A stretch of 64,000 nt of DNA from Qipengyuania gaetbuli (lineage in GTDB: Bacteria > Pseudomonadota > Alphaproteobacteria > Sphingomonadales > Sphingomonadaceae). Made by a program: the position numbers and the translations under genes. Shown here in pieces: positions 1 through 64,000 of the stretch; position 1 is the stretch's first letter; the number at the start of each line of letters is the position of its first letter. The notes under the pieces were generated by a model. The model was not told the origin of the DNA, made no database searches, and saw nothing but the letters and a program-made list of their open reading frames with translations. The DNA is taken from assembly GCF_020524765.1 (NCBI RefSeq), contig NZ_JAIVLR010000002.1, positions 212,501 to 276,500 on the forward strand. The letters run 5' to 3'.

Positions 1-1478
1 TGGAGGTGCACGGCATCGGGCAAGAGCTCGATTTCGATGGCGATCCGTTCTCCGAAGTCGGTCGCATCCAGGGCGTTCTGGAGCAGGTTGACCAAGACCT
101 GTTCCAGGCGGACGTGTTCGGCCTCAACCGTGACCCTGCGCAGATCCTCCTCGGGAAGATCGATATCCCGCCCGTGCGAATGGATGCGGTCGCGCAGCAG
201 CAGCAGCGCACCGTCGATTATCTCGCCGATCGCGACGATCCGTTTCTCGCCGGGCTGGCGGCGGCCGAAGCGCCGAAGCTCGCTCGTGATCGCCCCGATC
301 CGGTCGGCAAGGGAGACGATTTCGCCAAAGTTCTGCACTGCCTGACCGGTCTTGCCGGCGGCGACCAGCTTTGATCCGCTTTCCGCAAACACGCGGATTG
401 CCGAGACAGGTTGGCCGATTTCGTGATTCACTCCGGCAGAGATCTGGCCGAGTGTCGCGAGACGATTTGCCTGTGACAATTGCTCGCGCAGCGTACGCGT
501 GCGCTGCGCGACAACCGCTTCCTCGTGCGCACGCCGCCGTCGATTGGCCGCGAACAGGGCAAAGACAATGGCGAGCACGACGACCGCAATCGAGACGAGT
601 ATCAGGCGTCCTGTTGCCAAGGCCGCAGCCACGCGCGGCCCCGGATCGACGATGAGGTGGATATCCCAACCGGCAGGCCCGATGGCCTGCTGCGCTTCGA
701 CCAGCGGAACCTGCACGATCTCGCCGGACGCACCTGCAAGGGGCAGCTCGAGCCGCGGCAATTCGGCGATCCCGAACTGCCGGAGGTCTTCTGCCGGGTC
801 GCGGGGAGCGGCAGGGCCGCTCCCGGTGAGATGAAAGCGCCAGGCTTCCTCGCTGGTCAGCAGTACCACGCCCTCGCGGTCGGTCACGTAGACCCCGCGC
901 GTTGCGCGGCGCCAGTTCTCTTCCGTGCGATCGAACTCGACCTTAACCGCGACAACGCCTGAAGGAGCATTCGAAGGGCCGACGCGCGCAGCGATATAGA
1001 GCCCCGGCTTGCGGCTGACCGTGCCGAGCGCGAACTGGGTCGACGACCCCTTGTCCATCGCCTCGCGGAAATAACTGCGGAAGGCGTAGTTGGAGTTCAC
1101 GAAGCTGGTGGGCAGGGCATGATTGCTTGCCGCCAGGGTCAGCCCTTGCGCATCCATCACGTAGATCGCAGCCGCATCGGATTGCGATGCCAGGGTTTCC
1201 AGTCTGCGGTCGAGCGCGCGCGCTGCGTCGCGGTCGCCTGCCACCAGCGCCTTCACCTGCGGATCTTCTGCCAGTGCAAGAGGGAGCAGGCTGAACTTGT
1301 CGAGTTCGCTGGAAAGGCTCGATGCAAGAATTGCCGCGCCGTCCATGGCAGCTTCTTCTTCGGCTACGAGCGCGTTGGCGCGCATCACGTCGTCGGTCTT
1401 GATGATGGCAAAGAGAGCAAGCGCCACCAGCAGCGCTATGGCAGCCAGCCTGCCCGGTTGTGCCCTCCACCCCTTCAT
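1..1478 (-). CDS. dctB: C4-dicarboxylate sensor histidine kinase DctB (3' end outside window)
   Basis: Membrane sensor kinase, probably the partner of a DctD response regulator beyond the left edge, controlling dicarboxylate uptake. The frame is open from the ATG at 1478 to the window edge (about 492 codons). It begins with a short basic stretch and a membrane segment (about residues 9-24), followed by a periplasmic double-PAS/Cache-like region. The dimerisation box LGQISAGVNHEIGQP places the phospho-accepting His near residue 352. An N-box (VLVNLLQNALDA) is visible before the edge; the rest of the ATPase domain is cut off. It is divergent from dctA, the usual arrangement for this pair. Another ATG four bases upstream is in a different frame and leads only to a shadow frame. 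The family call rests on the architecture plus the dctA neighbour. Confidence 0.88.
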   Translation of the reverse strand, partial: MKGWRAQPGRLAAIALLVALALFAIIKTDDVMRANALVAEEEAAMDGAAILASSLSSELDKFSLLPLALAEDPQVKALVAGDRDAARALDRRLETLASQSDAAAIYVMDAQGLTLAASNHALPTSFVNSNYAFRSYFREAMDKGSSTQFALGTVSRKPGLYIAARVGPSNAPSGVVAVKVEFDRTEENWRRATRGVYVTDREGVVLLTSEEAWRFHLTGSGPAAPRDPAEDLRQFGIAELPRLELPLAGASGEIVQVPLVEAQQAIGPAGWDIHLIVDPGPRVAAALATGRLILVSIAVVVLAIVFALFAANRRRRAHEEAVVAQRTRTLREQLSQANRLATLGQISAGVNHEIGQPVSAIRVFAESGSKLVAAGKTGQAVQNFGEIVSLADRIGAITSELRRFGRRQPGEKRIVAIGEIIDGALLLLRDRIHSHGRDIDLPEEDLRRVTVEAEHVRLEQVLVNLLQNALDATDFGERIAIEIELLPDAVHL

Positions 1479-1488
1479 GCATGAGAGT

Positions 1489-1506
1489 TGTGCGAGTTTT
1501 CGCACA
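1489..1506. promoter_or_regulatory. Palindromic operator, site 1 (dctB-dctA intergenic)
   Basis: Perfect inverted repeat TGTGCG-N6-CGCACA, extended by one further matching base on each side. It lies 11 bp upstream of the dctB start and about 170 bp before dctA. By position it is a likely binding site for the DctD-type enhancer-binding regulator. That assignment is inference. Confidence 0.6.
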
Positions 1507-1520
1507 AACTGCAACCATCG

Positions 1521-1538
1521 TGTGTGAAAAACCGCACA
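1521..1538. promoter_or_regulatory. Palindromic operator, site 2 (dctB-dctA intergenic)
   Basis: Second copy of the same element, TGTGTG-N6-CGCACA, with one mismatch between its arms. The two centres are 32 bp apart, about three helical turns, so two dimers would sit on the same DNA face. Tandem phased sites are typical of NtrC-family activators. No convincing sigma-54 promoter was found downstream. Confidence 0.55.
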
Positions 1539-1673
1539 AATTTCGGGCCAACAATCGGTAACGCCATGATTTTACAACAGTAACATAATTGCATTCTCGT
1601 GATTGCTGCTCTCCGCGCTGCGCGCAATTATTTCGCCCGAGCGGTGAAGACCGCCGATTTGGGGAGAAGATTA

Positions 1674-3062
1674 TTGGTCGCAGCTGAGCTGGTCGCGGAT
1701 TCGGGCGGGACGCCGGATCGCAAGGTGCCGATCTACCGCAAGCTCTATGCGCAGGTTCTGGCGGCCATCGTCGTCGGGGCCTTGGTTGGCCATTTCTATC
1801 CGGAATTCGGCGCTTCGCTGAAACCGCTCGGCGATGCCTTCATCAATCTGGTGAAAATGATCATCGCGCCGGTTATCTTCGTAACCGTGGCCACCGGTAT
1901 CGCAGGCATGAAGGACATGTCTTCCGTTGGCAGTGTGGCCTGGAAGGCCTTCGCCTATTTCCTGTTCTTCTCGACCCTTGCGCTGATCATCGGCCTGATC
2001 GTTGCGAACGTGGTCCAGCCGGGTGCCGGGCTCAACATCGATCCGGCCACGCTCGATACCGAGGCAGTGTCCAATTACGCAAGCACTGCCGAAGAGCAGA
2101 CCCTTAGCGGCTTCCTGCTCGGCATCATCCCGACCACCCTGTTCAGCGCGGTAACGAGCGGATCGATCCTCCAAGTCTTGCTGGTCGCCATCCTCAGCGG
2201 TGTCGCCATTGCCGCGACGCGCCCGCACAGCGATCTCGTGTTCGACGTGCTGAGCTCTTTCGGCCAGGTCATCTTCAAGCTGGTGCACATGCTGATGAAG
2301 CTGGCGCCCATCGGGGCGTTCGGCGCAATCGCCTTCACCATCGGGGAATTCGGCATCGGCTCGCTCGCCAGCCTCGCGAAGCTGGTGGCGACATTCTACA
2401 TCACCTCGCTCCTCTTCGTCCTCGTCGTGCTGGGCGTGGTGGCATGGGCCACCGGCTTCTCAATCTTCGCACTCATCAAGTACCTGCGCGAAGAACTGCT
2501 ACTGGTGCTCGGTACGTCCTCCTCGGAAGCGGCGCTGCCCAGCCTGATGGAGAAGATGGAAATCGCCGGATGCCGCAAGCCGGTGGTCGGGCTGGTCGTA
2601 CCGACGGGCTATTCCTTTAACCTCGACGGCACGAACATCTACATGACGCTGGCGGCACTGTTCATCGCGCAGGCCGTGGGTATCGACCTGTCGCTGGGCG
2701 AGCAGGTCGCGCTGGTGCTCGTCGCCATGGTCAGTTCCAAGGGCGCGGCGGGCGTTACCGGGGCAGGCTTCGTCATCCTCGCCGCAACGCTTTCGGTCGT
2801 GCCGTCGGTGCCGGTCGCCGGCATGGCGCTGATCCTCGGCATCGACCGCTTCATGAGCGAATGCCGGGCGCTGACCAATTTCGTCGGCAACGCCGTTGCC
2901 ACCATCGTCGTGGCGAAGTGGGAAAACGCGCTCGACACCGACCGGCTTGCCGCCGCCATGGCGGGCAATCCGATGCCGCTGCCCGAAGAGGACATCGAGC
3001 GGCACGAACGCAGCGGCCCCCACAGCGAGGCGATCAGCGAATCCCTCGGAGGAGCGGTATGA
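1674..3062 (+). CDS. dctA: C4-dicarboxylate:cation symporter DctA
   Basis: Inner-membrane secondary transporter of the DAACS/SLC1 family that imports succinate, fumarate, malate or aspartate with protons or sodium. Family motifs are clear: the NLDGT segment in [15 protein letters not shown], the [12 protein letters not shown] loop, and [12 protein letters not shown] followed by [14 protein letters not shown]. The predicted 462 aa is close to the family size. I place the start at the TTG at 1674 because GGGGAGA lies six bases upstream and the protein then begins just before the first helix (YRKLYAQVL). An upstream GTG at 1599 would add 25 residues unlike DctA. The stop overlaps the next ATG by 4 nt (ATGA), so the hydrolase is translationally coupled to it. 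Confidence 0.93.
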
Positions 3063-4006
3063 TCAACCGGCGCGGGTTTCTCTCCTCGAGCGCGCTGGTG
3101 GCGGGTGCGGCGGGCCTGGCGATGTCCGGCACGCGCGCACTCGCCCACCCCTACGAGGAAATCATGCTCTGGCCGGGTTCGCCGCCGGGCAGGGGAGGAC
3201 CCACGGGTCCGGAAAAGATTGGCACGGAAGGTGCGGGCTACGGTGCGGTATCGAATATCTCGACCCCGCGCATGCGCGTCTACCGGCCCAACCACCCCAA
3301 CGGCATGGCGGTGATGATCTGCGGCGGGGGCGGCTATTTTCGCATCCAGCTGTGGAAGGAAAGCGAGCCTGCGGCGCGCTGGCTGCAGGACCGCGGCTTT
3401 ACCGTCTTCGACCTTATCTACCGCCTGCCGAACGATGGCTGGGACGCGAGCGCGCCTTTCGCCGATGCGCAGCGCGCGATGAAGATCATCCGCTCGCGCG
3501 CGAAGGAATTCGGCATCCGTCCCGACCGGATCGGGGTGATGGGGTTCTCCGCCGGCGGGCACCTTGCAGGCTACACCGCCTACCGGCCCGACCATGCGCT
3601 TTACGAAGGCAGCGACCGGTTCGAGACGGCCTGCGCAAAGCCCGATTTCGCAGCGCTGCTGTTCCCTGTCGTGTCGCTGCGCAAGCCCTACGACACCACG
3701 CGCACGCGGCGCGAGATCATCGGCGAGAACCCGACCAGCGCGGCTGAAGATGCCTGGTCGCTCGATACCCATGCGAGCAAGGACGCGCCGCCGACCATCA
3801 TCTTTGCTTCCGCCGACGATCCTATCACGCCCCCGGGACATGGCATCACCCTGTTCCAGGCCCTGAAGGCAAAGGGCGCGGCGGCGGAACTGCATATTTT
3901 CGAGGACGGAGGCCACGGTTGGGGCCTCGGTTCGAGCGACCAGATCCTGAACCAGTGGCCGGGTATTTTCGAAACCTGGCTCACCAGGCGGACATTCGAG
4001 GAATAA
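3059..4006 (+). CDS. Secreted alpha/beta hydrolase (acetyl-esterase/BD-FAE-like)
   Basis: 315-aa alpha/beta-hydrolase-fold enzyme, probably an exported esterase. The N-terminus ([20 protein letters not shown]) resembles a Tat-type signal ending near ALA-H. An oxyanion-type MICGGGGY segment, the nucleophile elbow GFSAGG, an acidic residue in SADDPITPP and the late GGHGW histidine form a plausible Ser-Asp-His triad. It resembles the BD-FAE/acetylxylan esterase group found in polysaccharide loci, but the substrate cannot be read from sequence. It overlaps dctA by 4 nt and is followed 13 nt later by a TBDR gene, so co-transcription is likely. This could mean dctA takes up an acid released by the esterase; that is inference. 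Confidence 0.75.
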
Positions 4007-4019
4007 CGGGGAGAATTCC

Positions 4020-7000
4020 ATGCGTATCAAGACCATTGCCCGGATCGGCCTGCTGGGAGGCACCAGCCTCCTTGCTGCCACCACCGCACAGGCGCAGAGC
4101 ACCGCGTCCGCACCGGCCGCTGCCGTTGAGCAGCCCGTGACCGAGGAGGACGAGCAGGTCATCGTCGTCACCGGCTCGCAGATCCAGGGTGCGCAGATCA
4201 ACGATGTGCTGCCGGTCACCGTGCTCGACGAGCAGGCGATCGAGAACACCGGTGCATCTTCGGGCGACGAACTGTTCCGCGCCATTCCGCAGGCCGGTAC
4301 GGTCGCTTTCAACGAACAGAACGCTACCACGCAGAACAGCGCGCGCGGCGACGTCGGCTCGATCAATTTGCGCGACCTTGGCACGGGCAACACGCTGCTG
4401 CTGATCAACGGTCGCCGGATGACGCTGCACCCGGGTTTCCAGACCGAACTGCTGGTCCCGGTTGTCAGCTCCGACACCAACGAAATCGCGCCCGGCAGCA
4501 TCCGGCGGATCGAGGTCCTGCGTGACGGCGCATCGGCCATCTACGGCGCCGACGCGGTCGCCGGTGTCATCAACACGGTGCTGAAGGGCAATCTCAACGG
4601 CGGTTTCGTCGAAGGGGACTGGCGCGCTTCGGACGGCACCAGCCTTTACAGCTATCGCTTGAGCGGCGGCCTCGGCTTCGATTTCGCCGGCGGACGGGGC
4701 AACATGACCGTCTACGGCGGCTATTACTATGAAAACGGCATGCCGACTTCGGAACGCGAATATGCGGCGGACGAGAACCGCCTGCCGCTGGTCGAAGGCA
4801 CCGATTTCGAAGGCGATGCCTCGTTCAACAACCGCAACACTTTCGGCCCGTTCGGCCAGTTCGATATCCAAGCGCCTTCGAGCCGCACGCCGATCGGCGA
4901 TGACGATTTCTACCTGCAGCCGGACTATTTCCCGGGTTGCCGCCTCGATTTCGGCAATGGCGTTTGCGCGCGTAACGGCACCACGCCGACCACCGCCGTG
5001 CGCTACAACCAGAACTATGACGGCACTCTGATCAGCGAGAAGAAGCGCTACAACGCGATGGCGCTGCTCAATTACGAGCTGACCAGCAGCCTCGAGGCCT
5101 ATTTCGAAGGCAGCTTCTACCGTTCCGAAAGCCGCCGCAACAACGAGGCCTCGGCGATCCTCGGCGCAGTGCCGATCGGCATTTCGCGCAATGCCTACTG
5201 GAACCCCTTCGGTCCCGTCGGCAGCCCGAACCGCCTGCCGGGCACGACCATCGCTTCTGGCGGTGCGGACGTCATCATGGAGCGTTACCGCTTCGTCGAT
5301 GTCGGTAGCCGCGACGTGTCGGTCGACAAGGACGTCTATCGCCTGGTCGGCGGCCTGCGCGGCAATTTCGGCTCGTGGGACTTCGACACCGGCGTGCTCT
5401 ATTCGGAAGCCAAGACCAACGACCTTGCGCGCAATCGCGTGTCGCTGACGCTGGCGCAGGAAGCCATCAACCGCACCGGTCCCGATGCCTACAACCCGTT
5501 CAACGGCGGGTGCCTGGGCGATCCGGGCGAGGGCGACTGCACGCCCAATCCGGAATCGGTGATGGATTCCATGCGGATCGACGTCTTCCGCAAGGGCGGC
5601 ACCAGCCTTGCGCTGGCCGACTTCAAGGTCAGCCGTGACGACCTGTTCTCGCTTCCGGGCGGAAACCTGGGCGTGGCGGCAGGCGTCGAATGGCGCCGCG
5701 AGACTTTCTTCGACGACCGTGACCCGCGCCTCGACGGCACGATCACCTTCACGGACAGCGTGACGGGCGACTTCAACGGCAGCGACGTCGTCGGCACCAG
5801 CCCTTCGCCCGACACCAGCGGCGAGCGCGAGGTCTATTCGGCCTTCGCCGAAGTCTTCGTGCCGCTCGTCAGCCCCGACATGAACATCCCGCTGGTCGAG
5901 GAATTCAACGTCCAGCTGGCCGGCCGCATCGAGCGCTTCACCGATATCGACGAGACCGCAATGGTCCCGCGTATCGCGGCCTCGTGGACGACTTTCCCCG
6001 GCGTCACGCTGCGTGGTGCCTGGTCGGAAGGCTTCCGTGCGCCAAACCTGGTGCAGGTGAACGACGAGGGCACCACCCGCGTCAACACCCGCGACGACTT
6101 CGTCTTCTGCCAGGCGCAGGTCGAGAAGGGCCTGCTCGCCAATCTGGGCGCCTGCCCGGGGGCGAGTACCGTCAGCTTCCGTTCGGGTACCGAGAACCTC
6201 GTTCCCGAAGACAGCGAAAGCATCAACCTGGGCATCGTGCTGGAGCCGGAATTCATTCCCGGCTTGACGCTGACCGCGGACTACTGGCGCGTGAAGCAGA
6301 CCGGGCTCGTCGGCACCTTCGGCGACGACAACGCCATCGCGCTCGACCTGCTGCGCCGCCTCAATGGCGACACGAACCCGAACGTGATCCGCGCCGATCC
6401 GACAGCCGAGGACATCGCGCTGTTCGCAGGCACGAGCCTTGCTCCGGCCGGTTCTATCATCCAGGTGCTCGACCCCTATCTCAACCTCGACAGCCGTGTT
6501 TCAAAGGGCTGGGACTTCGGCCTTTTCTACCGCGTGCCCGATTTCGGGCTCGGCAAGTTCCGCCTGCGCTTCAACGCGGCGCGCCTGAACAGCTTCGTGC
6601 AGTCGGCCGGCCCCGACAGCCAGGAACTGCTGGAGGGCATTGCCAATGGCGAGCTTCCGACCGACGTGACGGTGGGCGGCCTTGGCGAACTGCTCGAGGT
6701 CGACGGGCGTCCCAAGTGGCGCTTCAGCGGTTCGGTCAACTGGGAAAGCGGTCCGGTGGATGTCGGCCTCTTCACCAATTATGTTGGCGAGGTCTGGGAC
6801 ACGAGCGTCACGCGCGACGTCCTGCTGGACACGGACGATCCCAACGGGAACTTCTTCCGTGTCAAGGACCAGATGACCGTCAATCTATCGATCGCCTATT
6901 CGATCGACAACGACACCGCGCTGGACGGCACCCGCCTCCGGTTTGCCATCAACAACCTCTTCGACAAGGATCCCCCGCTGGCGGACGAGCAGTTCGGCTA

Positions 7001-7064
7001 TTACAGCGAACTGCACAGTGCGCGCGGCCGGGTGTTCCACATCGAACTGCGCAAGGAGTTCTGA
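4020..7064 (+). CDS. TonB-dependent receptor
   Basis: 1014-aa outer-membrane active transporter. It has a Sec signal ending near AQA-QS, a short acidic linker, a TonB-box-like stretch (QVIVVTGSQI), a plug domain (about residues 45-190, with LRDLGTGNTLLLINGRR and SIRRIEVLRDGASAIYGADAVAGVIN), then a 22-strand-type barrel ending in LRKEF with a terminal Phe. Conserved late segments FRAPNL and LRFAINNLFDKDPP are present. The substrate is unknown. It sits between an exported hydrolase and a lipoprotein carboxypeptidase, 13 nt and 18 nt away, so its ligand may be a peptide or modified peptide. No iron-use gene is nearby. Confidence 0.93.
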   Translation: MRIKTIARIGLLGGTSLLAATTAQAQSTASAPAAAVEQPVTEEDEQVIVVTGSQIQGAQINDVLPVTVLDEQAIENTGASSGDELFRAIPQAGTVAFNEQNATTQNSARGDVGSINLRDLGTGNTLLLINGRRMTLHPGFQTELLVPVVSSDTNEIAPGSIRRIEVLRDGASAIYGADAVAGVINTVLKGNLNGGFVEGDWRASDGTSLYSYRLSGGLGFDFAGGRGNMTVYGGYYYENGMPTSEREYAADENRLPLVEGTDFEGDASFNNRNTFGPFGQFDIQAPSSRTPIGDDDFYLQPDYFPGCRLDFGNGVCARNGTTPTTAVRYNQNYDGTLISEKKRYNAMALLNYELTSSLEAYFEGSFYRSESRRNNEASAILGAVPIGISRNAYWNPFGPVGSPNRLPGTTIASGGADVIMERYRFVDVGSRDVSVDKDVYRLVGGLRGNFGSWDFDTGVLYSEAKTNDLARNRVSLTLAQEAINRTGPDAYNPFNGGCLGDPGEGDCTPNPESVMDSMRIDVFRKGGTSLALADFKVSRDDLFSLPGGNLGVAAGVEWRRETFFDDRDPRLDGTITFTDSVTGDFNGSDVVGTSPSPDTSGEREVYSAFAEVFVPLVSPDMNIPLVEEFNVQLAGRIERFTDIDETAMVPRIAASWTTFPGVTLRGAWSEGFRAPNLVQVNDEGTTRVNTRDDFVFCQAQVEKGLLANLGACPGASTVSFRSGTENLVPEDSESINLGIVLEPEFIPGLTLTADYWRVKQTGLVGTFGDDNAIALDLLRRLNGDTNPNVIRADPTAEDIALFAGTSLAPAGSIIQVLDPYLNLDSRVSKGWDFGLFYRVPDFGLGKFRLRFNAARLNSFVQSAGPDSQELLEGIANGELPTDVTVGGLGELLEVDGRPKWRFSGSVNWESGPVDVGLFTNYVGEVWDTSVTRDVLLDTDDPNGNFFRVKDQMTVNLSIAYSIDNDTALDGTRLRFAINNLFDKDPPLADEQFGYYSELHSARGRVFHIELRKEF

Positions 7065-7082
7065 CCTGGAGGGTTGCAAGCA

Positions 7083-8270
7083 GTGAAGATGCGACACCTG
7101 ATAATCTGGGTCGCATTGGCCACGGGGGCATGCTCGACGAGCGTGCCCCCGTCGGTGCATTCGGGCCCCGTAGCAGCGGCCAGTGGCTGCGCTACCCCGG
7201 CGGTCCGGATATATTTCGATTTCGAAGGCGCGCCGCTGTCGCGCTGCGTTATTAACGGCGAGCGCGAATTCACCCTTCTGGTCGCACCAGAGCACGCCCC
7301 GCCGATCAACCCGAGCCCGTGGTACGCCTTCCGCTACGAGGCAGGGCAGGGCGCGCCGGTGACGGTCCATCTCGACTATCTCGTCGGTGACCACCGCTAT
7401 GCTCCCAAGTGGAGCGACGGCAGCACCGATCGGCAGCTCGAGGTGGAGCTCTCACAGGATGGCAAGCGGGCGAGCTTGGTCCTGCCTGTTGGCAACGCGC
7501 GTGTCAGTGCACAGGAGGTGCTCGATACACGCTGGCACGGCCGAGCGATGGACCGCTGGCAAAGCGGCGGCGCTAAACGGACCGTGCTCGGCCGGTCGCT
7601 CGACGGACGCCCGGTAGAGGCATTGACGCTGGGAAGCGAAAGTGCGGGGCGGCTGGTCGTGCTCCTCGGCCGCCAGCACCCGCCCGAAGTGAGCGGCGCG
7701 GTCGCCATGGAAGCATTCGTCAATCGCATCGTCGAACGACTGGCTGAGGACCCTGGCCTGGCGGAGAGACACCGCTTCCTGGTGGTCCCGCTGCTCAATC
7801 CCGACGGCGTTGCGCGAGGCCACTGGCGAGCCAATCGCGGCGGGCGCGACCTCAACCGCGACTGGGGCATCTTCTCGCAGCCCGAAACGGCTGCAGTCAA
7901 ACGCTGGCTGGATATCAACTCCTCAAGGGCGGCGCCTATGGCCATGGTCGATTTCCATTCGACCCGCAGCAATCTCTTCTATGTGCAAGGGGAAGAGGAA
8001 ACGGGCCCGCTTGAAGAGGCATTTCTCAAGGGATGGCTCGGGGATCTCGAAGGCGCGCTGGAGGGCTACGACTTCACCATCGAGCGCCGGAATGCGAACC
8101 CCGGATCGGGGACGTCGAAGAACTGGTTTCACGAGACCTACGACATACCCGCCTATACTTACGAGGTGGGCGACGAGACCGACCGGGCGGCTACTCGGGC
8201 CGCTGCGCGCCGCTTTGCCGACGGCTTCCTCGCGGCACTCGACACAATGGCAACATCGGACGCCAATTGA
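7083..8270 (+). CDS. Lipoprotein zinc carboxypeptidase, M14 family
   Basis: Predicted 395-aa metallocarboxypeptidase. The N-terminus carries a lipoprotein signal with lipobox ATGAC, so it is probably anchored in the periplasm or outer membrane. M14 hallmarks occur in order: HPPE (HxxE zinc ligands), the GRDLNRDWG substrate-binding Asn-Arg region, VDFHSTRSN with the third zinc-ligand His, and YEVGDETDR with the catalytic Glu. An N-terminal beta domain of about 130 residues precedes the catalytic domain, as in several bacterial M14 subgroups. I chose GTG at 7083 because GGAGG is ten bases upstream; ATG at 7089 is the alternative and TTG at 7074 is too close. It likely trims peptides taken up through, or presented to, the TBDR before it. 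Confidence 0.85.
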   Translation: MKMRHLIIWVALATGACSTSVPPSVHSGPVAAASGCATPAVRIYFDFEGAPLSRCVINGEREFTLLVAPEHAPPINPSPWYAFRYEAGQGAPVTVHLDYLVGDHRYAPKWSDGSTDRQLEVELSQDGKRASLVLPVGNARVSAQEVLDTRWHGRAMDRWQSGGAKRTVLGRSLDGRPVEALTLGSESAGRLVVLLGRQHPPEVSGAVAMEAFVNRIVERLAEDPGLAERHRFLVVPLLNPDGVARGHWRANRGGRDLNRDWGIFSQPETAAVKRWLDINSSRAAPMAMVDFHSTRSNLFYVQGEEETGPLEEAFLKGWLGDLEGALEGYDFTIERRNANPGSGTSKNWFHETYDIPAYTYEVGDETDRAATRAAARRFADGFLAALDTMATSDAN

Positions 8271-8445
8271 GCCTTGCTGCGGACCAAAATGCCTTTCGCA
8301 ACAAGGCCTAGCCGCGTTTTCCAGCCTGTTGCTTCTATGTCTCACTGGTCGCCGATTTGGGGATAGGGGGCGATCGCGCCTTGCATCTTGCAGGGGCGTG
8401 CAGCACTCCCGTCCAATCCAGAAGAGTTTTGACACGAGGGGTTTG

Positions 8446-11400
8446 ATGCTCAAGACCAAATCGGGTTACGCATTCGCGAGCCGTTCCATCCTTTGCGCAG
8501 GGGCGGGCCTTGCCGCCATCGCACTTTCCACCAGCGCCGCGGCGCAGGACACCCAGCAGGAAGAGCCTGTAACCGTCGACACCGCGGAAGAAGAACTTCC
8601 GCCGGCAATCGTCGTGACCGGTTCGCGCATCGGCTCGGTCAACCAGTTCAACAGCCCGGACCCGATTGCGATCGTCGACCCGGGGATCGCCCGCCAGGAA
8701 GGCAAGCTCAGCCTTGCCGAAGCCCTGCAGAGCTCGCCGATCGCTGCCGGTTCGACCCAGATCACCTCGGCCCTGTCGTCGAACTTCGTGACCAACGGCG
8801 GTCCCGGCGCACAGACCATCAACCTGCGCGGCCTCGGTGCGAACCGCACGCTGGTCCTGCTGAACGGCCGCCGTGCCGGCCCGGCCGGTACGCGTGGCGG
8901 TGTGTCGTCCTTCGACCTCAACGTCCTGCCCCTGTCGATCATCAACGACATCCAGATCCTGAAGACCGGCGCTTCGTCGGTCTATGGTTCGGACGCGGTC
9001 GCCGGCGTGGTCAACATCTTCACCGGCAAGCGTGAAGACGGCCTGACCGTCGACTTCAACGTTTCGGTGCCCTTCGATGGCGGCGGCGAGGAATATCGCG
9101 GCAGCATCGCCTACACGAAGAACTTCAGCCGCGGTCACATCACCATCGCCGGCGACTATTCGCGCACCAACGAGCTTGCTCGCGGCGATCGCGACTATCT
9201 CGCCTGCCCGGAAGCCTACACTTTCCGCGAAGACGGTTCGCGCGCCGACCTTATCGATCCGCGTACCGGCCAGCCGCACTGTGAAGACCTGCGCTGGGGC
9301 CACATCTGGACCTACAACCTGATCGACAACATGCGTCTCGACGGTCCCGGCGGACCCGACACGGGCATCAACACCTCGATCGGCGGCCGTTCGGTCCTGC
9401 TGCAGTACCAGTATCCGGACAGCTTCCCCTATTTCGGCGGTGCGCTGAACATCCCGGCCTATGGCGCTCCGGCCTATGTCGGCGACTTCTCGGCTCCTGC
9501 CGGCTTCTTCCCGACTGGATATGACGCAGCATCGCTTGCGGTGCAGAACGCCTATCACCCGTTCGTCGAAGAACAGACGATCATTCCCGAAACCGACCTC
9601 TACACGGCATACGGCGAAGCTTCGTTCGAACTGTCCGACGCGGTCGAGCTGTTCGGCGAATTCCTGTTCAACCGCCGCGAGACCTACCAGAACGGCTGGC
9701 GCCAGTTCTGGAACTTCGGCTGGACCGGCGACATCTATTCGACCGGTGCGGGCAACTACTGGAACTACTGGGCCGACGGCTTCCAGGGCATCAACTTCCT
9801 GAGCCCGACGCCGATCACCAACCAGGCCGACAACAGCCAGCGCGTGGATTACTACCGCGGCGTGGGCGGCGTGCGCGGCAACATTTCCGATGCCGGCAAC
9901 TGGAAGTATGAAATCTACGCCCAGTACAGCCGCAGCGACGGTCGCTACCGCGCGCAGCAGATCCTGCAGGATGCGTACGACAGCGGTTACTTCCAGTACT
10001 CGTCCTGCGTCGGCACGACCCTGCCGGTCTCCGGCAAGCAGTGCATCGACATTCCGTGGGCCGATCCGCGCTTCCTGCGCGGCGACCTGACCGCGGAAGA
10101 AATCGACTTCCTGTTCGACTGGGAAGAAGGCCGCACGGTCTACACCCAGCTGACCGGTGAAGCAGTGATTTCGGGCGAGCCGATCCAGCTTCCCGCCGGC
10201 CCGCTCGGTATCGCTGTCGGTGTGACCGCACGCCGCGACCGCATCAACGACACGCCGGGTGACATCACCCTGGCCGGTAACGCCTGGGGCGCTGCCCTGT
10301 CCGGCATCACCGCCGGCAAGAGCGTCACGACCGAAGCGTTCGGCGAAATCAACATCCCGATCCTAGCGGACAAGCCCTTCTTCGAAGAGCTGACCTTCAA
10401 CGGTGCCGCGCGCGTCACCAATGTGAAGGCTACCCGCGCATCGGATGGTTTCACCGACGAAGACAACGGCAACTTCACCTACAAGCTGGGTGCAAACTGG
10501 GCGATGACCGACTGGCTCCGCCTGCGCGGCAGCTACGGCACGTCCTATCGTGCTCCGGCGCTGTTCGAGCAGTTCCTGGCCGATGAAACGGGCTTCGTGT
10601 CGCAGCGCTTCGACATCTGCGGCGGCTATGCCGGCGCATTTGCCGCAGGCGACATCTCGCAGCGCATCTACGACAACTGCCTCGCCGACGGCATCCCGCT
10701 GGACTACCAGGCCGGCGCGATCACCTTCGGTTCGCTATCGTCGGGCGGTATCGGCTTCCTCGAAGCGGAAACCTCCGAAGCTGCGGTCGTCGGTGTCATC
10801 CTGACGCCCGACCTATTCGCCGACACGCGTCTCAGCCTTGCGGTCGATTACTTCAAGATCAAGGTGAAGGACGAAATCGACCAGCTCGGTGCAGGCACGA
10901 TCATCTTCGGCTGCTACGATTCGGAAGATTTCGCCAACGAGCCGCTGTGCGACCTCATCACGCGTAACCGTGATCCGAACTCGACCACTGCGTTCGAAAT
11001 CCAGACCGTGCAGGATCCCTACATCAACATCTCGCAGCAGGAAAACGAGGGCATCGACCTCGCGCTGCGTGTCGAGCAGGGCCTTGGTTCGTGGGGCGAC
11101 CTCAGCTTCACCGCCGACATGACCTGGCAGCTGAAGGACGACACGCGTCTGCTCCCGACCTCGCCGGTGGAAAGCGACAACGGAGAAGCCGGTTCGCCCA
11201 AGTGGGTCGGCGACTTCCGCGCCAACTGGCGTCTGCCGTCCGACCTGACGCTGTTCTACGGCATCAACGTCATCGGCGGTACGTCGAACCGCGCCGAACT
11301 CGAAGCGGCCTTCGACGGTCCCTGCATCGACTCGATCAACCCGAACGACGGCAACCCGGTCCCGATCCGCGGCACCTACTGCCCGGTCGTGGAAACCGAC

Positions 11401-11613
11401 GCGGTGTTCTACCACAACTTCTCGCTGACGAAGGAAATCGCGGACGGCCGCGCTACCTTCACCGCGGGTCTCAGCAACATCTTCGACACGCGCCCGCCGC
11501 GCGTCTCGGTGCTGAACGGTGGCCAGATCTCGATGCTCGGCCCGGTGGTTGCTGCCTCGCAGTATCCGTTCGTCGGACGCCGCGCATTCATCAACGTGTC
11601 GATGAACTTCTGA
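8446..11613 (+). CDS. TonB-dependent receptor
   Basis: 1055-aa outer-membrane receptor. It begins LKTKSGYAFASRS with a Sec signal ending near AAA-QDT, then an acidic linker and a TonB box (AIVVTGSRIGSVNQF). The plug motifs INLRGLGANRTLVLLNGRRAG and SSVYGSDAVAGVVNIFTGK are followed by a long barrel ending in a terminal Phe (VSMNF). The barrel contains several Cys residues spaced like extracellular-loop disulfides (for example CGGY and NCLADG). It differs from the 4020-7064 receptor and has its own 175-nt upstream region, so it is probably a separate transcription unit. A hairpin terminator follows it and sulfotransferase genes lie just downstream. The ligand is unknown. Confidence 0.93.
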   Translation: MLKTKSGYAFASRSILCAGAGLAAIALSTSAAAQDTQQEEPVTVDTAEEELPPAIVVTGSRIGSVNQFNSPDPIAIVDPGIARQEGKLSLAEALQSSPIAAGSTQITSALSSNFVTNGGPGAQTINLRGLGANRTLVLLNGRRAGPAGTRGGVSSFDLNVLPLSIINDIQILKTGASSVYGSDAVAGVVNIFTGKREDGLTVDFNVSVPFDGGGEEYRGSIAYTKNFSRGHITIAGDYSRTNELARGDRDYLACPEAYTFREDGSRADLIDPRTGQPHCEDLRWGHIWTYNLIDNMRLDGPGGPDTGINTSIGGRSVLLQYQYPDSFPYFGGALNIPAYGAPAYVGDFSAPAGFFPTGYDAASLAVQNAYHPFVEEQTIIPETDLYTAYGEASFELSDAVELFGEFLFNRRETYQNGWRQFWNFGWTGDIYSTGAGNYWNYWADGFQGINFLSPTPITNQADNSQRVDYYRGVGGVRGNISDAGNWKYEIYAQYSRSDGRYRAQQILQDAYDSGYFQYSSCVGTTLPVSGKQCIDIPWADPRFLRGDLTAEEIDFLFDWEEGRTVYTQLTGEAVISGEPIQLPAGPLGIAVGVTARRDRINDTPGDITLAGNAWGAALSGITAGKSVTTEAFGEINIPILADKPFFEELTFNGAARVTNVKATRASDGFTDEDNGNFTYKLGANWAMTDWLRLRGSYGTSYRAPALFEQFLADETGFVSQRFDICGGYAGAFAAGDISQRIYDNCLADGIPLDYQAGAITFGSLSSGGIGFLEAETSEAAVVGVILTPDLFADTRLSLAVDYFKIKVKDEIDQLGAGTIIFGCYDSEDFANEPLCDLITRNRDPNSTTAFEIQTVQDPYINISQQENEGIDLALRVEQGLGSWGDLSFTADMTWQLKDDTRLLPTSPVESDNGEAGSPKWVGDFRANWRLPSDLTLFYGINVIGGTSNRAELEAAFDGPCIDSINPNDGNPVPIRGTYCPVVETDAVFYHNFSLTKEIADGRATFTAGLSNIFDTRPPRVSVLNGGQISMLGPVVAASQYPFVGRRAFINVSMNF

Positions 11614-11650
11614 TCGGCGACACATTGGGCGGTTGAACGCCCGAAATGAC

Positions 11651-11683
11651 GGGGCGGCATGGCAACATGTCGCCCCTTCTGTT
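11651..11683 (+). terminator. Rho-independent terminator after the 8446-11613 receptor
   Basis: Eleven-pair stem (GGGGCGGCATG with CATGTCGCCCC, one G-U pair), GCAA tetraloop and a TTCTGTT tail, starting 37 nt after the receptor stop and ending 23 nt before the sulfotransferase start. The T-run is short, so read-through is possible. Confidence 0.7.
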
Positions 11684-11706
11684 AGGGCCTCCCCCAAGGA
11701 GCAAAA

Positions 11707-12492
11707 ATGCCGGAAATTCTGGTTCAGCGAGACAATCTGGACGAAGCGAGCAGGCGGTTCGAGCAGGCGCGGCTGGAACGCCCCGTCTTCCTCAATTCCA
11801 TCCCCAAGAGCGGTAGCCACCTGCTGCGCAACATCATGCGGATGTTCGTGCCGGTGGAGCAGACCTACCCGGCGGATTTCATCCAGTGGGGCAATCTGCA
11901 GGCGCACCGCCAGGCCTTCGATCCGGCCACCCCCAAACTGAGCTGGGGTCATTTGTTCTACGCCGATGCCTCGGCCATCGAGACTGCGCCCGCACACCGC
12001 ATCCTGCTCTACCGCGATCCCTACGACTGGGTCATCGCCCGTGCGCGCTTCATCCTGTCGGACCAGTTCCAGGGCAATGTCGACCATCTGAGCAGCGGCG
12101 CCCTGTCGGGTGACGAGCTGCTGACGATGATGATTTTCGGCCTGCCGCAGAAGCTTCCTTCGCTCAATGACATCTACGAGCTCAACGCCGCCGCATGGCT
12201 TGGCGCGCGCTGCCATGTCGTCAAATACGAAGACCTCATGCGCCACTTGGCCGACCTTGACAGCGACGCGGCGGAAACCTTCTTTTCCGACCTCCTCGAG
12301 GCTTCGGGTATCGCCAAGCCTGGCGACTGGCGCGAGCGCGTCCGCACTGGCTCCGCACGCGAGGAAAGCGCTACAGCGCGGGAAAATCTTACCGGTGTAG
12401 GTATCGAATTGCCCAAGGAACTTGGCGAACGTCACCGCGCGCTCGTCGACTATCAGGCTCCGGGCCTGCGCAAGGTATTGGGCTACGCATGA
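11707..12492 (+). CDS. Sulfotransferase family protein
   Basis: 261-aa cytoplasmic enzyme with the PAPS-binding signature of sulfotransferases: a P-loop-like 5'-phosphosulfate motif (LNSIPKSGSHLL, about residues 27-38) and a 3'-phosphate motif (LLYRDPYDWVIARARF, about residue 100). Such enzymes transfer sulfate from PAPS to hydroxyl or amino groups of glycans, peptides or lipids. The acceptor is unknown. There is no signal peptide. An SD-like AAGGAG precedes the ATG. The stop overlaps the next gene by 4 nt (ATGA), indicating a two-gene unit with the TPR-sulfotransferase. It could have lost activity, since I cannot confirm the catalytic base. Confidence 0.78.
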   Translation: MPEILVQRDNLDEASRRFEQARLERPVFLNSIPKSGSHLLRNIMRMFVPVEQTYPADFIQWGNLQAHRQAFDPATPKLSWGHLFYADASAIETAPAHRILLYRDPYDWVIARARFILSDQFQGNVDHLSSGALSGDELLTMMIFGLPQKLPSLNDIYELNAAAWLGARCHVVKYEDLMRHLADLDSDAAETFFSDLLEASGIAKPGDWRERVRTGSAREESATARENLTGVGIELPKELGERHRALVDYQAPGLRKVLGYA

Positions 12493-14096
12493 ACGGCAAT
12501 GTGACCAACGCGCCGGGTGCCGGCACGATCTCCATCCATCCGCGACTGTTCCCTGCGCGGGAAATGATCGAGGACGGCAAGTACGAGCAGGCCGCGCAAT
12601 ATCTTATCGGTTTCCTGCGCCAGAATCCCGACAATGCGGATGCGCTGGCGATGCTGGGACAAACAGCAAACCGGCTCGGCGCGCTGGGCCAGGCCGAACA
12701 CTTCATGCGCAAGGCCATCCAGATGGGCGCGCGCGCCTACGACAACCGGTTCCAGCTGGCGACGATCCTCAACCAGCAGGCCCGGCCGGTCCCTTCGGCA
12801 CGGATGCTGGAAGCGCTCCAGCAGGAACGCCCCGATCCCAACACCCGCCTGCTCCTCGCCTCGATCTACGAGAAGATCGGCGAGAGCGAACGGGCGCGCG
12901 AGATGTATGGCGAACTGGCGCAGCAGAACCCCAATCATGCACCGACCCTCATCGCCTATGGCCACAGCCTGCGTTCGGCGGGCCAGGTCGACGAAGCAGT
13001 CGCGGCATACCGGCAGGCGATCGCTGCCGACGACGGGTTCGGCGATGCCTGGTGGGGGCTGGCCAGCATCAAGGCGAAGATCCTCACCGACGAGGATATC
13101 GAGACGATGCGCGCGGCGCTGGCAATCGCCATCGACGAACGCAATATCGCACCGCTCCATTTCGCCCTTGCGCGGGCATTCCACGACCGCAAGCAGCACG
13201 CCGAGGCGTTCGGGCATTACAAGCTGGGCAATGACCTGCGCGCAAAGTCGCTCGACTACAATGCCGAGGAACTGAGCGGCGAGGTCGCGGAAACCGCGCG
13301 CATGGTCGATGCAGCCTACCTGTCCAAGATGTCGCAGGCGCCGGTGGGGGATGCCGTTCCGGTCTTCATCATCTCGCTGCCCCGTTCGGGGTCGACCCTG
13401 CTCGAGCAGATGCTCGGCTCGCATTCGCAGATCGAGCCGGTGGGCGAACTGCCCTATGTGCCGGCCATCCTGCGCAGCTACATGGAACTCGCCACGCGCC
13501 GCGGGAAGCTGACCGTACCGCAGGCGATTACCGCCCTGCCGGACGAGCAGGCTGCGGCCTTCGGACGCGATTACATGGAGCGGGCAGAGGTGCATCGGAC
13601 CGAAGGCACCCGCTTCTTCCTCGACAAGCTGCCGCAGAACTGGAGCAATGTGCTCTTCATCCGCAAGATTCTGCCGCAGGCGCGCTTCATCGACATCCGC
13701 CGTCCGGCGATGGACTGCTGCTGGTCGAACTTCACCCAGTCCTTCACCAGCGCCCACCCTTCGTCCTTCACGCTGGAGGACATGGGCCGCGCTTATGCCG
13801 ACAATGTCCGCCTGATGGCGCATTTCGACGCGGTTGCGCCGGGCATGATCCACCATGTCGATTACAGCGCGCTGGTCGAGGACCCGCAAACGCAGATCGG
13901 TGCCGCGCTCGATTACCTCGGGCTGGAGTGGGAGGACGATATCCTCCAGTTCCACCAGTCCGACCGCGTCGTGCGCACGCCCAGTAGCGAGCAGGTTCGC
14001 CGTCCGCTCAACCGCGACGGGATGGAGGTCTGGAGGCCTTACGCCGAATACCTCGGTCCCTTGCGCGACACGCTTGGCGATCTGGCCGAGGCATAG
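12489..14096 (+). CDS. TPR-repeat sulfotransferase
   Basis: 535-aa two-domain protein. Residues 15-260 are helical TPR repeats (for example ALAMLGQTANRLGALGQAE and TRLLLASIYEKIGESERA). The C-terminal half is a sulfotransferase_3/tyrosylprotein-sulfotransferase-like domain with the P-loop SLPRSGSTLLEQML near residue 294 and a 3'-phosphate site around FIDIRRPAMDCCWSNF. TPR-sulfotransferase fusions are common in Sphingomonadales and Caulobacterales beside TBDR genes, and their acceptors are mostly uncharacterised. It overlaps the preceding sulfotransferase by 4 nt. A third TBDR follows 58 nt downstream. The two enzymes may act in sequence or as a complex on one acceptor, with the TPR part binding it; that is inference. 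Confidence 0.85.
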   Translation: MNGNVTNAPGAGTISIHPRLFPAREMIEDGKYEQAAQYLIGFLRQNPDNADALAMLGQTANRLGALGQAEHFMRKAIQMGARAYDNRFQLATILNQQARPVPSARMLEALQQERPDPNTRLLLASIYEKIGESERAREMYGELAQQNPNHAPTLIAYGHSLRSAGQVDEAVAAYRQAIAADDGFGDAWWGLASIKAKILTDEDIETMRAALAIAIDERNIAPLHFALARAFHDRKQHAEAFGHYKLGNDLRAKSLDYNAEELSGEVAETARMVDAAYLSKMSQAPVGDAVPVFIISLPRSGSTLLEQMLGSHSQIEPVGELPYVPAILRSYMELATRRGKLTVPQAITALPDEQAAAFGRDYMERAEVHRTEGTRFFLDKLPQNWSNVLFIRKILPQARFIDIRRPAMDCCWSNFTQSFTSAHPSSFTLEDMGRAYADNVRLMAHFDAVAPGMIHHVDYSALVEDPQTQIGAALDYLGLEWEDDILQFHQSDRVVRTPSSEQVRRPLNRDGMEVWRPYAEYLGPLRDTLGDLAEA

Positions 14097-14154
14097 CGAT
14101 GCGGCGGTCGAGCATCCCTTGACCCGCCGTGCCGCCTCGCCGAAAGCGTCGGCG

Positions 14155-16170
14155 ATGAAAAACCTCTCGCGAATTGGGACCCTTCTAGTCTCTTCCATGG
14201 CGCTGTGCGCCCCGCTCAGCGCGCAAGACAGCGGCGAGGAGGATACGGGCGTAATCGTCGTGACAGGCGAGGGACTTTCCGAAACGCCCGCAGCACCCGC
14301 CTATTCGACGCAGGCGATTTCGCGCGAGGAGATCGTCTCAAGCGCCTCGGGCAGGATCGAGGATGTCCTGTCGGGCGTCGCGGGGTTCCAGCAGTTCCGC
14401 CGTTCGGACAGCCGCTCGGCCAATCCCAGCGCACAGGGCGCAACCTTGCGGGCGCTGGGCGGCAATGCGACCAGCCGCGCGCTGGTTCTGCTCGACGGTG
14501 TGCCGATGGCCGATCCCTTCTTCGGCTTCATTCCGTTCAGCGCCATCGCTCCCGAAACGCTGGGCGAGGTCCGCGTGACGCGTGGCGGCGGGGCAGGGCC
14601 CTTCGGCGCGGGCGCGCTGGCCGGCACGATCGAACTATCGAGCGCCGGGCTGGACGATCTCGGCACCTTCGGCGCACAGGCGCTGGTGAACGACCGCGGC
14701 GGGACCGAGGCCTCGGCGCATGTCGCTGCAGGCCTGGGCGGCGGCTTCGGCGCATTATCGGCGCGATGGGACCGCGATCCCGGCTTCCAGACCACGCCGG
14801 AGCAAGACCGCGTGCCTGCTACCGCGCGCGCGGCCTATGACAGCTATTCGGTGCAGGTGCGCGGCGTCGTCCCGATTGGCGAGACGATGGAATTGCAGGC
14901 GAGGGGGCTTGTCTACGACGACCGTCGGACCCTGCGCTTCGACGGGGCGGACAGCTCCAGCACGGGGCAGGATGCCAGCCTGCGCCTGGTCGGTCATGGT
15001 GACTGGGCGTTCGAGGCGCTCGCCTATGTGCAGGCGCGCAATTTCACCAATATCGTGATCAGCTCGACGCGGTTCGTGCCTGTGCTCGACCAGCGCAACA
15101 CTCCCTCCACCGGGCTCGGCGGCAAGCTGGAATTGCGCCCGCCGGTCGGCGAGGACCACGTCCTGCGGATCGGTGCGGACTACCGCCGCTCGGACGGCGA
15201 GCTCTACGAGACGGCAATCAGCGCCTTTTCCGGCAATGTGACCGAGCGGCGCAATGCCGGCGGGACCAACAGCGACCTCGGCCTATTCATCGAACACGAC
15301 TGGACGCTCGGCGCGCTGACGCTGACGGGCGGCGCGCGCATCGACCGCTACGCGATTTCGCAAGGCTTCTACGAAGCGCGCAATGCGGGCGGCATCCTGG
15401 TGCGGCGCGACGATTTCGCGGACAGGTCGGGCTGGGAGGAATCTTTCCGCGGCGGGCTGCTTTACCGCCTGGGCGACACTGCGCGGCTGCGAGCGGCGGC
15501 CTATACCGGCCTGCGCTTGCCGACGCTCAACGAGCTCTACCGTCCCTTCGTGGTCTTTCCGGTCACCACCAATGCCAACGCCGAGCTGAAGAACGAGCGC
15601 CTTGTCGGATACGAGGTGGGCGTAGACCTTGAGCCGGCGGAAGGCGTGGAGCTGTCCGCGACCGTGTTCGAGAACCGCGTCGAGGATGCTATCGCCAATG
15701 TGACGCTGGACGCAGTGACCCGCCAGCGCCGCAACATCGAGGAAATCCGCGCGCGCGGGGCAGAAGTCTCGGTCGGGATCACCTTCGGCCAGCTGCGCTT
15801 CGACGGCTCGCTCGCCTATACCGATGCGAAGGCAACCCAGCCCGGTGCGGATTTCGACGGCAATCGCCCGTCGCAGACACCGCGCTGGGCGGGCAGCGCG
15901 ACACTCGGCTGGCGACCGGCGGAAGGCTGGCTGCTGGCCGCCACGCTGCGCCATGTCGGGGACCAGTTCGAAGATGACCTGGAAAGTGACGTGCTGCCTG
16001 CTGCGACGACTCTGGGCGTGTTTGCGGAAATACCCTTCAGCGACCGCTTCGCGCTCGTCCTGCGCGGCGAGAACCTGACCGACGAGACAATCGTCACCCG
16101 CAACCAGGGCGGATCGATCGACCTCGGCACACCGCGCACCGTGTGGGCCGGCGTGCGGCTGGGCCTGTAA
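14155..16170 (+). CDS. TonB-dependent receptor (compact, BtuB/cirA-like size)
   Basis: 671-aa receptor, clearly shorter than the other three in the window. It has a signal peptide ending near LSA-QDS, a TonB box (GVIVVTGEGL), a plug with LRALGGNATSRALVLLDGVPM and GAGALAGTIEL, and a barrel with the late motif NLTDETIVTRNQGG and the end TVWAGVRLGL. The size and plug style fit receptors for small ligands such as siderophores, cobalamin or metal complexes, but no cofactor gene is adjacent. It follows the sulfotransferase pair by 58 nt on the same strand. A weakly conserved plug (APAYSTQAISREEI) is usual for this group. The CitE-like gene starts 7 nt after it, an unexplained but likely co-transcribed neighbour. 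Confidence 0.9.
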   Translation: MKNLSRIGTLLVSSMALCAPLSAQDSGEEDTGVIVVTGEGLSETPAAPAYSTQAISREEIVSSASGRIEDVLSGVAGFQQFRRSDSRSANPSAQGATLRALGGNATSRALVLLDGVPMADPFFGFIPFSAIAPETLGEVRVTRGGGAGPFGAGALAGTIELSSAGLDDLGTFGAQALVNDRGGTEASAHVAAGLGGGFGALSARWDRDPGFQTTPEQDRVPATARAAYDSYSVQVRGVVPIGETMELQARGLVYDDRRTLRFDGADSSSTGQDASLRLVGHGDWAFEALAYVQARNFTNIVISSTRFVPVLDQRNTPSTGLGGKLELRPPVGEDHVLRIGADYRRSDGELYETAISAFSGNVTERRNAGGTNSDLGLFIEHDWTLGALTLTGGARIDRYAISQGFYEARNAGGILVRRDDFADRSGWEESFRGGLLYRLGDTARLRAAAYTGLRLPTLNELYRPFVVFPVTTNANAELKNERLVGYEVGVDLEPAEGVELSATVFENRVEDAIANVTLDAVTRQRRNIEEIRARGAEVSVGITFGQLRFDGSLAYTDAKATQPGADFDGNRPSQTPRWAGSATLGWRPAEGWLLAATLRHVGDQFEDDLESDVLPAATTLGVFAEIPFSDRFALVLRGENLTDETIVTRNQGGSIDLGTPRTVWAGVRLGL

Positions 16171-16177
16171 ATTGAGG

Positions 16178-17080
16178 ATGGCTGACTTGACCGATACCCC
16201 CGTTCTGACCCCGCGTTTTCGCTCCTGGCTGTTCGCGCCCGGAGATAGCGAGCGCAAGATGGCTAAGGCGACCGAAGGCGAGGCCGACATCGTCATCTTC
16301 GACCTCGAAGATGCCGTGGCCGAGGAAGCCAAACCCGCCGCTCGCGAAGGCATTCGCGCGTTTCTACTCGCACAGAGTGAAGAGGCGCGTGCCCGCTTGT
16401 GGGTGCGCGTGAACCCGCTGGATGGTCCGCATGCGGCAGACGACCTTGCGGCGATCATGGCGGGCAGGCCGGGGGGCATCATGCTGCCCAAATCGCGCGG
16501 GCGTCACGACGTCGAGGAACTGGACCGACTGATAACGTCGCTCGAGGTCGAACTCGGCATTGCACCCGGCTCCACCCCGGTCATCGCGCTGGTGACCGAA
16601 GTCGCCGCCGCCATGTTCACCACGGGCGATTACGCGGGTGCCCCGCGGCTTGCTGCCATGACCTGGGGGGCGGAAGACCTGGCCGATTCCATCGGCGCCC
16701 TGTCCAATAAAGGCGAGGACGGCGAATACACCTTCACCTACGAACTGGCGCGCAGCCTAACCCTGCTCGGCGCGGCTGCGGCAGGCGTTCCGGCAATCGA
16801 GACCATCGACGGGGATTTCCGCAATCTCGAGGGCTTGAAGAAGCGCGCTGAACGGGTCCGCCGCGACGGCTATCGCGGGATGCTGGCCATCCATCCGGCA
16901 CAGGTTCCGGTCATCAATGCTGCGTTCTCGCCGAGCAACGAGGAAGTGGCCGAAGCGCGCGAAATCGTGGCCCTGTTCGACGCCAACCCGGGCGCGGGCA
17001 CGATCGGACACAATGGCCGGATGCTCGACCGGCCGCACCTGTCACGGGCGCGGCAATTGCTGGCGCAGGTCGAAGGCTAG
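16178..17080 (+). CDS. HpcH/HpaI aldolase / citrate lyase beta-like (CitE family)
   Basis: 300-aa TIM-barrel lyase-type enzyme. It begins TPRFRSWLFAPGDSERKM, the standard CitE-like opening, with DIVIFDLEDAVAEEAK, WVRVNPLDG, a metal-ligand Glu in ALVTEVAAAMF and an Asp in TWGAEDLADSIGA. Members of this family act on acyl-CoA substrates (malyl-CoA, methylmalyl-CoA, citramalyl-CoA) as lyases or thioesterases. No citrate lyase alpha or gamma subunit is present, so a stand-alone CoA-ester enzyme is more likely than citrate lyase. The ATG at 16178 is preferred; a TTG six bases upstream is in frame. It converges on cysQ and the two stop codons overlap by two bases. Confidence 0.82.
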   Translation: MADLTDTPVLTPRFRSWLFAPGDSERKMAKATEGEADIVIFDLEDAVAEEAKPAAREGIRAFLLAQSEEARARLWVRVNPLDGPHAADDLAAIMAGRPGGIMLPKSRGRHDVEELDRLITSLEVELGIAPGSTPVIALVTEVAAAMFTTGDYAGAPRLAAMTWGAEDLADSIGALSNKGEDGEYTFTYELARSLTLLGAAAAGVPAIETIDGDFRNLEGLKKRAERVRRDGYRGMLAIHPAQVPVINAAFSPSNEEVAEAREIVALFDANPGAGTIGHNGRMLDRPHLSRARQLLAQVEG

Positions 17081-17811
17081 GCTGAAACGCGCGCCACTTC
17101 GGACAGCACCTGCTCGGCATATTCGGGCCGGCAGATAAGCAGGTCCGGCATGTAGCTGTCCGCCTGGTTGTAGACCAGCGGGCTGCCGTCGATGCGGCTG
17201 GCGTGCAGGCCATGGGCGAGCGCGACCGCGACCGGCGCGGCGCTGTCCCATTCGTACTGGCCGCCGGTGTGGAGGTAGATTTCCGCCTCGCCGCGCACGA
17301 CTGCCATCGCCTTGGCCCCTGCCGAGCCCATGGGCACGAGCTGCGCACCGATCGCGTCGGCGACTGCCACGGCCTCTGTTGCGGGACGGGTGCGGCTCAC
17401 CACCATGCGGGGCGGTGCAGCCGCAGCGGCCAGCGGAGCGGGCGCATCGCTGCGCAGCACCAGGTCGAGGCCGGGAAGGGCTACCGCGCCGACTTCGGGC
17501 CGGCCCTCGATGCACAGCGCCACATGGACTGCCCAGTCGGACCGTTCCTCGCCATATTCGTGCGTCCCGTCCACCGGATCGACGATCCACACGCGGTCCT
17601 TCGACAGGCGTTCGTCCGTGTCCTTGCGCTCTTCGGAAAGGAGGCCGTCATCGGGGCGCTGCTGGCGAAGCGCGTGGCAGAGGAACTGATTGGCCGTCTC
17701 GTCGCCCGCCCGGCCCAGCGCCTTGCCTTCGAACATGCCGCTCGCGCGCACTTCCAGCAGGATGCGGCCCGCGGTGGCGGCAAGATGTGCAGCAAGGTCG
17801 GCGTCGGTCAT
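17077..17811 (-). CDS. cysQ: 3'(2'),5'-bisphosphate nucleotidase, CysQ-like (inositol monophosphatase family)
   Basis: 244-aa Mg-dependent phosphatase that most likely hydrolyses PAP (3'-phosphoadenosine 5'-phosphate), the by-product of PAPS-using reactions. It has the IMPase metal site: LLSEERKDT (Glu), WIVDPVDGTHEY (two Asp) and a late EWDSAAP motif. PAP removal suits the two PAPS-dependent sulfotransferases encoded a few kilobases away, although the genes are on opposite strands. I chose the internal ATG at 17811 (MTDADLAAHLA), which matches the normal family start; an upstream ATG at 17868 would add 19 residues. An inositol-phosphatase role cannot be excluded. Confidence 0.8.
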   Translation of the reverse strand: MTDADLAAHLAATAGRILLEVRASGMFEGKALGRAGDETANQFLCHALRQQRPDDGLLSEERKDTDERLSKDRVWIVDPVDGTHEYGEERSDWAVHVALCIEGRPEVGAVALPGLDLVLRSDAPAPLAAAAAPPRMVVSRTRPATEAVAVADAIGAQLVPMGSAGAKAMAVVRGEAEIYLHTGGQYEWDSAAPVAVALAHGLHASRIDGSPLVYNQADSYMPDLLICRPEYAEQVLSEVARVSA

Positions 17812-17898
17812 GGCGATTGCATCGGGTCCAAAAGCTAGGGGGCCCGCATGGCAGACCGAAGTCGCCATGCGAACCCCCGAATTTGCACCCCGGACGGA

Positions 17899-19326
17899 TC
17901 AGGCGACGGCAGGCCGCCGCGCGTAGATACCAAAGGCGGCGATAATGCCGTAGCAGATCACCGGGATCACCATGGCGAGTGCGAGGTTGCCGCCGGTGGC
18001 ATCCGCCACCACGCCGTAGAGCAGGGGGACCACCGCGCCGCCGAAGATGGCGACGTTGATGATACCCGAACCGTCTGCCGCACGCGGGCCCAGCTTCTCA
18101 CAGGCGAGCGAGAAGATCGTCGGGAACATGATGGAGTTCATCAGGCCCACGGCCAGCAGCGAATAGGCAGCCACCTGGCCTGCGGTATTGGCCGAGATGA
18201 CGATCAGCAGGATCGCGCCGATGGCGTTGAAGGCCAGGATCTTGCCCGGGCTGAAGACGCGCAGCAGGCCCGAACCGATGAAGCGGCCGATCATGGCACC
18301 GCCCCAGTAGAGGCCGATCATCCAGCCGATCACGCTTTCCGGCTCGCCCAGCACGCGCTCGGTCGAGAGGTAGTTGATGATGATCGAACCGATGGCGACT
18401 TCCGCGCCGACGTATAGGAAGATGCACAGCGCGCCGAAGCTGAAGCGGGTGCGCCGCAGCAGGGCGTTGTCGTACAGCCAGACCACCGGTGCGGCGAGGA
18501 TGAAGAGCACGCCGAGCCAGCCGCTCACGTTGAGAGCGAGGAATGCGCCTGCTGCCGCCAGCGCCAGGCCGACGAGATAGCGGCCGTTCGACACCAGTTC
18601 GCCGTCGCCCATGATCTTCTCGTCATGTGGGAGGCGGTTGCGGAACATCCAGACGGCTGCGGCAACAAGCGCGATCAGCGCGGCAACGCCGAGGTAGCCC
18701 TGCCAGATCGCTTCGCTCTCCGCGGCGCGATAGGCTTGCAGCTCGGCGCCCGACAGCTGGTCTGCCGACATGTTTGCAAGGCTGCCGAGGATCACGGCCG
18801 CCCCGACAATCGGGAAGACCGTGGTGCCCAGCGAATTGAACGCCTGTGCAAAGGTCAGGCGGCTGTGGGTGGTGGACGGCGGCCCGAGCAGGCTGATGAG
18901 CGGGTTGGCCACCACCTGGACGATCACCACGCCGCTGGCGAGGATGAACAAGGCGCCGAGGAAAATAGCATAGGTTGCCGTCTGGCTCGCCGGGATGAAC
19001 AGCAGGCAGCCCAGGATCATTGTGGCAAGGCCTGCCACCGCGCCGCGCATGTAGCCGATTTTCTTGACTAGCTTCGCCCCGGGAATTCCGATCACGAGGT
19101 AGGCGGCGAAGAAGCAGAACTGCACCAGCATCGCTTCGGTGTAGCTGAGCGTGAACAACTCTTTCAGCTTGGGAATGATCACATCGTTCAGCGAGGTGAT
19201 CCCGCCGAAGATGAAGAACAGGCCCATTACGAAATACTGCAGGCCCGGTGCATTTACCGGCGGCGTGTCGTCGTCGACGACCGGTGCCGGATCGGTGCTC
19301 GACGCAACGTCAGGTGCCAATGCCAT
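17899..19326 (-). CDS. gluP: Sugar MFS permease of the FucP/GluP family
   Basis: 475-aa inner-membrane major facilitator with about 12 helices. It resembles glucose/galactose and L-fucose proton symporters: the first helix FVMGLFFIFGGITSLNDVIIPKLKELF, FFAAYLVIGIPGAKLVKKIGY and the central VVQVVANPLISLLGP segment are characteristic. It is the last gene of a minus-strand carbohydrate cluster, 105 nt behind the GH3 beta-glucosidase, so it probably imports the glucose released by that enzyme. The symbol is a family-level assignment and the precise sugar is not proven. An acidic N-terminal tail of about 25 residues precedes the first helix. Confidence 0.87.
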   Translation of the reverse strand: MALAPDVASSTDPAPVVDDDTPPVNAPGLQYFVMGLFFIFGGITSLNDVIIPKLKELFTLSYTEAMLVQFCFFAAYLVIGIPGAKLVKKIGYMRGAVAGLATMILGCLLFIPASQTATYAIFLGALFILASGVVIVQVVANPLISLLGPPSTTHSRLTFAQAFNSLGTTVFPIVGAAVILGSLANMSADQLSGAELQAYRAAESEAIWQGYLGVAALIALVAAAVWMFRNRLPHDEKIMGDGELVSNGRYLVGLALAAAGAFLALNVSGWLGVLFILAAPVVWLYDNALLRRTRFSFGALCIFLYVGAEVAIGSIIINYLSTERVLGEPESVIGWMIGLYWGGAMIGRFIGSGLLRVFSPGKILAFNAIGAILLIVISANTAGQVAAYSLLAVGLMNSIMFPTIFSLACEKLGPRAADGSGIINVAIFGGAVVPLLYGVVADATGGNLALAMVIPVICYGIIAAFGIYARRPAVA

Positions 19327-19431
19327 TCAGTTTACCCTCCCAATGGCCGGCGACCCGATGAATTGCCGGCATTCCTAATCTGTCCGGTTTGCCAGCCTTA
19401 CGGGCTCAGGCAAAGCGAATACGAATGTCCT

Positions 19432-21867
19432 TCAGAACGTGCATTCCGTGCCTTCCGGCAAATCCTCGCGCGATACGGACGCGATGCCGAAGGTCAGCCT
19501 GGACCCGGTCGCAAATTCGATCCGGTTGCCGAGCGTCGCTGCACAGGCCGCGGTGACGACCATTTCGCGCCATCCCTTGTCGCCCGCGTGCTGGAATTCG
19601 CGCGTCACGTCGATCGTGGTGGTCTGGTCGCCATTTGCGACGGTCAGGCTGACCGGACCGGTCGGGCGGCCCTGCACCTGGTAAGTGATGCGATAGGCGC
19701 CGCTGCCGCCTTCGGGCTGCAGGATGCCGAAGCGCGAGCCCGGCTGCATGGTGATCTCACGCGCATCTTCCTGCGCATTGCGATCGACCCCGCGAACGGC
19801 GACGCCCGCCGCGCTGGAGGTGCCGCGCATCTGCGCGAGCATGTCGCTCGCCATGGAGAGGTTTCCGCCTGCGGCATAGGCTACCACGCCCGAGGCGAGG
19901 CGACCCGAGCCGAACAGTTCGGAACTGTCGAAGCTCTCGAGCGCAAGGCAGCTCTCGTCGAGCTGGCCGAGCGGCGAGGTGTCCTCGAGGCTGCGGCCAT
20001 AGCCGAAAGCAAACAACGCGCCTTCAGGGCCGTTCACGGGCTTGCCGTTACAATCGGCGGGCCAGGAGAACGACAGGCGGCCGGATGCAGGGCGGGCGCC
20101 GGTCAGCACGTCGGCCACGCCGGCGCCTTCGCTACCCGGCAGCCACGATGCGACGAAGGCATCAGCGGCGTTCAGCTCGCGGTTCATCCACATGGGACGG
20201 CCCGAAAGGAAGACAGCAACGGTCGGAATGCCCTTTTCTCGGAAAGAGCGGAGCAGTTTCAGCCCCTCCTCGTCGCGGAAGACCATGTCGCCCTGGTCGC
20301 CGGCAAATTCGGCATAGGGCTTCTCGCCGAAGACGACGATGGCAACGTCCGGACGGGCGCTAAAGCTGCCGTCGAGCGAAAGGGTCGCGCTGCCGCCCCT
20401 GGCGGTCACCGCTTCCTTCAGCCCGTCCCAGATGGAACTGGCGTTGGGGAACAACGCGCCGTTCTTTCCGGCATCGCCGCCCATCACGTATTCGCTGCCG
20501 CCCTGCCATTCGAGCGTCCAGCCGCCCGACGCCTGGCCGATATCGTCTGCGGCAGTGCCGGCAACGAGCACTTTTGCGCCGCTGCGCAGCGGCAGGACGC
20601 CGTTGTTCTTCAGGATGACCTGCGAACGGGCCACGGCCTCGCGCGCGATGGCGCGGTGTTCGCTCGAAGCGAGCTTGTCGAACTGTCCGGCATAGCCGCG
20701 TTCCGACGGACGCTTGGCATCCGCGCCGAGCAGGCCGGCGCGGTACTTGACCTTGAGGACCCGCGTCACCGCCTCATCGAGACGCGACATCGGGATGGTG
20801 CCGTCCTTGACCTGCGCGACCAGCGTTTCCATCAGCGCCTTCCAGTCGTCGGGCACCATGTAGATGTCGAGGCCGGCAAGCAGCGACTGCGCGCAATCCG
20901 TGACAGTGCAGCCCGCGACCTGGCCGTGACCGTTCCAGTCGCCCACCACCAGACCGTCGAAGTCCATGCGATTGCGCAGGACGCCGGTCAGCAGGGCCTC
21001 GTTGCCGTGCATCTTGCGCCCGTTGATCGAGTTGAAGCTGGCCATCACGGATTCGACGCCGGCGGCGATGGTCGCGGGGTAGGGGCGGCCGTGCAGCGCG
21101 ATGAGCTGCTCGATATCGCCGTTTACTTCGCCTTGGTCGACGCCATTGGCCGTGCCGCCATCGCCGAAGAAGTGCTTGGCCGTGGCAATCACGTGGCCGT
21201 CGCCGAGGAAATCGGGATCGCCCTTGCGGCCCTGCAGTCCCTCGACAAGTGCGGCGCCCAGCTTGGCGACGAGATCGGGATTTTCGGAATAGCTTTCGTA
21301 GGTCCGGCCCCAGCGGTCGTCCTGTGCGACGGCAACGGTGGGCGAGAAGTTCCAGTCGATACCGGTGACCTCGATTTCGACCGCAGTGGCCTTGCCGATG
21401 CGTCGGACGAGGTCCGCATCGCCCGCCGCGCCGAGCGCGATATTATGCGGGAAGATCGTCGCGCCCACGACATTGGTGTGGCCGTGAACGGCATCCGTGC
21501 CCCACATGGTCGGGATTGCCGGTTCGCCGTTGGCGAGCGGCTCCACCGAGGCATCGTACATTTCGTCGGCAAGGCGCAGCCATTCGGAAGCGGGGGCGAA
21601 TTCGTCGCCATAGGGGCCGCCATTGCCGCCATTGAGATAGCTGCCGAACCGGTAGCGGCGCATGTCTTCGGCGGTGAAGGAATTGATCTGCGGCTGGATG
21701 AGCTGTGCGACCTTGCGCTCCAGGCTCATGCGCGAAACGAGGTCGGAAACGACGGCGTCTTCGGCCGAAACTGCGGTTGCGGCCGGTGCGCTCTCGACGT
21801 CGCCCGGAACAGTGGTGCACCCCGCCGCGGCAAGGGCCGCTGCCGTTGCCAACCAATACGCTTTCAT
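19432..21867 (-). CDS. Glycoside hydrolase family 3 beta-glucosidase, lipoprotein
   Basis: 811-aa exo-acting glucosidase/glucan glucohydrolase. The N-terminal lipobox AAAGC (Cys17) predicts lipid anchoring on the periplasmic side. The GH3 domain includes the KH and GVDQG region near residue 231 and the nucleophile Asp310 in LVVGDWNGHG. A GH3 C-terminal domain (about 420-620) and an extra beta-rich C-terminal domain of about 170 residues follow, as in larger bacterial 1,4-beta-D-glucan glucohydrolases. It would hydrolyse beta-glucosides such as cello-oligosaccharides or laminari-oligosaccharides. A LacI-type operator lies 28-43 bp upstream of the start. The neighbours are a glucose-type permease, an MFS transporter and a LacI regulator. 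Confidence 0.92.
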   Translation of the reverse strand: MKAYWLATAAALAAAGCTTVPGDVESAPAATAVSAEDAVVSDLVSRMSLERKVAQLIQPQINSFTAEDMRRYRFGSYLNGGNGGPYGDEFAPASEWLRLADEMYDASVEPLANGEPAIPTMWGTDAVHGHTNVVGATIFPHNIALGAAGDADLVRRIGKATAVEIEVTGIDWNFSPTVAVAQDDRWGRTYESYSENPDLVAKLGAALVEGLQGRKGDPDFLGDGHVIATAKHFFGDGGTANGVDQGEVNGDIEQLIALHGRPYPATIAAGVESVMASFNSINGRKMHGNEALLTGVLRNRMDFDGLVVGDWNGHGQVAGCTVTDCAQSLLAGLDIYMVPDDWKALMETLVAQVKDGTIPMSRLDEAVTRVLKVKYRAGLLGADAKRPSERGYAGQFDKLASSEHRAIAREAVARSQVILKNNGVLPLRSGAKVLVAGTAADDIGQASGGWTLEWQGGSEYVMGGDAGKNGALFPNASSIWDGLKEAVTARGGSATLSLDGSFSARPDVAIVVFGEKPYAEFAGDQGDMVFRDEEGLKLLRSFREKGIPTVAVFLSGRPMWMNRELNAADAFVASWLPGSEGAGVADVLTGARPASGRLSFSWPADCNGKPVNGPEGALFAFGYGRSLEDTSPLGQLDESCLALESFDSSELFGSGRLASGVVAYAAGGNLSMASDMLAQMRGTSSAAGVAVRGVDRNAQEDAREITMQPGSRFGILQPEGGSGAYRITYQVQGRPTGPVSLTVANGDQTTTIDVTREFQHAGDKGWREMVVTAACAATLGNRIEFATGSRLTFGIASVSREDLPEGTECTF

Positions 21868-21894
21868 TATCCTATCCCTCCCGCTCTCGGTTGA

Positions 21895-21910
21895 TTGAGA
21901 ACGTTATCAA
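21895..21910. promoter_or_regulatory. LacI-family operator upstream of the GH3 gene
   Basis: Inverted repeat TTGAGAACGTTATCAA centred on AACGTT, with 15 of 16 positions pairing as expected apart from one internal mismatch pair. It is closely related to the two elements before the TBDR at 32243, supporting one regulator, the LacI protein encoded at 23145-24206. It lies between the MFS stop and the GH3 start. Confidence 0.72.
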
Positions 21911-21949
21911 TCTCGAGAAGTGACATGCTTCGACAGCAAAATCAAGCGG

Positions 21950-23155
21950 TCAGATTTTGCGGGTCAGGGTTATCAGCAGGAGCATGGCCAGGGCTGCAAG
22001 TGCGGCCAGGACGAGGAACAGCGCATCGAAGCCGAACACCGGTACGAGCGCCAGCGTCAGCCAGGGCATGATGAGGCTCGGAACGGTGTTGGTGAGGTTG
22101 AACAGGCCGAGATCGCGTCCGCGCGTGGCGGGCCTGGGCAGGAAACGCAGTGTCTGGCTGGTGTGCAATGCCAGGAACACGCTGGTGGCGAGGCCGAAAA
22201 CGACATAGCCCGCGATGGCCGGCACAAGTCCGTCGGCAAGACCCATGATCACGAGGCCCGCCGCTCCGACACCTGCTCCCCATGCAAGCGGGACGATCGG
22301 GCGGTCTGTCCGGTCCGACCATTTGCCTGCCAGCATGGCAGCGGGAATGGACAGGGCCAGCACGACTGTAAAAACGGTCGCCGTCTGGTTGTCGCCGAAC
22401 GTGGGATCGATCGTCGCGAACCAGACGAGAAGATAAGCGAAGAGCGCGGCTTCGGCGATCTGGACCAGCAGCCGCGCGAACCACATCCGGGCCACCGTGC
22501 GGTCGATCCGGGGCAGGACCGACGCTCTCAGCGGCGTTTGGATTTCCGGCGCTTCCATGAGGTGCGGCATCGGGCGCGGTCGGCCGAACAGGAGGACGGG
22601 CGCAACCATCAGCGCCACGATGACCGCGACGATCAACAGGCGCGCATCGGGTTCCGCGACGCCGGGCAGGGTGATCACTGCACCGGAGAGCGCACCCAGG
22701 GCCGGGGCGCAGGCCAGAAGTCCTCCCAGTCGCCCCTTTTGGCCATCGGGTACGCAATCTCCGGCCCAGGCGGCCAGCGGGGCCAGCATCATGTTGAGTG
22801 CGATTTGCCAGACTACGATGAGGGCAAGCAGTTCTGTCGGATTGCTGGTGCGGCTGACCGACACCAACAACAGGCACGACAATCCGAGGCCGGCTGCGAT
22901 CCAGATGCGGCGATTGTTCGTGCGGTCGCTCGCCCAGCCGAAGAAGATATTGGCAAGGCTCGCGGAAATCGCGCCGGCAAAGGCGATATATGCGAGCACG
23001 CCGACCGTGTCCGAGCCTTCCATCGCGGTAACGCGAAGGGGAAGGAGCAATGTCAGGAACGGGACGTAGGCGACCGCGCCGCCGGCGGCCGCCAGTGCGT
23101 AAAGATACAGGAACCGGCGCGATTGCTCCGCCTGCGATCCGGCCTCAGGCGGCAT
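21950..23155 (-). CDS. MFS transporter in the beta-glucoside cluster
   Basis: 401-aa inner-membrane transporter with about 12 predicted helices and MFS loop motifs (GWASDRTNNRR after helix 2, GKWSDRTDRP after helix 8). It starts inside the end of the LacI gene with an 11-nt overlap, so the two are co-translated. Position between regulator and beta-glucosidase suggests uptake of the oligosaccharide or disaccharide that GH3 or a cytoplasmic enzyme cleaves. It is distinct from the FucP/GluP-type permease at 17899-19326; having two transporters fits separate uptake of oligomer and monomer. Substrate assignment is inference. Confidence 0.8.
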   Translation of the reverse strand: MPPEAGSQAEQSRRFLYLYALAAAGGAVAYVPFLTLLLPLRVTAMEGSDTVGVLAYIAFAGAISASLANIFFGWASDRTNNRRIWIAAGLGLSCLLLVSVSRTSNPTELLALIVVWQIALNMMLAPLAAWAGDCVPDGQKGRLGGLLACAPALGALSGAVITLPGVAEPDARLLIVAVIVALMVAPVLLFGRPRPMPHLMEAPEIQTPLRASVLPRIDRTVARMWFARLLVQIAEAALFAYLLVWFATIDPTFGDNQTATVFTVVLALSIPAAMLAGKWSDRTDRPIVPLAWGAGVGAAGLVIMGLADGLVPAIAGYVVFGLATSVFLALHTSQTLRFLPRPATRGRDLGLFNLTNTVPSLIMPWLTLALVPVFGFDALFLVLAALAALAMLLLITLTRKI

Positions 23156-24206
23156 TGGGGCCGGGAGCCGGCGCGGTCGAATCGCGGACCACCAGCTCGC
23201 CCTTCACGCGAACCGGCTCGGTGGGAGGAGGGGTGTCGCGCGCCGCAATCAGCAATTCGACCGCCCGCGAAGCCGTGGCCGCAATCGGCTGGTCGATGGC
23301 AGTAAGGGCGGGCTGCGTGAACCGCACGATCGGCGAATTGTCGAAGCTGATGACCGACAGGTCGCGGGGGACTTCGAGGCCGTACTCCTTGGCCGCTTCG
23401 AGCACGGCAATGCTCATCTGGTCGCTGCTGGCGATGATGGCGGTCGGGCGATTGGCGGCGCCCAGCAGCTTGCGCGTTGCGGCGAGGCCGGTCTCGAACC
23501 CGAAATCGCCCTTTTCGAGCAGTCCCTCGGTCGAAAGTCCGGCCGCGAACATCGCTTCCTGCCAGCCGGCCACGCGCCAGCCGCTGAGGCTGAATTCCGC
23601 AGGCCCGGCGATGAAGCCGATGGCTGTATGGCCGAGCCCGAGCAGGTGTTCGGTCGCGATCCGCGCATTGTGCGTATCGCCCATCGTCATAGCGATGCCC
23701 GGCCCCGGCTGGGTCGAGCCGATCCGGGCGAAGGGAATGTTCCGTTCCGCCAGAAGGCCCGTAATGAGCGGGTTTTCCGAGTGGGGCGGGGTGAGGATGA
23801 CGCCGTCGGGCTGCAGCGCCGAAATGGCAGCGCCCAGCTCGCGCTCGACATGGTCGGTATGCGTGTCAACCAGTTCGATCATCATGCGATAGCCGTGCTC
23901 AGCACAGGTCAGCATGCCGCCGAACATCATCTGGTCGACCCAGTCGCGGCCCTCGCGGGCCTTCCAGTCGGCAATCGTGAGGTCGCGGTCGTTGATCGCG
24001 AGGATGAGATACGAACGCGATCCGCTCATCTGCTGGGCGGCCTTGGACGGCACGTAACCCAGCTTGTCGATGCTGGCCTGCACCCGCTCCTTCATGACGG
24101 GGCGGACGTTGGGTTCATTGTTGATGACACGGCTGACGGTCTGGAGCGAAACGCCCGCATCTGCCGCCACATGCTTGATGGTCACCGCCTGGCGCCTGCG
24201 CCCCAT
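23145..24206 (-). CDS. LacI-family transcriptional regulator
   Basis: 353-aa repressor. The N-terminal helix-turn-helix (VTIKHVAADAGVSLQTVSRVIN, residues 8-29) and hinge helix (KLGYVPSKAAQQM) are followed by a periplasmic-binding-protein-like sensor domain. The hinge is consistent with recognition of palindromes with a central CG, and AACGTT-centred palindromes occur before the GH3 gene and before the TBDR of this cluster. It is probably released by a sugar or oligosaccharide. No matching operator was seen directly upstream of this gene. The next gene, an MFS transporter, begins within its last codons. Confidence 0.9.
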   Translation of the reverse strand: MGRRRQAVTIKHVAADAGVSLQTVSRVINNEPNVRPVMKERVQASIDKLGYVPSKAAQQMSGSRSYLILAINDRDLTIADWKAREGRDWVDQMMFGGMLTCAEHGYRMMIELVDTHTDHVERELGAAISALQPDGVILTPPHSENPLITGLLAERNIPFARIGSTQPGPGIAMTMGDTHNARIATEHLLGLGHTAIGFIAGPAEFSLSGWRVAGWQEAMFAAGLSTEGLLEKGDFGFETGLAATRKLLGAANRPTAIIASSDQMSIAVLEAAKEYGLEVPRDLSVISFDNSPIVRFTQPALTAIDQPIAATASRAVELLIAARDTPPPTEPVRVKGELVVRDSTAPAPGPNAA

Positions 24207-24292
24207 CGTCTAAAACCCCCCTCGTTCTTTCCATCCCTGCGGTCCGGCTCCTGCGATCCCGCGCAGGAATAGGCCGCACTCTGTCTACGTCG

Positions 24293-25795
24293 TCAGGCCG
24301 CTTCGGCCTGGTTGGCCCCGCAATACCGTGCCACATAGGCATGATGTTCGGGTAATCCTGCAACCGTTCGCGCCACGTTTTCCCTGATCGTGGCAAGGAA
24401 GCGGGTCAGTTCCTCTTCGCTCATCTTGGTCGCCACAGGGTGATAGGTCTTGGGCATGATGCCTTGGCCCATCATGACCTGAACCCAGCTGTTCTCGGCG
24501 AAAAGTTCCTCGTCGCGGCGGAAAACGCGCCCGGTTTCGCGGAAAAGCTCGATCTTGTGCGCCAGGCTTTCGGGAATCTCCATGTCCGCACACTGGCGCC
24601 AGAAGGGCGAGTCCCGCCGCTCGGTCGCCTTGTAGTGGAGGATAAGGAAATCGCGGATCTGGACCATGTCGGTCAACTGCTGGTCATTGAACTCGTCGAT
24701 ATCGGCCTGGGCGATCTCTCCGAACGGTATCATGCGGATAATCCGCAGTACCGCGCGCTGGATGAGGTGGATCGAGGTCGATTCCAGCGGCTCCATGAAT
24801 CCGCTCGAAAGACCGACCGCGACACAATTGCGGTGCCACTGCTTGCGGCGCGCGCCGGTGACGAAGCGGATGCGGTTGGGCTTGCTGCAGGTCTCGCCTT
24901 CGACCGACGAAAGCAGGCGAGCCTCGGCCTCGTCGTCGGAGAGATAGCGGCTGCAGTAAACTATGCCGTTGCCCTGGCGGTGCTGGAGCGGGATGCGCCA
25001 CTGCCAGCCTGAATCATGTGCGATGGCACGCGTATAGGGGATCGGCGGACGAACGCTCTCGGTCTGGACCGCGATGGCGCGGTCGCAGGGCAACTGGTGG
25101 CTCCAATCGTCGAAGCCGACGTGCAGCGCGCCTTCGATCAGCAGGGCTCGGAAGCCGGTGCAGTCGACGAACAGGTCGCCTTCTATGCGCGAACCGTCTT
25201 CGAGGTGCAGGGCAGCGATATTGCCGTTTTCCCCATCAAGCTCGACGCGCGCGATCTTGCCTTCCTTGCGCATGGCGCCATGCGCCTCGGCTTCACGCCG
25301 CAGGTAGGCGGCATAGCGGGTGGCATCGAGCTGGTAGGCGTAGTTGATCCGGTTTTCCGGCAGGTGGGCGAACTTGCCGGCATAGGCTGCCTTGAGTTCG
25401 AGGCAGTAGTCGTCGAAGCTTTCGGTGTGACCCTTGGTCAGGCCGTGGAGCCAGAAATGCTGGAAGCCTGCCGACCAGTGGTCGCGGCCGGTTGCGCCGA
25501 AGGAGTGGAAGTACTTTTCGCCATCGACCTTCCAGTTCTCGAACTCGATGCCGAGTTTGAAGGTCGCCTGCGTCTCGCGCATGAAGGTGTTTTCGTCGAT
25601 GCCGATCAGCTGATTGTATTTCACCAGCGGCGGGATCGTGCTCTCGCCCACGCCGACCGTACCGATCGCGTCGCTTTCCACCAGCGTCAGTTCGATCGTC
25701 TTGCCCATCGTGCGGGCGAGCGCACACGCCGCCATCCATCCGGCAGTGCCGCCCCCGGCAATGACGATGCGGCGAGGAGTGTAATCGGTCTTCAT
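24293..25795 (-). CDS. Tryptophan-halogenase family flavoprotein (canonical motifs)
   Basis: 500-aa member of the flavin-dependent halogenase family. The FAD-binding GGGTAGWMAA motif is near residue 13. ATFKLGIEF carries the Lys that in characterised enzymes forms the chlorinating intermediate. WQWRIP matches the WxWxIP motif that separates halogenases from monooxygenases. VGLSSGFMEPLEST holds the active-site Glu-Ser region. It overlaps the cupin gene by 4 nt (ATGA) and is the last gene of the TBDR-associated minus-strand run. In TBDR loci of Sphingomonadales, Caulobacter and Xanthomonas, these proteins recur next to carbohydrate genes and their substrates are unknown. There is no natural-product assembly line here, so free tryptophan is not an obvious substrate. 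Confidence 0.88.
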   Translation of the reverse strand: MKTDYTPRRIVIAGGGTAGWMAACALARTMGKTIELTLVESDAIGTVGVGESTIPPLVKYNQLIGIDENTFMRETQATFKLGIEFENWKVDGEKYFHSFGATGRDHWSAGFQHFWLHGLTKGHTESFDDYCLELKAAYAGKFAHLPENRINYAYQLDATRYAAYLRREAEAHGAMRKEGKIARVELDGENGNIAALHLEDGSRIEGDLFVDCTGFRALLIEGALHVGFDDWSHQLPCDRAIAVQTESVRPPIPYTRAIAHDSGWQWRIPLQHRQGNGIVYCSRYLSDDEAEARLLSSVEGETCSKPNRIRFVTGARRKQWHRNCVAVGLSSGFMEPLESTSIHLIQRAVLRIIRMIPFGEIAQADIDEFNDQQLTDMVQIRDFLILHYKATERRDSPFWRQCADMEIPESLAHKIELFRETGRVFRRDEELFAENSWVQVMMGQGIMPKTYHPVATKMSEEELTRFLATIRENVARTVAGLPEHHAYVARYCGANQAEAA

Positions 25796-26823
25796 GAGTT
25801 CAGCATCCTGAGGAGAAATGAGCGCAGGCGCGAGGCGGCAGGTGCATCGAGCGGGTCGAGGACACCCCTTTTCCCGGCGGGAATGTGCGCATGGTTCGCA
25901 GGTTCATGGGAAAACACATAGTGGTCGAACAGGTCGCGCCAGATCTCGCGGTCGGCCTGCGGAAGGTCACGCAATGCAAGTATCGCGTGGTTCAGCGCCA
26001 CCTGCGGATCGCCGCCCCAGGCTGCGCCATCGCGCCACCAGTAATTCACGAGGACGTTGAAGTCCGAAAGCCCTTCGACATGGTGCCACCACATGGAAGG
26101 AACGAACAGCGCGTCCCCCGGCTCCATGTTCGCCACCTGCGCATGGCCCAGAGCCTCGGCGAAGCGCGGGAAACGATCGAGGTCCGGGGCATGGAAATCG
26201 ACCATGCTGATGGGCCTGCCCGCAGGAGTGTTGTCCAGCGGCCCCAGGTAGAGGTTGCGGAACTGGTCGGGCGGAAACAGCGTGAACCGCCGCTTTCCGA
26301 CAGCGCAACAGGCCAGGTTGTCGGGAAAGTCGCTATGGGCAGCGACCCTGGTCGCATTGCCTATCCAGATACTGTGTCGCGGGTTGCGTTCGCCCAGCGG
26401 AGGCGGATTTTCCTCCGCCACGCCATCGAAATGGCTCTTGATGTCGATGGAGCCAAGATAGGCTGTCGGTGCATCGGGCTGGCCTTCGTGCTTTTCGAAG
26501 CCGGCGAATATCTCCGCCAGCTTTCCTTTGCCCATGCGGAAATTCATCGACATGTCGTCGTCGTAGAACATGCGACCGCCCTGGGCTGGCGGACCCAACG
26601 AGATCGCGAATTGTACCGGGCGCGCCCGCTCCACGAGATAGGCACGGGCTGCATTGTTCGATTCCAGCCCGGCCTGGACCAGCGGCCAATCCTTCACCAG
26701 TCCGCGCACGAGAAACGGTTCGCGCGCGTCCTTCAGCAGCGCATCCAGCGCCGCTTCATCCCGAACTTCGCGTTCGGGTACCGCCTTCATGGCGGCGAAG
26801 ATGGAAGGGTCGGCTTCAGCCAT
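25792..26823 (-). CDS. Cupin_8/JmjC-like Fe(II)/2-oxoglutarate-dependent oxygenase
   Basis: 343-aa cytoplasmic protein of the cupin_8 (FIH-like) group, which includes peptide and protein hydroxylases. The facial triad is visible: HSD (HxD) in VAAHSDFPDNLAC, and the distal His in VPSMWWHHVEGL. The FTLFPPDQFRNLYLGPL segment is typical of the family. I chose ATG at 26823, which overlaps the SapC stop by 8 nt; an ATG at 26838 would add five residues. It sits between SapC and the canonical halogenase in overlapping genes, so the products probably act in one pathway, possibly oxidative modification of a surface peptide, protein or glycan. That role is inference. Confidence 0.83.
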   Translation of the reverse strand: MAEADPSIFAAMKAVPEREVRDEAALDALLKDAREPFLVRGLVKDWPLVQAGLESNNAARAYLVERARPVQFAISLGPPAQGGRMFYDDDMSMNFRMGKGKLAEIFAGFEKHEGQPDAPTAYLGSIDIKSHFDGVAEENPPPLGERNPRHSIWIGNATRVAAHSDFPDNLACCAVGKRRFTLFPPDQFRNLYLGPLDNTPAGRPISMVDFHAPDLDRFPRFAEALGHAQVANMEPGDALFVPSMWWHHVEGLSDFNVLVNYWWRDGAAWGGDPQVALNHAILALRDLPQADREIWRDLFDHYVFSHEPANHAHIPAGKRGVLDPLDAPAASRLRSFLLRMLNS

Positions 26824-27535
26824 TCCGGACCTTGGCATCCTTGCGTTCGACGAGATCGGAGAAATGCGACAGCGAGGCCAGCGCCATGAATACGGGCATC
26901 AGGTGGCCGCTTCCATGCAAGTCGGCGAGGGCATCGCCATCGAGGCTCTGGAGCTTGCTTTCATTGACGATGTGAAAGCCGACGAGCGAATGCTTCGAGC
27001 CGTCCGACAAGGGCACTTCCAGCGTGAACGGCTCGAGCAGATCGTGCCGCTTCAGGGCGTCGAAGAAGCCGGCGCTGTCGCGGTGGCCCTGGTCGAGTTC
27101 GCCCAGCATGCCTGCAATATCCTCGAGGAACGGCGTGGTCCCTCCATCCTCGTCGAAAACGCGGGTGCCTTCGCCGTTTTTCGAGACGCGCGGATGGTCC
27201 ATGTCGATGTGCACCTGGCCCACACCTTCGCCGTTCTGCGTCCGCCCGATGAGGAACGGCTGGATGGCAAGGCTGAGCGGGCGGTAACGCGCGTCCCAGT
27301 TTCCGTCCTTCAGGAACAGGTTCTCGCCGTTCTCGAACCCGAACAGGGCAAGCGCGGTGAAGCTGTCATCTTCCTGGTTCTTGCGGAACACGATCGGATA
27401 TTCCGCCTGCACGCGCCGGAATTCGATCGGCGTGACCAGCGTGCCCATGACGGCGTCGCCGCGCTCCGCACTAGGCTCGAGCAGGACCCGCAGATCGCGG
27501 TGATCGGCATTGTTCAGGACTTGGTGGTTGCTCAT
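26816..27535 (-). CDS. sapC: SapC family protein
   Basis: 239-aa protein of the SapC family, named from a gene linked to surface-layer protein transport in Campylobacter; its biochemical role is unresolved. Family features seen are LVTPIEFRRVQAEYPIVFRK, the hydrophobic ALALFGFENGENLFL stretch, and the C-terminal LPVF-like segment GHLMPVFMALASLSH. No signal peptide or membrane helix is evident. The ATG at 27535 begins one base after the upstream stop, with GGGAGAA about ten bases earlier. In sphingomonads, SapC genes recur inside TBDR-halogenase-cupin clusters, so it is likely functionally tied to them. Confidence 0.85.
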   Translation of the reverse strand: MSNHQVLNNADHRDLRVLLEPSAERGDAVMGTLVTPIEFRRVQAEYPIVFRKNQEDDSFTALALFGFENGENLFLKDGNWDARYRPLSLAIQPFLIGRTQNGEGVGQVHIDMDHPRVSKNGEGTRVFDEDGGTTPFLEDIAGMLGELDQGHRDSAGFFDALKRHDLLEPFTLEVPLSDGSKHSLVGFHIVNESKLQSLDGDALADLHGSGHLMPVFMALASLSHFSDLVERKDAKVRNG

Positions 27536-27536
27536 T

Positions 27537-29084
27537 TCAGGCAATTTCTCCCTCGCGCGCATCCGGCGCAGCGGTTGTGTTCACAGCGTCGAGATAGACG
27601 CGATTTGTCGGTAATGCAGCAGCCAAGCCGCGCGCACGTTCGCGCACTTCGGCAAGGCGGCGCTGCGCAAGTTCGAGATCCGCGCCCGGCGCAGTTTCGG
27701 GCGCCGGGAAGCCCATGCCGTAAAGCACGTAGTGCTGGCTGTAGGCGGAGAATATCTCGTCGATCTGCGGAAAGTCCCATTGCGAGGGCGGCTGGTCACG
27801 CCACAGCACCAGCTGTTCGCCCAGCGAGGCGGGGACAGTTTCGGGGGCGCGCTGGGCTCGCCAGTAGGGTTCTGTTCTTTCGCTCAGCACGTAGTGGAGC
27901 TTGAGAAAGTCCACGATCCGGTTCCAGCGGTAGCGGAACAGCGTGTTGAACCGCGCCGCGTGGGCGGGCAGCGCCGCCCGGCTCGCGGGGAAGTTTTCCG
28001 CCAGTGCCTTCAGCGACAGTTCGATCAGCACGATGGCAGAAGCTTCGAGCGGCTCGATGAACCCTGCCGAAAGACCGACGGCAAGGCAATTGCCCTGCCA
28101 GAACCGTTCGCGGTGCCCGGTCCTGAAGGACAGCTTGCGCGGGGCGAGGCTGTCGAGGTCGGCTCCGGCGACATTGGCAGCGATGTACGTGCGCAAGGTA
28201 GCCTCCGCCTGTGCATCGTCGCAGAAGCGGGAGGAATAGACGCAGCCGATCCCGCGGCGGGTCGGTAGTGCAATGTCCCACAGCCAGCCCGCTTCGTGCG
28301 CGGTGCCGATGGTCTGCGAGGCGATCGGCGCGTCGGGGAGGGTGGGGACCTGTACGGCGAGCGCGCGGTCGTTGAACGACACGTCGGACCGGTCGACCCA
28401 TCCCCCTTCGAGGTGTCCATCCGCAAGCACCGCGGCCATGCCGGTGCAGTCGAGGAAGAAATCGCCTTCCAGCCTGCCGTTTTCGCGCAAGACCAGCGCA
28501 TCCACCAGCCCGTCTGCACCGACTTCGACACCGGAAATATGATCGGCAAGATGAGTAACGCCGAGCCGCGCGGTCGCGTGGCGTTCGAGCAGGCGTGCGA
28601 ATTTGCCCGCGTCGAGGTGATAGCCGTAATTCAGCGCGCCCGCGTAATCCGGCATGGAACGCTGTCGCGGGGCAAGGTTGCGAACGCAGGCATCGGCCTG
28701 CGGCGTCACTGCGGAGGCGAAGGCAACGCCCGGCGCATGCTGCTGCCATGCCGACAGGAGTGCCCGCATATCGCCGGGAGCGGGGGCCGTGAACGGGTGG
28801 AGATAGCTGTCGCCGGCCTTTCCGGTGCGCCAGCCGTCGAAACGCGAGCCCTGTTTGAAGCTGGCATCGCATTCGCGCAGGAATTCCGCTTCGGGGATGC
28901 CGATGGTGCGCAGCGTGTCGCGCATGGTCGGCCAGGTGCCCTCTCCCACACCGATGGTCGGGATGTCCGGTGCCTCGACCAGGGTAATCGACAGGTCGGG
29001 ACGACGTGCGGCGAGATAGGCGGCGGAAAGCCACCCCGCGGTGCCTCCACCGGCAATCACCACATTTTGCATCTGTCGCGCCAT
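27537..29084 (-). CDS. Tryptophan-halogenase family flavoprotein (divergent motif)
   Basis: 515-aa second halogenase-family flavoprotein. It keeps the FAD motif [10 protein letters not shown] and the Lys in ASFKQGSRF, but the WxWxIP signature reads WLWDIA (Pro replaced by Ala), and the active-site EPLES region reads EPLEAS, with Ala where the other paralogue has Ser. It may have lost halogenation or changed to another flavin chemistry. It is the first gene after the large TBDR and its terminator-like hairpin, and is followed by sapC one base later. The start was placed at ATG 29084 (MARQMQNVV), with GGGGCAGAG upstream; ATG at 29117 is the long alternative. Identity with the 24293-25795 protein appears low outside motifs. 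Confidence 0.85.
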
Positions 29085-29121
29085 GTCCTGAACTCTGCCC
29101 CTACATGCCCGATGCATGGGG

Positions 29122-29164
29122 CAAAAGGAAAGGGCCGCGCCAGCCTTTCGGCAGCGCGGCCCTT
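29122..29164 (-). terminator. Hairpin terminator between the TBDR and the halogenase run
   Basis: Perfect 11-bp stem (29130-29140 with 29154-29164, AAGGGCCGCGC and its complement) with a 13-nt loop, followed on the minus strand by TCCTTTTG. It lies 46 nt beyond the TBDR stop and about 38 nt before the halogenase start. It probably reduces, not abolishes, transcription into the enzyme genes. Confidence 0.68.
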
Positions 29165-29210
29165 CGTTTCCAAGCGAAGGGGGGCGGACGGATCCGCCCC
29201 CGGCTGCCTC

Positions 29211-32200
29211 TTAGAAGCTGAAGCGAACACCCGCCGCGTAGCGCGGTGCACCACGATAGGCGAAGAAGGTGTTGTTCTCGCTGCGGCGGTAACCCTTCAG
29301 GTTCTCGCCGGTCAGGTTGATCGCTTCCGCGAACACCGTCAGCCCGTTGTCGAACTCGTACGAGGCGCTGGCGTCGATCTGCCAGTACTCGTCACGATAG
29401 AACGGGTTGGTCGGGTTCTGGCTGTAACCGGCCAGGAAGTCGTCACGCCAGTTCCACGCCGCACGAGCCTGGAACGGACCCTTGTCGTAGAACAGGACGG
29501 CGTTGGCGCTATCCGAAAGACCGACCAGCGCGAACTGCGGGATTCGGTAGGGCTGGGTGTTGTCGAACTCGGCATCGCCGTTGACGATGGTGTAGTTCAG
29601 GATGACACCGAAGCCGGTTTCCCAGAAGTTGTGCTGGAGCGCGAATTCCCAACCGTCGATCGTTGCCTTCTGGTCCGAGTTGATCGGAACGGAGATGTTG
29701 AACTCGAGCAGCGGATCGCCCGGAACGCCGAGGATGGCGGTCTGGCCGGTGACCGGGTTGAACGAGGTCGTCTCGGGGTAGTTGGCAATGATGTAGGCGC
29801 GGATGTCGTCGTTCGAGATGGCACCGCCGCCAAGGGCTGCACGCGCTTCTGCAGCACGCGGACCATTGTAGGGCTGGTAGACACCTTCGAAGAACTGCTG
29901 GATCCCGCCGACCGTGATGTAGTTCTCCACGTTCTTGCGGAAGTAGCCGACCGACATGTAGCTGGCGTTGCCGTAGTACCATTCGACCGAAGCGTCGAAG
30001 TTCTCCGACTTGAACGGCAGCAGGTTCGGGTTGCCCTGGTTACCGTCGCCACCGTCCACGCGGAACAGCGGGTTCAGGCTCAGGCCACCCTGCAGGTTGT
30101 CGTAGGTCGGGCGGGTGATCGTGTGGCTGTAGGAAGCACGGAAGATCACATCCTGGATCGGCTCGATGTCGAAGTCGATGTTCGGCAGCCAGAAGTCGTA
30201 GCTACCCTTGGCACGGGTGAAGTCACGAGCATCTGCGTAGCTGAGGTTGAACTCGTTCGCCGCAACCCAGGCCGAACCGTCGGGGATCAGCGAAAGAGCC
30301 CGCGAATCGACATCGGTCACTTCGTAACGAAGGCCCGTGATGAGGTGTGCCTCACCAGCGCCGACGTCGAACGAGAATGCCGCCTCGGCGTAAGGAGCCA
30401 GGGTCTTTTCCGTGATGCGACGGTCGATGTCCTGGACAGCAAGGCAGGTGCCGGGCTGTGCAGCGCCGGTTGCCGGGCTCGAGCAGATGCCGAACTGGCT
30501 TTCCAGCAGGTCGACCATGCGTTCCACGTCGAAGCCGTAGAAGCTCTGGATGATGTTCGGGTTATCGACACCTTCAAGGCCGCGGAACGCATCGGTCACG
30601 CTGATCGGGAAGAAGATGTCGTCCGGAATATCAGCCGGAGTGCCGAGGCCGCCCCAGGTATCGTTCTGGATGAAGCCGTAGGCCGACTGGACGCGGTTGT
30701 TGGTGTAGGTCACGCCGAAGTCGAGCGACTGCAGGAAGGAATCTGCTTCCGGCGTGTAGTTGCCGCTCAGCTGGACCTGATCGATCTCGTCCTTGAAGTA
30801 GGCATTGCGGAACGCGTTACCCGTGGCAAAGCGCTGCGCCACGTCGTTGCCGTCCGTACCGGTCGCATTCGTGTAGGAAATGACCGGCAGGTAGGACGTG
30901 TAGTCGATGGTCTGCGTCTGCACGTTGAACACGGCGGTGCCGACCGACAGGTTCGAACCGTACGGCAGCGTCGGCTTCGATTCTGCGCTCGAGCTGTGCG
31001 CGTCGAGCGTGAAGGTAAAGCCGTTGGGCGCTTCCCATTCGATGTTGCCACCCAGCGAGTGGTTGATCGAGCGGTTGGCCGTGAGCGAGCCGCTGTAGGA
31101 AAGGTCGGACGGTGCGCCGCCGAAGTTTTCCGAGTAGAACAGGATGTCCGCAACCGGGCCGTCACCCCACGCACTCGAAGTCGTGACGTGGTTGAACCAG
31201 ATGCCGACCGAGCTCTGCGCGGCTTCGACAGTGTTCTGCGAGAAGGTGTAGTCGAGCGTCGCGGTGACGTTGTCGCCCAGCTTCGCCTGCAGCACGGCCT
31301 GGCCGTTGATGCGCTCGCGGTCGATGTTGGTGACGTTGTACGAACCGTTCTGCGGAACCGCGTAGACGGTGTTGGCGTCGGGGCGGTTTTCCTGGAGGTT
31401 GTAGTTACCACGCCAGTCGTTGCCCGGATCGCAGGGGATAGCGCCCCACTCGTTTTCGTAGCCGCTGCCGCAACCAAGGTAACCGTCGCGGAATTCGCTG
31501 AAGAACTGGTTGAAGCCCGATTTGCGCTTCTGGTAGCTGCCGGTGACAGCGATACCGATGCGGTCTTCGGCGAAGGTCTTGCTGATGACGCCCGAAACTT
31601 CCGGCGTGATGCTCACATCGTCGTTTTCGGATTCGTCATAGACGCCCTTGACGGCAAAGCTGCCGCTGAAGCCCGGATTGTTGAGCGGGCGCGGGGTGCG
31701 GATGTTGATCGACGAACCGATACCGCCCGAAGGAACGGTCGCGCGGCCGGTCTTGTAGACCTCGACGGCGACGACTGCTTCGGAAGCGAGGTTGCCGAAG
31801 TCGAACGAACGCGACGAAGGCGCGCTGGCGCCGTCACCGAGAGTCGAAGTCGGCATCTGGCGGCCGTTGAGCGTGACGAGGTTGTATTCCGGACCGAAGC
31901 CGCGAACCGTGACGCGGGCGCCTTCGCCGTTTTCACGGTCGATCGACACGCCGGTGATACGCTGCAGCGATTCGGCCAGGTTGGTATCGGGGAATTTGCC
32001 GATATCTTCTGCCGAAATCGCATCGACGACACCCTGCGCGTTGCGCTTGATGTTCATGGCATCGCGCAGCGAAGCGCGAATACCGGTGACGACGATAACG
32101 TCGTCTTCTGCGACGACTTCTTCAGCCGCCTCCTCGCCGGCAGTGGCGTCTTGCGCCATTGCCTGGGTGGCGCTGAGTCCCATTGCCACCACCGATGCCC

Positions 32201-32243
32201 CCGCCATGAATTTGGCAAAAGAGGGCTTACGTCCAAAAGCCAT
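29211..32243 (-). CDS. TonB-dependent receptor, Xanthomonas-Caulobacter type (carbohydrate locus)
   Basis: 1010-aa receptor of the class found in carbohydrate-utilisation loci of Xanthomonas, Caulobacter and sphingomonads. The signal peptide ends near AMA-QDA. The TonB box VIVVTGIRASL is followed by the diagnostic plug string DAISAEDIGKFPDTNLAE and by GARVTVRGFGPEYNLVTLNG. The barrel ends with Phe (YAAGVRFSF). The start at ATG 32243 (MAFGRKPSF) has a strong GGGAGGAGA ribosome site; an upstream in-frame start would add 14 residues with no signal. Two LacI-type operators are 51-80 bp upstream. The likely role is uptake of a glucoside oligomer cleaved by the GH3 enzyme of the same regulon. Confidence 0.94.
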   Translation of the reverse strand: MAFGRKPSFAKFMAGASVVAMGLSATQAMAQDATAGEEAAEEVVAEDDVIVVTGIRASLRDAMNIKRNAQGVVDAISAEDIGKFPDTNLAESLQRITGVSIDRENGEGARVTVRGFGPEYNLVTLNGRQMPTSTLGDGASAPSSRSFDFGNLASEAVVAVEVYKTGRATVPSGGIGSSINIRTPRPLNNPGFSGSFAVKGVYDESENDDVSITPEVSGVISKTFAEDRIGIAVTGSYQKRKSGFNQFFSEFRDGYLGCGSGYENEWGAIPCDPGNDWRGNYNLQENRPDANTVYAVPQNGSYNVTNIDRERINGQAVLQAKLGDNVTATLDYTFSQNTVEAAQSSVGIWFNHVTTSSAWGDGPVADILFYSENFGGAPSDLSYSGSLTANRSINHSLGGNIEWEAPNGFTFTLDAHSSSAESKPTLPYGSNLSVGTAVFNVQTQTIDYTSYLPVISYTNATGTDGNDVAQRFATGNAFRNAYFKDEIDQVQLSGNYTPEADSFLQSLDFGVTYTNNRVQSAYGFIQNDTWGGLGTPADIPDDIFFPISVTDAFRGLEGVDNPNIIQSFYGFDVERMVDLLESQFGICSSPATGAAQPGTCLAVQDIDRRITEKTLAPYAEAAFSFDVGAGEAHLITGLRYEVTDVDSRALSLIPDGSAWVAANEFNLSYADARDFTRAKGSYDFWLPNIDFDIEPIQDVIFRASYSHTITRPTYDNLQGGLSLNPLFRVDGGDGNQGNPNLLPFKSENFDASVEWYYGNASYMSVGYFRKNVENYITVGGIQQFFEGVYQPYNGPRAAEARAALGGGAISNDDIRAYIIANYPETTSFNPVTGQTAILGVPGDPLLEFNISVPINSDQKATIDGWEFALQHNFWETGFGVILNYTIVNGDAEFDNTQPYRIPQFALVGLSDSANAVLFYDKGPFQARAAWNWRDDFLAGYSQNPTNPFYRDEYWQIDASASYEFDNGLTVFAEAINLTGENLKGYRRSENNTFFAYRGAPRYAAGVRFSF

Positions 32244-32293
32244 CTGTGATTCTCCTCCCAAGACATGCGCTTGGCGCGCACGCAAAGCTAAAT

Positions 32294-32305
32294 GTGAACG
32301 TTCAC
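32294..32305. promoter_or_regulatory. LacI-family operator 1 upstream of the TBDR
   Basis: Perfect 12-bp palindrome GTGAACGTTCAC, about 51 bp upstream of the receptor start. It shares the AACGTT core with the site before the GH3 gene. It probably overlaps the promoter and mediates repression. Confidence 0.75.
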
Positions 32306-32311
32306 CTATTT

Positions 32312-32323
32312 GATAACGTTCAC
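32312..32323. promoter_or_regulatory. LacI-family operator 2 upstream of the TBDR
   Basis: GATAACGTTCAC, a near-palindrome whose centre is 18 bp from that of operator 1. One half matches operator 1 and the other matches the ATAACGTT half of the GH3 operator (read on the opposite strand), tying the sites together. Confidence 0.7.
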
Positions 32324-32444
32324 TCGGTCAATTCCAGTGGATTCGTTTGCACAGAAATTGCGCGAAGTGTGACATTCCTGTTTCAGCTATTGCGCGCAAC
32401 GCCCCCATTGCTCTCTTCGGCGCGTGGCGTTAGCGCCGCTGGCG

Positions 32445-33035
32445 ATGTTCGACCCGCAGGCCTTCCGCAGCGCACTTGGCTCATTCGTGACCGGCGTCAC
32501 CATCGTGACGACGCGCGATGCCGACGGGCGTCCGGTGGGCCTGACTGCCAACAGCTTCAATTCGGTGAGCCTCGACCCGCCGATGGTGCTGTGGAGCCTC
32601 TCGCTCCATTCGGGCAGCCTGCCGGTCTTTCGCGAGGCGCAGAGCTGGGCGGTCCACGTGCTGGCCGCAGACCAGCAGGCCATGTCCGACCGCTTTGCGC
32701 AGCCGGGCAACGACAAGTTTGCCGGGCTCGACGTGGTCGACGGGCCGGAAGGCGCGCCGCTGCTGGCAGGATACGCTGCGCGGTTCGGTTGCCGCGCCCG
32801 CTTCGAATACGAAGGCGGCGACCATGCGATCTTCCTCGGCGAAGTGGTCGAATTCGAGCGCCGCGATGCCGAACCGCTGATCTATCATTCCGGCCGGTAC
32901 GGGCGTCTGATGCGCGCGCCGACCGGCGAGGATCTGGAGCACGAGGGCCTCGCGGAGAAATCGGGCGAGGGACTTGCCCTTACGGAACGCGGCCTTGAAC
33001 TGCTGCGGGCGCTAGAAGGCATCGCGAAGCGCTAG
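32445..33035 (+). CDS. Flavin reductase-like protein (FMN-binding split barrel)
   Basis: 196-aa NAD(P)H:flavin oxidoreductase-like protein. It shows the family start FRSALGSFVTGVTIVTTRD, the substrate loop GLTANSFNSVSLDPPMV and the late EYEGGDHAIFLGEVVEF segment. Such enzymes supply reduced flavin to two-component monooxygenases and halogenases. The ATG at 32445 fits the normal family start; a GTG at 32424 is possible. It is transcribed divergently from the TBDR-halogenase locus and leads the plus-strand catabolic genes, so its partner could be a halogenase or a monooxygenase of the catabolic operon. No strong SD is visible. The C-terminal 35 residues form an extra helix-rich tail. Confidence 0.83.
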   Translation: MFDPQAFRSALGSFVTGVTIVTTRDADGRPVGLTANSFNSVSLDPPMVLWSLSLHSGSLPVFREAQSWAVHVLAADQQAMSDRFAQPGNDKFAGLDVVDGPEGAPLLAGYAARFGCRARFEYEGGDHAIFLGEVVEFERRDAEPLIYHSGRYGRLMRAPTGEDLEHEGLAEKSGEGLALTERGLELLRALEGIAKR

Positions 33036-33039
33036 ACTC

Positions 33040-33087
33040 TCTCCTGCCCGCCCGATACCGGTTGCGAAAAGCAACCAGCAGGAGAGG
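33040..33087 (+). promoter_or_regulatory. Nested hairpin covering the ribosome binding site of the next gene
   Basis: Outer 9-bp stem (CTCTCCTGC at 33040-33048 with GCAGGAGAG at 33079-33087) encloses an inner 6-bp hairpin (GGTTGC-GAAAA-GCAACC, 33061-33077). The Shine-Dalgarno AGGAG (33081-33085) of the gene starting at 33094 lies inside the outer stem. There is no T-run, so a translational control element is more likely than a terminator. Pairing was checked by eye only. Confidence 0.5.
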
Positions 33088-33093
33088 CAGGCC

Positions 33094-34071
33094 ATGAAGA
33101 CTCGCATCACCGAAATGTTCGGCATCGAGCATCCGATCATCCAGGGCGGCATGCATTATGTCGGTTTCGCCGAAATGGCGGCAGCCGTGTCCAATGCCGG
33201 CGGTCTCGGCATCATCACCGGCCTGACGCAGGGCACGCCCGAAAAGCTCGCCAACGAGATCGCGCGCTGCAAGGACATGACCGACAAGCCCTTCGGCGTG
33301 AACCTGACCTTCCTGCCCACCGTCAACGCGCCCGATTATCCGGGGCTGGTGCGCGTGATCATCGAAGGCGGGGTGAAGATCGTGGAGACGGCGGGCAACA
33401 ATCCCGCACAGGTCCTGCCCTATTTCAAGGATGCGGGCGTCAAGGTCATCCACAAGTGCACCAGCGTGCGCCACAGCCTCAAGGCCCAGTCGATCGGCTG
33501 CGACGCGGTTTCGGTCGACGGCTTCGAATGCGGCGGGCACCCGGGCGAGGACGACATCCCCAACATGATCCTGCTGCCCCGCGCGGCGGACGAGCTGGAA
33601 ATCCCCTTCGTCGCCAGCGGCGGCATGGCCGATGGCCGCAGCCTCGTCGCCAGCCTCGCGATGGGCGCGGACGGCATCAACATGGGCACGCGCTTCATCG
33701 CCACCAAGGAAGCGCCGGTGCACGAGAACGTGAAGAAGGCGATCGTCGCGGCTTCCGAACTCGACACGCGCCTCGTCATGCGCCCGCTGCGAAACACCGA
33801 GCGCGTGATGACCAATGACGCAGTGGAGGAACTGCTCCGCATCGAGAAGGAAAAGGGCTCGGACCTCAAGTTCGAGGATATCATCGAACAGGTCGCCGGC
33901 GTTTATCCGCGCATCATGACCGAAGGCGACATGGATGCAGGCGCATGGTCCTGCGGCATGGTTGCAGGCCTCATCCACGACATCCCGACCTGCAAGGAGC
34001 TGATCGACGGCATCATGGCTCAGGCCGAGGAGATCATCACCAAGCGGCTTGCAGGTTTCCAGAACGCATAA
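33094..34071 (+). CDS. Nitronate monooxygenase / 2-nitropropane dioxygenase family protein
   Basis: 325-aa FMN-dependent TIM-barrel protein. The opening HPIIQGGMHYVGFAEMAAAVSNAGGLGIITG, the QVLPYFKDAG stretch, the GFECGGHPGEDD loop and the phosphate-binding ASGGMADGRS motif define the family. Family members oxidise alkyl nitronates, but many act as enoyl reductase-like flavoproteins of unknown substrate. Its place before acyl-CoA dehydrogenase, SDR and aldo/keto reductase genes suggests a role in a catabolic pathway for an acyl-CoA or cyclic compound rather than nitroalkane detoxification. AGGAG is eight bases before the ATG, sequestered in a predicted hairpin. The acyl-CoA dehydrogenase gene begins 11 nt after the stop. 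Confidence 0.85.
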   Translation: MKTRITEMFGIEHPIIQGGMHYVGFAEMAAAVSNAGGLGIITGLTQGTPEKLANEIARCKDMTDKPFGVNLTFLPTVNAPDYPGLVRVIIEGGVKIVETAGNNPAQVLPYFKDAGVKVIHKCTSVRHSLKAQSIGCDAVSVDGFECGGHPGEDDIPNMILLPRAADELEIPFVASGGMADGRSLVASLAMGADGINMGTRFIATKEAPVHENVKKAIVAASELDTRLVMRPLRNTERVMTNDAVEELLRIEKEKGSDLKFEDIIEQVAGVYPRIMTEGDMDAGAWSCGMVAGLIHDIPTCKELIDGIMAQAEEIITKRLAGFQNA

Positions 34072-34082
34072 GGTCCCCCCAG

Positions 34083-35225
34083 ATGCTCGATACGTCCAAA
34101 CGCTTCGCCTATTCCGAAGACCACGAGGCTTTCCGCGACACGGTGCGCAAGGTCTTTGCCGAACACATGACGCCCTATCTCGACCAGCACGAGGAAGAGG
34201 GCATCGTCCCGCGCAGCGCGTGGAAAGCGCTGGGCGAGGCGGGGATGCTGTGCCCCACGGTCGCGGAAGAGAACGGCGGGCTCGGCCTCGATTTCGGCTT
34301 CAATTGCGTGATCGCGGAAGAACTGAGCTACCTTGGCTCGTCTGCCGGATTCACGCTGCAGAACGACATCACGGTCAATTACTTCGAGCGGCTCGGCACC
34401 GAGGAGCAGAAGTCGAAATACCTGCCCGGCATGATCAGCGGCGATGTCATCACCGCCATCGCCATGACCGAGCCGGGTGCGGGCTCCGACCTGCAGGGCG
34501 TGCGCACCACCGCGACGCTCGACGGCGACGAATGGGTTATCAACGGCTCGAAGACCTACATCACCAACGGCCAGAATGCGGACGTGGTTATAGTGGTCGC
34601 CAAGACCGACCCCTCGCAGGGCGCCAAGGGCACCTCGCTCATCCTGGTCGATGCCGGCACGCCCGGTTTCGAGCGTGGGCGCAATCTCGACAAGATCGGT
34701 CAGCACGCCGCCGATACGTCCGAGCTTTTCTTCAACGACTGCCGCGTGCCGAAGGACAATCTGCTCGGCGGCGAAGGGCGGGGCTTCATCCATTTGATGG
34801 AGGAACTGCCGCAGGAACGCCTGTCGATCGCCGTCGGTGCGCAGGCCGGCGCCCAGCGCGCTTTCGACGAGGCGGTGAAGTTCACCAAGGACCGCAAGGC
34901 CTTCGGACGCACCGTGTTCGAATTCCAGAACACCAAGTTCGTGCTCGCAGACCTCGCCGCCAAGCTGCAGGTCGGCTGGGCGCATCTCGACTGGGCGATC
35001 CAGCGCCACCTCAAGGGCGAACTGACCACCGACGAGGCAAGCGCCGCCAAGCTGTGGCACACCGAACTGCAGTGGGAATGCTGCGACAAATCGCTGCAGC
35101 TGCATGGCGGGGCAGGCTACATGAACGAATATCCCATTGCCCGCCTGTGGCGCGATGCCCGCGTCCAGCGCATCTATGGCGGCACGAACGAGATCATGAA
35201 GGAAGTCGTCAGCCGCGCGATCTGA
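34083..35225 (+). CDS. Acyl-CoA dehydrogenase
   Basis: 380-aa FAD enzyme that introduces a trans-2,3 double bond into acyl-CoA. Seen in order: N-terminal helical domain (FRDTVRKVFAEHMTPYLDQHEEE), the FAD/substrate motif IAMTEPGAGSDL, the beta domain with VINGSKTYITNG, and the C-terminal signatures QLHGGAGYMNEYPI and RIYGGTNEIMKEVVSR, whose loop Glu is the usual catalytic base. The length fits the family. ATG 34083 gives the conventional start; an upstream frame extension overlaps the preceding gene and was rejected. It is part of a five-gene operon with very short gaps (11 nt before, 10 nt after). The acyl chain specificity cannot be read from sequence. Confidence 0.92.
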   Translation: MLDTSKRFAYSEDHEAFRDTVRKVFAEHMTPYLDQHEEEGIVPRSAWKALGEAGMLCPTVAEENGGLGLDFGFNCVIAEELSYLGSSAGFTLQNDITVNYFERLGTEEQKSKYLPGMISGDVITAIAMTEPGAGSDLQGVRTTATLDGDEWVINGSKTYITNGQNADVVIVVAKTDPSQGAKGTSLILVDAGTPGFERGRNLDKIGQHAADTSELFFNDCRVPKDNLLGGEGRGFIHLMEELPQERLSIAVGAQAGAQRAFDEAVKFTKDRKAFGRTVFEFQNTKFVLADLAAKLQVGWAHLDWAIQRHLKGELTTDEASAAKLWHTELQWECCDKSLQLHGGAGYMNEYPIARLWRDARVQRIYGGTNEIMKEVVSRAI

Positions 35226-35235
35226 GGAGACAGAC

Positions 35236-35976
35236 ATGGCCAATCCGCTCGATTTTACCGGCAAGACCGTCCTCGTCGTCGGAGGGACGAGCGGAATCGG
35301 CAACGGCATCGCCCACGGCTTCCGCGAACAGGGGGCCGAGGTCCACGTGACCGGCACCAGGCCCAGCGCGGACGACTATTCGCCCGAAGACGGCAGCGTC
35401 CTCGAAGGGCTGACCTTCCATTCGCTCGACGTGGCGGACCGCGCGGCGCTCGATGCCTTCGCATGGCCCGAACGGCTCGACGTGGTGGTGCTGTGCCAGG
35501 GCATCGCCCGCTACAACCGCGACGAATTCAACCGCGAAGGCTGGGACGCGGTCATGGCGGTCAATCTCGATTCGCTGCTCGATTGTTCCAATGCCGTGCG
35601 CCCCAAGCTGGCGGATACCGGCGGATCGCTGATCATCATCAGCTCGATCGGCGGTTATCGCGGCCTGATCGGCAACCCGGCCTATGGCGCCAGCAAGGCG
35701 GCCGCGATCAGCATGGTCCGCTCGCTCAGCCTCGCCTTTGCGGCAGAAGGCATCCGCGTGAACGGCATTGCGCCGGGATACGTCCACACCAAGATCAACG
35801 ACGCCTTTCTCGGCAACGAGAAGTTCCGCGATGCTACCATCGCAAGCACCCCGCGGGGCCGTCTCGGCCTGCCGCAGGACATGGCGGGCGCGGCGCTGTT
35901 CCTTGCCTCGCCGCTGGCCGATTACGTGGTCGGCCAGACAATCAGCGTCGATGGCGGCCTGAGCGTAGGGAACTGA
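35236..35976 (+). CDS. Short-chain dehydrogenase/reductase
   Basis: 246-aa classical SDR. The cofactor motif is GGTSGIG (residues 16-22), consistent with NAD(P) binding. The usual NNAG is replaced by CQGIA. The catalytic Ser in LIIISSIGG and the YGASK (YxxxK) pair are intact, and the C-terminal GQTISVDGG is typical. It probably oxidises a hydroxyacyl or alcohol intermediate in the same pathway as the acyl-CoA dehydrogenase immediately upstream (10-nt gap). GGAG precedes the ATG by a few bases. The next gene begins 4 nt after its stop. Confidence 0.92.
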   Translation: MANPLDFTGKTVLVVGGTSGIGNGIAHGFREQGAEVHVTGTRPSADDYSPEDGSVLEGLTFHSLDVADRAALDAFAWPERLDVVVLCQGIARYNRDEFNREGWDAVMAVNLDSLLDCSNAVRPKLADTGGSLIIISSIGGYRGLIGNPAYGASKAAAISMVRSLSLAFAAEGIRVNGIAPGYVHTKINDAFLGNEKFRDATIASTPRGRLGLPQDMAGAALFLASPLADYVVGQTISVDGGLSVGN

Positions 35977-35980
35977 CACG

Positions 35981-37015
35981 GTGGAATACGTCAATCTCGG
36001 CCCTTCGGGCCTAAAGGTCTCGCGCCTGTGCCTCGGGTGCATGAGCTATGGCGACACCAGCAAAGGCTGGCATGGCGAGTGGGTGCTGTCGGAAGAGGAC
36101 AGCCGCCCCTTCATCCGCGAGGCAGTGGAAGCGGGCATCAACTTCTTCGACACGGCCAACATGTACTCGATGGGCGCATCGGAAGAGGTCGTGGGCCGCC
36201 TGCTCCCCCAGTTCGCAAAGCGCGACGAGATCGTGCTGGCGACCAAGGCCTTCCTGCCCTGGCGGCAGGCGCCCAATACCGGCGGCAATTCGCGCAAGAG
36301 CCTGTTCCAGGCGATCGACGACAGCCTGGCGCGGCTCGGCATGGAATATGTCGACCTGTTCCAGATCCACCGCTGGGACGACACCACTCCGATCGAAGAA
36401 ACGATGGAGGCGCTGCACGACATCGTGAAGGCGGGCAAGGCGCGCTACATCGGCGCATCCTCCATGGCCGCGTGGCAGTTCGCCAAGGCGCAGGAGGTAG
36501 CCCGCGCTAACGGCTGGACGCGCTTCATCTCGATGCAGAACCACGTCAACCTGCTCTACCGCGAGGAAGAGCGCGAGATGATCCCGCTCTGCCGCGACCA
36601 GGGCGTCGGCATCATTCCCTGGTCCCCGCTCGCGCGTGGCAAGCTCGCCCGCGCATGGGACGAGGCCACCGTGCGCAGCGAGACCGACGGGTTCGGCAAG
36701 CTGCTCTACACGCAGAACGTGGATGCGGATCGCGAGGTGATCGAGGCAGTCGGCCGGATCGCTGCCGATCGCGGCGTTTCGCGCGCGACCGTGGCGCTCG
36801 CATGGCATTTCGCCACGCCGGGCATCACTGCGCCGATTATCGGGGCGACCAAGCCGGGCCATATCGGCGCGGCGGTAGAGGCCATGGCGCTCGGTCTCAC
36901 CCCCGACGAGGTCGACCGGCTGGAGAAGCCCTATCGCCCCAAGACGCCGGTGGGCGTCGCATCGACCGCGCCGCAGAACTGGTCGCTCACGCTCAAGGCC
37001 TCAAACCGGACATGA
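35981..37015 (+). CDS. Aldo/keto reductase
   Basis: 344-aa NADPH-dependent oxidoreductase of the AKR superfamily. The catalytic residues are recognisable: Asp and Tyr in FFDTANMYSMGASEE, Lys in LATKAFLPW and His in LFQIHRWDD. The cofactor region at the C-terminus includes IGATKPGHI. It resembles the YajO/Gcy-type (AKR-C11-13) aldehyde or ketone reductases. GTG at 35981 is the start, 4 nt after the SDR stop. It is the last gene of the flavin reductase-NMO-ACAD-SDR-AKR operon. Its 3' end abuts a minus-strand terminator belonging to the fasciclin gene. Confidence 0.92.
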   Translation: MEYVNLGPSGLKVSRLCLGCMSYGDTSKGWHGEWVLSEEDSRPFIREAVEAGINFFDTANMYSMGASEEVVGRLLPQFAKRDEIVLATKAFLPWRQAPNTGGNSRKSLFQAIDDSLARLGMEYVDLFQIHRWDDTTPIEETMEALHDIVKAGKARYIGASSMAAWQFAKAQEVARANGWTRFISMQNHVNLLYREEEREMIPLCRDQGVGIIPWSPLARGKLARAWDEATVRSETDGFGKLLYTQNVDADREVIEAVGRIAADRGVSRATVALAWHFATPGITAPIIGATKPGHIGAAVEAMALGLTPDEVDRLEKPYRPKTPVGVASTAPQNWSLTLKASNRT

Positions 37016-37050
37016 AAAATCCCGCCCGGCGCTACGCAAGCCGGGCGGGA
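37015..37050 (-). terminator. Rho-independent terminator of the fasciclin gene
   Basis: Perfect 11-bp GC-rich stem (TCCCGCCCGGC at 37020-37030 with its complement at 37040-37050), 9-nt loop, followed on the minus strand by ATTTTTC. No T-run follows on the plus strand, so it acts mainly for the minus strand, although the aldo/keto reductase mRNA ends next to it. Confidence 0.85.
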
Positions 37051-37104
37051 CAAGTTGACACCGCCTTTCGAGGGGGAAGGCTAAGTGGCGGTGCCTTGCA
37101 ACCT

Positions 37105-37677
37105 TCAGGCGCTCGGAAGGAAGACGCCGTCCGTGACGTGGATCACGCCGTTGGTGGTCTTCACATCGGCCTGCACGACCTTGGTTTCGCGACCCAGGGC
37201 GTCGGTGACGACGATGGTGTGCCCATCGAAGCTGGCGGTCAGCGTCTCGCCCGCGACCGTTTCGAATTCATAGCTGCCACCGGCCTGCTTGATCGCGGCC
37301 GAAAGCTGGGCTGCCGGGATACGGCCCGAGACGACGTGATAGGTCAGCACGGTCTGCAGCTTGCCCTTGTTGGCCGGCTGCAGCAGCGCATCGACGGTGC
37401 CGGCCGGCAGTTCGCCGAATGCATCGTCGGTCGGCGCGAAGACGGTGAAGGGGCCGGGCGAAGACAGCGTGTCGACGAGGTCGGCGGCCTTGACGGCGGC
37501 GACCAGCCTGTCGTGCACACCGGTGCCCATGGCGGCCTCGACGATGTTGGGCTGGCTCTTCATCGAATGCTTGCCAAGGTTGTGCGCGACAGCCGGCGTC
37601 GCGGCGGCGAGCGCAAACCCGCCCATGGCAAGTACGGACGCCGCTGCTGCGGCCTTGAGCTGGTTCGAAATCGGCAT
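37105..37677 (-). CDS. Exported fasciclin-domain protein
   Basis: 190-aa secreted or periplasmic protein with a signal peptide ending near AVA-HNL and one FAS1 domain (about residues 45-188). The H1 motif PFTVFAPTDDAFGELP and H2 motif GVIHVTDGVFLP are clear. FAS1 domains mediate adhesion or binding. The start is ATG 37677 with AAGGAGAG upstream; a longer reading from 37752 would put a non-signal stretch in front. It lies just downstream of an anti-sigma gene of the RskA type. SigK-RskA systems control fasciclin proteins (MPT70/MPT83) in mycobacteria, so it is a likely target of the adjacent sigma factor. A strong terminator follows. Confidence 0.9.
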   Translation of the reverse strand: MPISNQLKAAAAASVLAMGGFALAAATPAVAHNLGKHSMKSQPNIVEAAMGTGVHDRLVAAVKAADLVDTLSSPGPFTVFAPTDDAFGELPAGTVDALLQPANKGKLQTVLTYHVVSGRIPAAQLSAAIKQAGGSYEFETVAGETLTASFDGHTIVVTDALGRETKVVQADVKTTNGVIHVTDGVFLPSA

Positions 37678-37758
37678 TGAAACTCTCCTTTTCGTGCAAG
37701 CCCGTCCTTCTTGCGTGGGAGAGTTACGGAGCGTGTTGCCCCGCGGATGCATGCGGCC

Positions 37759-38481
37759 TCAGATTTTTTTCAGCTGGCCTTCCGCGACCACCGGCCCGGC
37801 ATCGACGCCTTCCGGCTTGCCGCCCAGCGGCTCGCGCGTGAGGAGCAGCGGCGCACCGTCGGCCATCTTCGCCGCGACTGCCGGTTCCAGCGTCACGCGG
37901 CGTTCCTCGCCGGGCGCTACCACGCCTAGCGAGAGGAGCGGCGTATCGTCCTGCGGGACGAGCCACAGCTCGTGGTCGTGGACCCCATCGGCGGTCAGGC
38001 CGCTTGCCGAAACGAGCAGTTCGCCGCGGTCGGGCAGGTAGGTGACGGCCAGCCTAAGGTCGGTGTCCGCAATCGGCACCGATGCGACCAGCGGTGCTTC
38101 CGCCTGTGGCTGCACCTGAGGTGTGGTGGGCAGGGTCATGAACGTGAAGGCGAAGACGGCAATCGCTGCGGCAGCGGCGGCACTCACCGTGCCGAAGACC
38201 TGCCAGCGGCGCATCCGGTTCCTGAGATCGATGACCTCAGCCGACGGGGCAGCACCGTCCAGCGCCTCCTCGATGCGGCGCCAGACCTCTGCGCGCGGTG
38301 TCGCAGGCGAAATCTCGTCGAGCATCGGGGCCAGCCGGTCCTGCCACCAGGCAACCGCTGCCGCAAAGCTGGGATCGCTTGCCTCGCGGCCGCGCGCGGC
38401 CAGCAGTTCCTCGCCCTCCAGCAGGCCGAGCGCATATTCCGCGGTAAGCGTGTCGTCGTCGGGGCGGGGCGCATCGGTCAT
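37759..38481 (-). CDS. Anti-sigma factor, RskA-like
   Basis: 240-aa membrane anti-sigma factor. The N-terminal cytoplasmic part contains an anti-sigma/zinc-less RskA-type helical region (EYALGLLEGEELLAARGREASDPSFAAAVAWW). A single membrane helix lies near residues 100-123. The C-terminal extracytoplasmic RskA domain contains LAVTYLPDRGELLVSASGL and HELWLVPQDDTPLLSLGV. It should hold the ECF sigma encoded immediately upstream at the membrane until a periplasmic signal triggers proteolysis. ATG 38481 overlaps the sigma stop by 4 nt (ATGA), with AGAAGG upstream. The signal sensed is unknown. Confidence 0.88.
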   Translation of the reverse strand: MTDAPRPDDDTLTAEYALGLLEGEELLAARGREASDPSFAAAVAWWQDRLAPMLDEISPATPRAEVWRRIEEALDGAAPSAEVIDLRNRMRRWQVFGTVSAAAAAAIAVFAFTFMTLPTTPQVQPQAEAPLVASVPIADTDLRLAVTYLPDRGELLVSASGLTADGVHDHELWLVPQDDTPLLSLGVVAPGEERRVTLEPAVAAKMADGAPLLLTREPLGGKPEGVDAGPVVAEGQLKKI

Positions 38482-39047
38482 TCCCCCTTCTCCAGGCAAG
38501 TCTTCAGACGCGCAAGGGCGCGGCGGATCCGGCTCTTCATCGTCCCCAGCGGCGTTCCGCTGCTTTCTGCGAGGTCGGCGTAAGTGCGGCCTTCGAAGAA
38601 AGCGGAGCGGATGGCGCTACGCGGCTCGTCTTCCAGCTTTTCGATGCACTGGTGGACACGGGCCTCGCGCTCGGCGTCGATGAGCAGGTCTTCGGCGAGC
38701 GGAGATGCGTCCGCTATCGGCGCGGCCTCTTCCTCGCCGACGCTCGCCTGGCGCAGCTTGCCGGCGCGCAGGCGGTCGACCGCGCGGTTGCGGGCGAAGG
38801 TTGCCAGCCACGCAATCGGGCTCGCTCGGCCGGGATCGTACCGGTCGGCCCTGCGCCAGAGATTGATGTAGACGTCCTGCAACGCGTCCTCGGCTTCCTT
38901 CTCGTCCCCCAAGATACGCAGGCAGATGCCGAAAAGCTTCGCCGAGGTGGCGCGATAAATTTCCTCCAGCGCGCCGCGGTCCCCGCCTGCAAGGCGTGCC
39001 ATGGCCGCCTTCAGCCTTTCGCGGGCCGCTGCGCTTGCCGGTTTCAC
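38478..39047 (-). CDS. ECF sigma factor, SigK-like
   Basis: Extracytoplasmic-function sigma factor of about 189 aa. Region 2 is visible as DALQDVYINLWRRADRYDPG and SPIAWLATFARNRAVDRLRAG; region 4 as AIRSAFFEGRTYADLAESSGTPLGTMKSRIRRALARLK. The pairing with an RskA-type anti-sigma places it close to the SigK group. The start is probably GTG 39047, giving a GTGA overlap with the upstream exporter gene; ATG 39065 is an alternative adding six residues. It heads sigma-anti-sigma genes that overlap the CDF gene, so all three are translated from one message. Likely targets include the fasciclin gene. Confidence 0.9.
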   Translation of the reverse strand: MKPASAAARERLKAAMARLAGGDRGALEEIYRATSAKLFGICLRILGDEKEAEDALQDVYINLWRRADRYDPGRASPIAWLATFARNRAVDRLRAGKLRQASVGEEEAAPIADASPLAEDLLIDAEREARVHQCIEKLEDEPRSAIRSAFFEGRTYADLAESSGTPLGTMKSRIRRALARLKTCLEKGE

Positions 39048-39994
39048 GGGCAGCCGACCCCGCATTGCTTGCTGGTCGTCTCCACCTGGATGGTCGCGTG
39101 ATTGATCCGGTGATGGTGCTCCAGCTCGTGCGCGGCTTCGCGCAGGAAGGCATCGCCCGGATGCCCGCCGGGCATGACGAGATGCGCGGTCAGCGCGGTT
39201 TCGGTGGTCGACATGGGCCAGATATGGAGGTCGTGCACCTCGCTCACCCCGTCCAGCGAGGCGAGATAGCCGCGGACGGCTTTTTCGGAGATACCCTTGG
39301 GCACGGCAAGCAAGCTCATGGCTAAGCTATCCTTGAGCAGCCCCCATGTTCCCCAGGCAATGACGGCCACGATGATCAGGCTGACCACCGGATCGATCCA
39401 GAGCGCCCCGGTATAAAGGATGGCGATCCCCGCCAGCACCACGCCGAGACTGACCAGCGCGTCGGCCGCCATGTGCAGGAAGGCGCCGCGGATATTGAGG
39501 TCATGCTCGCGCCCGCGAAGGAAAAGCAGGGCGGTGCCGGTGTTGATCGCGATGCCGATGCCGGCGACGATGATCATGGTCGTTCCGTCGACCGGCAGCG
39601 GATCGGTCATCCGGTGCGCGGTCTCGAACGCGATTGCACCAATTGCGACGAGCAAAAGCGCCGCATTGGCGAGCGCGGCGAGGATGGTCGAGCTCTTGTA
39701 GCCGTAGGTGAAACGCTCGTTCGGCGGACGCTTGGCAGCCACGCTGGCTCCCCAGGCCAGCAGCAGGGCAAGAACATCGGAAAGATTGTGCCCGGCGTCC
39801 GCGATCAGCGCCATCGAACCGGAAATCCATCCGTATGCAGCCTCGATGATCACGAAACCGCTGTTGAGGATGATGCCGATCAGGAATGCGCGGCCGAAAT
39901 CCTTCGGTGCATGCGAGTGGCCATGGCCTCCATGGCCGTGCCCGTCATGACCGTGCCCCGCGTGCGCGTGATGGTGGCCGTGGCCTGTTCCCAA
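39044..39994 (-). CDS. Cation diffusion facilitator (CzcD/ZitB-like zinc exporter)
   Basis: 316-aa inner-membrane metal/proton antiporter. It has a His-rich N-terminal stretch of about 28 residues, then six predicted helices. Metal-site residues are seen in helix 2 (LIADAGHNLSD, with HxxxD) and helix 5 (FLHMAADALVSLGV, with HxxxD), the HDxxD-type pattern of Zn/Co/Cd exporters. The cytoplasmic C-terminal domain has HDLHIWPM and HHHRINHATIQ, which bind metal. The TTG at 39994 is the start, with GGGGAG nearby; no in-frame ATG precedes it. Its stop overlaps the sigma factor start. It may link metal stress to sigma activity. Confidence 0.87.
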   Translation of the reverse strand: MGTGHGHHHAHAGHGHDGHGHGGHGHSHAPKDFGRAFLIGIILNSGFVIIEAAYGWISGSMALIADAGHNLSDVLALLLAWGASVAAKRPPNERFTYGYKSSTILAALANAALLLVAIGAIAFETAHRMTDPLPVDGTTMIIVAGIGIAINTGTALLFLRGREHDLNIRGAFLHMAADALVSLGVVLAGIAILYTGALWIDPVVSLIIVAVIAWGTWGLLKDSLAMSLLAVPKGISEKAVRGYLASLDGVSEVHDLHIWPMSTTETALTAHLVMPGGHPGDAFLREAAHELEHHHRINHATIQVETTSKQCGVGCP

Positions 39995-40158
39995 TTTCGC
40001 CGGCTCCCCATGCCCCTAATCCCGCCCGACTGCCGTTTTTCCGGACATCCTTCAAGGAAAAACGCTGGAATACAGCGGGATACGAAATATCGCATCTGCA
40101 ATGATATAACATACACCTACGGTGTTGCAGGGTAAAGGTCTGCTGTGCCGAACGCTGC

Positions 40159-40827
40159 CTATTCGTAAATGCAGGTGTCGAGACCGTCGCGGCCGACGAC
40201 GCCGATACGGGCGGAAATGGTATTGCCGTGGCGCCGCAGCCAGCCGCCCGGGTTCTTGACCGACCGTTCCTTCGGCAAGGGGAGGGCTGCCGCCATGCGC
40301 GCCGCCTCCAGCGGGGTCAGCCGTGTTGCCGACTTGCCGAAATATCGCTGCGCCCCGGCTTCCGCGCCATAAGTGCCGATCCCCGTTTCCGCGACATTGA
40401 GATAGACCTCCATGATCCGCCGTTTGCCCCAGATATTCTCGATGAGAACGGTGAAATAGGCCTCCAGACCTTTGCGAAAATAGCCTCCGCCCTGCCACAG
40501 AAAGACGTTCTTCGCGGTCTGCTGGCTCACGGTCGAACCGCCGCGGATTCGCCCGCCCTTGGCATTCTGCTGGATGGCATTTTCGATGGCTTCGCGGTCG
40601 AAACCATCGTGCGTGCAGAATTTTCCGTCCTCTGCCGCGATGACGGCGCGCACCATGTTGCGGTCGATGTTCGACAGCGGTTCCCAATCCTTGGTGATAC
40701 CGTTGCCGTCCATGATCATGGTCGCAGTCACCGGCACGGGCACGAATTTGAACAGCACGACCAGCGCGATGCTCAGGCCCAGGAAACCGACGAGGAAGCG
40801 GAAGAGGAAACGCACGACGACACGCAT
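40159..40827 (-). CDS. mtgA: Monofunctional biosynthetic peptidoglycan transglycosylase
   Basis: 222-aa membrane-anchored GT51 enzyme that polymerises lipid II into glycan strands in the periplasm. One N-terminal helix (residues 3-27) is followed by the GT51 motifs in order: VIAAEDGKFCTHDGFD (catalytic Glu), GGSTVSQQTAKNVFL, YFTVLIENIWGKRRIMEVYLN and GAEAGAQRYFGKSA. The length is as expected for MtgA. The start is ATG 40827; a longer open frame upstream runs antisense to an M20 peptidase and is a shadow. It is transcribed away from that gene, with 96 nt between the two starts. Confidence 0.95.
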   Translation of the reverse strand: MRVVVRFLFRFLVGFLGLSIALVVLFKFVPVPVTATMIMDGNGITKDWEPLSNIDRNMVRAVIAAEDGKFCTHDGFDREAIENAIQQNAKGGRIRGGSTVSQQTAKNVFLWQGGGYFRKGLEAYFTVLIENIWGKRRIMEVYLNVAETGIGTYGAEAGAQRYFGKSATRLTPLEAARMAAALPLPKERSVKNPGGWLRRHGNTISARIGVVGRDGLDTCIYE

Positions 40828-40923
40828 GCCAGCGCGTCTACTGTGCACGGACGCACCGCGCAATCGCGCTTGTTGATAGCGCGGCGGCATGCTCTGTTCC
40901 AATCCGCAACAGGGGAGAAGGAC

Positions 40924-42258
40924 ATGCGAGTCGACAGCAAATGGATCGGCGCCGCCGCAGTGGCGCTGGCAATGGGGGCAAGCCACGCGAGTGCCGATAC
41001 CGGCGAAATCGCCAAGGCCGTGGAGGCAGACTATGCCGACCACCTGGGCGCGCTGTTCAGGCACTTCCACGAAAATCCCGAACTGTCCTTCCTCGAAACC
41101 AACACCGCCAAACGGATGGCAGCCGAATTGCGTGCGACCGGCATGGAGGTAACCGAAGGCGTCGGCGGGACCGGCGTCGTGGGCATGGTCCGCAACGGTC
41201 CGGGTCCGCTGGTCATGCTGCGTGCGGACATGGACGGCCTGCCTTTGCCGGAGAAATCCGGCCTGCCCTATGCATCCAAGGCCGTCCAGGTCGCGCAGGA
41301 CGGCGTTGAATACCCCGTGATGCACGCCTGCGGGCATGATGTTCACATCACCTCCATGGTCGGCACCGCGCGGCAACTGATGGAGATGAAGGACCAGTGG
41401 TCCGGCACGCTGATGTTCGTCGTCCAGCCTGCGGAAGAGCGAGTGGGCGGGGCGGAGCTGATGCTCAAGGATGGCCTCTACGAACGCTTCGGCAAGCCCG
41501 ATTACGCGGTCGCCTTCCATGTCGATGCGGACCTGTCGACCGGCAAGGTTTCGGGGTCGGAAGACATCGTCGGCTCGAGCGCGGATTCGGTGGACATCGT
41601 CGTGCCCGGTATCGGCGCGCATGGCGCATCGCCCCACCAGGGCCGCGATCCCGTCTATATCGGAGCGCAGATCGTGACGGCGCTCCAGTCGATCGACAGC
41701 CGCGAAGTGGGGCCGCTGTCACCGGTGGTCGTCACCGTGGGTTCATTCCATTCGGGCACCAAGCACAACATCATCTCCGACGAAGCGCGGCTTCAGCTCA
41801 CGGTGCGCGCCAATGACGAGGAGGTGCGGGCCCAGGTCCACGAGGCGATCGAGCGGATCGCCGTCAATATCGGCCGCGCGCACGGCCTTCCCGAAGACCT
41901 GCTGCCGCGCGTCACCCGCACAGAAGGGACGCCGGTCACGGCAAACGATCCTGCGCTTGCGCGCCGACTTAATGCGGTGATGATCGACGCATTCGGCGAA
42001 GACGGCTTCCTGCCTGCGGTCCAGACCGGCATGGGGGCGGAAGATTTCGCCTATTTCGTCACCAAGGAACAGGGCGTGCCGGGCTATTACTTCGCGGTCG
42101 GGGGCACTCCGCCCGAAGACTTCGAGGCGGCCGCCAATGGCGGGCCGCCGGTCCCTTCGCATCACTCGCCGCTGTTCAAGATCTCGCCGCGCGAGAGCGT
42201 GACGCTGGGGACGCGTGCGATGATTGCCGCGGTGCTCGACCTGGCGCCTCCGAAATAG
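40924..42258 (+). CDS. Exported M20-family amidohydrolase
   Basis: 444-aa metal-dependent hydrolase of the M20D (IAA-amino acid hydrolase / AmhX) type. A Sec signal ends near ASA-DTG, so it works in the periplasm, unlike most cytoplasmic M20D enzymes. Metal-site residues are seen in LRADMDGLPLPEKSG, MHACGHDVHI and VQPAEERVGGAELM, followed by a dimerisation domain (GAHGASPHQGRDPV). The late HHSPLFKI His is present. Substrates are probably N-acyl or peptide amides. GGGGAGAAGG precedes the ATG. The adjacent gene on the other strand is a hypothetical exported protein. Nothing in the region shows its regulation. Confidence 0.88.
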   Translation: MRVDSKWIGAAAVALAMGASHASADTGEIAKAVEADYADHLGALFRHFHENPELSFLETNTAKRMAAELRATGMEVTEGVGGTGVVGMVRNGPGPLVMLRADMDGLPLPEKSGLPYASKAVQVAQDGVEYPVMHACGHDVHITSMVGTARQLMEMKDQWSGTLMFVVQPAEERVGGAELMLKDGLYERFGKPDYAVAFHVDADLSTGKVSGSEDIVGSSADSVDIVVPGIGAHGASPHQGRDPVYIGAQIVTALQSIDSREVGPLSPVVVTVGSFHSGTKHNIISDEARLQLTVRANDEEVRAQVHEAIERIAVNIGRAHGLPEDLLPRVTRTEGTPVTANDPALARRLNAVMIDAFGEDGFLPAVQTGMGAEDFAYFVTKEQGVPGYYFAVGGTPPEDFEAAANGGPPVPSHHSPLFKISPRESVTLGTRAMIAAVLDLAPPK

Positions 42259-42272
42259 CGGGAGGCGCGCGC

Positions 42273-42872
42273 TCAGCGCTCGGCGGGGCGCCAGTCGATG
42301 GCTGACGTCAGGTCCAGCGGGTCCGGGAAATTTTCCGCCGTCCCGCCGAACCAGGTGGCGCGATATTTGACCAGCCAATCGCCCTTGGCCGGGCAGTAGA
42401 GATACAGGTCGGAAAGCGATGCCTGATGACCTTCGCCGGTGGAGTTTTCCGGCACATCGAACCGGATGGAAAGCGCTGCGGATGAGCGCGAACGGTCGGG
42501 CGAAGGCGAAATCCAGAAGCGGTTTTCCTGCGCACCCGGATACTTCGCGATCAGGCCTGCGCCGTCGGCAAAATTCTCGGCGCAGTTTACGCCTTTGATT
42601 TTGGGGTAGAGAAAGATGGTGACTGACAGCGTCCCGCCGTCGTTGACGAGCTTGTAGCGCACACCGGCATCTCGCCCGTCGGACGAAAACTCGGTGATCG
42701 AGGTTCGCTCGAACTGACCGACCTTGTCCGGGAAGACCACGCCTGCGCCCCTGTGCTTCCACGGGCCGGTTTGCTGCTCGATCCGTTTCTGCGCTTGGCC
42801 TTCGGACGGGAAAGACACTGCAATCCCTGCAATGGCCAGTGGAAGGCCAGTCGTCAAAGTGGTGAATTTCAT
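42273..42872 (-). CDS. Exported protein of unknown function
   Basis: 199-aa protein not recognised by family. It has an N-terminal hydrophobic signal (LTTGLPLAIAGIAVSF) ending near GQA-QKR, then a mixed alpha/beta region with alternating hydrophobic and charged residues (for example RTSITEFSSDGRDAGVRYKL and GTLSVTIFLYPK), and Cys residues at KGVNCAENF and LYLYCPAKGD that could form a disulfide. The C-terminal DWLVKYRATWFGGTAE suggests a ligand or lipid-binding fold, but no function is claimed. It converges on the M20 peptidase gene. The 186 nt between it and rpoH contain only the rpoH terminator. Confidence 0.7.
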   Translation of the reverse strand: MKFTTLTTGLPLAIAGIAVSFPSEGQAQKRIEQQTGPWKHRGAGVVFPDKVGQFERTSITEFSSDGRDAGVRYKLVNDGGTLSVTIFLYPKIKGVNCAENFADGAGLIAKYPGAQENRFWISPSPDRSRSSAALSIRFDVPENSTGEGHQASLSDLYLYCPAKGDWLVKYRATWFGGTAENFPDPLDLTSAIDWRPAER

Positions 42873-43001
42873 CGGTCCCCCCTGGCTACCTCGAACCCAC
42901 GCGACCTATGGCGATCGCTACCCACCTTTATTGAAGCGACCGGGGGACCGGAATGCAACCGCAAGGCAATGCCAATCCCAAGCACGCCTGGCAGTCACAG
43001 A

Positions 43002-43031
43002 CGAAAAAGGGGCGGCACATGGCCGCCCCTT
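43002..43031 (-). terminator. Rho-independent terminator of rpoH
   Basis: Perfect 10-bp stem (AAGGGGCGGC at 43007-43016 with GCCGCCCCTT at 43022-43031), 5-nt loop, followed on the minus strand by TTTTTCG. It lies 28 nt past the rpoH stop. Confidence 0.9.
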
Positions 43032-43058
43032 CCGTGTCTGTACTCAGGCGCGGATGCC

Positions 43059-43964
43059 TCAGGCGACGCCTGGCAGCAGCCTTTCGCCGGCAATACGCTG
43101 CATAGCCTTCTGGAGCTTCTCGAAGGCGCGCACCTCGATCTGGCGAATGCGTTCGCGGCTGACCGAATAAACCTGGCTGAGCTCTTCGAGCGTCTGCGGA
43201 TTGTCCGTCAGGCGGCGTTCGGTGAGAATGTGCTTCTCGCGGTCGTTGAGGCTGTCCATCGCTTCCACGAGCATTTCGTGGCGGACTTCCTTTTCTTCCG
43301 CTTCGGCAACGGTTTCGTCCTGCAGCGGACGGTCGTCCGTCAGCCAGTCCTGCCATTCGCCCGAACCTTCTTCGCCGTTGCGCATCGGCGTGTTGAGCGA
43401 GCCGTCGCCGCCCATCATCATCCGGCGGTTCATGTTGACGACTTCCTGCTCCGGCACGCCGAGATCGGTCGCGATCTTCGTGACGTCGTCGGGGTGGAGG
43501 TCGGTGTCCTCGTAGGCGTCGAGATTCTTCTTCATGCGGCGCAGATTGAAGAACAGCTTCTTCTGCGCAGCGGTGGTGCCCATCTTCACGAGGCTCCACG
43601 AACGCAGGATGTATTCCTGGATCGAAGCCTTGATCCACCACATGGCATAGGTGGCGAGACGGAAGCCGCGATCGGCCTCGAACTTCTTTACGCCCTGCAT
43701 AAGGCCGACATTGCCTTCGGAAATGAGGTCCGAGACGGGCAGGCCATAGCCGCGGTAGCCCATGGCGATTTTGGCTACGAGTCGCAGGTGCGAGGTCACG
43801 AGCTGCGCCGCAGCTTCGGGATCCTCGTGTTCCTCGAAACGCTTGGCGAGCATGTATTCCTGCTCAGCCGTCAGCACCGGGAACTTCTTGATTTCAGAGA
43901 GATAGCGGTTGAGGCTCTGCTCACCGCCGAGCGCCGGGACGCTCAAAGATTTTGCGTTAGACAC
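43059..43964 (-). CDS. rpoH: RNA polymerase heat-shock sigma factor (sigma-32)
   Basis: 301-aa sigma-70 family factor that directs heat-shock promoter recognition. Region 2 includes LVTSHLRLVAKIAMGYRGYGLPVSDLISEGNVGLMQGV and the RpoH-box-like region (QKKLFFNLRR). Region 4 includes LSQVYSVSRERIRQIEVRAFEKLQ. GTG at 43964 (SNAKSLSVPALGGEQSLNRYL) has AGGA upstream and the typical alphaproteobacterial length; an upstream start at 44018 would add unrelated residues. It lies 123 nt downstream of the RluD-type synthase gene, a common neighbour in alphaproteobacteria. A possible -10 TATAAG lies about 80 nt upstream. Confidence 0.96.
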   Translation of the reverse strand: MSNAKSLSVPALGGEQSLNRYLSEIKKFPVLTAEQEYMLAKRFEEHEDPEAAAQLVTSHLRLVAKIAMGYRGYGLPVSDLISEGNVGLMQGVKKFEADRGFRLATYAMWWIKASIQEYILRSWSLVKMGTTAAQKKLFFNLRRMKKNLDAYEDTDLHPDDVTKIATDLGVPEQEVVNMNRRMMMGGDGSLNTPMRNGEEGSGEWQDWLTDDRPLQDETVAEAEEKEVRHEMLVEAMDSLNDREKHILTERRLTDNPQTLEELSQVYSVSRERIRQIEVRAFEKLQKAMQRIAGERLLPGVA

Positions 43965-44087
43965 TAATATCCTGACCTTTCTTGCGTCGACCTCTCTTGC
44001 CGGACCCCTGATGGGCATCCGGTCATTCGGGCCACTCGGTTACTTATACAGTAGCGGGCGCCGGATTGCACGGCCCTTTCGTCGATT

Positions 44088-45032
44088 TCAACGAGCGGTT
44101 TCGTCGATCAGTTCCCGCATATCGGCAGGCAATTCGGCGCAGAAATCCAAGGTTTCACCGGTGATAGGATGTCTGAATCCGAGCCTCGCGGCGTGCAGCG
44201 CCTGGCGGCGGAAATCGAGCCGTTCGAGAAGGGTCCGGAGGGCCTTGGGAGTGCGTCCATAGACAGGGTCTCCCAATAGCGCATGACCGATTGACGCACA
44301 GTGAACGCGGACCTGGTGCGTGCGGCCCGTTTCCAGCCTGCATTCGATCAGCGATGCACCTTCGAGCCGCTCCAGCGTCTCGAAATGCGTGACCGCGTGC
44401 TTCCCGCGCGAAGAGGTGTCGGGGAGGATCGTCATCTTCTTGCGATCCTTGTCCGACCGCCCGATGCGGCCCGAAACCGTGCCCGATGGAGGGTTCGGAT
44501 GTCCGGCGCAGACCGCGAGGTAGCGGCGCGTTATCGAATGGTCGGCGAACTGCTTGGCAAGACCCTCGTGCGCTGCATCGGACTTGGCGACAACCAGCAG
44601 CCCGCTCGTGTCCTTGTCGATGCGGTGGACGATGCCGGGACGCTCGACCCCGTTGATGCCCGACAGCTTGCCGCGGCAGTGGTGGAGCAGGGCATTGACC
44701 AGCGTGCCTTCCAGATTGCCGGCAGCCGGGTGCACGACCATTCCGGCGGGTTTGTTGACCACCAGGAGGTCGTCGTCCTCGAACACGATGTCGAGCGGGA
44801 TGTCCTGCGCGGGCGTGTCGAGCGGCTGGGGCGGGGGCAAGGCGATGCGCCAGTTTTCCTCGCCCCTGACCTTGGCGGACGCCGATTTCGCCACGGTCTT
44901 GCCGATCGTCACCGCGCCTTGGGCGATCAGCGTCTTGACCCGTTCGCGCGACAGGCCGCTGGCCTCGGCAAGCACCTTGTCGAGGCGACCGCCCTCTGAC
45001 AGCGTTCCGGAGAGGATTTCTGGCTCGGCCAT
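44088..45032 (-). CDS. rluD: 23S rRNA pseudouridine synthase, RluA/RluD family
   Basis: 314-aa enzyme that isomerises uridine to pseudouridine in rRNA. An N-terminal S4 RNA-binding domain (RLDKVLAEASGLSRERVKTLIAQGAVTI) precedes the catalytic domain. The catalytic Asp is in GIVHRIDKDTSGLLVVAK. The late RHPITGETLDFCAELP segment is typical. The symbol rluD is chosen from size and rpoH synteny; RluC cannot be excluded. The start is ATG 45032 (MAEPEILSG), 16 nt from the divergent JAMM gene; the longer frame upstream is antisense to that gene. No terminator was seen after it, so it may continue toward rpoH. Confidence 0.9.
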   Translation of the reverse strand: MAEPEILSGTLSEGGRLDKVLAEASGLSRERVKTLIAQGAVTIGKTVAKSASAKVRGEENWRIALPPPQPLDTPAQDIPLDIVFEDDDLLVVNKPAGMVVHPAAGNLEGTLVNALLHHCRGKLSGINGVERPGIVHRIDKDTSGLLVVAKSDAAHEGLAKQFADHSITRRYLAVCAGHPNPPSGTVSGRIGRSDKDRKKMTILPDTSSRGKHAVTHFETLERLEGASLIECRLETGRTHQVRVHCASIGHALLGDPVYGRTPKALRTLLERLDFRRQALHAARLGFRHPITGETLDFCAELPADMRELIDETAR

Positions 45033-45048
45033 GCTAGGGCCATGCGCG

Positions 45049-45444
45049 ATGACGCTCGAACTCTCAAGTGACGTGATGCAGCGCCTGCTGGATGAAGCGG
45101 CGAATGCCCACCCGCGCGAATGCTGCGGCGTGTTGCTCGGCGCCGATTCGCGGATCGAGGAAATTGTGCCCGCCGCCAACGTCCATGAGGAACCCGGGCA
45201 CCATTTCGAGATCGATCCGCAGACCCTGATCGATGCCCACCGCGCTGCCCGCGCGGGCGGCCCGCAGGTGCTCGGCTATTACCACTCGCATCCCAACGGC
45301 CGCATCGGTCCGTCGCCCCGCGATGCCGAACTGGCGGCAGGCGACGGGGCGGTCTGGGCGATTATCGCGGCAGGCGGAGTCACCTTCTGGCGCTCGGGGG
45401 ATGGCGGTTTCCATGCGCTTCCCTATGTGATCCGCGAACGCTAG
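45049..45444 (+). CDS. JAMM/Mov34-type metallopeptidase, M67 family
   Basis: 131-aa single-domain protein of the MPN+/JAMM fold, a zinc isopeptidase-like enzyme. The motif is complete: Glu in HPRECCGVLLG, HSHP in GYYHSHPNGRIGPSPRD, and the Ser-Asp of SPRD. Bacterial stand-alone members often process the C-terminus of ubiquitin-like ThiS/MoaD/CysO sulfur carriers, but no such gene or E1-like enzyme is adjacent here. The ATG at 45049 opens a divergent gene pair with rluD. It is 35 nt before chpT on the same strand and may be co-transcribed with it. Confidence 0.85.
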   Translation: MTLELSSDVMQRLLDEAANAHPRECCGVLLGADSRIEEIVPAANVHEEPGHHFEIDPQTLIDAHRAARAGGPQVLGYYHSHPNGRIGPSPRDAELAAGDGAVWAIIAAGGVTFWRSGDGGFHALPYVIRER

Positions 45445-45479
45445 AAGGCGCTTAATATATCGTACCCGACGGGATCTTC

Positions 45480-46139
45480 ATGACTGACAGTACTTCCACC
45501 GATCTTGCGGCAATGCTCTGCTCGCGCCTGTGCCACGACATGCTCAGCCCGGTCGGCGCGCTCAGCAACGGGCTTGAACTGCTGGCGATGGAAACCGACC
45601 CCGAAATGCGTGCCAACGTGGTCGCGCTGCTGGAACAGAGCGCGGCGATTTCCACCAACAAGCTCAAGTTCTTCCGTCTCGCCTTCGGTGCGGCTGGCGG
45701 TTTCGGCGACCGCGTCGACGTGGCTGAACCGCGCGCGCTGATCGAGGCGCTGGTCGCGGACAAGAACAAGATCGAGATAAACTGGGCCATCGAGACCGCG
45801 AACCTCGGCAAGCCGGCGGTCAAGGTGCTCCTCAACTTCGCCCAGATCGCGATCGACGCGCTGGTGCGCGGCGGCACGCTGGATGTCGGCGCCGAAATCC
45901 GCGAAGGCAATTGCGAGATCGTGGTTCGCGCCAGCGGCCCCAAGATCGCGTTCGACGACACCATCGGCAAGGCGCTCGACGGCAGCCTGCCGGCCCACGA
46001 ACTCTCCAGCCGCACTGCGGCGGCCCACATGATTGCCCTGCTGGCAGAGCAGACCGGCGGCGGTCTGCAATACGCCCGCACCGACGATACGCTGGTGATG
46101 GGCGCGGTCATGCCCGAAGGCGAAGGGCTCATCGGTTGA
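45480..46139 (+). CDS. chpT: Histidine phosphotransferase ChpT
   Basis: 219-aa phosphotransfer protein that relays phosphate from the CckA kinase to CtrA (and CpdR) in the alphaproteobacterial cell-cycle circuit. It resembles a degenerate histidine kinase dimer. The phospho-accepting His19 is in LCSRLCHDMLSPVGALSNGLELL. The C-terminal ATPase-like domain has lost ATP-binding motifs, as in known ChpT. Predicted length and start fit the family. It is followed by an overlapping amidase gene (4 nt). No TTAA-N7-TTAA CtrA site was found upstream. Confidence 0.93.
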   Translation: MTDSTSTDLAAMLCSRLCHDMLSPVGALSNGLELLAMETDPEMRANVVALLEQSAAISTNKLKFFRLAFGAAGGFGDRVDVAEPRALIEALVADKNKIEINWAIETANLGKPAVKVLLNFAQIAIDALVRGGTLDVGAEIREGNCEIVVRASGPKIAFDDTIGKALDGSLPAHELSSRTAAAHMIALLAEQTGGGLQYARTDDTLVMGAVMPEGEGLIG

Positions 46140-46855
46140 GCGCGGAGGGGAGCCGGGACGAACTCGTCCACCGCGAGGCGCTGTCACCCAATTTCGACGA
46201 GCGCGCGCTCCCCATCACCATGGTGGTCATCCATTATACCGAAATGCTCGGCGCGGAGGCCGCGCTGGAGCGTATGTGCGATCCCGAAACCAAGGTTTCC
46301 GCGCACTACCTCATCAGCGAGGAAGGCGAGGTCATCCGCCTCGTGCCCGAGGAAAAGCGCGCCTGGCATGCGGGCCTGTCCTACTGGCGCGGGCACAAAG
46401 ACGTGAATTCGGCCAGCATCGGGATCGAGCTCGATCATCCCGGCCATCTCAACGGCTATCGCGACTTCTCCGAAGCGCAGTTCGAGGCTCTGGTGCCGCT
46501 GCTGGCGCGCATGGTGAAGCAATACGATATTCCGCGCGCCAACGTGGTCGGCCATTCCGACGTGGCACCGGCGCGCAAGATCGATCCGGGCGAACTGTTT
46601 CCGTGGGAACGGCTGGCGGAATACGGCCTGTGCCTTTCCACCCCGAAGATCGAACTGGGCGACCCGTTCGACAACGACGGGGCGTTCTATCTCGCGCTGG
46701 AGCGCTACGGCTACGACATCACCAACGGGCACAAGGCCGTGGAAGCGTTCCAGCGCCGCTGGCGCCCGCGCAAGATCGATGGCGAGATCGACGGCGAAAT
46801 CCGTGCGATCCTGTTCCAGCTCCTGCTCGACCGGGACCGCGGCGCGCATCGGTAG
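46136..46855 (+). CDS. N-acetylmuramoyl-L-alanine amidase (AmiD-like, Amidase_2)
   Basis: 239-aa peptidoglycan amidase that cleaves the bond between MurNAc and L-alanine. The zinc site residues appear in VVIHYTEM (His), the second His in VVGHSDVAPARKIDPG and its Asp. An N-terminal segment without signal peptide and a C-terminal PG_binding-like helical region (YGYDITNGHKAVEAFQRRW) are present. The start is the TTG at 46136 inside TTGA, overlapping the chpT stop by 4 nt, since any later Met is inside the catalytic domain. Being cytoplasmic by sequence, it more resembles recycling-type AmpD/AmiD proteins. Translational coupling to chpT is notable. Confidence 0.85.
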   Translation: MSAEGSRDELVHREALSPNFDERALPITMVVIHYTEMLGAEAALERMCDPETKVSAHYLISEEGEVIRLVPEEKRAWHAGLSYWRGHKDVNSASIGIELDHPGHLNGYRDFSEAQFEALVPLLARMVKQYDIPRANVVGHSDVAPARKIDPGELFPWERLAEYGLCLSTPKIELGDPFDNDGAFYLALERYGYDITNGHKAVEAFQRRWRPRKIDGEIDGEIRAILFQLLLDRDRGAHR

Positions 46856-46934
46856 CTTGCTGTTTCATCCGGCCGCGATGGCAGGGGTGTAGAAAACCCG
46901 TGCATGCGGCTGGCGGCCAAAGCGGTTAGGAGGG

Positions 46935-48434
46935 ATGCTTCCCGACCAGCACGATGAAGGCCGCCGCTTGAACAAGACCAACCACGCATGGGCACTCGAT
47001 GTCGCGATATTCCTCATCGCGACCGCGGGAACCTATGTTGCCCAATGGGCCGACCGCCCGATTACTGCCGTGCTGGTATATCTGAGCGGCGTTATCCTGA
47101 TCGCAGTGCATTCGGGCCTCTTTGCTGCGCTGGGTTCGGCGATTGCCGCGTCGCTGGTCTACAATTTCTTCCTCAGCGAGCCGGTGTTCGAATTCGGGGT
47201 CACCACGGCGGACGAGGCCGTGCCGCTGATCGCTTTCAACGTCACCGCGCTCATCACCGGCCTGCTGGTCGGCAGGCTGCGCGACTCCGTCGACCGCGCG
47301 TCCCAGGCGCAGTTCAAGACCGCCTTCCTGCTGACCGTGAGCGACCGTCTCCAGCGCGCGCTCAAGGTGGAGGAAGTAGAGGCCGTCATGCGCGACCTCC
47401 TGCCGCGTCAGGGGGTAAGGTCGGTGAAGATATTCCTGTCCCAGGGCGACCTGTTCCTGCGTCCGAGTACGGGCGAAATCGTGACCTACCCGATAGGGCA
47501 GGAGCCGATGACGCCCGCTTCTGCCGGCACGCTGGATCCAATCGTGCTCGAATTGACCGGCGCACGGGGTGTGATCGGGATTGCCCAGTTCCACCTTGCC
47601 GAGGCGGGCAGTGACCGTCCGGGCATCCCCGACCTCAATTCGATTTCCGCACTCATTGCGCTGGCGATCGAGCGCTGCGTCCTGCTCGACGAAGTAGCCG
47701 AGGCGAGAGCGCAGGCGCGTAGCGAGGCGCTGAAGGATTCGCTGCTGTCTTCGGTTTCGCACGACCTGCGGACGCCCATAACGGTCATCGAGGCGGCAGC
47801 CGGGGCCCTGTCCTCGCCCGCTATCCGCCTGCCCGAGGAAGAGCGCGCAGCACTGCTCGCCTCGATCATAGAGCAGTGCCACCGGCTCGACCGCTATACC
47901 AGCGAACTGCTCGACGTGGGCCGGATCGAGGCCGGCGTCTCGCCCAAGGCGATGCAGGTCGTCGACCTCGGTGAACTGGCCAATCTCGCCTTACGGCAGG
48001 CTCGCACACTGTACCCGGATGTGGTGTTCGAACGCAGGCTGGGCGATGGTCCGGTGGTGATTTCGGCGAACCCGGCCATGGTCGAGCAGGCCATTTTCAA
48101 CGTGCTCGACAATGCCGGCAAATACGGCGCGGGCGCTCCCGTCTCGATCGAGGTCGAAGCAAGTGACGGCGTCGCGCAGCTGTCCGTGACAGACCAGGGA
48201 GACGGTATCGACGGACCCGATCTCAAGCGGGTTTTCGAGCGGTTCTACAAGGGTAGCGCCCGTCGTGCCTCAGAAGGGTCCGGACTTGGCCTGTTCATCG
48301 CCAAGGGCTTCGTCGAAGGCTGCGGAGGCAGCATATCGGTGGAATCCCCGGCCAGCGAGGGCAGGGGGGCGCGGGTTTCGCTGCGGTTTCCCCTGCTCCA
48401 GCGCGACGAACGCAATAACGAGGCGCGGCCATGA
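46935..48434 (+). CDS. Membrane sensor histidine kinase, KdpD C-terminal-like
   Basis: 499-aa kinase. An N-terminal region has four closely spaced membrane helices (DVAIFLIATAGTYVAQW to LIAFNVTALITGLLVG), the DUF4118/KdpD membrane module. A GAF-like region follows. The H-box SSVSHDLRTPITVIEAAAGAL sits near residue 280, with N-box FNVLDNAGKYG, G1 DQGDGID and G2 GSGLGLFIAKGF. The N-terminal KdpD sensor and Usp domains of E. coli KdpD are absent. No kdpFABC is adjacent, so potassium sensing is uncertain. ATG 46935 sits tightly behind AGGAGGG; TTG 46968 is an alternative. It overlaps the response regulator gene by 4 nt. Confidence 0.85.
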   Translation: MLPDQHDEGRRLNKTNHAWALDVAIFLIATAGTYVAQWADRPITAVLVYLSGVILIAVHSGLFAALGSAIAASLVYNFFLSEPVFEFGVTTADEAVPLIAFNVTALITGLLVGRLRDSVDRASQAQFKTAFLLTVSDRLQRALKVEEVEAVMRDLLPRQGVRSVKIFLSQGDLFLRPSTGEIVTYPIGQEPMTPASAGTLDPIVLELTGARGVIGIAQFHLAEAGSDRPGIPDLNSISALIALAIERCVLLDEVAEARAQARSEALKDSLLSSVSHDLRTPITVIEAAAGALSSPAIRLPEEERAALLASIIEQCHRLDRYTSELLDVGRIEAGVSPKAMQVVDLGELANLALRQARTLYPDVVFERRLGDGPVVISANPAMVEQAIFNVLDNAGKYGAGAPVSIEVEASDGVAQLSVTDQGDGIDGPDLKRVFERFYKGSARRASEGSGLGLFIAKGFVEGCGGSISVESPASEGRGARVSLRFPLLQRDERNNEARP

Positions 48435-49123
48435 AGATACTCATCGTCGATGACGAACCCTCCATCATCCGCACACTGAGGCCGGTCCTGTCCGCTCTCG
48501 GGCATGACGTGCTCGAGGCGGTGGATGCGAAAACCGCACTGGCCGCCGTAGGCGTCTCTGAGCTCGATCTCGTCCTGCTCGACCTGGGCCTACCCGATGC
48601 GGACGGGTCGGACCTTATCTCGACCTTCAAGAAGAAGGCCGAGGCGTCGGTGATCGTCGTTTCGGCCCGTCACATGGAAACGGACAAGGTCCGCGCTCTC
48701 GACCAAGGCGCGGACGACTACATCGACAAGCCGTTCGGCATGGAAGAGCTGCTTGCGCGGATTCGCGTGGTCGAACGGCGGCGCAACGAGGCGCGGGGCA
48801 AGGAACCCAAGGTCCTGCAATCGGACCTGTTGCGGGTCGATCTGAAAACGCGCGAGGTCGTCCTCATGGGCGAGCCGATCCATTTTTCGCCCAAGGAATT
48901 CGCCATTTTCGAAACCCTGGCGCGCAACGCGGGGCAGGTCGTGACGCAGCGGCGCCTGATGATCGCGGGTTGGGATGATCCGGTCGTCGATGGACAGTAC
49001 CTGCGCAGCTATATCGCCATGCTCAGAGACAAGCTGGAGGTCGATCCGTCGGACCCGGAGCTTATCGTTACGGAGAGCGGGGTAGGCTATCGATTGACGG
49101 AGCCTCTCGTCCAGGTCGACTGA
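48431..49123 (+). CDS. OmpR/PhoB-family response regulator, KdpE-like
   Basis: 230-aa regulator. The receiver domain has the acidic pair DDE at residues 7-9, the phospho-acceptor Asp in DLVLLDLGLPDADG, and the Lys in DDYIDKPFG. The C-terminal winged-helix domain includes HFSPKEFAIFETLARNAGQVV and LEVDPSDPELIVTESGVGYRL. It is translationally coupled (ATGA) to the upstream kinase, its partner. It is KdpE-like by sequence, but target genes are unknown. Confidence 0.92.
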   Translation: MKILIVDDEPSIIRTLRPVLSALGHDVLEAVDAKTALAAVGVSELDLVLLDLGLPDADGSDLISTFKKKAEASVIVVSARHMETDKVRALDQGADDYIDKPFGMEELLARIRVVERRRNEARGKEPKVLQSDLLRVDLKTREVVLMGEPIHFSPKEFAIFETLARNAGQVVTQRRLMIAGWDDPVVDGQYLRSYIAMLRDKLEVDPSDPELIVTESGVGYRLTEPLVQVD

Positions 49124-49389
49124 GCTTGCCCTCGCGTCCCGAGGCCGACTGGCTCGCCTTGGAAAAAGGCGTAGCCGGCGGTTGTGATCGAAGGTGTGAG
49201 GGGACTTCCGCCGGCTACGTGCGCCGAGATCGCTTGGGCGCTGAGTCGGCTTAGCCCAGATCCTGCAATCCCGTTCCCACGGCTTTTTAACGCAGGCATA
49301 AAAACGGCGTACGAACGGTTCTTTGCCAACCGCGCTATCCATCAGTCGAACGGCCCGGCAGCGGGCTTCCTGATGGAGCGAATAATCCG
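49124..49389. other. Intergenic region with long inverted repeat before pal
   Basis: 266 nt without a convincing gene. The main structure is an 11-bp perfect inverted repeat (49171-49181 with 49208-49218, loop 26 nt). Read on the minus strand it is followed, after GCC, by TTTTT, a terminator-like shape, although no minus-strand gene ends here. The pal promoter is presumably in the right part, where AT-rich stretches (TTTTTAACG, CATAAAAACG) lie at about 49285-49315. Confidence 0.55.
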
Positions 49390-49902
49390 ATGTCTCCCAA
49401 TCTTACTTCCGTCCTCGTCCTCACGCTTGCGCTTGGCCTGTCGGCCTGCGGCAAGAAGAAGGTCGAGGATCTTCCGCCCGCTCCCGGTGCGGCGGTTTCG
49501 GCCCCCACCGCTTCTGGCAACTCGATGATACCGGGCAGCCAGGCCGACTTCCTCAGCCAGATGGCGGGCCAGGACGTGATCTTCTTCGATACCGATCGCT
49601 TCAATATCGACGATATCGATGCTGCCGCCCTTCGGTCGCAAGCGGCATGGCTCTCGAAATATCCGGGCAAACCTGCCCGTATCGAGGGCCATGCCGACGA
49701 ACGCGGTACGCGCGAATACAACCTCGCGCTGGGCGAGCGGCGTGCAAATGCCGCTCGCAACTACCTTATCTCCCTCGGGATCGACGAGCGGCGACTGACT
49801 GCCGTCAGCTACGGCAAGGAACGCCCCGTGGAACTGGGTAGCAATGAAGCCGCATGGGCCAAGAACAGGCGCGCCGTCACCATCACGATCGACGCGCAGT
49901 AA
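49390..49902 (+). CDS. pal: Peptidoglycan-associated lipoprotein (Pal)
   Basis: 170-aa outer-membrane lipoprotein of the Tol-Pal system, which anchors the outer membrane to the cell wall and helps constriction. Lipobox LSAC (Cys20), a Pro/Ala-rich linker, then an OmpA-like peptidoglycan-binding domain (DVIFFDTDRFNID, IEGHADERGTREYNLALGERRANAARNYL, RRAVTITI). The GHADERGTREYN string is diagnostic for Pal. tolQRAB genes are not in the window upstream, where the KdpDE-like pair sits instead. The start is ATG 49390 within a weak SD. Confidence 0.95.
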   Translation: MSPNLTSVLVLTLALGLSACGKKKVEDLPPAPGAAVSAPTASGNSMIPGSQADFLSQMAGQDVIFFDTDRFNIDDIDAAALRSQAAWLSKYPGKPARIEGHADERGTREYNLALGERRANAARNYLISLGIDERRLTAVSYGKERPVELGSNEAAWAKNRRAVTITIDAQ

Positions 49903-49939
49903 ACGGGGGTGATCCAAGGGGGGCAGGGAGAATGACGCG

Positions 49940-50077
49940 ATGAAACTGGTGTCCTTGCAACTCGGCTCCGAACAGGACGAATTCTACGACCGGCAGGATG
50001 CTTTCGTGCGCAAGTATTCGTTGTTGCTCGGAGCGGTCTTCCTTGCCAGCATCGCGGCCGGTCTCTTCGTCGGCTGA
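49940..50077 (+). CDS. Small single-helix membrane protein (45 aa), unknown function
   Basis: 45-codon reading frame in the gap between pal and rnpB, preceded by GGGAG nine bases upstream. The first half is polar and acidic (QLGSEQDEFYDRQDAFVRK); the second half is one hydrophobic helix (LLLGAVFLASIAAGLFVG). A cytoplasmic head plus a single membrane segment is a plausible real protein shape, and third-position GC is high as in the neighbours. No family was recognised. It may be co-transcribed with pal (37 nt after its stop). Confidence 0.6.
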   Translation: MKLVSLQLGSEQDEFYDRQDAFVRKYSLLLGAVFLASIAAGLFVG

Positions 50078-50122
50078 GCTTCGCGCTTGGATAAATCGGC
50101 GGGGCGCATTATCTGCACCCTT

Positions 50123-50526
50123 GCCAGGGGGCCGGGCAGCCGCGGATGCTTGCATCCGAGGAAAGTCCGGGCTCCACGAAACGAGGGTGGCGGGTAACGC
50201 CCGCCGGGGGCGACCCCAGGGAAAGTGCCGCAGAAAGCAAACCGCCGATGGCCCGCTTGCGGGATCAGGCAAGGATGAAAGGGTGCGGTAAGAGCGCACC
50301 GGGGCGCTGGCAACAGGGCTCGCACGGTAAACCCCACCCGGAGCAAGGCCGAATAGGGGCGGCACGTTCCCGCAAGGGAGCAGATGCGTTTCGCATCGAC
50401 CGCCCGGGTTGGCTGCTTGAGCCATGGGGCAACCCATGGCCCAGACGAATGGCTGCCGCCACAGATACGGTCCGGTCTTCCGGATACCGTCTGCGGAGAC
50501 AGAACCCGGCTTACAGGCCCCCTGGC
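50123..50526 (+). ncRNA. rnpB: RNase P RNA (bacterial type A)
   Basis: Catalytic RNA that matures the 5' ends of tRNAs. The ends form P1, a perfect 11-bp pairing of GCCAGGGGGCC (50123-50133) with GGCCCCCTGGC (50516-50526). The universal core GAGGAAAGTCCGGGCTCC begins at 50158, and the partner AGAACCCGGCTTA lies just before P1. About 404 nt is the expected size. The ends could extend a few bases. The 3' end is only 16 nt from the stop of the minus-strand phosphoesterase gene. Confidence 0.96.
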
Positions 50527-50541
50527 ATCACTATCGGGAAA

Positions 50542-51342
50542 TCAGTCCTGCTTGCGGACGGCGATGCTGCCGTCTTCGGCCTCGAACGCCTGGATCCGGC
50601 GTCGGCTGTCGCCTTCAAGCACCAGCGCGGTAAGTACCCCGGTGCGGAAGGCGCCGGTGTCGATCCCGACGCGGTCGCCCGTGTCCTCGACTTCCTCGAA
50701 GATCGTATGCCCGTGGACGACGACGTGGCTGAAAGGCTCGGCGTGATCGAGGAAACGCTCACGGATCCACAGGAGGTCCTTGCGCTTCTGTTCCTCGACC
50801 GGGCGCTTGGGATTGATGCCGGCATGGACGAGGACATAGTCGCCGACCACGATCATGTCCTCGAAGGCCGCGAGGAAATCGCGGTGCTTCTGCGGAACGA
50901 TCTTGTGCATTGCCTTCTGCACCTCGGCAATCTGCATGCGATTGTATTCCTTGCGCTTGAGCCCGTAGCTCAGCACCGTCTCGCGGCCACCGTGGCGCAG
51001 GAAATGGCGGAGCACTTCCTTGTCCTCGAAGCTTTCGAGGAACATTTCCTCGTGATTGCCGGCCAGATAGCGAACCTTGCGCGTCTTGCCCCAGCTGCGC
51101 GCCAGCTTGATGACACCTGCACTGTCCGGCCCGCGGTCGACGAGGTCGCCGAGGAATACCACGGTGGAATTTGCCGGGGCACAGGCCGCATCGTCCGCCT
51201 CGATCGCCTCCTGCAGGGCCTGAAGCAGGTCGAGCCGGCCATGGATATCGCCGATAACGTACCAGCGCTCACCCTGCGGGACGTGCGCGATGCGGCCCAC
51301 CTTTTCTGGCTTGCGGAAAATCTGGCGAAGAGCGTTGAGCAT
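50542..51342 (-). CDS. Metallophosphoesterase (Ser/Thr phosphatase / ApaH-like)
   Basis: 266-aa cytoplasmic two-metal phosphoesterase. The signature motifs are complete: GDIHGR (residues 31-36), GDLVDRGPDS, AGNHEEMF, VLVHAGI and VVHGHTI. Such proteins are annotated as serine/threonine protein phosphatases or diadenosine tetraphosphatases, and sequence alone does not decide. It faces rnpB, sharing the 16 nt between their 3' ends. The start is ATG 51342. Nothing suggests a partner kinase nearby. Confidence 0.88.
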   Translation of the reverse strand: MLNALRQIFRKPEKVGRIAHVPQGERWYVIGDIHGRLDLLQALQEAIEADDAACAPANSTVVFLGDLVDRGPDSAGVIKLARSWGKTRKVRYLAGNHEEMFLESFEDKEVLRHFLRHGGRETVLSYGLKRKEYNRMQIAEVQKAMHKIVPQKHRDFLAAFEDMIVVGDYVLVHAGINPKRPVEEQKRKDLLWIRERFLDHAEPFSHVVVHGHTIFEEVEDTGDRVGIDTGAFRTGVLTALVLEGDSRRRIQAFEAEDGSIAVRKQD

Positions 51343-51605
51343 GGTTCGAAGCGGTTACCTGTTGCGGGCGCATTTAGGGGTTAGCCGTCATGGCAGCAAG
51401 CGATGAGCGAGGGGTGAATGCGTTCGCAGTTGCACAATAGACACGCTTCACGCTGCGATAGCGAAAAGATGAAGCAGCTATCTTGCGCAGATGAAGAGGA
51501 TATTGCACCTTTATTTCGATTTCGCCCGAGGAGCTCTTTCAAGAATCGGGACCCGGCGAAAACGCAGGTGGGACGAAGCACCAATCCGAACCCAAGGAGT
51601 TCGAA
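51343..51605. other. Intergenic region upstream of the Gcw_chp gene
   Basis: 263 nt between two divergent starts, with no supported gene. It must hold the promoters for the phosphoesterase and the Gcw_chp gene. An SD-like AAGGAG lies seven bases before the 51606 start. No clear repeats or known regulatory motif were seen. Confidence 0.5.
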
Positions 51606-52355
51606 ATGCTCACGTCCTTTCGCGGCCGTCTGGCCGTATCCCTCGCCGCCCTTGCATGCGGCATCTCCTCCCCGGCGCTTGCGCAGGACGAAGAAGAATC
51701 CGGCCCGATCACCGTATCGGCCAATGCTGCCCTGACCACCGACTACCGTTTCCGCGGCGTATCGCTTTCGGGCGGTGACCCGGCGATCCAGGGCGGCGTC
51801 GACGTCGCGCACGAAAGCGGCTTCTACGTCGGCGTATGGGCATCCTCCATCGATGGCGGAGATGTCTACGGCGAGATGGAATTCGACATTTACGGCGGCT
51901 GGTCGGGCCAGTTGACCGACGCGGTCAGTCTCGATGTCGGCCTGCTCTATTACGCCTATCCGACCGAGGAACTGGGCCTCGATACCGATTATTGGGAGCC
52001 TTACGCCTCCGTCGGCTTCAACCTCGGCCCGGCAGAGGCGACCGTTGGCGTTGCCTACGCCTTCGAACAGGATTCGCTCGGCGGCGACGACAACCTCTAT
52101 GTCTACACCGATCTCAGTGCCGGCCTGCCGGGCACGCCGGTCACGGTGACCGGACACCTCGGCTATACCGATGGCGCACTGGCTCCGCCGCTGCTTGCCG
52201 GCGATGCAGACGACAGCGGCATGGACTGGTCGATCGGCGCGAGCGTGACGGCCGGTATTCTCGAAGTGGGCGTGTCCTACGTCGGCGTCGAGGGCCCCTC
52301 GATCGATGGCTTCACCGACGATGCGCTGGTCGGGACGATCACAGCCAGCTTCTGA
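51606..52355 (+). CDS. Gcw_chp/TorF-family putative outer-membrane porin
   Basis: 249-aa exported protein of the Gcw_chp (TIGR02001-type) family, predicted to form a small outer-membrane beta barrel. The signal ends near ALA-QDE. The family opening SANAALTTDYRFRGVSLSGGDPAIQGGVDV and the repeated beta-strand pattern (GFYVGVWASSIDGGDVYGEMEFDIYGGW) are characteristic. The C-terminus ends VGTITASF with terminal Phe, as barrels do. Sphingomonads commonly carry several copies. Its substrate is unknown. A terminator follows. Confidence 0.88.
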   Translation: MLTSFRGRLAVSLAALACGISSPALAQDEEESGPITVSANAALTTDYRFRGVSLSGGDPAIQGGVDVAHESGFYVGVWASSIDGGDVYGEMEFDIYGGWSGQLTDAVSLDVGLLYYAYPTEELGLDTDYWEPYASVGFNLGPAEATVGVAYAFEQDSLGGDDNLYVYTDLSAGLPGTPVTVTGHLGYTDGALAPPLLAGDADDSGMDWSIGASVTAGILEVGVSYVGVEGPSIDGFTDDALVGTITASF

Positions 52356-52375
52356 TTTCGCACGAGGTCAACCGG

Positions 52376-52407
52376 AGGGGGCTCGTCCTTGTGACGGGCC
52401 CCCTTTC
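52376..52407 (+). terminator. Rho-independent terminator of the Gcw_chp gene
   Basis: Stem AGGGGGC (52376-52382) with GCCCCCT (52398-52404), an internal mismatch, then CGTC with GACG and a short loop, followed by TTTCGCTT. About 20 nt past the stop. Confidence 0.8.
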
Positions 52408-52438
52408 GCTTGGAGGCCAAGATGCCTAGTTGCGGTTC

Positions 52439-52876
52439 ATGACCAAATATCTCCACACGATGATCCGTGTCACCGATCCCGAAGCGACGGTGGCGTTCTT
52501 CGAGCTGATCGGCCTGAAGGAAGTCCGCCGGGCGGATAGCGAGCAGGGCCGCTTCACGCTTATCTTCCTGGCCGCACCCGGGCAGGAAGGCGTGGCCGAG
52601 GTGGAACTCACCTATAACTGGCCGCCCGAAGACGGGAGCGATGGCGAGGTTTATTCTGGCGGCCGCAATTTCGGCCATCTCGCCTACCGCGTCGACAATA
52701 TCTACGAGACCTGCCAGCGGCTGATGGACGCCGGACACACGATCAACCGTCCGCCGCGCGACGGGCACATGGCTTTCGTGCGGACACCCGACGGAATTTC
52801 CATCGAGCTCTTGCAGGAAGGCTACCTCGAGCCGCAGGAACCCTGGGCCAGCATGCAGAATACCGGAAGCTGGTAA
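52439..52876 (+). CDS. gloA: Lactoylglutathione lyase (glyoxalase I)
   Basis: 145-aa VOC-fold enzyme that converts the methylglyoxal-glutathione hemithioacetal to S-lactoylglutathione. The metal ligands are visible: His in YLHTMIRVTD, Glu in EVELTYNW, His in FGHLAYRVDN and Glu in GISIELLQ. Length is typical. ATG 52439 matches the usual start (MTKYLHTMIRV); a TTG at 52430 is upstream. It converges on nhaA with only 10 nt between the stops. Confidence 0.95.
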   Translation: MTKYLHTMIRVTDPEATVAFFELIGLKEVRRADSEQGRFTLIFLAAPGQEGVAEVELTYNWPPEDGSDGEVYSGGRNFGHLAYRVDNIYETCQRLMDAGHTINRPPRDGHMAFVRTPDGISIELLQEGYLEPQEPWASMQNTGSW

Positions 52877-52886
52877 GCACCCCTAC

Positions 52887-54116
52887 CTAGCGTTCGTCTT
52901 CCTCGAGATAGGGCGAGCGCTGGTCGTCGGGGTGGTCGGTCGTCATGCGAAGGATCGTGTAGCCGACCACTGCGGAGATGAGGGAGCCCATCAGGATGCC
53001 GATCTTGGCTTCCTCGATCAGCAGGCTGTTGCCGGCGAATGCCAGGCTGGAAATGAACAGCGACATGGTGAAGCCGATCCCGCACAGGATCGATACGCCC
53101 CAGATTTCCGCCCAGTTCGCCCCTTCCGGACGCGGTGCGAAACCGACTTTGTCGGCGATCCAGATGGCCGAGAAAATACCGACCTGCTTGCCCACGAACA
53201 GGCCAGCGGCAATCGCCAGCGGGAGCGGGGCAAGGATGCCCGCAAGGCCCAGTGCGCCCAGCTCGACGCCGGCATTCGCGAAACCGAACACGGGCACGAT
53301 GAGATAGGCGCTCCACGGTGCGAGGTTGTGCTCGAGATGTTCGAGCATGGTGTCGTCGTCCTTGCCGACCATGGGAATGGTAAGCGCCGCCACGACGCCA
53401 GCGATAGTGGCATGGACGCCGGAATTCAGCACCAGGAACCACAGCAGGAGGGCCATCAGGATGAAAGGCGTATAAGCGCTCACGCGCGCGCGGTTCATCG
53501 CCATCATGATGCCGGTCACGATTACTGCGCCGACCAGCCAGCTGAACTTGAGGTTGGCCGTATAGAACAAGGCGATCACCAGCACTGCGCCGATATCGTC
53601 GACGATGGCGACAGTGAGCAGGAACAGGCGCAGCGAAGCGGGAACGCGGTTACCCAGCAGACCCAGCACGCCCATGGCGAAGGCGATGTCGGTGGCGGCC
53701 GGGATAGCCCAGCCGCGCGTCAGGTCCTGCGCGCCTTCGGCATTGACGAAGAAGAGGTACACCAGCGCAGGCAGGATCATGCCTGCCGCCGCCGCGAGAA
53801 CCGGCATCTTGCGCTGGTCGTTGTCGGACAACTGGCCCTCGATCCACTCGCGTTTCACCTCGAGGCCCACGACGAAGAAGAAAATCGCCATAAGGCCGTC
53901 ATTGATCCACAGGTGCAGCGTGTTGAGCTTGAACGCCTCGGCAGAGAACAGCTCACCGTGGAAGAGGTGGTGATACTCGTTCGCCAGGGGCGAGTTAGCC
54001 GCGATCATCGCAGCGAGTGCAACCAGGATCAGCAGGATGCCCGCAGAAGCGTCGCTGACGAAGAGGGCGCGAACCGGGGCGAACACGAGACGGATGGGAT
54101 TTTGCCTGTCAGTCAT
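52887..54116 (-). CDS. nhaA: Na+/H+ antiporter NhaA
   Basis: 409-aa inner-membrane sodium/proton antiporter. The key sites are present: GWAIPAATDIAFA and the paired acidic residues in LTVAIVDDIGAVL, plus the VGLEVKREWIEGQL and GIGFTMSLFISSLAF segments. About 12 helices are predicted. The start is ATG 54116 (MTDRQNPIRL); the upstream extension overlaps the NfrB-like gene region and lacks family similarity. Its position fits a marine bacterium, but nhaA is widespread. Confidence 0.96.
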   Translation of the reverse strand: MTDRQNPIRLVFAPVRALFVSDASAGILLILVALAAMIAANSPLANEYHHLFHGELFSAEAFKLNTLHLWINDGLMAIFFFVVGLEVKREWIEGQLSDNDQRKMPVLAAAAGMILPALVYLFFVNAEGAQDLTRGWAIPAATDIAFAMGVLGLLGNRVPASLRLFLLTVAIVDDIGAVLVIALFYTANLKFSWLVGAVIVTGIMMAMNRARVSAYTPFILMALLLWFLVLNSGVHATIAGVVAALTIPMVGKDDDTMLEHLEHNLAPWSAYLIVPVFGFANAGVELGALGLAGILAPLPLAIAAGLFVGKQVGIFSAIWIADKVGFAPRPEGANWAEIWGVSILCGIGFTMSLFISSLAFAGNSLLIEEAKIGILMGSLISAVVGYTILRMTTDHPDDQRSPYLEEDER

Positions 54117-54198
54117 ATCGGGGTGCTCTCTTTCGCAAAGCATCGCTCGTTGCAAGGGTCGATTCCCTGCGTTAGGTAACTCACTGGGGGGAAACGGT

Positions 54199-55599
54199 TT
54201 GTTGGTCGCACAATTTACCGCCGGCGAATGGCTGGCGCTCATTCAGCATGAACTCTTGCTCATGGCAGCGGTGTTTTTCGGCATCGGATTGCTGGACGAG
54301 CTGGCGATGGACGCTGCCTATGTCTGGCTGCGCCTGACAGGCCGCGCGAAGACCGAAAGGCTCCCCGGAACAGATCTTCGGGACGAGGAACTGACGGGCA
54401 TGGCCGCCGTGTTCATTCCCGCCTGGCGGGAAGACGCGGTTATCGGTCCGACTCTGACCCATGCGCTTGCATCATGGCCGCAAGAGGACCTGCGGATCTA
54501 TGTCGGCTGCTATCGCAACGATCCTGAAACGCAGGCCTCTATCGCCGTTGCCGCGCGAACGGATCGGCGGGTGCGCATGGTCATCGTCGGGGAGGATGGG
54601 CCGACCAGCAAGGCGCACTGCCTGAACCGTCTCTATCTTGCGCTGCGGGATGACGAGGCGCGGATGTGCTGCAAAGCGCATATGGTCGTGCTGCACGATG
54701 CAGAGGACATGGTCGATCCCGCAGCGCTCGTACTGCTCGACCGTGCAGTCTGGCATAGCGATTTCGTGCAATTGCCGGTCATGGCACTGCCGCCATCGGA
54801 TTCTCGCTGGATCGCGAGCCACTATTCCGACGAGTTTGCGGAATCCCATGCCAAGGTGATGGTCGTGCGCAATGCCCTCGGCTGCGCCATCCCGGGAGCG
54901 GGGGTCGGCTCTGCCATTGCCCGCCCGATGCTGGACCGGCTGGCGCGCGCCCACCAGGGCGAACCTTTCGCACGCTATTCGCTGACGGAGGATTACGAGC
55001 TTGGCCAGAGGGTGGTCGCGCTGGGCGGGGCAGGGCGGTTCCTGCGCGTGCGAACAGAAGGCGGCAGGTTGGTCGCGACGCGCGCCTATTTCCCGTCCTC
55101 GCTGGAAACCTCGGTCCGCCAGAAGACCCGCTGGGTGCATGGCATCGCGCTACAGGGCTGGGACCGGCTCGGGTGGGGCGGGTCGGTGCTGAACCGGTGG
55201 ATGACCCTGCGCGACCGGCGCGGCCCGCTGGCGGCTCTGGTGCTCGCCTGTGCCTATTTGCTCGTTGCCGCATCCTTCGTTTCGGGGCTGGCGGTCGAAT
55301 TCGGCCTTGTCGCTGCGCTCGAACCATCGCCCATGCTTCGTGCATTGCTCCTGTTCACGTTTGCGGGTCTGTTCTGGCGGTGGGCGGCAAGAGCGGTCTT
55401 CACGGCACGCGAATACGGGGCCGCCGAAGGTCTGCGCGCCGTTCCGCGCGTGTTCGTTTCGAACATTATCGCGATCATGAGCGGGAGGAGGGCGCTCGCC
55501 GCCTACTTCGGAACGCTGTGCGGCGCGCCGGTCGTCTGGGACAAGACGGAACATAGCGACCATCCGGCCATGGCGCTGCAAAAGGAATTACCGGCATGA
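54199..55599 (+). CDS. Membrane glycosyltransferase, NfrB-like (family 2)
   Basis: 466-aa processive-type GT2 enzyme of the inner membrane. One or two N-terminal helices (ALIQHELLLMAAVFFGIGLLDEL) precede the GT-A domain, with VLHDAEDMVDP (DxD-type), SLTEDYELGQRV and QKTRWVHGIALQGWD (QxxRW). Two C-terminal helices follow. It resembles NfrB, the phage N4 adsorption protein B that builds an exopolysaccharide, but lacks the C-terminal c-di-GMP-binding extension of the E. coli protein. The start is TTG 54199 with GGGGGG upstream. It overlaps the next gene by 4 nt. Confidence 0.82.
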   Translation: MLVAQFTAGEWLALIQHELLLMAAVFFGIGLLDELAMDAAYVWLRLTGRAKTERLPGTDLRDEELTGMAAVFIPAWREDAVIGPTLTHALASWPQEDLRIYVGCYRNDPETQASIAVAARTDRRVRMVIVGEDGPTSKAHCLNRLYLALRDDEARMCCKAHMVVLHDAEDMVDPAALVLLDRAVWHSDFVQLPVMALPPSDSRWIASHYSDEFAESHAKVMVVRNALGCAIPGAGVGSAIARPMLDRLARAHQGEPFARYSLTEDYELGQRVVALGGAGRFLRVRTEGGRLVATRAYFPSSLETSVRQKTRWVHGIALQGWDRLGWGGSVLNRWMTLRDRRGPLAALVLACAYLLVAASFVSGLAVEFGLVAALEPSPMLRALLLFTFAGLFWRWAARAVFTAREYGAAEGLRAVPRVFVSNIIAIMSGRRALAAYFGTLCGAPVVWDKTEHSDHPAMALQKELPA

Positions 55600-56705
55600 T
55601 TTCCGCCGGGGTCGAGCGGCGCGGACGTCCGCTCATCTTCCTCCTCGTCGTGCTGGGCGGCTGGACCATGCTGCGCATGGCGACGTGGGAGAACCCCTTT
55701 CCCCACCAGCTTGTGCCGCAATGGGTAGCACCCGCCGTGGAGCGCTTCGTCCTAGAAGTAGCCCCGGCGAGGACGACTAATGAGCTTGCAGCCAGCGCCG
55801 TACTGGCAGGTCCTGCCCAAAAAAGGCTCGCCAAGCGCGTTTCGCATGGAAGGGACCTCAATGCCGCCTACGACATCGCTACGCTTCCAGCTCCCTTCTC
55901 CGAGGGACGGACCCTCGCTGGGCACAATCTGCTGCTCATGGCAGCGATGGCGCGCCTTCCCATGCCTTCCAGCATCGCAGACGTGCTCCCCAGGGACGAT
56001 ATGGCCGGGACGGTGGCTCCTCTTCCCGCTGCTTCCGAGGAAGTTCCGCAGCGCCGCTGGCGGTTCGACGGGTGGCTGATGCTGCGCGGCGGGAACGAGG
56101 GCGAGGTTGGCACTGGTCCGGCACCCCCTGCCTATGGAGGCAGCCAGGCAGGTGCATTGCTTGCCTATTCGCTCGCCCCGGGATCGCGGCGCGATCCGGC
56201 AATCTACTTGCGAGCAAGTGCTGCCCTGCGCGAACCCGGCCAGCGCGAAGCGGCCCTGGGACTGCGCGTGCGGCCACTGGGTAACAAGCGGCTTGCGATC
56301 CACGTGGAAGTTCGCGCCGCGCACGCCGGCTCCGGTACACAGGTACGCCCCGCAGCTTTCGCCACCTACGGCTATGAAAATCGCGACCTGCCGCAAGCGC
56401 TGGGTGCGCGCGCCTATGCGCAAGCCGGTTACGTCGGCGGCGATTTCGCGACCGGCTTCGCCGATGGCCAGCTGGTCGTGGATCGCGAAGTCGCAAAGTT
56501 CGATCTGGCGCGCCTGCGTATCGGAGCAGGAGCATGGGGCGGGATCCAGAAAGGCGCCGGGCGAATCGATGTCGGTCCGTCAGCCACCCTCGAGATGGAG
56601 ATCGGCGATGTCCCGGCGCGCATCGGGCTCGACTATCGCATCCGGATTGCCGGCGATGCGGAGCCGGGTGACGGGCCTGCGCTGACCCTTTCGACGGGCT
56701 TTTGA
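55596..56705 (+). CDS. Short NfrA-like envelope protein, unknown function
   Basis: 369-aa protein. One N-terminal hydrophobic segment (PLIFLLVVLGGWTML) may be a signal-anchor or uncleaved signal. The last 200 residues have a beta-rich, alternating pattern with YGGSQAGALLAYSLAP and VGLRVRPLGNKRLAIHVEVRA-type strands, ending with LTLSTGF, a terminal Phe. It resembles the C-terminal domain of NfrA, the outer-membrane partner of NfrB, but the TPR part is missing. The 4-nt overlap with the NfrB-like gene strongly supports a common role. The identification with NfrA is tentative. Confidence 0.62.
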   Translation: MISAGVERRGRPLIFLLVVLGGWTMLRMATWENPFPHQLVPQWVAPAVERFVLEVAPARTTNELAASAVLAGPAQKRLAKRVSHGRDLNAAYDIATLPAPFSEGRTLAGHNLLLMAAMARLPMPSSIADVLPRDDMAGTVAPLPAASEEVPQRRWRFDGWLMLRGGNEGEVGTGPAPPAYGGSQAGALLAYSLAPGSRRDPAIYLRASAALREPGQREAALGLRVRPLGNKRLAIHVEVRAAHAGSGTQVRPAAFATYGYENRDLPQALGARAYAQAGYVGGDFATGFADGQLVVDREVAKFDLARLRIGAGAWGGIQKGAGRIDVGPSATLEMEIGDVPARIGLDYRIRIAGDAEPGDGPALTLSTGF

Positions 56706-56751
56706 CACGGTTCAGCTTTTATCGACGGTGCGCCTGCGATAGGGCACCGCA

Positions 56752-57657
56752 ATGGACGTCTACCTGCCAATCGCGAACCTGTCGGTCGATGGCCTCGTCA
56801 TCGTCGCGCTGGGTGCGCTGACGGGCGTGCTGTCGGGCCTGTTCGGCGTCGGTGGCGGCTTCCTGACAACTCCGCTGCTCATTTTCTACGGCATCCCTCC
56901 CACGGTAGCGGCAGCCTCGGCCTCGACTCAGGTCACCGGCGCAAGCGTTTCGGGAGTGATCGCCCATTCGAAGCGTCGCGGCGTGGATTACCGCATGGGT
57001 GCGGTCCTGATCGGGGGCGGCGTGATCGGTTCTGGTTTCGGAGCCCTGCTGTTCAATTTCTTCCGCGCGATCGGCCAGATCGACGTGGTCATCAACGCGC
57101 TCTACGTCGTTCTGCTTGGCTCGATCGGCATCCTGATGGCCAAGGAAGCCCTGCAGACGCTGCGCGGTGCCGCCGGCAAGCAGGCCCCGCGCCGGCGCCA
57201 CCATCCGCTGGTGGCCAGCCTTCCGTTCCGCTGGCGGTTCTACGCCTCGGGCCTCTACATCTCGCCGCTGGCCCCGCTTCTGGTCGGAGTGGTCGTCGGA
57301 ATGCTGACCATGCTGATGGGCGTGGGCGGCGGCTTTATCCTCGTCCCCGCCATGCTCTACATTCTCGGCATGAGTGCGAACGTCGTGGTGGGCACGAGCC
57401 TGTTCAACATCCTCTTCGTGACCATCGCGACGACACTCATGCATTCGCTGACCACGCGCGCTGTCGACATCGTGCTGGTCGCATTGCTGCTGCTCGGTTC
57501 GGTGTCGGGTGCGCAGTTCGGATCGCAATTCGCGGTCAAGGCCAAGCCGGAAGTACTGCGCCTCGTGCTTGCCGGCATCGTGCTGCTCGTGGCCTTCAAC
57601 ATGTTCCTTCGCCTGTTCTACCGGCCGGACGAGATCTTCACGGTGTCGCCGCTGTGA
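56752..57657 (+). CDS. TauE/SafE-family membrane exporter
   Basis: 301-aa integral membrane protein with about 8 helices, split into two repeat halves; the first contains GALTGVLSGLFGVGGGFLTTPLL and the second LLMGVGGGFILVPAMLYIL. These GVGGGF repeats define the TauE/SafE (DUF81) group, which transports sulfite, sulfoacetate or related anions. The substrate is not known here. It overlaps the Alph_Pro_TM gene by 4 nt (GTGA). These two genes are often paired in alphaproteobacteria. Confidence 0.9.
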   Translation: MDVYLPIANLSVDGLVIVALGALTGVLSGLFGVGGGFLTTPLLIFYGIPPTVAAASASTQVTGASVSGVIAHSKRRGVDYRMGAVLIGGGVIGSGFGALLFNFFRAIGQIDVVINALYVVLLGSIGILMAKEALQTLRGAAGKQAPRRRHHPLVASLPFRWRFYASGLYISPLAPLLVGVVVGMLTMLMGVGGGFILVPAMLYILGMSANVVVGTSLFNILFVTIATTLMHSLTTRAVDIVLVALLLLGSVSGAQFGSQFAVKAKPEVLRLVLAGIVLLVAFNMFLRLFYRPDEIFTVSPL

Positions 57658-58406
57658 TCCGCGCGATACTCCTCACGATCGCCGCCTTCGTGCTGATGGG
57701 ACAGCGCGATCCGGTGCTGGTGCCCGAAGTGTCGCAGCACGAGGTGCAGGTGCGCCAGGGCTTCGTGGGGCAGGAGCTGCTCCTGTTCGGCGCAATCCTC
57801 GACCCCTCGGGTGGCCCGGGCGAGGAATATGATATCGTCGTTGTCCTGAAAGGCCCGAGCGAACCGATCCGCCTGCGAGAAAAAGAACGTTTCGCAGGCG
57901 TCTGGATCAATGCGGAAAGCAGCGATTTCCGCTCCGTGCCCAGCTATTTCGCGGTCGCGTCATCGCGTCCCATCAACGAGATCGTCGACGACAAGACGGC
58001 CGCCATCTACGAATTCGGCACCGACTATATCCAGCTGTCGCCAAGCGGGTCGATCGAACCGGCGGTGGAGCGGCGTTTTGCTGCGGGCCTCGTCGATCTC
58101 AAGCGTCGGCAAGGCCTTTACCGGGAAGATTTCGGCGGCGTGCAGATAAACGAGGGCGTGCTTTACCAAGCGCGCATCGAGCTACCCTCGAACGTGACCA
58201 CCGGGACCTATTCGGCAGAAACCTTTGCCGTGACCCGCGGCCGCGTCATCGCCTCCGCAATATCGGAAGTGGAGGTGCGCAAGGTAGGCTTCGAACGCGT
58301 GGTCGAGAACGGGGCAAACAATTGGGGCCTTGCCTACGGTCTGCTTGCCGTGATGCTTTCGGTCGGTATGGGCTGGGGTGCAGGGCGCCTCTTCGCCAGG
58401 CTCTGA
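57654..58406 (+). CDS. Alph_Pro_TM/TIGR02186 family membrane protein
   Basis: 250-aa protein of a conserved alphaproteobacterial family of unknown function. An N-terminal signal or anchor (AILLTIAAFVLMG), an extracytoplasmic beta-rich domain with LVPEVSQHEVQVRQGFVGQELLLFGAI and PSYFAVASSRPINEIVD, and a C-terminal helix (GLAYGLLAVMLSVGMGWGAGRLF). GTG 57654 overlaps the TauE stop. Consistent pairing with TauE suggests an accessory subunit. A small terminator follows. Confidence 0.85.
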   Translation: MIRAILLTIAAFVLMGQRDPVLVPEVSQHEVQVRQGFVGQELLLFGAILDPSGGPGEEYDIVVVLKGPSEPIRLREKERFAGVWINAESSDFRSVPSYFAVASSRPINEIVDDKTAAIYEFGTDYIQLSPSGSIEPAVERRFAAGLVDLKRRQGLYREDFGGVQINEGVLYQARIELPSNVTTGTYSAETFAVTRGRVIASAISEVEVRKVGFERVVENGANNWGLAYGLLAVMLSVGMGWGAGRLFARL

Positions 58407-58415
58407 CAAGCGCCA

Positions 58416-58442
58416 AAAAGCGTCATCGTTGACGCGATTTTA
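58416..58442 (+). terminator. Terminator after the TauE operon
   Basis: Short hairpin GCGTCA-TCGT-TGACGC (58420-58435) followed by GATTTTAA; flanking AAAAA and ATTTT add A-T pairs. Ends ten bases past the operon stop. Confidence 0.6.
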
Positions 58443-58505
58443 ACCCTTCTGCGTCATCCCCGTCATGCAATTCTGCGTGATGTGCATTGGGGGCTTGCGC
58501 CAGTT

Positions 58506-60488
58506 ATGAACGACATGGGTAGCGGAAACTTTCGGACCTTCGATCCGGCCAAGGAAGAAGGCGCGGAGCCGCCGCAGCCGCGCGGCAATTCGCTGCGCGA
58601 CCGTATCCGGCGCTCCGAGCAGGCACAGGCTCCGGCCGCCGCCGTGTCGCGTTCGGGCTATGTCCACCAGCCGCAGCAGGTTTCGGAGGCCTCGCCCGAA
58701 CCGCAATATGAAGCGCCCGTGGCAGAACAGGCCGCGCCGTTAGTTCCGCCGCAGGACTACGCGCCCCAGCAGCCGCAGGCCGAAGCACCCGTCGCGCCGG
58801 TCGAGGCCGAAGCGCCTGCACCCGTAAAATCCGAGCCGCCGACCCCGGTTGCCGAGCTGGAGGCGGACCCGGTTGCCGACGGCGTTTCCGATAACGGCCT
58901 TCAGCCCATCGGCGTCGTGCTCGAAATCTCCGGTTCCGGTTCGATGATCGCCATCGACGTCCAGCGACTGACTGAGTGTGCCGACGATGCCGACCCTTCC
59001 ATCGCGATGGCCGGCCAGGTCGGTTCACAGATCAAGATTCGCGTCGGCAACAGCTGGCTCCTAGCCAGTGTTCGCAACCAGAAGCAGGACCGCCGCGCAG
59101 GCAGCATCCTCGCCAATATCGACTTCCTTGGCGAGGGCGTGGAAGAAAAGCTCACCGGCAGGCTGCACGGCTTCCGCCGCGGTGTGACGCGCTATCCGGT
59201 TCCGGGTGCGATGGTCTATCCGGCCAGCACCGCCGACCTGAAACAAGTTTACGCCAGCGACGGCCGCAGCGCCGTCACCATCGGCCGCGTCTATCCGACC
59301 AAGGACATCCGCGCAGGCCTCTATGTCGACGCCATGCTCGGCAAGCACTTCGCGCTGCTCGGTTCGACCGGTACCGGTAAATCGACCAGCGCCGCGCTGA
59401 TCCTGCACCGGATCTGCGAGGCGGCGCCCGAAGGTCACATCGTCATGATCGACCCGCACGGCGAATATTCGGCGGCCTTCCGCACGACCGGGGTGATCCT
59501 CGACGTATCGAACCTGCAGATGCCGTACTGGATCATGAACTTCGAGGAGCACTGCGAAGTGCTGCTCACCAGCAATGGCAATGACCGCCAGATCGATGCG
59601 GACATTCTGGCCAAGTGCCTGTTGCTGGCCCGCCAGAAGAGCCGCCTTGCCGAACAGATGGGCAAGATCACGGTTGATTCGCCGATCCCCTACCTGCTGT
59701 CCGACCTGTCGAACGCCATCCAGGACGCGATGGGCAAGCTCGACAAGGCGACCAATTCCGCACCTTACATGCGCATCAAGAACAAGCTGGACGAACTGAA
59801 GGCCGACCCGCGCTACCAGTTCATGTTCTCCGGCATGCTGGTGGCCGACACCATGGCCGAATTCGTCTCCAAGATTTTCCGCATGCCTGCCAACGGCAAG
59901 CCGATCTCGATCATCGACGTCTCGGGCGTGCCTTCGGACATCACCTCGACCGTGGTCGCGGTGCTCAGCCGCCTCGTGTTCGACTTCGCCATCTGGGGCC
60001 GCGAGGAAAAGACCACGCCGATCCTGCTGGTCTGCGAAGAAGCCCACCGTTACGTGCCGAGCGAAAAGAACGCCGACGGCAACTCGGTCGGCACGATCCT
60101 TTCGCGTATCGCCAAGGAAGGCCGTAAATACGGTATTTCGCTGGGCCTGATCACGCAGCGTCCGTCCGACCTTGCGGAAGGCGTGCTGTCGCAGTGCGGT
60201 ACTATCATCTCGATGCGCCTCAACAACGACCGCGACCAGGACTTCGTCCGCGCGGCCATGCCCGAAGGCGCGCGCGGCTTCCTCGATGCCATCCCGGCGC
60301 TGCGCAACCGCGAGTGCATCATCTGCGGCGAAGGTGTCGCCATCCCGATCCGCGTGAGCTTCGACAATCTCGAGGAAATCAAGCGTCCGGCATCGGAAGA
60401 CCCGAGCTTCGTCGAACTGTGGAGCCAGAGCGGCGGCGAAGAGGACATCGTCCAGCGCACTGTCCAAAGGTGGCGTAGCCAGGGATAA
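58506..60488 (+). CDS. HerA-like ATPase (DUF87) with disordered N-terminus
   Basis: 660-aa P-loop ATPase of the HerA/FtsK-like superfamily. Residues 1-130 are rich in Pro, Ala, Gln and Glu and look disordered. A HAS-barrel-like beta domain (about 135-260: PIGVVLEISGSGSMIAID, RVYPTKDIRAGLYVD) leads into Walker A GSTGTGKST near residue 286. Walker B with LLVCEEAHRYVP is near residue 505, and the QRPSDLAEGVLSQCGT sensor region follows. HerA-type helicases act in DNA end resection or genome maintenance, usually with NurA, which is absent here. ATG 58506 is preferred; GTG 58482 is another option. Confidence 0.85.
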   Translation: MNDMGSGNFRTFDPAKEEGAEPPQPRGNSLRDRIRRSEQAQAPAAAVSRSGYVHQPQQVSEASPEPQYEAPVAEQAAPLVPPQDYAPQQPQAEAPVAPVEAEAPAPVKSEPPTPVAELEADPVADGVSDNGLQPIGVVLEISGSGSMIAIDVQRLTECADDADPSIAMAGQVGSQIKIRVGNSWLLASVRNQKQDRRAGSILANIDFLGEGVEEKLTGRLHGFRRGVTRYPVPGAMVYPASTADLKQVYASDGRSAVTIGRVYPTKDIRAGLYVDAMLGKHFALLGSTGTGKSTSAALILHRICEAAPEGHIVMIDPHGEYSAAFRTTGVILDVSNLQMPYWIMNFEEHCEVLLTSNGNDRQIDADILAKCLLLARQKSRLAEQMGKITVDSPIPYLLSDLSNAIQDAMGKLDKATNSAPYMRIKNKLDELKADPRYQFMFSGMLVADTMAEFVSKIFRMPANGKPISIIDVSGVPSDITSTVVAVLSRLVFDFAIWGREEKTTPILLVCEEAHRYVPSEKNADGNSVGTILSRIAKEGRKYGISLGLITQRPSDLAEGVLSQCGTIISMRLNNDRDQDFVRAAMPEGARGFLDAIPALRNRECIICGEGVAIPIRVSFDNLEEIKRPASEDPSFVELWSQSGGEEDIVQRTVQRWRSQG

Positions 60489-60609
60489 GGGGTCTCGGTT
60501 GCGGCCTACCGAGCCGCAGGCGAGGCAAGGGCGACCGCCCGCCCGCAGCGGGCGCAGCTTGCTGCGCGTCTAGCGAGGACGCTCGCGCGGAGGCGCGAGC
60601 GAAACGCAA
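60489..60609. repeat. Palindrome-rich intergenic element
   Basis: 121 nt between converging genes, packed with inverted repeats: CGCCCGCAGCGGGCG (60539-60553 region), GCAGCTTGCTGC and GCTCGCGC-GGAG-GCGCGAGC (60581-60600, perfect 8-bp stem). No T-runs follow, so standard terminators are not obvious. It could be a dispersed intergenic repeat unit shared across the genome. Confidence 0.5.
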
Positions 60610-61344
60610 TCACGTTCCGCGGGTATCGCCGAACAGGTGGATATGCAGGCGGTCACTCATGCGGAAGCCGTGTTCCAGGCACAGGTCCGCGAGCCATTTT
60701 TCGCGCGTCCGCAGCGTATCGCTATCGGTACCTTCCGGCATCAGGAAAACGTGGCCGGGACGGAAGCGATAGCGTTCGTGCAGGGCTATTACCTCGTCCA
60801 CGTCCGAAGGTTCTGCGATCACGAACTTGAAGAAGGCGCGAGGATCGGTGGCGTAGGCGTCGAGCCGTTCGGGGATCAGCGCCAGGTCTGCCGGATTGCC
60901 GCTATGCGCCAGCTTCGGGCTGACGTTGAACTGGTCGATCCGGATATCGAGCGCAGTCGTGGCCTTGGTAGTGCCGTTGGTTTCCACTTCGACCGACATA
61001 TCGGGCAGCAGGTCGAGCAGCTTCGCAAGCGCAGGGGCCTGCAGCAGCGGCTCACCGCCAGTGATCACGAGGCGGTTCTGGCCGAGCGCGAGGATGCGCT
61101 CCGCCACCTCCGCCTCCTCCAGCGTCACCTGATTGCCCTTTCGGTCGAAGAATTCGCCAGAGCGGTGAGGGCGGTTATCGCCCTCGAAATACCAGGTGTA
61201 GGCCGTGTCGCACCACACGCACGCAAGGTTGCAGCGCGACAGCCGCATGAAGGCGACCGGCATACCCATGCTCGGCCCTTCGCCCTGGACCGAAGCGAAA
61301 ATCTCCGGCCCGCCCGTGTCGTCGGTGGCGAGGACGAGGCTCAC
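60610..61344 (-). CDS. queE: 7-carboxy-7-deazaguanine synthase
   Basis: 244-aa radical SAM enzyme that converts 6-carboxytetrahydropterin to 7-carboxy-7-deazaguanine in queuosine synthesis. The opening EIFASVQGEGPSMGMPVAFMRLSRCNLACVWCDTAYTW contains the [4Fe-4S]-binding CxxxCxxC. The GGEPLLQ and VEVETNGTTK strings are typical. GTG 61344 begins 1 nt after the valS stop with GGGG upstream; a longer frame into valS is a shadow. queC and queD are not in the window. Confidence 0.93.
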   Translation of the reverse strand: MSLVLATDDTGGPEIFASVQGEGPSMGMPVAFMRLSRCNLACVWCDTAYTWYFEGDNRPHRSGEFFDRKGNQVTLEEAEVAERILALGQNRLVITGGEPLLQAPALAKLLDLLPDMSVEVETNGTTKATTALDIRIDQFNVSPKLAHSGNPADLALIPERLDAYATDPRAFFKFVIAEPSDVDEVIALHERYRFRPGHVFLMPEGTDSDTLRTREKWLADLCLEHGFRMSDRLHIHLFGDTRGT

Positions 61345-61345
61345 G

Positions 61346-64000
61346 TCACCCCAGCCGCGCCAGCGCCGCTTCGAGCCGTTCGATTTCGGCCGTGTGGTGC
61401 GCATGGTCGGCGCGCGCCTTCTCGACCGCTTCGGGCTTGGCACGCTCGACGAAGTTCGGATTGCCGAGGCGCCCCTCGAGCGACTTGGCTTCCTTGGCAG
61501 AGGCTTCGAGTGCCTTCGACAGGCGGGCCTTCTCGGCCTCAATGTCGATCACGCCTTCGAGCGGCACGATGAAAGCATCCTCGCCCGCCGCAACCTGCAT
61601 CGCCGCGCCCGCAGGAGCATCGGCGAAGTGGACGGGCGTCAAGCGCGCAAGGCGTTCGATCGCGGCAGCGTTCTCTTCCACCACCTTGCGGCCGAGCGCC
61701 GACGGGGCGGGGCAATAGGCTGCCAGCTTCGCGCCCGGCGCAATGCCGAGTTCGTTTTTCGCCGTGCGCACCGCGCTGGTGAGCGCGATCAGCCAGTCGA
61801 TTTCGGCCTTGGCCGCGGCATCCACGTCCGCCTGCGGATCGGGCCACTTGGCAGTGATCAGCGGGTAGTTCGCACGGTCGCCCTGCTTGGACCACAGTTC
61901 TTCCGTGATGAAGGGCATGAAGGGGTGCAGCATGACGAAGATCTGGTCGAGCGCCCAGCCGGCGACCGCCCTGGTTTCCTCGTCGATATTGCCCTTGATG
62001 AGTTCCAGGTACCAGTCGCAGAACCGGTCCCACACGAAGTGGTAGATCGTGTTCGCCGCGGCATCGAAGCGCAGGTCCGCCAGCGCCTTGTCGAGCGCGT
62101 CCTTGGTCTCGACGACCTCGCCGATGATCCACTTGTTGACCGCCAGCGTGGCAGCGGGCGCGGCGATGCTCGTGCTCGCCCCGATGCCGTTCGACTGGCA
62201 GAAGCGGGTCGCGTTCCACAGCTTGGTCGCGAAGTTGCGATACCCTTCGACGCGCTTCTCATCCATCTTGATGTCGCGGCCCTGGCTTTCCATCGCCGCC
62301 ATGAAGAACCTGAGCGCGTCGGCACCATACTGGTCGATAAGGCCCAGCGGATCGACGACATTGCCCTTGGACTTGGACATCTTCGCCCCGTCGGCCGCGC
62401 GTACGAGGCCGTGGAGATAGAGCCGCTTCCACGGCACATCGCCCATGAATTTCATGCCCTGCATCGCCATGCGCGCATCCCAGAAGAACAGGATATCGAA
62501 GCCGGAAATCAGCAGGTCGTTGGGATAATGCTTCGCCAGAAGGTCGGTGTTCTCCGGCCAGCCGAGCGTGGCGAAGGGCCACAGCGCGGAAGAGAACCAC
62601 GTGTCCAGCACGTCCTCGTCGCGGGTCAGTTCGACGCCGGCCCCTGCCTGCGCCTGCGCCTCGTCCTCGGTCATCGCGACATAGGCGTTGCCCTCGGCAT
62701 CGTACCACGCGGGAATCCGGTGGCCCCACCACAGCTGGCGGCTGACGCACCAGGGCTGGATGTTTTCCATCCAGTTGAAGAAGGTCTTTTCCCAGCTTTT
62801 CGGGACGATCTCGATCGCGCCCGAACGCACTGCCTCGATAGGGGCCTGCGCGAGCTTTTCGGCATCGACGTACCACTGGTCGGTCAGCCAGGGTTCGATC
62901 ACCACGCCGCCGCGGTCGCCGAAGGGCGTCGCGATGGTACGCGGTTCGGCATCGTGTTCGGTCTCGTTGCCGTCCTTGTCCTTGGTGACGTGCGGGATCA
63001 GGAAGCCCAGCTCCTTCATCCGCGCGACAACCAATTCGCGCGCGCCATCGACACCGTCGCGGCGGAAGCGGTGCAGGCCGATGAACTCGTCGGGGACCAG
63101 ACCGTCGGCCGTCTGGCAGACGTTCGCTTCGGCATCGAGCATGTTGAGCATTTCGCCCGGGGCGAAGCCGGCGCGCTTGCCCACGTCGAAGTCGTTGAAG
63201 TCGTGCCCCGGCGTGATCTTCACACAGCCAGAACCGAGTTCGGGATCGGCATGTTCGTCGGCCACGACCTTGAAGCGCCGCCCGGTGATCGGCTGGAGAA
63301 TGTCCTTGCCCACCACCGACTTGTAGCGTTCGTCGTCGGGATGCACGGCGACGGCCATGTCGGCCAGCATCGTCTCGGGCCGGGTCGTCGCCACGACGAG
63401 GTAATCCTTGCCTTCCGACGTCGTGACGCCGTCAGCCAGCGGATAGCGGAAGTGCCAGAAGCTGCCCTTGACGTCCTGCGTCTCGACTTCGAGGTCTGAA
63501 ATCGCGGTCTTGAGCTTGGGGTCCCAGTTCACCAGACGCTTGTCGCGGTAGATCAGCCCGTCCCGATAAAGGTCAACGAAGACCTTGAGCACGGCCTCGG
63601 TGAAATGCGGATCCATGGTGAACTGTTCGCGGCTCCAGTCCATCGAACAGCCGAGGCGGCGCAGCTGGCGCGTGATCGTGCCGCCGCTTTCCTCTTTCCA
63701 TTCCCACACCTTGTCGACGAAATCCTCGCGCGAATAATTGGTGCGCTTGTCCTGTTTCGCCTCCATCTGGCGCTCGACCACCATCTGCGTGGCGATACCC
63801 GCATGGTCGGTCCCGACTACCCACAGCGCGTCCTTGCCGCGCAGGCGCTCGTAGCGGATCACCACGTCCTGCAGCGTGTTGTCGAGCGCGTGCCCGATAT
63901 GGAGCGAGCCGGTGACGTTCGGCGGCGGGTTCACGATGGTGAAGGGCTGCGCGTCCTTGCGCTCGGGCCGGAACAGGCCGTTGTCCTCCCAGTGCGCATA
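61346..64000 (-). CDS. valS: Valine--tRNA ligase (5' end outside window)
   Basis: Class I aminoacyl-tRNA synthetase that charges tRNA-Val and edits threonine. About 884 codons are present; the N-terminus lies beyond 64000. The visible 5' part reads [19 protein letters not shown], then [20 protein letters not shown] with the HIGH motif. The editing domain and the KMSKS motif ([15 protein letters not shown]) follow, and the C-terminal anticodon-binding and coiled-coil domains ([20 protein letters not shown]) end at 61346. The Met at 63934 is internal, not the start. Confidence 0.97.

What the first reader, a model, noticed from the sequence alone, without database searches (positions are those of the whole stretch)
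24293..29084. Two different halogenase-family enzymes in a SapC/cupin cassette
Four tightly packed genes encode a divergent halogenase-like enzyme, SapC, a cupin_8 oxygenase-like protein and a canonical halogenase-like enzyme. The gene at 24293 has WQWRIP and EPLEST. The one at 27537 has WLWDIA and EPLEAS, while both keep the Lys. One may halogenate and the other perform another flavin reaction. There is no biosynthetic gene cluster here, so the substrate may be a surface protein, peptide or the sugar-uptake machinery itself. This is the best candidate for an undescribed modification system in the window.
Basis: partly seen in the sequence, partly recalled or inferred. Interest (0 to 1): 0.72.

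Follow-up and report, generated by a model that had tools for sequence, protein, structure and literature searches.

The report
Halogenase-family pair beside sugar receptor
A sugar-uptake gene cluster in a sphingomonad-like bacterium carries two different halogenase-family enzymes plus two further proteins, and the same set sits beside the same kind of outer-membrane receptor in many other bacteria, which suggests that these enzymes serve the receptor rather than antibiotic production.

Summary
Observation confirmed. On the minus strand lie a TonB-dependent receptor (TBDR), halogenase-family enzyme FDH-B (WLWDIA, EPLEAS), SapC, a cupin_8/FIH-like oxygenase and FDH-A (WQWRIP, EPLEST), followed by LacI, MFS and GH3 sugar genes. 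The unit is conserved: of the 80 named FDH-B loci kept by one scan (Alpha-, Beta-, Gammaproteobacteria), 77 have a TBDR, 73 SapC, 67 cupin_8, 60 the whole set; FDH-B-type stands first in 65 of 65 and FDH-A-type last in 64 of 64 cassettes. Of 19 halogenase-family genes sampled in the order, 17 have a TBDR within about 8 kb. The genome's only PF01613 flavin reductase lies across the TBDR promoter; in 14 of 30 congener loci it directly follows an FDH gene. A LacI-type operator precedes the TBDR. FDH-A resembles Xcc4156/BrvH (indole brominases, native substrate unknown). FDH-B keeps Lys and Glu but loses the Pro of WxWxIP and two residues of Fx.Px.Sx.G. My reading: the cassette modifies a polypeptide of the uptake system, most likely the TBDR before export. 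No substrate is shown; residue tests were inconclusive. I found no description of the cassette in the open-access library searched.

The parts
29211..32285 (-). TonB-dependent receptor (TIGR01782), first gene of the predicted operon; signal-peptide-like N-terminus by eye
   Evidence: TIGR01782 584 bits, cut-off 310; one of 2 such receptors over the cut-off in this genome, both beside FDH genes
27537..29084 (-). FDH-B: divergent flavin-dependent halogenase-family enzyme (WLWDIA, EPLEAS); the listed ORF extends to 29117
   Evidence: PF04820 396 bits; 9ltb 68% identical (also top); AlphaFold model pLDDT 88.7
26816..27535 (-). SapC (PF07277), start at Met10 of the listed ORF (27562); about 1 bp after the FDH-B stop
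   Evidence: Pfam E 3.5e-67; alignment; model pLDDT 96 with no PDB fold match at E <= 0.001
25792..26838 (-). Cupin_8 / FIH-like protein with the HxD...H pattern of Fe(II)-2-oxoglutarate oxygenases (H168, D170, H252)
   Evidence: Pfam E 4.6e-68; nearest solved chains FIH, E 2e-20; the three residues at 100% in 100 aligned rows
24293..25795 (-). FDH-A: flavin-dependent halogenase of Xcc4156/BrvH type (WQWRIP, EPLEST); start overlaps the cupin stop by 4 bp
   Evidence: PF04820 633 bits; 6y1w Xcc4156 644 bits, 6frl BrvH 454 bits
23145..24206 (-). LacI-family regulator
   Evidence: PF00356 + PF13377; a LacI gene within the fetched stretch of 47 of 80 named loci
21950..23155 (-). MFS transporter
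   Evidence: PF07690
19432..21867 (-). GH3 glycosidase with Exop_C domain
   Evidence: PF00933, PF01915, PF18559; GH3 within 44 of 80 named loci
17899..19326 (-). GluP-type glucose/galactose MFS transporter
   Evidence: TIGR01272 261 bits, cut-off 203
32424..33035 (+). Flavin reductase (PF01613), divergent from the TBDR; probable supplier of reduced flavin (inferred)
   Evidence: PF01613 142 bits; only PF01613 match in the genome; in the 30 best congener loci an FDH lies directly upstream in 14 and a TBDR alongside in 9
32292..32307 (.). LacI-type palindrome ATGTGAACGTTCACCT upstream of the TBDR, predicted operator
   Evidence: core upstream of the TBDR in 24 of 59 full cassettes, 0 of 59 control stretches

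Best explanation
It is a sugar-controlled cassette that works for a TonB-dependent sugar receptor. Shown by sequence: the genes are packed like one operon with the TBDR first, the set is conserved in three proteobacterial classes, and a LacI-type palindrome precedes it in this and other loci. Inferred: the divergent flavin reductase supplies reduced flavin; FDH-A makes a hypohalous-type oxidant (bromide preferred, as in Xcc4156/BrvH) and halogenates an indole (Trp) in a polypeptide at an open active site; FDH-B, with an altered halide/flavin loop, performs a second flavin reaction (hydroxylation, or halogenation elsewhere); the FIH-like cupin_8 enzyme hydroxylates a further side chain; SapC is an adaptor that binds FDH-B and/or the substrate. 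By eye none of the four has a signal peptide, so the likeliest substrate is the unfolded precursor of the TBDR (or another polypeptide of the uptake system) in the cytoplasm before export.
For: Conservation and order: 80 named loci, TBDR 77, SapC 73, cupin_8 67, full set 60; positional classes 65 of 65 and 64 of 64. TBDR link: 17 of 19 sampled FDH genes; 26 of 37 sampled TIGR01782 receptors have an FDH within about 7 kb; 78 of 83 genomes with a strong FDH match have a TIGR01782 receptor versus 28 of 64 without. Sugar range: the locus here (GH3) and a GH13/GH97 locus elsewhere in the genome both have an FDH pair, so one aglycone is unlikely to be the common factor. Polypeptide substrate: the cupin_8 protein's nearest solved relatives are FIH, JMJD5 and JMJD7 (that these are protein hydroxylases is recalled); Xcc4156 and BrvH have open sites, act on indole but not free Trp, and a peptide substrate was proposed for them (PMC7336383, passages); the free-Trp motif Trp4 is in 0 of 239 FDHs. 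SapC tie: three natural FDH-B::SapC fusions. Flavin supply. Regulation.
Against: No substrate residue found: Trp363 of the TBDR is W in 98% of SapC-linked receptors but only 32% of those with FDH and no SapC gene, and 15% of unlinked ones; independent contrasts show no association. 11 of 37 sampled receptors of the family have no FDH near. 5 genomes have a strong FDH match but no TIGR01782 receptor, and 2 of 19 sampled FDH genes lack a TBDR nearby. SapC is missing near 28 FDH-linked receptors (some have a fused SapC or end at a contig edge). No activity data; FDH-B fails two motif tests.
Confidence: 0.42

Rival explanations
1. The enzymes act on a small aromatic molecule that enters with the sugar, for example the aglycone freed from aryl-beta-glucosides by the GH3 enzyme, halogenating or hydroxylating it for detoxification or catabolism.
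For: GH3 in 44 and LacI in 47 of 80 named loci; the related Xcc4156 and BrvH halogenate indole derivatives (PMC7336383, passages); a nitronate monooxygenase-like gene flanks the reductase.
Against: FDH genes also stand in a GH13/GH97 locus of the same genome; the commonest partner is the TBDR, not one hydrolase; the FIH-like enzyme points to proteins.
Confidence: 0.18
2. The product is a halogenated indole-type signal or toxin (or a hypohalous oxidant) made when sugar is plentiful, to defend the niche or the receptor against competitors and phages.
For: Free indole is a substrate of related enzymes in vitro (PMC7336383, passages).
Against: It would not explain SapC and the FIH-like enzyme; the cassette genes follow each other with gaps near zero, so no export or biosynthesis gene stands between them. 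Export and resistance genes elsewhere in the loci were not searched for.
Confidence: 0.12
3. SapC itself is the substrate: its Trp89 is modified by the FDHs and SapC then acts as a carrier or regulator.
For: Trp89 in 95% of 119 SapCs with FDH or cupin_8 nearby but in 8 of 30 lone SapCs.
Against: The three FDH::SapC fusions lack the segment that bears Trp89 (read by eye); 28 receptors have an FDH neighbour without a separate SapC gene; linked and lone SapCs may simply be two clades; lone was judged on about 1.5 kb flanks.
Confidence: 0.1

Closest known systems
Xcc4156 (6y1w) and BrvH (6frl), indole brominases of unknown native substrate
   Same: FDH-A: full-length match (644 and 454 bits), WxWxIP, catalytic Lys and Glu, Ser in place of the Gly of Fx.Px.Sx.G as in BrvH (Xcc4156 has Asn there; PMC7336383, passages), no Trp4 motif; BrvH also lies next to a second FDH gene (PMC5945002, passages)
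   Different: Activity of FDH-A untested; the passages seen give no TBDR, SapC or cupin context (term 'TonB' 0 times in both papers)
Altererythrobacter sp. S1-5 putative Trp halogenase 9ltb; Shewanella frigidimarina 2pyx; Pseudoalteromonas sp. L11-2 9lu2
   Same: FDH-B: 68%, 45% and 39% identity and the same fold
   Different: No activity of these three known to me; a search for the codes 9ltb, 9luq, 9lu2 found no paper
PrnA/RebH/Thal free-tryptophan halogenases
   Same: Fold (TM about 0.84-0.87 to the FDH-B model), GxGxxG, Lys, Glu
   Different: No Trp4 motif; sugar locus; FDH-B lacks the Pro of WxWxIP and two residues of Fx.Px.Sx.G
QhpG, LodB, GoxB flavoenzyme maturases (that they act on protein side chains is recalled)
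   Same: Weak sub-threshold profile hits: QhpG 37-38 bits for both FDHs; LodB and GoxB about 19 bits for FDH-A
   Different: Far below the curated cut-offs (240-400 bits)
FIH and other JmjC hydroxylases
   Same: Cupin_8 gene: HxD...H and core region, E 2e-20
   Different: Bacterial, TBDR-linked, substrate unknown
Proteobacterial TBDR carbohydrate-utilisation loci (Bgl loci of Shewanella, PMC2996990; BglR of Caulobacterales, PMC4052901; passages)
   Same: LacI regulator, beta-glucosidase and (Shewanella) TBDR and glucose permease
   Different: Neither text contains 'halogenase' or 'SapC'

Membership tests
Trp_halogenase (PF04820) | Profile score over the gathering cut-off | tested here: met
   633 (A) and 396 (B) bits, cut-off 21
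Flavin-dependent halogenase, functional | Catalytic Lys and Glu | tested here: met
   Both enzymes; K88 and E358 invariant in 16 FDH-B rows
Flavin-dependent halogenase, functional: FDH-A | WxWxIP | tested here: met
   WQWRIP
Flavin-dependent halogenase, functional: FDH-B | WxWxIP | tested here: not met
   WLWDIA; 115 of 239 distinct FDHs lack the Pro
Flavin-dependent halogenase, functional: FDH-A | Fx.Px.Sx.G | tested here: not met
   F, P, S kept, Gly is Ser, as in the active BrvH (sequence; motif and exceptions in PMC7336383)
Flavin-dependent halogenase, functional: FDH-B | Fx.Px.Sx.G | tested here: not met
   F, P kept; Ser and Gly are both Ala (sequence)
Free-tryptophan halogenase | Trp4 substrate motif (PMC8269204, passages) | tested here: not met
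   0 of 239 FDHs, strict and loose patterns
Xcc4156/BrvH indole brominases | Bromination of indole, not of Trp | not testable with these tools
   Only sequence similarity tested
Protein-Trp hydroxylase QhpG (NF049967) | Score over 240 bits | tested here: not met
   37 and 38 bits
Cupin_8 / FIH-like 2OG oxygenase | HxD...H iron triad | tested here: met
   H168, D170, H252 at 100% in 100 rows
SapC (PF07277) | Profile score over cut-off | tested here: met
   227 bits, cut-off 28.9
TonB-Xanth-Caul receptor (TIGR01782) | Score over 310 bits | tested here: met
   584 bits
Biosynthetic gene cluster | Secondary-metabolite synthesis genes nearby | not tested
   No cluster predictor run

The most novel reading that the evidence does not exclude
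A widespread, sugar-controlled post-translational modification system for outer-membrane transporters: two paralogous halogenase-family enzymes and an FIH-like hydroxylase, with SapC as adaptor, edit aromatic and other side chains of the TBDR precursor in the cytoplasm, which tunes glycan binding or shields the receptor from phages and toxins.
Probability: 0.3. Interest if true: 0.88.

Novelty: new variant of a known kind. Interest (0 to 1): 0.6.

Why it matters
The native substrates of BrvH and the Xanthomonas halogenases are recorded as unknown (PMC7336383, passage). This work ties that enzyme class, and a second class with solved structures but no activity known to me (2pyx, 9ltb, 9lu2), to TBDR sugar loci and to SapC, whose confident model has no PDB match at E <= 0.001. 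That narrows the search to a testable set: the receptor, its uptake partners and SapC in cells grown on the inducing sugar.

Tried and rejected
TBDR Trp columns as substrate marks: W544 and W363 looked striking by frequency, but independent contrasts were uninformative (W363: on average 1.1 pairs the same way and 1.2 the opposite way of 9; W544: 1.2 and 0.0; part of that output was cut), and the W544 alignment is ragged. Rejected as evidence.

SapC Trp89 as a universal substrate: rejected as universal because the fusions lack that segment and 28 FDH-linked receptors have no separate SapC gene nearby.

More FDH::SapC fusions: the fused domain matched 28 of 398 phylum genomes, none in an open frame longer than 406 aa. 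The fusions stay at three: two families of this order (L074, L076) and a Thalassotalea (L195). L195 shows no TBDR by the HMM used; four of its larger neighbours scanned with Pfam are a kinase, a YgjK-like glucosidase, a phosphoesterase and a subtilase.

SapC fold: no PDB or viral match at E <= 0.001; the second aligner was not available. Alignment A3 (fusions with separate FDH and SapC rows) was misaligned and not used.

Flavin reductase as a general cassette member: not supported outside the genus and its near kin (found by my HMM in 3 of 80 named loci), supported inside the genus.

Rows dropped before counts: FDHs outside 440-760 aa, with score 300 or less, or duplicates; TBDRs under 800 aa or under 350 bits, and 2 receptors with a distant FDH; SapC ORFs over 345 aa; one TIGR01782 sample row at a contig end. 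Papers: PMC5945002, PMC7336383, PMC8269204, PMC11337851, PMC4911050, PMC4052901, PMC2996990 and PMC5507952 were seen as found passages only; PMC1790865 was searched for five terms with no occurrence; all others only as search listings.
Full report
Check of the observation. The four genes are present at the stated places on the minus strand and belong to PF04820, Cupin_8, SapC and PF04820. The first gene of the predicted operon is a TIGR01782 TBDR at 29211-32285; a LacI regulator, an MFS transporter, a GH3 glycosidase with an Exop_C domain and a GluP-type glucose transporter follow. The spacing is operon-like: SapC's Met10 lies about 1 bp from the FDH-B stop and FDH-A overlaps the cupin stop by 4 bp; in 66 cassettes the median gaps after TBDR, FDH-B, SapC and cupin_8 are 104, -1, -8 and -4 bp (starts are mechanical, so single values are rough).

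The two enzymes. Both keep GGGTAGW, the Lys and the EPLE Glu. In cassettes of the order TBDR-FDH-SapC-cupin-FDH the first enzyme lacks the Pro of WxWxIP in 65 of 65 (mostly WIWDIG, EPLEAS) and the last has it in 64 of 64 (49 with EPLEST); among 239 distinct FDHs 124 have the Pro and 115 do not. FDH-A is nearest to Xcc4156 (644 bits) among solved structures. FDH-B is nearest to 9ltb of Altererythrobacter (68%), then 2pyx and 9lu2; its model has pLDDT 88.7. FDH-A and FDH-B are 36% identical. Of the motif Fx.Px.Sx.G, quoted in PMC7336383, FDH-A keeps all but Gly, which is Ser as in the active BrvH; FDH-B has Ala at both the Ser and the Gly. The tryptophan-binding motif Trp4 of PMC8269204 is in 0 of 239. 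So FDH-A is a probable indole-type halogenase and FDH-B is of uncertain chemistry.

Conservation and linkage. With HMMs built here, 77 of 80 hold a TBDR, 73 SapC, 67 cupin_8, 68 at least two FDHs, 60 the full set, 47 LacI, 44 GH3. Of the three loci without a TBDR, two are cut by a contig end close to the FDH (L192, L206) and one is a fusion locus (L195). To lessen the bias of starting from FDH-B, I took every 8th of the first 145 PF04820 rows, which is ordered by score and so favours FDH-A-type genes: 17 of 19 have a TBDR in the fetched stretch of at most about 8 kb each side. From the other side, every 4th of the first 149 TIGR01782 rows (37 of 38, one at a contig end left out): 26 of 37 have an FDH, 11 do not. 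Over 147 genomes of the order, 78 of 83 with an FDH match below about E 1e-50 have a TIGR01782 receptor at E <= 1e-60, 5 do not, 28 receptor genomes lack FDH and 36 have neither (odds ratio 20; species are not independent). This genome has two TIGR01782 receptors over the cut-off, each beside an FDH pair; the second pair brackets two GH13 genes and one GH97 gene.

Partners. The cupin_8 protein has H168, D170 and H252 at 100% in 100 aligned rows and is nearest to FIH, then JMJD5, C2orf60 and JMJD7 chains. SapC has no PDB sequence relative up to E 1; its model has pLDDT 96, and Foldseek finds no match at E <= 0.001 in PDB (best 0.29) or in the viral library (best 0.062). Three loci hold natural FDH-B::SapC fusions (L074, L076, L195), which suggests a physical link. 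SapC also occurs without these neighbours, including once in this genome (C3:136912, L087).

Flavin supply. The gene at 32424-33035 is the only PF01613 match in the genome. In the genus, 52 of 60 genomes have a relative at E <= 1e-40; of the 30 best loci, 30 have the same NMO-like neighbour, 14 have an FDH directly upstream on the same strand, 9 have a TBDR alongside and 7 show neither within about 1.5 kb. Two different FDH/TBDR arrangements therefore meet this reductase, which fits a two-component enzyme; other reductase families were not searched.

Regulation. ATGTGAACGTTCACCT at 32292-32307 is a LacI-type palindrome in the TBDR promoter. A loose match to the 16-base pattern in 64 kb is not rare by itself (38 of 100 shuffles had one). 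The stronger evidence is comparative: the core TGAACGTTCA with up to 1 mismatch lies upstream of the TBDR in 24 of 59 full cassettes and in 0 of 59 control stretches within the gene, and the 24 are all among the 44 loci with a LacI gene; in 45 other loci it is 4 against 1 control. In the genome two exact 12-base sites exist, this one and one in the second FDH locus (there near the start of a GH13 gene), and four with one mismatch; the control pattern gave one. PMC4052901 and PMC2996990 (passages) describe LacI-type BglR regulators for beta-glucosides, the latter with a TBDR, without 'halogenase' or 'SapC'.

Substrate tests. TBDR Trp columns: W363 in 98% of 100 SapC-linked, 32% of 28 FDH-only and 15% of 34 unlinked receptors; W544 in 79, 61 and 0% (20 stretches were fetched because they looked unlinked). 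On the tree neither is separable from descent. SapC Trp89: 95% of 119 linked and 8 of 30 lone, but missing in the fusions. The substrate remains open.

Judgement. The cassette as a functional, receptor-linked unit is well supported (my estimate 0.9). A polypeptide substrate is more likely than a small molecule (about 0.6), and the TBDR precursor is my first candidate. A biological role (tuning of glycan binding, or protection of a receptor that phages and toxins use) is inference only. No paper describing the cassette was found, whose library holds open-licence papers only.

Noticed in passing
L085:9413-17916 (G000:C2 about 397-406 kb): Second FDH pair of the genome brackets one GH97 and two GH13 genes next to a TIGR01782 TBDR: a starch/maltodextrin-type locus with the same enzyme family.
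   Followed up: partly
window 32424-34071: Flavin reductase plus NMO-like gene form a pair in 30 of the 30 best congener loci, beside which two different FDH/TBDR arrangements are found; a possible recurrent exchange site.
   Followed up: partly
L074:9254-11236, L076:9080-11080, L195:9998-11989: Natural fusions of FDH-B with a shortened SapC domain; L195 (Thalassotalea) has no TBDR found nearby but a YgjK-like glucosidase.
   Followed up: partly
L087:9793-10626 (G000:C3:136912): Lone SapC copy without FDH, cupin_8 or TBDR found nearby; similar lone copies occur in other genomes of the order; function unknown.
   Followed up: partly
window 7810-11613 (+): Another large TBDR ORF (1267 aa; plug and barrel by Pfam) in the window, treated as not FDH-linked in the receptor comparison.
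   Followed up: partly
window 26816-27535, SapC model mf9b67fd4987e: Confident predicted structure (pLDDT 96) with no PDB match at E <= 0.001: a candidate new fold; H21, E47, P56, G75, N81, D120 and S230 are among the residues invariant in 36 rows.
   Followed up: partly
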